Assembly (NCBI GenBank): GCA_012841005.1 | Contig: DUVO01000054.1 | Span: 1 to 18,870, forward strand | Source: Bacillota bacterium | Lineage (GTDB): Bacteria > Bacillota > DTU030 | Length of the DNA: 18,870 nucleotides | Direction of reading: 5' to 3' | Shown: one piece after another, positions 1-18,870 of the stretch | How the letters are laid out: the number at the start of each line of letters is the position of its first letter | Numbering within the stretch: position 1 is the first letter of the stretch | Program-made: the position numbers and the translations under genes | Notes under the pieces: model-generated | Told to the model about the DNA's origin: nothing | What the model saw: the letters and a program-made list of their open reading frames with translations, nothing else | Database searches by the model: none

Positions 1-126
1 ACCAGTTTCCGCTGGCTTCCTTCAGATTCTGCGTCGCCGCAGACACCCTTGCCTTAAGCTAACGGCTACTGCTACCTTCACCGCTCGGGACTTTCACCCT
101 AGAGACAGCGCCCATGCCGGGCGCAC
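1..126 (-). mobile_element. 5' end of a group IIC intron (partial, continues off the left edge)
   Basis: Read on the minus strand from 126 downward, the sequence starts GTGCGCCCGGCATGGGC. It then has the small hairpin GGGTGAAAGTCCC, followed by TTAGCTTAAGGCAAGGGTGT and GAATCTGAAGGAAGC. These blocks are the conserved start and domain I of bacterial group II introns of the type represented by the Oceanobacillus iheyensis group IIC intron. The first intron base is 126. The upstream exon ends in a transcription terminator, which is the usual target of class C introns. Only about 126 nt of domain I lie in the window. The reverse-transcriptase/maturase ORF, if present, would be to the left, so I cannot say whether the copy is intact. 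Confidence 0.85.
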
Positions 127-155
127 TGAAAACCGGAGGCTTCCTCGCCTCCGGT
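127..155 (-). terminator. serS intrinsic terminator, interrupted by the intron
   Basis: A 9-bp perfect stem (132-140 with 147-155) and a 6-nt loop lie 59 nt after the serS stop. On the minus strand the stem is followed by TTTCA and then directly by the intron start. The T tract is therefore cut short by the insertion. The placement matches group IIC target choice, which recognises the terminator stem-loop. Confidence 0.8.
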
Positions 156-214
156 GAAGTAACCAGTCAAACTGTCTTATAGCTGAGCCCAAAAACCCTT
201 TCCCAGTAATGCCA

Positions 215-1516
<1,302 letters not shown>

Positions 1517-1519
1517 TCA

Positions 1520-1763
1520 CAAATATAACCCCCCGCCCGTCAGGGACGAGGGGTTCCCGCGTTGCCACCCTGCTTAACCCCATACCAAAGATTCGCTTTG
1601 GGGTTCTCTCCTGGTGCTGTAACGGGCAGACCCGGCCGGTCCCGGCAACCGGAGGTCTGCGGGACTCGACTACTCCAGGGGGGATTCACCGGCTGGCCGG
1701 GTTAGTTTCCACCAACCACTAACTCTCTGAACCGGCTGGCACCGGTTACTCGTCCCTTTCACC
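1520..1763 (-). promoter_or_regulatory. serine-specific T-box leader of serS
   Basis: On the minus strand the leader opens with GTGAAAGGGACGAGTA (stem I base and AGTA loop E), then an AGAGAG-containing distal arm. The specifier region reads GGTGAATCCCCCCTGGAG, in which the codon after GAA is TCC (1684-1682), a serine codon. The conserved T-box AGGGTGGCAACGCGGG is at 1571-1556. It is followed by a terminator hairpin (about 1526-1554, roughly 12 bp with G-U pairs) and a short T-rich run. Uncharged tRNA-Ser(GGA) should pair with TCC and with the T-box bulge, favouring the antiterminator and serS transcription. The specifier was assigned by its position relative to CTGGAG, not by a full fold. Confidence 0.93.
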
Positions 1764-1785
1764 ATATTTTCCCCTATTTACCGCA

Positions 1786-1814
1786 ATTATACTAAAATTC
1801 TCTCCCAAAGGCAA
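1786..1814 (-). promoter_or_regulatory. sigma-A promoter for serS
   Basis: On the minus strand TTGCCT (1814-1809) is followed by a 17-nt spacer and a perfect TATAAT (1791-1786). The expected start lies about 15 nt upstream of the first recognisable T-box sequence. Confidence 0.8.
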
Positions 1815-2037
1815 GGATAACCACCCCTGGACTGTCGCCAGAGGTCACCGCAAACATCACAGCCTATTCCGAAAAAGAGGTATACCTTTTTTATTTCCAC
1901 CTGAACCCGGGTTTTCCTCCCCGAAGCCCCGGGAAATCTTCTCCCCCTGCTGCCGCACTTCTCGCCCCTATCTGCCGTACAATAAGGTAGCAACCAGGGA
2001 AAAAAGAAAGTACCGAGTCCTTGAGGGGTGGAAACAT

Positions 2038-2991
2038 ATGGACATCTTCCAATTGACGAAGGGAAAAAGCCCCCTGGTGGGACTGGCCTTGGGCGGAGGC
2101 GGGCTTCGGGGCGCAGCCCATATAGGGGTTCTTAAAACACTCCAGTCGGAAGGCATTGTGCCTGATTTCCTGGCCGGCACCAGCGCCGGCAGCGTCATAG
2201 CCGGGCTTTTTGCCACCGGATATACTCCGGAAGAAATAGAGTCCCTCCTCTCTGCGGTGACACCTGGTGAACTGTGGGATCCGGCCCTGGGACGGGGCTT
2301 TTTGTTACTGCTGGGTTTGACCGGGTTCCTGCCCCTGGATACCACCTTCAGCCCCCGCTGGATTCCCCATCTCCCCCTGGGTCTGCTCAAAGGGGAAAAA
2401 CTGGAAAGGCTCCTGCTAAAGGTTACCCGGAACCAGTATTTTCACCAACTTCGGCTGCCCCTGGCCGTAGTGGCCACAGAACTAAATACCGGCGCAGAGG
2501 TAATATTCTGCTCTCCCCAGACCAGGGAAAAGCTCGCCTCCCGCCTCCCCGGGAGGATTTTTATAACCAACCAGCCCCTGGGAGTGGCCCTCAGGGCCAG
2601 CACCGCTATTCCCGGCATTTTTTTCCCCAAACAGGTGGGGAATAGGCTCCTGGTGGACGGGGGGCTGAAGAACAATGTGCCGGCGGTGATCGTCAAGGCC
2701 TGGGGAACCCGGGTGGTGCTTGCCGTAGATTTGGAGTTTGCCAGCCAGCGGGATGACCGGATCGGAAACTTCCTGGAGGTAATGATCCAAACCACGGACA
2801 TAATGGGACAGACCATAACGGATCTGCAGCTTGCTGGAGCTGCCGATTATGTCCTGTATCCCCAAATCTACGATATGAGTCTCCTGGCCCTGGACAAAAT
2901 ACCGGACGCCATTAAGCGGGGGGCCCAGGTCACAGCTGCCGCCCTGCCGGAAATCAAAGACCTGATCCAACGGGCCCAGGCACTGCCATAG
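2038..2991 (+). CDS. patatin-like phospholipase (RssA/YchK type)
   Basis: Predicted Ser-Asp dyad acyl hydrolase of the bacterial patatin family, 317 residues, the usual size for RssA-like proteins. The glycine-rich oxyanion motif GGGGLRG is at 19-25, the nucleophile elbow GTSAGS at 47-52 (Ser49), and the DGG with the catalytic Asp at 207-209. There is no signal peptide, so it is probably cytosolic or peripheral to the membrane, acting on phospholipids or other acyl esters. The true substrate is unknown. The ATG is preceded by GAGGGGTGG. It stands alone between divergent serS and convergent ypeB, so context gives no pathway. All catalytic motifs are present. Confidence 0.92.
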   Translation: MDIFQLTKGKSPLVGLALGGGGLRGAAHIGVLKTLQSEGIVPDFLAGTSAGSVIAGLFATGYTPEEIESLLSAVTPGELWDPALGRGFLLLLGLTGFLPLDTTFSPRWIPHLPLGLLKGEKLERLLLKVTRNQYFHQLRLPLAVVATELNTGAEVIFCSPQTREKLASRLPGRIFITNQPLGVALRASTAIPGIFFPKQVGNRLLVDGGLKNNVPAVIVKAWGTRVVLAVDLEFASQRDDRIGNFLEVMIQTTDIMGQTITDLQLAGAADYVLYPQIYDMSLLALDKIPDAIKRGAQVTAAALPEIKDLIQRAQALP

Positions 2992-3108
2992 AGATTCCAG
3001 CCGCAAAAAAAGACAAATACGAAAGGTGCCGACTCCAGGGTCCCAATGGGAATAGAACCAGAGAAGGCACCTCCATTTATGCCAGAAGCGTCGACCTTGG
3101 CCACCCTC

Positions 3109-4470
3109 TTACATGGCCCTGGTCCCGGCCTCGGTCTCAACCAACTGGAGGATCTTTTCCTCATCCCCTGTCACCGCATTGATATAGACCAGATAGGTGT
3201 CCCCGTTTACCTTCCCCCTGACCTCATAGCACAATTTTTCCTCCAGGTTGCTCATGGGGATAACGGCCAGGCGTGTCCTCTGGACCTCCATCTGGCGGGA
3301 AACTTTCTTTTCGGCTTCTTCCGGGGTCAATTCCGGTTCGGGGAGATCCCGCCGGTGGTGGGCCATCAAAAAACCCATGGCATCATAGGCTATTATTTCC
3401 CCGTCGTCTAAGGCAACGGTCACCTTAACGAGATCCGGATAGATAATTATCCCATCCTCCTGGGAGGCAAAGCTGACCGTCAGCCGGCTGCTTTCCTTGA
3501 TGGTGCCGGTAGGCACCATCTTTGCCAAACCCCGCTTGGCCAAAAAGTCTTCTGCCCTGGTTACGGCCTCTGTAAAGGAGATATTATCCTCCCGGGGAAT
3601 ACGGGAATTTAGCATCCAGACCACATGACCGCCCTGCTGGGACACATCAATGGCGATCTGCCCCTTATCCTCCCCCTCCCTGTCTATGGCAATGCTGTAG
3701 GCAGGAATCCGGCCCCGGGTCTTGCCAATCTCCCCAATTTTATAACCCGCTTCCTCCTCAAGATCCAAAAAGTCAAGGGCAATTTCCCGTGCCTCGGATT
3801 CGCTGATCCTTTCCCCGGTAAGCCCCCTGGGTTCTTGCTCTTCTATATGATCGGAGAAGGGACCGTCATAGGTCAGGGTTGGCGCCTGATCCCGCAGCTT
3901 CTCATCGAGCTTGCTGAAACCATCGGCAATACTTTGCGCCCGGGGAGTGAGCTTTTTGTTCCGGCTCAAAGAAGCAAAGGAACGCCACTGGAAACCGTCT
4001 TCTTCGATCCCCGACATAATTTCCCGCAAGCCCGTGTGGATTTCCCTGGTCTGTTCATGGAGCTGGGCCAGTTGCTGCCACTCCTCGGCCTTAATTTCCA
4101 GACCCCGGGCCTGTTTTTCCGCCAGGATATAGCAGTAGTCTCCCAGCTGGGCCAGATACTGCTGGCTGCGCATCATATTAACCATCCCGATGGGCATATT
4201 GCCCAGGTTCGACCGGGCATTTTCCGCCTCGTGCCAGACACTGGTCAGAAACATGATCCTCTGCCCGCTGGAACCGGAGGCCAGGCTCTTGCCCAAGAGG
4301 CTGTTTAAGTTTTCCATATTTTTCATCAGGTCAAAAAAGGCCCGCTGGTAGCTGGCTTCCAGGGCATATTCCGTTGCCCGGGCCCGCCTTTGGGTCTGCC
4401 AAACCCACCACCCGCCGCCGACAAGAAGCAGCAGGGTCAATCCCAGGGCGATAACCTTTCGTAGATCCAC
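3109..4470 (-). CDS. ypeB: germination protein YpeB
   Basis: A 453-residue protein with one N-terminal membrane segment (about 7-24), a helical central region rich in Leu, Gln and Glu, and C-terminal PepSY-like repeats. The repeats are recognisable from the phrases SESEAREIALDFLDLEEEAG, FTEAVTRAEDFLAKRG and LTPEEAEKKVSRQM. This matches YpeB of Bacillus and Clostridia, an inner-spore-membrane protein needed to deposit and stabilise the cortex-lytic enzyme SleB. Its start is 18 nt after the sleB stop, in the conserved sleB-ypeB order. Family role is known; activity here is inferred from similarity and context. I see no disruption. Confidence 0.93.
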   Translation of the reverse strand: MDLRKVIALGLTLLLLVGGGWWVWQTQRRARATEYALEASYQRAFFDLMKNMENLNSLLGKSLASGSSGQRIMFLTSVWHEAENARSNLGNMPIGMVNMMRSQQYLAQLGDYCYILAEKQARGLEIKAEEWQQLAQLHEQTREIHTGLREIMSGIEEDGFQWRSFASLSRNKKLTPRAQSIADGFSKLDEKLRDQAPTLTYDGPFSDHIEEQEPRGLTGERISESEAREIALDFLDLEEEAGYKIGEIGKTRGRIPAYSIAIDREGEDKGQIAIDVSQQGGHVVWMLNSRIPREDNISFTEAVTRAEDFLAKRGLAKMVPTGTIKESSRLTVSFASQEDGIIIYPDLVKVTVALDDGEIIAYDAMGFLMAHHRRDLPEPELTPEEAEKKVSRQMEVQRTRLAVIPMSNLEEKLCYEVRGKVNGDTYLVYINAVTGDEEKILQLVETEAGTRAM

Positions 4471-4488
4471 CTGCCCTACCTCCTTACT

Positions 4489-5016
4489 TTAAAGTCCAAA
4501 AACATGTTCCCCGATACTGGCGATTATACGCCTGGTCCAGATCCAGGGACTGCTGGCAGTACCCGGATTCCAAAAGAAAAGGGAGCCATAGGAGGGATCC
4601 CAGCCGTTGAGGGCCTGCTCGGCAGCCCGGACATGTTCCTCGGTGACCGGAGCGCTCCAAAAAGTCCCGTTCAGCACCGGCTCAAAGGCCCAGGGTTCAA
4701 AGAGAACCCCCGCCACTGTTCCCGGGAACCGGGGATTCCGGACCCGGTTGACAATCACAGCAGCAACGGCCACCTGGCCCTCGTAGGGTTCCCCCCGGGC
4801 TTCCGAAGCCACCATGCGGGCCAAAAGCCAGATATCATCATAATTCGGTTCCCCAGCCTGGGGGGCGTAGGCTGTTTCGGTTTTCCCGTTGCCGTAGGGT
4901 CCTTCCTTCAGGTGGGTATAGACCCCCACAGCAAGAACCACCACTACCAGGGCGGCAGCCAAACCGAGGCGGAGCCGGTGGTCGCCCTTGCTTCCCCGGG
5001 GTTTTTGCTCAACCAT
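4489..5016 (-). CDS. sleB: spore cortex-lytic enzyme SleB-type hydrolase
   Basis: A 175-residue protein with an N-terminal membrane anchor or uncleaved signal (about 17-34) and a cell-wall hydrolase (Hydrolase_2/SleB) domain at about 62-172. The domain begins with ARMVASEARGEPYEG, where Glu72 is the expected catalytic acid. It also contains the conserved Val-Asn-Arg-Val block and the Phe-Trp-Asn-Pro block near 148-151. SleB is a lytic transglycosylase that opens muramic-delta-lactam cortex peptidoglycan during germination. Bacillus SleB carries an extra N-terminal peptidoglycan-binding domain that is absent here. The gene is first in a two-gene operon with ypeB. The ATG has a GGGAGG ribosome binding site. 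Confidence 0.9.
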   Translation of the reverse strand: MVEQKPRGSKGDHRLRLGLAAALVVVVLAVGVYTHLKEGPYGNGKTETAYAPQAGEPNYDDIWLLARMVASEARGEPYEGQVAVAAVIVNRVRNPRFPGTVAGVLFEPWAFEPVLNGTFWSAPVTEEHVRAAEQALNGWDPSYGSLFFWNPGTASSPWIWTRRIIASIGEHVFGL

Positions 5017-5200
5017 TTTTTCAACCTCCCTGTAGATAAAATTGTGATTCTATTGACGCCTTCGGCTCCAGCAATTTGTCCCATCTTAGATTTCCCCGGA
5101 ACATGCTCTTCAATACAAGCATATTTCCCCCTCGATTTAATTACATCTTTACCTCGCCTTGAATATAGTGTATTGAGGTTCGCGGAAGGGAGGTAACTCG

Positions 5201-6229
5201 ATGGAAAGACTGCGTAGGATCCTCAAGAAGGCAAAAAACCGCCTCTTTCCCCTGCGCAATGTGGTGGGGGTTGGTCTCGGCTACAAGGAAACCGGCCGGG
5301 AGAATACCGGCGAACTCTCGGTGGTTGTCTTTGTTTCCCGAAAAGAGCACCACCGGGACCTGGGGCCTGACGATACCATCCCCCGTACCATAGATGCAGT
5401 ACCTACCGATGTGGTGGAAATCGGGGAGGTTAAATTCCTGGTCGAACGCACGGGAAAGTTGCGGCCGGCCAAACCCGGAATTAGTATTGGACACCAGCAG
5501 ATTACCGCCGGTACCCTCGGCGCCCTGGTCAGGGACAACGATACAGGTGAGGTGCTGATACTTTCCAACAACCACGTCCTGGCCAATTCGACCAACGGCC
5601 ACGACGGGAGGGCAGCCCTTGGGGATATGATCCTCCAACCGGGGCCCTACGATGGGGGGACCCAGGATGATGCCATCGCCGTTCTCCATCGCTTTGTTCC
5701 CATCAACGCTGAACTCCGCTCCCCTGAATGCGCCGTAGCAAAACTGGCCGAAAGGATCGAAAACCGGATATTGCGCGTGGTGCGGCCGGATTATAAGGTA
5801 CAGTTCTTAAAGGCAGAAGCAAAGGGCAACTTGGTAGACTGCGCCGTCGCCAAACCCCTTTCCCCCCGGCTGGTCAGCCCGGAAATTGTGGAAATCGGTT
5901 ACGTCAATGGTGTGGAAACAATGAAGCCGGGCCTGAAGGTCCAGAAAAGCGCGCGTACTACAGGCCTTACCCGGGGTGAAATCAAAACCATCGCCACCAC
6001 CCTGCGGGTACAAATGGCACCGGATACCTATGCCATATTCACCGACCAGGCGGTGGCCGATTTGCAGAGTGCCGGAGGGGACAGCGGTTCCCTGGTCCTC
6101 GATGAAGAAAACAACGCCGTCGGCCTTCTCTTCGCAGGCTCCGACAAATACACGATAATTAACCAGATAAACTATGTCCTGGACCAGCTGGGGGTCAGCC
6201 TGGTCACGGGAAAGGAGGATGAAAAATGA
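5201..6229 (+). CDS. trypsin-fold serine protease without signal peptide
   Basis: A 342-residue protein with a full chymotrypsin-type triad in order: His125 in SNNHVLAN, Asp213 in NLVDCAVAK, and Ser295 in AGGDSGSLV. The N-terminal 80 residues (with GVGLGYKE near 23-30) form a separate small domain, followed by the protease domain from about 95. The closest idea I have is the family of intracellular trypsin-like proteins related to plant NAL1, found as uncharacterised proteins in Clostridia and Bacilli. There is no signal peptide or TM segment, so it appears cytosolic. The substrate is unknown. AAGGGAGGT lies at good spacing before the ATG. Its stop overlaps the start of the next small gene (ATGA), suggesting translational coupling. 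Confidence 0.82.
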   Translation: MERLRRILKKAKNRLFPLRNVVGVGLGYKETGRENTGELSVVVFVSRKEHHRDLGPDDTIPRTIDAVPTDVVEIGEVKFLVERTGKLRPAKPGISIGHQQITAGTLGALVRDNDTGEVLILSNNHVLANSTNGHDGRAALGDMILQPGPYDGGTQDDAIAVLHRFVPINAELRSPECAVAKLAERIENRILRVVRPDYKVQFLKAEAKGNLVDCAVAKPLSPRLVSPEIVEIGYVNGVETMKPGLKVQKSARTTGLTRGEIKTIATTLRVQMAPDTYAIFTDQAVADLQSAGGDSGSLVLDEENNAVGLLFAGSDKYTIINQINYVLDQLGVSLVTGKEDEK

Positions 6230-6393
6230 CCGAGCGACAAGAATGCCACTCCAAAGTGAACCCCTTTACCTTGTTTCTGATTCTAATCCTGCTGCTGGCC
6301 TCCACCGGTACCCTGGCCGTCCTCGTGGATGCCCTTCGCTCCCTTGTAACAATGCCCTCTCTGGAGACATACCATAGCAAAGAAGAAGGTTAA
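6226..6393 (+). CDS. small single-pass membrane protein, unrecognised (55 aa)
   Basis: The ATG at 6226 overlaps the protease stop by 4 nt and is preceded by AAAGGAGG (6211-6218) at normal spacing. The protein has a polar N-terminus (MTERQECHSK), one strong hydrophobic segment at about 14-37 containing FLILILLLAS, and a short acidic tail ending KEEG. I do not recognise it. The overlap with the protease gene and the strong ribosome binding site support real translation. It could anchor, inhibit or be a substrate of the protease, but this is speculation. It ends about 105 nt before the next gene. Confidence 0.65.
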   Translation: MTERQECHSKVNPFTLFLILILLLASTGTLAVLVDALRSLVTMPSLETYHSKEEG

Positions 6394-6428
6394 ATTAACG
6401 TCTGCCTTGGGCTGCCTTAATAAGTCCG

Positions 6429-6451
6429 GTCAGGACGGTGCCCGTCCTGAC
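6429..6451 (+). other. stable hairpin between the protease pair and the paralogue array
   Basis: A perfect 10-bp GC-rich stem, GTCAGGACGG with CCGTCCTGAC and a 3-nt loop, lies 35 nt after the 55-residue gene and 47 nt before the next start. It is followed by TTGTG rather than a clear T run. It may be a weak terminator or an mRNA processing or stability element separating the two gene groups. Confidence 0.5.
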
Positions 6452-6498
6452 TTGTGCCCCTGGCAAGAGGATTTCTATTGGCAAGGGAGGGAAAAACA

Positions 6499-6825
6499 GT
6501 GCCAATGACCCAATTAGAAGCCAAGGATATAACCTTTTTCCTCGCCGTCAAGCCTTATATGAGTACAAAAGCGCAACGGCTGCTGGATATAATCCTGCTC
6601 CTCAGTAATCCCGGTATCCAGTCCCCGGGGGATTCCCTGGATCCGGTTCCCATCCTCACCTTACTGAACCTGGCGAAGAACATGGCCTCCTCTCCTTCCC
6701 CTCACCTCCCCGAACCGGAACTACCCCAGGGGCTGGAGCTGGTGGAGCCGGTAGAAGGGGAGGAAGAAGGGGCAGGGGAGAAGGAAGAGCAAGGAGGGGA
6801 AGCAAATGAACCGGATACCCCTTGA
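6499..6825 (+). CDS. small paralogue A of a tandem family (108 aa), unrecognised
   Basis: The GTG at 6499 lies 8 nt after GGGAGG and is preferred over the ATG at 6505 (14 nt spacing). Residues 5-35 carry the shared module DITFFLAVKPYMSTKAQRLL. A second module, a Pro-containing turn then a Leu-rich helix (LDPVPILTLLNLAKNM), is at about 47-62. The C-terminal 40 residues are a Pro/Glu/Gly-rich acidic tail that the two following paralogues lack. There is no TM segment, signal or known domain. It is the first of three tandem related genes and its end overlaps the next start by 20 nt, so they are almost certainly co-transcribed. Function unknown. Confidence 0.75.
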   Translation: MPMTQLEAKDITFFLAVKPYMSTKAQRLLDIILLLSNPGIQSPGDSLDPVPILTLLNLAKNMASSPSPHLPEPELPQGLELVEPVEGEEEGAGEKEEQGGEANEPDTP

Positions 6826-7024
6826 ACCAAGGGACATCTCCGTCCTGGAAGCCCTCAAACCTTTCCTGAGCCCCAGGGGGCAAGGGCTTGTGGATATAAT
6901 GACTAACTTTGTCCGTGTTTTCAATACCGGGCAAGAAGAAAGCTTTGACCCGGAGGCTTTAGTAAACCTGGTAAGGATCCTGCGCCAGGAAAGGATTGTC
7001 CAAAGGGATGCCCGCCCAAGCTGA
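6806..7024 (+). CDS. small paralogue B of the tandem family (72 aa), unrecognised
   Basis: The ATG is preceded by AAGGAGGGG within the end of paralogue A. The protein keeps both modules of the family: DISVLEALKPFLSPRGQGL at about 10-28, then FDPEALVNLVRILRQE at about 47-62. It lacks the acidic tail of A and ends with a short basic segment. It looks like two amphipathic helices with no membrane segment. It aligns without large gaps to A (6499) and C (7041) in residues 5-30, so the three arose by tandem duplication. Function unknown. Confidence 0.78.
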   Translation: MNRIPLEPRDISVLEALKPFLSPRGQGLVDIMTNFVRVFNTGQEESFDPEALVNLVRILRQERIVQRDARPS

Positions 7025-7040
7025 TAAAGGAGGAGAGATT

Positions 7041-7241
7041 ATGAACAACGTCCCCTTTGATTCCAAAGATCTTTCCCTAATCCTCGCCATTAAGCCCTTT
7101 CTTACCCCCCAGGGTCAGAAAACCATTGACGGCTTTATCAGCATCCTGGAAGTTCTGGGACGCCCGGCAGAAGCCAGCAGAAAGGAAAAACCCGACACCC
7201 AGGCGGTAGCCAGTCTCATCCGGTTGTTGAGTGAAGAATAA
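7041..7241 (+). CDS. small paralogue C of the tandem family (66 aa), unrecognised
   Basis: Start chosen at the ATG 7041, which has AAAGGAGGAG at ideal spacing. Upstream in-frame starts overlap gene B and have no ribosome binding site. The first module is DLSLILAIKPFLTPQGQKTI (about 9-28). The second is shorter and reads PDTQAVASLIRLLSEE at the C-terminus. It is 16 nt after paralogue B and is followed after about 40 nt by an intrinsic terminator, so it closes this three-gene unit. No known domain. Confidence 0.78.
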   Translation: MNNVPFDSKDLSLILAIKPFLTPQGQKTIDGFISILEVLGRPAEASRKEKPDTQAVASLIRLLSEE

Positions 7242-7282
7242 ACTACGGGTTAACGGCCGGGGCCACCATAACAGGCGAGGAC

Positions 7283-7321
7283 AAAAAACCCCTGTTTCCG
7301 GTATGGAACAGGGTTTTTTTC
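7283..7321 (+). terminator. intrinsic terminator after the three-paralogue unit
   Basis: CCCTGTTTCC pairs with GGAACAGGG (one bulged T, 5-nt loop), preceded by AAAAAA and followed by TTTTTTT. It lies between paralogue C and the YbaB-like gene. Either the downstream genes have their own promoter, which I could not identify in the 57-nt gap, or partial read-through occurs. Confidence 0.88.
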
Positions 7322-7377
7322 ACTCCCAGGCAAGTATCTTGGGTCAGGTGAATATAGTAAACCGAGGAGGTGTTAAA

Positions 7378-7680
7378 ATGGACAATTTTATGGAAAGACT
7401 CCGTTCCGAGTTGGAACTTATCCAAACCGGTTTAAAGGAAAAAACAGTTGAAGCCACTGCCGCCGACGGTTTGGTAAAGGTTACAGCCAACGGCCACCAG
7501 GAGTTAACAGCCGTTTTTCTTGACCCCCTGGCCCTTTATCCGAAGAACCAGGCTCCCCTGGAAGAGGCAGTATTGGAAGCCGTCAATGAAGCCATCCACC
7601 TTTCCCGGCAACTCTTGCGGGAGGAGATTTCCCGCCTGGCCGGTGGTATAAACCAGGCCGAGTTCCCCGATTTTTTCTAA
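7378..7680 (+). CDS. YbaB/EbfC-family nucleoid-associated protein
   Basis: A 100-residue protein with the YbaB/EbfC layout: an N-terminal helix (about 1-22); a central sheet with the block KTVEATAADGLVKVTANG (about 22-39), matching the family's KTVEGSAGGGAVKV-like pattern; DPLAL near 51; and a long C-terminal helix (about 59-88) ending in a Gly-Gly and a Phe-rich tail. YbaB dimers bind DNA and act as nucleoid proteins or regulators. It is not next to dnaX-recR, where the canonical ybaB sits, so it is likely a second, divergent copy. GAGGAGGTG precedes the ATG. Its neighbours on both sides are small unknown proteins. Confidence 0.85.
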   Translation: MDNFMERLRSELELIQTGLKEKTVEATAADGLVKVTANGHQELTAVFLDPLALYPKNQAPLEEAVLEAVNEAIHLSRQLLREEISRLAGGINQAEFPDFF

Positions 7681-7721
7681 GTCCCGGGGGAGAATTCTCC
7701 CGCCGAAAGGATGTGGTACAT

Positions 7722-8180
7722 GTGGCCGAGCAACAGGGAAGTCCTTCTCCCGACCGGCCTGAATTTATGGATGCGGTGGTACACCTTTTACACCGTCAGG
7801 GGGAAAAGCTCAACCCCGCCGAGCTCCTTGGTTTCTTAAGCCTCTTTAATCTCCTGGGAATTGTGAGTTTCTTAAACAAGGGGGGGAACAGTACCCCTCG
7901 GGGTTTGGAGGCCTTTTCCACCCTGGCCCAGGATTTGGCAAAGAAAGAGACCGGGGGCAGCAGCGCTGCGGGCTCCCAGTCCTTGCTCCATAACCTCATG
8001 GCTCTGCTGGAGTCCAAAGGGGGGCAAAAGCTGAATCCCGCCAGCTTATTAGCCCTGGTCAACCTGCTGGGCGAAACAGGCACGAAGGAAAAGGAACCGG
8101 AACCACCGGAGCAGGAGCCGAAAGGGGAGCAACCCCCGGCCAGCCAGGAGCAAAGTCTCAGGGAAGAAAAAAGTGAGTAA
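7722..8180 (+). CDS. 152-aa protein with internal repeat, unrecognised
   Basis: The GTG at 7722 is 10 nt after AAAGGA. A GTG at 7713 is too close to that site, and the start could also be an ATG about 16 codons further in. Two copies of a helix motif occur: GEKLNPAELLGFLSLFNLLG, and about 75 residues later GQKLNPASLLALVNLLGE. Between them is STPRGLEAFSTLAQDL, which loosely resembles the KPF-x-SP-x-GQ module of the small paralogues. The C-terminal 40 residues are Glu/Pro/Gln-rich, like the tail of paralogue A. It is 41 nt after the YbaB-like gene and probably shares its transcript. No known domain; likely soluble and helical. Confidence 0.75.
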   Translation: MAEQQGSPSPDRPEFMDAVVHLLHRQGEKLNPAELLGFLSLFNLLGIVSFLNKGGNSTPRGLEAFSTLAQDLAKKETGGSSAAGSQSLLHNLMALLESKGGQKLNPASLLALVNLLGETGTKEKEPEPPEQEPKGEQPPASQEQSLREEKSE

Positions 8181-8202
8181 AGGGCCGTTTCACAACGGCC
8201 CT
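8181..8202. terminator. hairpin right after the 152-aa gene, possible terminator
   Basis: A perfect 9-bp stem, AGGGCCGTT with AACGGCCCT and a 4-nt loop, starts one base after the stop codon. No T run follows on the plus strand, and only CCTTTACT on the minus strand. It may be a weak terminator for either the plus-strand array or the minus-strand 28-residue gene. Confidence 0.5.
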
Positions 8203-8262
8203 CAAACATGAATAATCCACCCGGATAGGTTGGTCCAAGCTTTCTAGGAAACGGCTGCCAAA

Positions 8263-8349
8263 TTAGAACCAATCGCCCAAAAGAAGCAGGATCAGGATCA
8301 GGAACACCAGAAAGGTTTTGTTATTCCCACCAGTAGTAATATCGGCCAT
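8263..8349 (-). CDS. 28-aa hydrophobic peptide, YjcZ-like, probable sporulation protein
   Basis: The ATG at 8349 is preceded by AAAGGGGG at good spacing. An upstream in-frame extension has no ribosome binding site and crosses the promoter. The peptide has a short Gly/Asn-rich start (MADITTGGNNK), a single hydrophobic segment of about 13 residues (FLVFLILILLLL), and ends GDWF. Size and layout resemble the YjcZ/YfjT-type tiny sporulation proteins of Bacillus, although sequence identity cannot be claimed. A promoter matching the sigma-K consensus lies about 60 nt upstream, which supports mother-cell, late-sporulation expression. Confidence 0.7.
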   Translation of the reverse strand: MADITTGGNNKTFLVFLILILLLLGDWF

Positions 8350-8408
8350 GCGAATCCCCCTTTCACAACATCTGCCTGGAAAGAAATCCAGGTCCCTCTG
8401 GGCTACTT

Positions 8409-8437
8409 TATAGTATGCGAGTTCTGGTAAAGGTGTT
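8409..8437 (-). promoter_or_regulatory. candidate sigma-K promoter of the 28-aa peptide gene
   Basis: On the minus strand AACA (8437-8434), a 16-nt spacer, then CATACTATA (8417-8409). This fits the Bacillus sigma-K consensus mACm-N16-CATAnnnTA at every fixed position. The -10 also resembles sigma-E (CATACAnT), but the sigma-E -35 is missing. Confidence 0.65.
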
Positions 8438-8480
8438 ACAAAAGTACCGAAGAGATCCTGCGGATTTCCCCAGGCACAGC

Positions 8481-8507
8481 ACGAGATAAAACCCGGCGCA
8501 TATAATA
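8481..8507 (+). promoter_or_regulatory. candidate sigma-K promoter of the Pro-rich protein gene
   Basis: CATATAATA (8499-8507) fits CATAnnnTA, and AC (8481-8482) lies 16 nt upstream, one base shorter than ideal. The box also contains TATAAT, but no sigma-A -35 is present at 16-18 nt. It faces away from the 28-aa gene's promoter. Confidence 0.5.
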
Positions 8508-8551
8508 GAAAAAAACAGAAAAACCTGCTGCCCAAAAAGGAGGTGAAGCTG

Positions 8552-8911
8552 TTGTATTGGCGAATGCCTCCGGGATACCCCCACCCCTTACCCAGGGAGC
8601 CCTGGTTTTTTAGCCCTCCCTGGCCCTACCGGTGGCGAAAACCCAGGGCCAAAAAGGAAGAATTCCCGGTTCAATTTGAACATAATGGGGCTTCCAACGC
8701 CCCGAAGGAAGCCCCTGCACCTATAGATCCTTGCGAAGAAAAAACGACACAGAAAAGCGATCCGGCTGCAGGCTCCCCCAGCCAAAACCCGGACCCTGCC
8801 CCTCCGGCAGGTCGGAAACCTGTCCCGGTGCCAGAAGACGAAGGAAAGAGGGAAAATACCGGCGCCAGGGAACCTTCCGCCGGACCCTTGAAATGGCATT
8901 TTCCTCGATGA
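8552..8911 (+). CDS. 119-aa Pro-rich protein, probable spore coat component
   Basis: Start chosen at TTG 8552, 8 nt after AAGGAGG (8537-8543). A GTG at 8543 overlaps that site and the ATG at 8564 is too far away. The first 33 residues are rich in Trp, Tyr and Pro (YWRMPPGYPHPLPREPWFF and then SPPWPYRWRKP). The rest is low-complexity Pro/Glu/Lys/Ala and presumably disordered. No signal, TM or catalytic motif. Its position behind a sigma-K-like promoter, and the aromatic/Pro composition shared with the next genes, suggest a spore coat or crust protein; that is an inference. The next gene starts 30 nt later. Confidence 0.65.
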   Translation: MYWRMPPGYPHPLPREPWFFSPPWPYRWRKPRAKKEEFPVQFEHNGASNAPKEAPAPIDPCEEKTTQKSDPAAGSPSQNPDPAPPAGRKPVPVPEDEGKRENTGAREPSAGPLKWHFPR

Positions 8912-8941
8912 ACCTGTGCCCTCTACCAGGAGGTGATGAAA

Positions 8942-9343
8942 ATGGTGGCAGATTGGAAAATTTGGCCTACAGCTTCCTCCTACCAGTTCCTCTATAACAA
9001 TCCCTTTTCCCAACGGGTCCTGCCTGGCTGGTATCAGGGCGCCACCCTTTTTGCCCTGGACCTGGGTGAGTTTTCCCTCGATCCGGAAACAGTCGGTGCC
9101 GCCCCCCTCTATATTCCCGTAACAGGCTTTGACCCGGAGGGTACCCCCCTTCCCGTTGAAGGCCAATTCTATATTTTCAGTAAAGTGCCATCAAGTCGAG
9201 GTTATACGGGATTCTGCCGGGTTACCTTTGTGGAAGTTCCCCCCGGCTATCGCCCCAATACTCTCCGCTCCCAGGCCGATGCCCGGGCAGCGGGCTTCAA
9301 CCTCCTCCCTTCGGATCTGGTCCTCCTCCTCCCCATCCTCTAG
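8942..9343 (+). CDS. 133-aa aromatic-rich protein, unrecognised, probable sporulation cluster member
   Basis: ATG 8942 is 8 nt after AGGAGG (8928-8933). Nearer ATG/GTG codons overlap that site. The protein is dense in aromatics and Pro at its start (MVADWKIWPTASSYQFLYNN). It has a middle stretch of likely beta strands (ATLFALDLGEFSLDPET, QFYIFSKVPSSRGYTGF) and a hydrophobic C-terminus (LVLLLPIL). One Cys, no signal peptide, no family I recognise. It lies 30 nt after the Pro-rich gene and before the Trp-rich gene, so it probably shares the sigma-K transcript starting near 8515. Confidence 0.68.
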   Translation: MVADWKIWPTASSYQFLYNNPFSQRVLPGWYQGATLFALDLGEFSLDPETVGAAPLYIPVTGFDPEGTPLPVEGQFYIFSKVPSSRGYTGFCRVTFVEVPPGYRPNTLRSQADARAAGFNLLPSDLVLLLPIL

Positions 9344-9391
9344 GGAATTATTTTCAGCAAGGCATTCTTTTCTGCCCATCTGTATGGGCTG

Positions 9392-9420
9392 AACCCTTTC
9401 CCAGTCGACAACATAATATA
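9392..9420 (+). promoter_or_regulatory. candidate sigma-K promoter of the Trp-rich repeat gene
   Basis: AACC (9392-9395), a 16-nt spacer, then CATAATATA (9412-9420) matches mACm-N16-CATAnnnTA at every fixed position. It lies about 40 nt before the start codon of the Trp-rich protein. Confidence 0.65.
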
Positions 9421-9461
9421 AAGGGAAATGGAGTTGCAGTTTGGGAAAGGAGGAAGAGACC

Positions 9462-9776
9462 ATGGCCGATTTTGATAGCACACCCTCCCCATGGGACCGC
9501 TGCCCCCCTCCCTGGGGTGGGGAACAGCCCTGGGGCAATTGGCCTCCTTGGGACGGCGGATCTCCCTGGGGTGGGGAACAGCCCTGGGGCGGTTCTCCCT
9601 GGGGTTGCCCTCCCCCCTGGGGTACCTGCCCTCCCTGGAATTGGTGTCCCCCTATGGATCCCCGCTGGATGATGTGCGAACAATTCTCCATGATCCGGGA
9701 GATGTATTCACTGGTGCAGGATATGCATGAAATGATGACAGAGAGGCACCGCCAGCCATGCTCCCGGGCTGAATAA
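9462..9776 (+). CDS. 104-aa Trp/Pro/Gly/Cys-rich repeat protein, probable spore coat
   Basis: ATG 9462 is 8 nt after AAAGGAGG (9447-9453). Residues 9-63 are made of short PW-G units such as PPPWGGEQPWGN, SPWGGEQPWGG and CPPPWGTCPPWNWCPP. The whole protein has 12 Trp and 6 Cys in 104 residues, which is exceptional. Residues 66-96 form a Met-rich helix (MDPRWMMCEQFSMIREM). There is no signal peptide. A sigma-K-type promoter and the neighbouring genes point to a late mother-cell product, perhaps a Cys cross-linked coat protein; this is inference. A strong terminator follows at once. Confidence 0.78.
   Translation: MADFDSTPSPWDRCPPPWGGEQPWGNWPPWDGGSPWGGEQPWGGSPWGCPPPWGTCPPWNWCPPMDPRWMMCEQFSMIREMYSLVQDMHEMMTERHRQPCSRAE
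9509..9590 (+). repeat. 28-bp direct repeat inside the Trp-rich gene
   Basis: An identical 28-base sequence occurs at 9509-9536 and 9563-9590, 54 bp apart start to start. It encodes PWGGEQPWG in the same frame. Exact identity at the DNA level suggests recent duplication or gene conversion within the coding region. Confidence 0.9.
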
Positions 9777-9779
9777 AGA

Positions 9780-9820
9780 AAAAACTGTCCCAGAAATCTT
9801 TCTGGGACAGTTTTTCTTTT
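9780..9820. terminator. strong bidirectional intrinsic terminator
   Basis: AAAAACTGTCCCAGAA pairs with TTCTGGGACAGTTTTT around a 4-nt loop, with T runs usable on both strands. It begins a few bases after the Trp-rich gene stop and separates it from the AIR-synthase-like gene. Confidence 0.95.
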
Positions 9821-9830
9821 CCCACAATAT

Positions 9831-9858
9831 TTGCCAAAGAACCGGTTCCCGTTATAAT
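9831..9858 (+). promoter_or_regulatory. sigma-A promoter of the AIR-synthase-like gene
   Basis: TTGCCA (9831-9836), a 16-nt spacer, and a perfect TATAAT (9853-9858). The start codon is 80 nt further on. Confidence 0.75.
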
Positions 9859-9938
9859 AAAAGAAGAATGCATTTACAGCAAATAATTTTCCCTTAAACC
9901 CTTCACTTTCCCCAGAGACCGAAAGGAAGTGTTCCGCA

Positions 9939-10949
9939 ATGCAGACCGGGAAGGTCCCGCCGGAAATACTGCAAAGGGCCATCCTCCCCTTTACCGGGGC
10001 CAGGCGAAGCGAAGTCTTGATAGGGCCTAAATTTGGTGAAGACTGTACCGTCCTGGATCTGGGTGCATACCTCCTGGTTCTTTCCACAGATCCTATTACC
10101 GGGGCCACTGCCGCCCTGGGCAAGCTGGCCGTCCATGTTTCCTGTAACGATGTGGCCGCCATCGGCGCCCAACCGGTAGGTATTCTCTTTACCATTCTAC
10201 TTCCCCGGGGAACCGGTGAAGATGTCCTCGCCCGGCTGATCCAGGAAATACACCACACGGCCGAAAAGCTAAATGTGGCCGTCCTGGGGGGCCATACGGA
10301 AATCACACCGGTGGTAACCCAGGTGGTTGTAAACGCAACAGCCGTCGGTAAGGTGGCCAGGGAAAACCTGGTTACCAGTTCCGGAGCCCGTCCAGGTGAC
10401 GACATCATCCTCACCAAGAGCGCCGGACTGGAAGGTACGGCCATCCTGGCAGGGGAGCTTGCACCCCTGCTGTGCCGCCACCTGTCCCCGGCAATTCTGA
10501 AGGGGGCCCAGTCCCTGGGGGAAAACCTCAGTGTCGTCCCGGAGGGTATCATTGCCGCTAAAGCCGGAGCTACCGCCATGCATGATGTTACCGAGGGTGG
10601 TGTCCGGGGAGCCCTGGTGGAAGTGGCTACCGCTTCCGGGGTAGGCTTGGAAGTCTGGGAGGAGGCCATCCCCGTGGCACCAGAAACCCGGGCCATTTGC
10701 CGGTGCCTCGGTATTGACCCCCTGGGATTGATCTCCAGTGGTGCCATGCTGATTACTGCACCGCCCGGAAGTCGAGTCATGGCTGCCCTGGCCCGGGCCG
10801 GTATCCCCGCCCACATCATCGGCCGCACCCTCGCCCTGCCGGAGTTCTTCTTGGTCCAGAGCAGCGGGGAGAGGAAAGTCCTGACAGCACCGGAGCGGGA
10901 CGAGCTCTACGCAGCCCTGGAAAAACATGCCGCCAGCAGGAACCTTTAA
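9939..10949 (+). CDS. AIR synthase-related protein (PurM/HypE/ThiL superfamily)
   Basis: A 336-residue ATP-binding protein with the PurM-superfamily order: GEDC (33-36), TDPITG (50-55), NDVAAIGAQP (70-79), GGHTEIT (117-123), and HDVTEGGVRGAL (215-226) opening the C-terminal domain. These motifs bind ATP and Mg at the dimer interface. It is nearest to HypE, but lacks the C-terminal Cys tail that HypE uses to carry the carbamoyl/cyano group, and no hydrogenase genes are nearby. It is therefore better called an AIR synthase-related protein of unknown substrate. GAAAGGAAG precedes the ATG. It is a single-gene unit with its own promoter. Confidence 0.88.
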   Translation: MQTGKVPPEILQRAILPFTGARRSEVLIGPKFGEDCTVLDLGAYLLVLSTDPITGATAALGKLAVHVSCNDVAAIGAQPVGILFTILLPRGTGEDVLARLIQEIHHTAEKLNVAVLGGHTEITPVVTQVVVNATAVGKVARENLVTSSGARPGDDIILTKSAGLEGTAILAGELAPLLCRHLSPAILKGAQSLGENLSVVPEGIIAAKAGATAMHDVTEGGVRGALVEVATASGVGLEVWEEAIPVAPETRAICRCLGIDPLGLISSGAMLITAPPGSRVMAALARAGIPAHIIGRTLALPEFFLVQSSGERKVLTAPERDELYAALEKHAASRNL

Positions 10950-11061
10950 TTGTCCCGCGAAAAAAGCATGGAATCCGGGCAATTATCAGCCCATCCCACA
11001 GTATGGGTCCAAAAGCCTACTGCTTTTCCAGAATACTAGACCGTAAGAGGAAAGTTAATAA

Positions 11062-11104
11062 TTCTAAAGATAAGGGCCAGCCCCTTGTAGTGGGCTGACC
11101 CTCT
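11062..11104. terminator. bidirectional terminator between the AIR-synthase-like gene and cstA
   Basis: GGGCCAGCCC (11074-11083) pairs with GGGCTGACCC (11092-11101) over 10 bp including one G-T pair. TCTTCTTTT follows on plus and TTATCTTT on minus. It is placed to end both convergent transcripts. Confidence 0.85.
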
Positions 11105-11115
11105 TCTTTTACTTG

Positions 11116-12723
11116 CTAGGCCTTTACATCTTCTTTTTGCGCACTTTTCATGATATTGTAGGTCTCAACAACCAGGAAGATGGCCAGGACAAAGAGGAGG
11201 AGACCAGGAATACCAAGGACGTAGTTCTGGGCCGCCAGGTTGCTCCGGATCAGGAAATAGAGGGCTGTGAGGGTAACGATGAGCATAAAGACCATGGGAT
11301 AGAAGGTAGCCCGGTAGTCCCGCCCCCGGCGCATGAGCCACACACTGACCGACAGGAGAGCCAGACCGGCCAGGAGCTGGTTGGCCGAACCAAAGATAGG
11401 CCAGATGGCCGACCAGTTCCCCGACAGGGCCAGGGCCCCGGCCAAAACCAGCCCCACCAGGGTGGCAATATACTTGTTGGTCAGGGCCGGTACCCGGGTC
11501 TCGAAGAACTCCTGGAAGGCATAGCGGGCCAGACGGGTAGCCGTGTCCAGGGAGGTGAGGCAGAAGGCATTAAGGGCCAAACCGCCAAAAACAACCCCAA
11601 AGCTCATGGGGATACCCAGGTAGGACAGGAAGGTCCCGATACCCTGGGAGAAGAGCCCCGTGGGCCCCCCCATCTCGGCCAGGGTGGTACTGTACCCTTC
11701 GGTAGTCAAAATGGCCGCCGTGGACAAGGCTATCAGGGCCAACAACCCTTCAATGAGCATGCCGCCATAACCGATGAGCCGGGCATCCTTTTCATTATTT
11801 AACTGCTTCGAGGTAGTGCCCGAGGAAACCAGGGAGTGGAATCCGGAAATGGCCCCACAGGCCACCGTGACAAAGAGCATGGGGAAGAGATACCCATTGG
11901 CGTCAAAACTGGTAAAGGCCGGCAGTTCAAAACTGGGCCTGCCGACTATAATCCCCAGAAGACCCCCGATAAGCAAGGCGTACAGGAGGAAAGAGTTCAG
12001 GTAATCCCGGGGCTGCAGGAGGATCCAGACAGGGGCTACAGAAGCAACAAAGATATAAGCCAGCAGGAAATAGGTCCAGGTAGTGGCATCAGCTACGATG
12101 GGATTGTTAAACCCGATATATATACAAAGGATAAGAAGGGCGACTCCGGCAACGGTGGTTATCCCCAGGGGCAGCTTCATCCGGTAGATGGCAAGACCGA
12201 ATATAATAGCTAAAATGATAAAAAGGATTGAGGTAGTAGCAACTTCCGGTATGGACACAAAGACATCCCGGGTCAGGATGGTGAAGACAGAAACAACCAA
12301 GAGTAAGGTCAACCAGGAAAAGAGCAGGAAGAGAACCTGGGCCCGCTCTCCCACATTTCTCCTTACAATCTCACCGATGGACTTCCCTTCATGCCGGCTG
12401 GAAGCCAGGAGGGACGAGTAGTCATGGACCCCGCCGAAGAAGACGCTGCCGCCGATAATCCAGAGGGCTACCGGCACCCAGCCAAAGGCTGCCGCAGCAA
12501 TGGGCCCCGTAATGGGCCCGGCCCCGGCAATGGAGGCAAAGTGGTGCCCCAAAAGCACCGGCGCCGAGGCAGGTACATACTCACTACCGTCATACATGGC
12601 ATGGGCCGGCGTCTGGGCATCGGCTTTAATACCCATTACCTTATGGTCCAAATAGTCACCATAGAACTTATAGGCGACAACAAAGCAAATAAGGCCAATA
12701 AACAACAACCCTAATGCACCCAC
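11116..12723 (-). CDS. cstA: carbon starvation protein CstA family transporter
   Basis: A 535-residue polytopic inner-membrane protein with about 14-16 hydrophobic segments. It has the CstA signatures HHFASIAGAGPITGPI near 60-75, FFGGVHDYSSL near 95-105, and SSGTTSKQLNNEKDA in the middle. Members import pyruvate and/or peptides; the E. coli paralogues are CstA and BtsT. The length is that of the shorter Gram-positive form, without the E. coli extension. The GTG start has AAGGAGG at 8 nt. It is a single gene with a 200-nt structured leader upstream. The substrate in this organism is not determinable from sequence. Confidence 0.93.
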   Translation of the reverse strand: MGALGLLFIGLICFVVAYKFYGDYLDHKVMGIKADAQTPAHAMYDGSEYVPASAPVLLGHHFASIAGAGPITGPIAAAAFGWVPVALWIIGGSVFFGGVHDYSSLLASSRHEGKSIGEIVRRNVGERAQVLFLLFSWLTLLLVVSVFTILTRDVFVSIPEVATTSILFIILAIIFGLAIYRMKLPLGITTVAGVALLILCIYIGFNNPIVADATTWTYFLLAYIFVASVAPVWILLQPRDYLNSFLLYALLIGGLLGIIVGRPSFELPAFTSFDANGYLFPMLFVTVACGAISGFHSLVSSGTTSKQLNNEKDARLIGYGGMLIEGLLALIALSTAAILTTEGYSTTLAEMGGPTGLFSQGIGTFLSYLGIPMSFGVVFGGLALNAFCLTSLDTATRLARYAFQEFFETRVPALTNKYIATLVGLVLAGALALSGNWSAIWPIFGSANQLLAGLALLSVSVWLMRRGRDYRATFYPMVFMLIVTLTALYFLIRSNLAAQNYVLGIPGLLLFVLAIFLVVETYNIMKSAQKEDVKA

Positions 12724-12945
12724 CAGAAATTCCTCCTTTCCGTTTCACTCCCTTGACCACCAAGTAGTGATAACTGATTTTTTCCCCACCTCCTCGTCGG
12801 AATCTATTTCTGGGGAAATCACTTCCCCTCTGTCAAGCGGGCCCTGCCCGGTGGGCCAGCCAGCCTGTCCGAACCAGGGGGACCTTCTCAGATATTGTTA
12901 TAAAATAAACAACAATTTTGCGTACATACGACTGGGAGTTCAATT
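12724..12945 (-). other. cstA upstream leader, hairpin-rich, no gene
   Basis: The 222 nt between cstA and the next gene hold no supportable ORF. They include a hairpin GGGGAA-ATCAC-TTCCCC (12812-12828), GC-rich inverted segments near 12837-12862, and an AT-rich inverted repeat, ATTGTT (12894-12899) and AACAAT (12911-12916), 11 nt apart, that could be an operator. On the minus strand a TTGACA occurs near 12835, but no good -10 follows at 16-18 nt. I cannot assign a riboswitch class. Confidence 0.4.
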
Positions 12946-13473
12946 TCAGCGGCCGGAACCACAGATATCCTTTGGCCTATAGTATTTTTCGATTTCTCTA
13001 CCCCTCCTGTTGGCAAAGACCCGGCCCTGAGCCAGGTCTACCAATACCAGGCGTATATCGCACCAACCGGCAAAACCCAGCTTAAACATCCGTCCGTACT
13101 TGAACCTCTTCGCAGTGCTGATGGCAGCCGGTGTAAACCCGGCAACCGCCACCAGGATGCCGTCCAAATAAGTGGACATATGCTCATCATGGGGCTTTAC
13201 CAATTCATCTACCAGGGACTTCAGGTATCCGGTGAAGCTTGCCACTTCCGGCTCGTCAACAATTTTTTCTTCCACCTCAACTATGCCATACTGGTAGTTC
13301 TCATACCCGTAAATGGGGATGCTCTTAGTAATAAAATACTTTTCATTCCGGACTTTAGACCGGGCAAATATAGCCAGCCTTCTTCCACCCACCACCTTTT
13401 CCCGTTCCACATCATAGTAGGCGCTGTATCTTTCCGCCAGGGTTACGAGGTAGTCCTGCAGTATACCAGTCAC
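12946..13473 (-). CDS. conserved-looking hypothetical protein, 175 aa
   Basis: GTG 13473 is chosen because GGGGAGG lies 7 nt upstream on the minus strand. A start 13 codons earlier is possible but its own site is poor. The protein is soluble, with no TM or signal. Notable phrases are RRLAIFARSKVRNEKYFITK, SIPIYGYENYQYGIVEVEE, and near the C-terminus WCDIRLVLVDLAQGRVFANR then GREIEKYY. The mixed alpha/beta pattern with conserved-looking Arg, Lys, Glu and Tyr could be a nucleotide-binding or nuclease-like fold, but I see no catalytic signature and do not recognise a family. It stands alone, with about 200 nt on either side. Confidence 0.72.
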   Translation of the reverse strand: MTGILQDYLVTLAERYSAYYDVEREKVVGGRRLAIFARSKVRNEKYFITKSIPIYGYENYQYGIVEVEEKIVDEPEVASFTGYLKSLVDELVKPHDEHMSTYLDGILVAVAGFTPAAISTAKRFKYGRMFKLGFAGWCDIRLVLVDLAQGRVFANRRGREIEKYYRPKDICGSGR

Positions 13474-13674
13474 CCATTTTCCTCCCCGCTGCCAAACTAG
13501 ATATGTTACCATTCAGAAGCATGTATTTATTCCTTCTCCAAGGGGTTACCCAGTTCCTGCTGTGAAATGCAAAAAATGTCTCTCTTTCAATTTGCCTGAA
13601 CATTCCCTCTTCTTTCTCCCTTTAGCCCCAATTACCACCAAACCCTATTCCTTGCCTAAATTTTTTGTATCTTT

Positions 13675-14781
13675 TCATCCCCTGGCAAAACCCTTTTGCA
13701 AACCCCGCCAGAAACGGAAAAACAAGTAGGCCTTTTGCAGTAGATCCCGGGAAAGGGGTAGCAGGGGACCGATCCCTTTTCCCTGCAGGAGGTTGTGCAC
13801 ACCAGCCAGCACACGTTCCAGTTCCCCAAAACTGGAACCAGCCCACAGCCGGACCAATTCCCTTTCCAGCTCAAGCCTTGGTTTAAAAATTTTCTCCAGG
13901 CGCTCCCGGTAGTCCTGCACTTCCCCCCGGGCAATGGTCCCGGCAGCCTCCCGGCCGCTCAGCAGGGCCATATCTATGCCCCCTCCGTGGAGGGGCGAGG
14001 TGAGGCCGGCCGCATCACCGGCCAGGATTACGTTGCCCCAGACCAACCGAGGCAGCATCTTGGCGGGACAGAGGCCGCCGCCCTTTTCTATGACCCCCGC
14101 TTCCGCCAATCCCGCTGCAGCAATTTCCCGGCGCAGCCAGGTCCAGAGGAGATTAAGATCCCGGTGGCCATACTCCTCGGCGAGCAAAGCGATACCGGCA
14201 CTTGCTTTAGTTTCGGTCTTGGGAAAAATCCAAAAATAGCCCAGATAGTCAGGAGAAAATCCCACCTTTATACCATCCCGCAGGTGGCTGAAATCACCGG
14301 ACAAAACGTATTGGGCTGTAACCAAACTGTGGGGCAGATAATAATCCCGAAAGCCATAAACAAGGGAGGTAACGGGGGGTACGCCGCTGGCATCGATGAC
14401 CCAGTCGAACTCTTCACGCAGACGGGCATAGTTCCGGCGGGAGATGAACTGGTGTTCCCTTATCTCTACTCCCCTTTGCTTTAAGGTTTCCGCCCAGTGC
14501 TGCTGCCATTTTGCCCGGTCGATAATCCAGAGCCGTAGCCCCTCGGCACTAAATTCATACTCCTTTTCCGCCCGGAAGTAGAGGGATTGCACCTTAAACC
14601 GCACCGCGGCTTCCGGCGGGGCCAGAGACCGGAAAGGGTCGAAAAAACCTTCAGCACACCTGATCCCTTCCCCCACCTGTCCCTTTTCAAACAAGATGGC
14701 TTTCATACCCTGCCGCAGGGCTTCATCGGCGGCGGCCAGTCCCGCCGGGCCAGCCCCAATAATGGCTATCCGTTGGTTCAT
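13675..14781 (-). CDS. geranylgeranyl reductase family FAD-dependent oxidoreductase
   Basis: A 368-residue flavoprotein. The N-terminal Rossmann motif IGAGPAGLAAADEALRQG is at 8-25, with Glu32 ending strand 2, as expected for FAD ribose binding. DASG (130-133), YFWIFPK (182-188) and the second FAD motif AGDAAGLTSPLHGGGI (254-269) follow the GGR/PHBH-type order. Family members reduce isoprenoid double bonds or act on other hydrophobic or quinone-like substrates. The substrate is unknown here. The ATG has GGGGAGGGAAGG upstream. The preceding remnant ends only 23 nt away, so the two probably formed an operon with a metallophosphoesterase. Confidence 0.88.
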   Translation of the reverse strand: MNQRIAIIGAGPAGLAAADEALRQGMKAILFEKGQVGEGIRCAEGFFDPFRSLAPPEAAVRFKVQSLYFRAEKEYEFSAEGLRLWIIDRAKWQQHWAETLKQRGVEIREHQFISRRNYARLREEFDWVIDASGVPPVTSLVYGFRDYYLPHSLVTAQYVLSGDFSHLRDGIKVGFSPDYLGYFWIFPKTETKASAGIALLAEEYGHRDLNLLWTWLRREIAAAGLAEAGVIEKGGGLCPAKMLPRLVWGNVILAGDAAGLTSPLHGGGIDMALLSGREAAGTIARGEVQDYRERLEKIFKPRLELERELVRLWAGSSFGELERVLAGVHNLLQGKGIGPLLPLSRDLLQKAYLFFRFWRGLQKGFARG

Positions 14782-14804
14782 TCCCTTCCCTCCCCGTACT
14801 TTCT

Positions 14805-15085
14805 CTAGCCCCGCCCCCTGGGGAGCTGTTCGGTAAAGGCACCCGGCAGTCCTGCTTCCCCATCTCTAAAGTCGCACCCGCAGGCCGGAAGGGCAAATCC
14901 TACTCCTTCATCGTCCCAATGTTTTCCCTTGCGGATAATTGCGCTGACCCCATCGGGAAAGGGGAAAGAACGGACCAGAGCCCCGGACAGATACTCCGTT
15001 CCACATCCCGCTTCCCGATGCCGGCCGGCACTGCCTCTATGGCATAGAGATTGGCATGGATATCTGCCAGTACGGCAATGGCCAC
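14805..15085 (-). pseudogene. metallophosphoesterase (calcineurin-like) remnant, frameshifted and truncated
   Basis: The GTG at 15085 has GGGGAGG at 7 nt, so the expression signals are intact. The first residues, MAIAVLADIHANLYAIEAV, match the start of YfcE/MJ0936-like phosphoesterases (metal-binding Asp and His in DIH). At about 14980-14986 the frame shifts by one. The new frame reads ALVRSFPFPDGVSAIIRKGK, then HWDDEGVGFALPACGCDF, which resembles GD-L-V...PFP and GN-x-DD-G-x-GF...CGC of the intact family. The GD and GN metal ligands are lost, a few residues are missing before HWDD, and it stops after about 93 codons instead of some 230. It is a decayed gene just upstream of the flavoprotein. 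Confidence 0.75.
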
Positions 15086-15155
15086 GGCAAAACCTCCCCT
15101 ACATTAATTTAAGCCTAACAGGGGAGATTTATGCCAAGGAGCTACTTACACATGC

Positions 15156-15180
15156 AAAAGCCCGGGTGCGCCCGGGTTTT
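15156..15180 (-). terminator. intrinsic terminator after the putative glycoside hydrolase
   Basis: On the minus strand CCCGGG-CGCA-CCCGGG is preceded by AAAA and followed by CTTTTGC. It lies about 15 nt beyond the gene's stop. Confidence 0.7.
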
Positions 15181-15194
15181 AATCACTTCCTTAT

Positions 15195-16382
15195 TCATTC
15201 ATCTGCCTTGAGGGCCGCAGGGGTATACCGGTTGGCAGGGTTCCACAGTAACCACTCCTCCAGACCCAGGTCCTCCACCGCCCGGATCTGGGTCCTGACC
15301 TCCTCCGGCCCGTAGGTATGGCCAAGGGAAAAATCCTGCAGCCACGGCCTCAGCTTGCCGTCCCCCTCTCCCAGGCGTTCCAGCGCATCCTGCAGGGACC
15401 GATAGATGGTTTCATAGGGAGCCTGGTTGGGATCCGGCAGGCCGAAGGTCCCCGGAGCATAATGGGAAGGATAGACCATGGGGCAGATATAGTCAACGGC
15501 CCCGGCCATATCTTCAAAGTACTGGCCAATACCCTGATCATTGTCCACAGAAGTTATAACACCAAAGATATCGGCAGACATGAAGACCGGATAGGGCTCA
15601 AGTTGTTCCCGGGCATAGGTAAGGAAATCAGTAATCACCTCTGCCTTTGACCGGCCGTCAGCCAGGGAGTATACTGCATCCTTAAGGGGCCCGTCTGAGG
15701 GGAAACGGACATAATCCCACTGGATCTCTTTAAACCCCAGTGTGGCTGCTTCCTGGGCCAGGGCAATATTATAGTCCCAGACATCCCGGCTGTGGGGATC
15801 TGTCCAGGCCAGCTTTTTGCGGTCGCGCCAGATGCCACCGCTGGACTTGCCCTTGATGGCCCATTGGGGGTTCCCTGCCGCCAGGACCGGGTCCTGAAAC
15901 ACTACAATCCGGGCAATGGCATAGATACCCCGTTCCTCCAAATCTGCCAGCAGCTCGGGCAGGTCGTCGATGGTCATCTCACCGGCACCCAGCTCCCGGG
16001 CAAGGGGCACCTGGGTCATGTAAGACACCACGCCGGTTGAATCCTTATAATCGATTACCACTGCATTCAGCTCTGTCCCTTCCACCAACTGGAACAGGGA
16101 TTCACGCCGTTCCTTATCCCCGGCTGCCTGGGCGGAAAGATAAATGCCCCGGGCGGCAACCGGTTCCTTCACCTGCACCGGCTCTTCCGGCTCTTCCTCC
16201 GGCGGCTCTTTTTTGACCCCTTCTTCTCCTTCCAAATGAACCTCTTGCAGAGCCGCCTGCCGGCCGCCTCCTGTCACCGTTTTGGGTTCCGAGGCCACAG
16301 CCGCCGTAATAAAAAGCAGTGTAACCCCAACAGTAAGCATCGAAAACAGGGGCTTGTACATCTCCTTCCAAAAAGGGCCCAT
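15195..16382 (-). CDS. putative exported glycoside hydrolase (DUF4015/PF13200 type)
   Basis: A 395-residue protein. A membrane or signal segment at about 11-30 ends near TAAVASEP. A Glu/Pro-rich linker (about 50-75) leads to a TIM-barrel-like domain from 78 on. Family landmarks are VVIDYKDSTGVVSY (108-121), QWDYVRFPSDG (221-231, with Asp223 the likely catalytic acid), ADIFG (270-274), ICPMVYPSHYAPG (299-311) and WLLWNPANRYT (377-387). Members are predicted cell-surface glycosidases; the sugar target is unknown, with cell-wall or spore polysaccharide possible. ATG 16382 has GGGAGGGGAG about 10 nt upstream. It is a single gene with a terminator behind it. Confidence 0.88.
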   Translation of the reverse strand: MGPFWKEMYKPLFSMLTVGVTLLFITAAVASEPKTVTGGGRQAALQEVHLEGEEGVKKEPPEEEPEEPVQVKEPVAARGIYLSAQAAGDKERRESLFQLVEGTELNAVVIDYKDSTGVVSYMTQVPLARELGAGEMTIDDLPELLADLEERGIYAIARIVVFQDPVLAAGNPQWAIKGKSSGGIWRDRKKLAWTDPHSRDVWDYNIALAQEAATLGFKEIQWDYVRFPSDGPLKDAVYSLADGRSKAEVITDFLTYAREQLEPYPVFMSADIFGVITSVDNDQGIGQYFEDMAGAVDYICPMVYPSHYAPGTFGLPDPNQAPYETIYRSLQDALERLGEGDGKLRPWLQDFSLGHTYGPEEVRTQIRAVEDLGLEEWLLWNPANRYTPAALKADE

Positions 16383-16603
16383 ATTGTATTTTCTCCCCTC
16401 CCTGAAATTAGCGGAATAACCTGAATTTCCCTCCCAAGTCTATTTTACCTGATTCGATCCCTTTTTCCCAGATATAAATCCCGGATTTGTGTTTATGTCC
16501 GCCTGAGGAGGCTCCTGCAAAGGGAAAGGGGCCAACAGGACCATTGGTAAGGAACCTCGCGGGCCTTTCTTTTGCACTATGCCCCATTCGGGGAATAAAC
16601 AAT

Positions 16604-16622
16604 GCCCCTGGTAAGAAGGGGC
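16604..16622 (-). terminator. possible terminator after the AI-2E-family gene
   Basis: On the minus strand GCCCCT-TCTTACC-AGGGGC is followed by ATTGTTTATT, 19 nt beyond the stop of the membrane protein gene. The stem is only 6 bp and the T run is broken. The rest of 16383-16603 holds other short GC hairpins and no supportable gene. Confidence 0.45.
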
Positions 16623-16640
16623 GGGATAGTTCCACAGGTT

Positions 16641-17663
16641 CTAATTTTTCTGAAGGTAATAGTAATTGAAGAGGACCTTCACCGTTGCTGTTATGGGAAT
16701 GGCCAGGATAATACCCAAAAATCCGAACAATCTCCCTCCCACCAAAATGGCCACAATAACGGAAAAGGGATGGAGATCGACGGCCTTACCCAATAACATG
16801 GGAGTCAAGACAAAGGAATCGATGATTTCAATCACTGCATAGAGGATAATGACCATGATGGTGAGGGCCAGGGATTGGGAAAGGGCAATTGCTATTGCGG
16901 GCACTGCAGCCAGATACGGCCCAATATACGGGATCAGGTTCGAAACCCCGACCAGAACCCCCAGCATCAGGGCAAAGGGCATCCCCATAATGCTCAGCCC
17001 CAACCAGCTAGCAATGCCCACCAGGGTACAACGGACTAAATGCCCCCGCAAATAGGCTCCCACCTTGGCGTCTATGGTCCCAAGGATACGGAGGGCCTCC
17101 CGGCGCCAGGGACGAGGTATATATTCGGCCACAGCTTTTTTTATCTTTTCCAGATCCCGCAGGAGGTAAAAAACCAGGAAAAGGACAATAACAAGCTCGG
17201 CCAGACGGGAAACAATTGTCACCGTCACCTTAGTGGCCTGGTTCAGGATCTGCTGCAAGTTGCGGGGGAGCTGCTGCAGGAAATTCAAAAGAAAATCAAC
17301 CACCTCGGGACGGGCAAGGATGTCCCCCAGCTCCTCTATGTAAGGTTGGAAATAGGGGCTGTACTGTGGTAAAAACCGGGCAAGTTCCCGCAACTGGGTG
17401 ATAATTATAGGGGTAACTAAATACAACATCAAGACCAAAAGAAGAAGAAAACTGATATAGACAATAATTACCGCCAGCAGGCGCGGCATTTTCTTAAACC
17501 GGGTAAGGTAATCAACTGCCGGACTAATGCTATAAACGATCAAAAAGGCAATTACCACCAGGTGAAGTACCCAGAAAACGCGTGCCAGGGTAAGCACCAT
17601 CCCCGCCGTCACCACAAAGGCCAGGGCCAATTTAAAGGCAAAACTCAACTGCCGGTCCTTCAC
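16641..17663 (-). CDS. AI-2E family transporter (PF01594 membrane protein)
   Basis: A 340-residue inner-membrane protein with about seven to eight TM segments in the AI-2E/YhhQ/PerM arrangement. Two N-terminal helices come first, then two more near 60-85. A long soluble amphipathic stretch (about 90-140, PQYSPYFQPYIEELGDIL) follows, and the remaining helices include the loop RPWRREALRILGTIDAKVGAYLRGH and the block NLIPYIGPYLAAVPAI. Members have been linked to AI-2 export, Na+/H+ exchange or general permease roles; the true function here is unknown. GTG start with TGAGGGG upstream. A TATAAT lies 37 nt before the start. Confidence 0.9.
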   Translation of the reverse strand: MKDRQLSFAFKLALAFVVTAGMVLTLARVFWVLHLVVIAFLIVYSISPAVDYLTRFKKMPRLLAVIIVYISFLLLLVLMLYLVTPIIITQLRELARFLPQYSPYFQPYIEELGDILARPEVVDFLLNFLQQLPRNLQQILNQATKVTVTIVSRLAELVIVLFLVFYLLRDLEKIKKAVAEYIPRPWRREALRILGTIDAKVGAYLRGHLVRCTLVGIASWLGLSIMGMPFALMLGVLVGVSNLIPYIGPYLAAVPAIAIALSQSLALTIMVIILYAVIEIIDSFVLTPMLLGKAVDLHPFSVIVAILVGGRLFGFLGIILAIPITATVKVLFNYYYLQKN

Positions 17664-17700
17664 CTTAATCCCCTCACAGACAATTTTCCCGCTCCCTTCT

Positions 17701-17706
17701 ATTATA
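17701..17706 (-). promoter_or_regulatory. -10 element for the AI-2E-family gene
   Basis: A perfect TATAAT on the minus strand, 37 nt before the GTG start. The hexamer 17 nt upstream (TGTCGC) is a poor -35, so the promoter is weak or needs an activator. Confidence 0.45.
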
Positions 17707-17754
17707 ACAGGTTTTTCATTTTCGCGACAGGAAAAACAAAGGGGGTAGCTTGAC

Positions 17755-18624
17755 TTAGCCCAATGTCCTGCGCAGGCTGGCTATGTGCTCCGGGGTGGTA
17801 CCGCAACAACCCCCGATGAGGCGGGCTCCTGCCGATACCAGCCGCGGGCCCCAGAGGGCAAATTCCATTGGCCCTACAGGATACACAATCTTCTCCACTT
17901 CATCAAGGACGGGCAATCCGGCATTGGGCTGGGCACTTACCGGTACTGTTACGGTTTTGGCCAACCTTTCTACAATGGAGACAATCTCCGCCGGCCCCAG
18001 GGTGCAATTAACCCCTACCGCCTCCACACCCAGATCGGCCAGGGTGCGGCGCCCGGCCTCCTCGGGGGTAACACCAAAGGTTGTCCGTCCCTTTTCCGTA
18101 AAGGTCATTTGCGCCAAAATTGGTAGAGAAGAAACCGAGCGGGCTGCCTTAATGGCACACCGGATTTCAGCCAGATCCGCCATGGTTTCAATCAAGATCA
18201 GGTCCGGTCCTCCGGCGGCCAGGGCTTTTACCTGTTCCGCGAAGATAGCAAAGGCTTCCTCTTCGGTCACCTCTCCAACGGGAGCCAAATATTTCCCCAG
18301 GGGACCTACGGCAGCGGCCACGAATACTCCCTGCCCCACCGCTTCCCGGGCCAATTCAACGGCTTTTCGGTTAATTTCCGCCACCCGGTCGCCCAGGTTA
18401 TAATGCTCCAGCCGGATCCGGTTCCCACCAAAGGTGTTGGTCTCGACCACATCGGCCCCGGCAGCGCCATAGGCCTGATGGACTCCTTTAACCTTCTCCG
18501 GGAACAAAAGGTTCCATTCCTCAGGACACTGTCCCGCCTCCAATCCTTCCCGCTGCAGCATGGTCCCCATGGCCCCATCGAATAATATAATTCCCTCTTC
18601 TTGTAAACGCTGCCGAAAGTCCAT
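17755..18624 (-). CDS. homocysteine S-methyltransferase domain protein
   Basis: A 289-residue TIM-barrel protein equal to the N-terminal module of MetH and to stand-alone Hcy methyltransferases. It has DGAMGTM (16-22), ETNTF (61-65), GVNCTLGP (204-211, Cys207) and GGCCGTTPEH (271-280, Cys273/274). Cys207, Cys273 and Cys274 are the three Zn ligands that activate homocysteine thiolate, and all are intact. It makes methionine from a methyl donor: in MetH the methyl-cobalamin module, in stand-alone forms S-methylmethionine or a separate corrinoid protein. No cobalamin- or pterin-binding partner is in the window, so the donor is open. GGGAGG precedes the ATG at slightly long spacing. Confidence 0.92.
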   Translation of the reverse strand: MDFRQRLQEEGIILFDGAMGTMLQREGLEAGQCPEEWNLLFPEKVKGVHQAYGAAGADVVETNTFGGNRIRLEHYNLGDRVAEINRKAVELAREAVGQGVFVAAAVGPLGKYLAPVGEVTEEEAFAIFAEQVKALAAGGPDLILIETMADLAEIRCAIKAARSVSSLPILAQMTFTEKGRTTFGVTPEEAGRRTLADLGVEAVGVNCTLGPAEIVSIVERLAKTVTVPVSAQPNAGLPVLDEVEKIVYPVGPMEFALWGPRLVSAGARLIGGCCGTTPEHIASLRRTLG

Positions 18625-18667
18625 TACCCGGGCCTCCCAACTTGTAATTTAATGGTAACATTATTGT

Positions 18668-18695
18668 ATATTACCAATACCGGAAAAATTATCAA
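18668..18695 (-). promoter_or_regulatory. candidate sigma-A promoter for the homocysteine methyltransferase
   Basis: TTGATA (18695-18690), a 16-nt spacer, then TAATAT (18673-18668) on the minus strand, about 44 nt before the ATG. The -10 matches at 4 of 6 positions. Confidence 0.45.
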
Positions 18696-18699
18696 ACCG

Positions 18700-18736
18700 A
18701 AATAAAACCCGGCTTTCTCAAGAGAAAGACGGGTTT
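18700..18736 (-). terminator. terminator of the tRNA-Asn gene
   Basis: On the minus strand AAACCCG and CTTTCT pair with AGAAAG and CGGGTTT through one internal mismatch, and the stem is followed by TTATTT. It begins 11 nt after the encoded CCA. Confidence 0.85.
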
Positions 18737-18746
18737 GGCAGTCGAC

Positions 18747-18821
18747 TGGCTCCCCGGGCAGGACTCGAACCTGCAACGACTCGGTTAACAGCCGAGTGCT
18801 CTACCATTGAGCTACCGAGGA
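18747..18821 (-). tRNA. tRNA-Asn (GTT), CCA encoded
   Basis: Full cloverleaf of 75 nt including the genomic CCA. The acceptor TCCTCGG pairs with CCGGGGA (one G-U) and the discriminator is G. The D arm reads AGCTCAATGGTAGAGC, the anticodon arm CTCGGCTGTTAACCGAG with GTT at 18789-18787, and the T arm GCAGGTTCGAGTCCTGC. It has its own consensus promoter and a terminator, so it appears to be a single-tRNA unit. Confidence 0.97.
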
Positions 18822-18841
18822 TCATCTATTCAGTAAAGTAT

Positions 18842-18870
18842 AGTATACCCAGTCCAGGGGAAACTGTCAA
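18842..18870 (-). promoter_or_regulatory. consensus sigma-A promoter of tRNA-Asn
   Basis: A perfect TTGACA (18870-18865), a 17-nt spacer, then TATACT (18847-18842) on the minus strand, about 20 nt before the mature tRNA 5' end. The -35 touches the window edge. Confidence 0.88.

Follow-up and report, generated by a model that had tools for sequence, protein, structure and literature searches.

A conserved, undescribed gene module with an extra YbaB copy, probably of the late mother cell, in spore-forming Bacillota

What is encoded by a row of three very small genes that is followed by a YbaB/EbfC gene and lies close to the germination genes sleB and ypeB? The row was found in an 18,870-nucleotide stretch of Bacillota DNA (GCA_012841005.1, contig DUVO01000054.1, positions 1-18,870, forward strand), which is called the window here. 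A sequence-only reading had proposed an undescribed system of tandem paralogues linked to YbaB, and had suggested chromatin packing, a spore nucleoid or an assembly module as its possible function. Our analysis favors the last of these, with considerable room for doubt: the region is probably a conserved module of the late mother cell that serves the assembly of the spore coat or outer membrane, and in which a YbaB protein has been repurposed. The features of the window are as follows.

3109-4470, minus strand: germination protein YpeB (TIGR02889, above its cut-off)
4489-5016, minus strand: SleB-type cortex-lytic hydrolase (PF07486; TIGR02869 E = 4e-53, below its cut-off)
5160-5170, plus strand: TGAATATAGTG element before PROT, without a difference among the 10 f1 and f2 genomes examined
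5201-6229, plus strand: trypsin-like protease, PROT (Trypsin_2 E = 1e-4, below the model's cut-off)
6226-6393, plus strand: 55-aa membrane-segment protein with the hydrophobic segment NPFTLFLILILLLA
6349-6376, plus strand: sigma-K-type site AC-N17-CATACCATA, within the last part of the 55-aa ORF
6499-6825, plus strand: KPFL-family protein A (108 aa; GTG start kept in two congeners)
6806-7024, plus strand: KPFL-family protein B (72 aa; its first 20 bases are shared with the end of A)
7041-7241, plus strand: KPFL-family protein C (66 aa)
7290-7313, plus strand: intrinsic terminator-like hairpin and T tract between A-B-C and YbaB-LNPA, the repeat kept in two congeners
7349-7358, plus strand: TGAATATAGT element before YbaB; one congener has the same letters, the other carries a one-base insertion
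7378-7680, plus strand: divergent YbaB/EbfC-family protein, module-specific copy (100 aa; PF02575)
7713-8180, plus strand: LNPA-family protein (155 aa from a GTG start; two LNPA-x-LL motifs)

The ORFs, those of YbaB and LNPA included, lie where the sequence-only reading had placed them, and A, B and C fit its pattern D-[IL]-[ST]-x3-A-[VIL]-K-P-[FY]-[LM]-[ST]-x2-[GA]-Q letter for letter. These three are paralogues, named here the KPFL family. A whole-genome search with C gave B (E = 2.4e-8) and A (E = 0.0175), with no other place at E ≤ 10; B and A were linked at E = 2e-4 in a search among the ORFs of 21 loci. The KPFL profile also recovers A, B and C, but this is not an independent test of homology because all three were in its building alignment. 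Family f2 has a single ORF in which an A-like domain is joined to a C-like one; it is 184-195 aa long in six of the seven genomes, and in the seventh it has 267 aa, counted from an uncertain start. Three separate KPFL ORFs in tandem occur in only 4/97 loci, and the three-gene array is thus lineage-specific. A hydrophobic segment lies within the KPFL ORF in 29 of the 96 KPFL-bearing genomes, according to a direct recount by hydrophobicity.

The larger protein downstream carries the two repeats described earlier, LNPAELL and LNPASLL, and defines the LNPA family. When the KPFL and LNPA profiles were compared, their C-terminal motifs were aligned (E = 1.4e-4, probability 52%), and this match suggests that both families have a (D/N)P-x-x-L-x-x-L helix motif in common. 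Against the two congeners, dN/dS of the KPFL genes was 0.27-0.39 (A), 0.13-0.18 (B) and 0.08-0.19 (C); YbaB gave 0.13-0.17 and LNPA 0.25-0.41. By these values, all five look like coding genes under selection. A viral origin was also considered for one LNPA protein; its search against viral contigs gave nine pattern matches, with no relative among them.

Neither KPFL nor LNPA could be assigned to a family by Pfam and NCBIfam scans, run with single proteins and with aligned members, which supports the earlier idea of an undescribed system. In the scans of 46 KPFL and 44 LNPA members, no listed family matched more than one member, and none at better than E = 0.001; these matches included the stage III sporulation proteins AF (E = 0.002) and AG (E = 0.014), and the scan placed neither KPFL nor LNPA in a coat family. 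Among public copies with a named source, nearly all are annotated as "hypothetical protein". No description of the module was found among the papers listed on YbaB, sporulation and spore coat or on YabG, SipL and YkwD, in a search mostly of open-access journals. By these comparisons, KPFL and LNPA appear as two undescribed protein families.

KPFL was found in 93 and LNPA in 76 of 348 genomes of the phylum by profile search. KPFL is restricted to spore formers: SpoIVA is present in 89/93 KPFL genomes versus 204/255 others (p = 2e-4), and the four KPFL genomes without it (G130, G241, G287 and G334) are drafts of 61-90% completeness. Gene neighborhoods were counted in the fetched loci of 96 KPFL and 80 LNPA genomes at a distance of 5 kb. 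Homologues scattered away from YbaB and LNPA would have spoken against a system. The counts do not refute it: LNPA lies near KPFL in 58/96 genomes (18 families) and YbaB in 34/96. In 29/96, however, none of LNPA, YbaB, SleB, YpeB and PROT was near; some of these are weak and possibly false KPFL matches. PROT, a conserved neighbor with invariant SNNH and GDSG motifs, is near KPFL in 46/96 genomes. YbaB is near LNPA in 49/80 LNPA genomes (18 families), and YabG, a SipL-type protein, SleB or YpeB was present in the fetched stretch in 51/80.

A PROT-anchored set of 80 named loci separated these links. YbaB was present in 28/40 loci with LNPA versus 1/40 without it, and SipL-type proteins in 22/40 versus 15/40. 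YabG was about equally common in both (26/40 versus 21/40), so that the YabG link belongs to PROT. In Desulfotomaculum relatives, the LNPA-YbaB pair lies inside a yabG-protease-ykwD-SipL/LysM cluster; Pfam confirmed YabG, SipL and LysM in Desulfofundulus thermosubterraneus and Desulforamulus aeronauticus, and NCBIfam confirmed YkwD in the former. Since the recurrent neighbors are coat and cortex genes, the proposal of an assembly module gains support, plausibly one of the spore.

Promoter types were then compared, with 17 as the most frequent spacing in the loci. In the first set, a strict sigma-K pattern precedes operon-first KPFL genes in 11/68 cases (expected 0.00), and a sigma-G-type promoter in 0/68. 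The strict sigma-K pattern was also found before PROT (6/43, expected 0.03), and in 0/9 cases for SerS and 0/12 for patatin. The second set, of named loci, was weak: KPFL had 0/12 strict and 1/12 AC-type sites, and the counts were 1/26 for LNPA, 0/9 for YbaB and 1/57 for PROT. Membrane-segment ORFs of the first set had AC-type sites in 20/41 but strict sites in 0/41. Because this group mixes module genes with free-standing mini ORFs, its profile having absorbed KPFL-TM fusions, the promoter claim is based on KPFL, PROT and SleB. The window, scanned with a 17-base spacer, holds four exact AC-N17-CATANNNTA sites against 0.21 expected, a number reached in 0 of 200 shuffles. The sigma-K-type site at 6349-6376 precedes the GTG of A by 122 bases, with equal spacing in both congeners; in most other KPFL loci listed, the distance to the start is shorter, at 30-73 bases. 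Within the window's own clade, the elements that precede PROT and YbaB deviate from the published consensus, and a sigma-70 consensus scan was uninformative here. Taken as predicted sites, the KPFL promoters are of the sigma-E or sigma-K type expected for a spore-coat or late mother-cell gene, with the second set weak.

These data bear on the strongest alternative, that KPFL, LNPA and YbaB are partners of SleB-YpeB which hold, position or release SleB in germination, rather than a coat scaffold. The sleB-ypeB pair (3109-5016) is divergent to the protease and small-gene side of the window, and SleB is divergent from or close to KPFL in 42/96 KPFL genomes from 10 families. However, the linkage is not constant, as SleB was not found beside the module in the loci of families f3, f13, f29, f55 and f116 or in Desulfotomaculum relatives. 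The promoter type is not common to both sides either: sleB has sigma-G-type sites in 12/33 cases (expected 0.03) and sigma-K sites in 0/33, in contrast to KPFL. Because of this difference, the sleB side and the KPFL side are probably made in different cells. A germination accessory is therefore considered unlikely.

The YbaB of the window is a true family member, as it passes both curated cut-offs of this nucleoid-associated family (PF02575, 6e-20, 71.6 bits against 25.5; TIGR00103, 51.1 bits against 49.45). Its divergence, noticed earlier, was borne out by a midpoint-rooted tree, from which one short fragment (L038) was left out: 27 canonical copies form one clade (support 91/95), and the 53 module copies lie outside it. 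A canonical YbaB is also present in 23 of the 27 tested genomes with a module copy, and the remaining four, without a second, canonical YbaB, are drafts. The module YbaB is thus an extra copy, which differs from housekeeping YbaB in its place in the tree and in its closeness to LNPA. The first 40 residues hold 2.1 methionines in module copies versus 6.2 in canonical ones, with starts that were not curated.

A module in which YbaB packs DNA together with small helical partners, in chromatin or in the spore nucleoid, would agree with this family membership and with the predicted structure of C, a low-confidence model (pLDDT 62) with three helices (residues 8-20, 23-39 and 53-65). Against it stand the mother-cell promoter type of KPFL, the coat and cortex neighbors (YabG, SipL type, SleB and YpeB), the co-present canonical YbaB and the poverty in methionines, and this part of the sequence-only reading is regarded as highly improbable. 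It is equally improbable that the module YbaB sits on the mother-cell chromosome and tunes late coat genes with KPFL and LNPA as cofactors; YbaB family members can bind DNA and KPFL appears to be part of the mother-cell programme, but KPFL proteins carry hydrophobic segments in 29/96 genomes, and many KPFL-LNPA loci, with several lineages affected, have no module YbaB.

In the preferred reading, that of an assembly module, the products would come from the mother cell at a late stage of sporulation and would probably become part of the outer layers of the spore, either the coat basement or the outer forespore membrane. The Moorella spore proteome lists YpeB and SleB, and the neighboring module genes are not named in the tables and text examined (PMC8745062). 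KPFL proteins, which carry or adjoin a hydrophobic membrane segment, may be anchored to the membrane that surrounds the forespore. LNPA, with the C-terminal motif it has in common with KPFL, might bind KPFL side by side. Where there is a module YbaB, its gene is usually next to that of LNPA; the protein would be a co-assembling partner of LNPA rather than a housekeeping nucleoid protein, and the trypsin-like protease (and YabG in other lineages) may mature the assembly. A more far-reaching version, which is possible but rather doubtful, is that a YbaB paralogue has left DNA packing and become a structural partner of a helical scaffold of membrane-anchored KPFL and LNPA. Together they would form a coat-basement system in its own right in deep-branching anaerobic spore formers, one that the Bacillus and C. 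difficile models have not revealed.

Among known systems, the module resembles the spore-coat morphogenesis clusters (YabG, SipL/SPOCS-LysM) in the sigma-K-type promoters before KPFL and in the shared cluster of Desulfotomaculum relatives, and differs in that KPFL and LNPA match no coat family. A further comparison is with YjcZ-type small sporulation proteins, in which one hydrophobic segment dominates and which are encoded near spore genes. By this description, the mini-proteins of the window are alike, being short, with one hydrophobic segment and near spore genes; for its 28-aa ORF there was no match in NCBIfam or Pfam, and for its 55-aa ORF none above cut-off.

What is known of spore-coat assembly comes mainly from Bacillus and Clostridioides difficile; to our knowledge, little has been charted of the coat in Moorella, Desulfotomaculum, Thermincola, Tepidanaerobacter and their relatives. 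Makers of very heat-resistant spores are found among these bacteria, as one study reports (PMC8745062). Two new families and a specialised YbaB, strongly linked to sleB-ypeB and in some lineages also to yabG and sipL-type genes, are concrete targets for work on the spore envelope. If the proposed role is true, a nucleoid-protein fold would be used in a new context.

The three small ORFs (A, B and C) described in the sequence-only reading, together with its YbaB-type protein and the larger protein bearing two LNPA-x-LL motifs, were recovered at the same positions. The family of A, B and C is named KPFL here, that of the last protein LNPA, and the upstream trypsin-like protease PROT. The module and its neighbours in the window are as follows.

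Beyond patatin: serS, named from its own sequence, with a T-box leader upstream (1539-1771, minus strand)
2038-2991: patatin-like protein (PF01734), after SleB and YpeB
3109-4470, minus strand: YpeB (TIGR02889, over cut-off), divergent from PROT and the 55-aa gene
4489-5016, minus strand: SleB (PF07486; TIGR02869 E = 4e-53, under that model's cut-off), divergent from the same two genes
5201-6229, same strand as A-B-C and upstream: PROT (Trypsin_2 E = 1e-4, under that model's cut-off)
Same strand, upstream of A-B-C: 55-aa protein carrying the segment NPFTLFLILILLLA
6499-6825: A
6806-7024: B, whose first 20 bases lie within the end of A
7041-7241: C, 16 bases after B
7290-7313: hairpin with T tract between A-B-C and YbaB-LNPA, conserved in both congeners (two genomes of the same genus)
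7378-7680: YbaB module copy
7713-8180: LNPA protein, 155 aa

When C was searched against its own genome, the matches were C itself, B at E = 2.4e-8 and A at E = 0.0175, with nothing further elsewhere at E <= 10; A, B and C are therefore paralogues. Against the two congeners, dN/dS was 0.08-0.41 across A, B, C, YbaB and LNPA, and 0.35-0.66 for the 55-aa membrane-segment protein; the module genes thus show purifying selection. The SNNH and GDSG motifs of PROT were invariant in 18 aligned relatives.

At E <= 0.01, profile A2 (28 rows) detected KPFL in 93/348 phylum genomes and profile A3 (15 rows) detected LNPA in 76/348, with the window's proteins included in both profiles. Public protein collections contained 31 KPFL relatives, 6 relatives of C (including the window's own) and at least 102 LNPA relatives (best 8000 candidates scored). 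Where a source gave a name, it was nearly always 'hypothetical protein'; the exceptions, all for LNPA, were jgi 'L-arabinose isomerase' (two), jgi 'uncharacterized protein YjgD' (one) and 'conserved protein of unknown function' (one). Among Pfam and NCBIfam families, each one listed for KPFL (46 members) or LNPA (44) matched a single member, with E of 0.001 or worse. Three KPFL ORFs stood together in only 4/97 loci, which makes the tandem array a local elaboration. Two KPFL domains are fused in one ORF in the genome family f2.

An iterated profile added three KPFL genomes, giving 96 genomes in 30 families. In 29 of these 96 the KPFL ORF itself has a hydrophobic segment, and a free membrane-segment ORF lies directly upstream of 24/110 KPFL ORFs. 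At least the best KPFL and best LNPA locus was fetched for every genome matched by the profiles, leaving out six secondary KPFL matches on other contigs (genomes G049, G093, G127, G140, G217 and G241). Within 5 kb of KPFL, SleB and YpeB were each found in 42/96 genomes (10 families) and PROT in 46/96 (13 families); these and the following linkage counts are lower bounds, as short contigs cut some loci. The proposed company of the small genes held in part: LNPA lay beside KPFL in 58/96 genomes (18 families) and YbaB in 34/96 (11 families), while 29/96 had none of LNPA, YbaB, SleB, YpeB and PROT within 5 kb, including weak matches and f13 genomes with the module split over about 8 kb. In the LNPA set (80 genomes, 26 families), YbaB accompanied LNPA in 49/80 genomes (18 families) and SleB in 40/80 (10 families). 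YabG (4), SipL-type (16), SleB (40) or YpeB (40) occurred in the fetched stretch of 51/80 LNPA genomes. In most listed YbaB loci the YbaB gene immediately precedes LNPA on a shared strand, with the order reversed in f65 and f74; a tandem pair of YbaB copies follows LNPA in two f74 genomes (loci L201 and L203). The patatin-like protein is also a recurrent neighbour, within 5 kb of KPFL in 19/96 KPFL genomes and present in loci L142, L148, L150, L151, L254 and L267.

The module YbaB is distinct from the canonical copy. Among 31 genomes searched, the 4 with a YbaB-less module hold a single YbaB gene (115-126 bits). Among the other 27, 23 hold two or three (canonical 113-132 bits, module copies 46-93 bits), and 4, all drafts (G000, G002, G009 and G010), hold the module copy only. 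In a tree of 80 YbaB sequences, 27 canonical copies formed one clade (91/95) and the 53 module copies fell outside.

Named genomes were also scanned with PROT; at least 553 relatives were detected, of which the best 80 were kept. Because PROT was picked as a neighbour, this set is not an unbiased sample; the contrast within it is the informative part. LNPA was found in 40 of these 80 loci, YbaB in 29, KPFL in 19 and SleB in 15. YbaB was present in 28/40 loci with LNPA versus 1/40 without, and SleB in 11/40 versus 3/40 (one of the 15 SleB being relabelled a LysM/SipL-type match in this contrast). In comparison, the SipL-type protein, scored by its SPOCS part only, was found in 22/40 versus 15/40, and YabG in 26/40 versus 21/40. 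YbaB therefore travels with LNPA, and YabG chiefly follows PROT. The genes of Desulfofundulus thermosubterraneus (L265) run in the order YabG (PF05582 5e-119, TIGR02855), PROT, YkwD (TIGR02909), a SipL/SPOCS-LysM protein (three SipL/SPOCS stretches and one LysM), YbaB, LNPA and a second LNPA. Pfam also confirmed YabG and the SipL-LysM protein in Desulforamulus aeronauticus (L248), where LNPA is followed by two YbaB genes. SafA-type LysM matches were under that model's cut-off. Desulfofundulus, Desulforamulus and others are Desulfotomaculum relatives. YabG was seen in 47 of the 80 named PROT loci (L238-L317), with or without LNPA. PMC10681294 describes YabG as a coat protease that belongs to the sporulation signature and is controlled by the mother cell. 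PROT is widespread and may be an unrecognised spore protease.

SpoIVA was present in 293/348 phylum genomes, and in 89/93 KPFL genomes versus 204/255 others (Fisher p = 1.9e-4). This association is genuine yet mild, since SpoIVA is carried by most genomes of the phylum.

Promoters were searched with the published B. subtilis consensus in PMC3416734 (sigma-K, KCACM / GCATANNNTA; sigma-G, GNATA / CAWAMTA) in 150 bases upstream of operon-first genes; the patterns were kept flexible in their spacings and in the first G of the -10 element. In the phylum loci, strict sigma-K sites preceded KPFL in 11/68 (expected 0.00), PROT in 6/43 (0.03), YabG in 2/5 (0.03), YbaB in 2/29 (0.03) and LNPA in 1/27 (0.00), but none of SleB (0/33), SerS (0/9) or patatin (0/12). 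Because the rows are mutually related, the promoter counts here and below cannot be taken as independent of one another; the KPFL sites stem from several families. Membrane-segment ORFs had 0/41 strict and 20/41 looser AC-type sites (expected 0.47). Sigma-G sites preceded SleB in 12/33 (expected 0.03) and KPFL in 0/68. In the named loci the signal was weak for the module (KPFL strict 0/12, AC-type 1/12; LNPA 1/26; YbaB 0/9; PROT 1/57). SipL-type genes there had 6/38 strict and 16/38 AC-type sites, YabG 3/45, and sigma-G preceded SleB in 2/11.

The window contains four exact AC-N17-CATANNNTA sites (against 0.21 expected, and a number that none of 200 shuffles reached):

6168-6195: inside PROT, antisense; may be chance
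6349-6376: 122 bases before A, within the 55-aa ORF at its end; pattern and spacing kept in both congeners
8409-8436, minus strand: precedes a hydrophobic ORF of 28 aa; kept in one congener, the second being unaligned there
9393-9420: before the PWGG-repeat protein; kept in the one congener compared

Upstream of PROT, TGAATATAGTG was kept in all 10 f1 and f2 genomes examined. Before YbaB, TGAATATAGT was found in the window and one congener, the other having one inserted base; it resembles a sigma-E/K -10 element and deviates from the consensus. Three proteins are encoded downstream at 8543-9776 (a proline-rich one of 122 aa, one of 136 aa and a PWGG-repeat protein of 111 aa), and no relatives outside the congeners were found among the loci compared. 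They may be coat proteins too, because the sigma-K-type site before the PWGG-repeat gene is kept in a congener. The 28-aa ORF (8263-8349, minus strand) matched no NCBIfam or Pfam model, and similar ORFs occur in L036, L037, L040, L142, L148 and L150. Such mini ORFs, about 28-45 aa long and containing a segment similar to AFxLFLILILLLFGD, are found repeatedly next to the module, in either orientation, and are often accompanied by AC-N17-CATANNNTA sites. They may form a further undescribed sporulation family.

The predicted KPFL structure has three helices, at low confidence (pLDDT 62). The KPFL C-terminal (D/N)P-x-x-L-x-x-L aligns with the second LNPA motif in profile comparison (E = 1.4e-4, probability 52%), and in six f2 genomes the LNPA profile weakly matches KPFL genes there (E 8e-5 to 3e-3). 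From this likeness we infer that membrane-anchored KPFL could meet LNPA through a homotypic helix-helix contact, with YbaB as a putative partner of LNPA.

In passages and table sections of a Moorella thermoacetica spore study (PMC8745062), YpeB (moth_0201) and, of three SleB entries, moth_0202 are listed, and no further adjoining genes are named there. The main text of a sporulation-gene survey (PMC3533761), in the portion concerned, has no mention of YbaB. No published description of the module was found in the literature searched. The module is conserved, real and, as far as literature, Pfam and NCBIfam searches reach, undescribed, as had been proposed. A chromatin-packing or spore-nucleoid function, also suggested from sequence, was not borne out, and a chromatin role is unlikely. 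The other suggestion, an assembly module, is favoured: the best reading of the genes is a module that assembles the spore envelope. They very probably belong to sporulation and are likely to act late, in the mother cell, and the balance leans towards a structural role in the coat or outer membrane.
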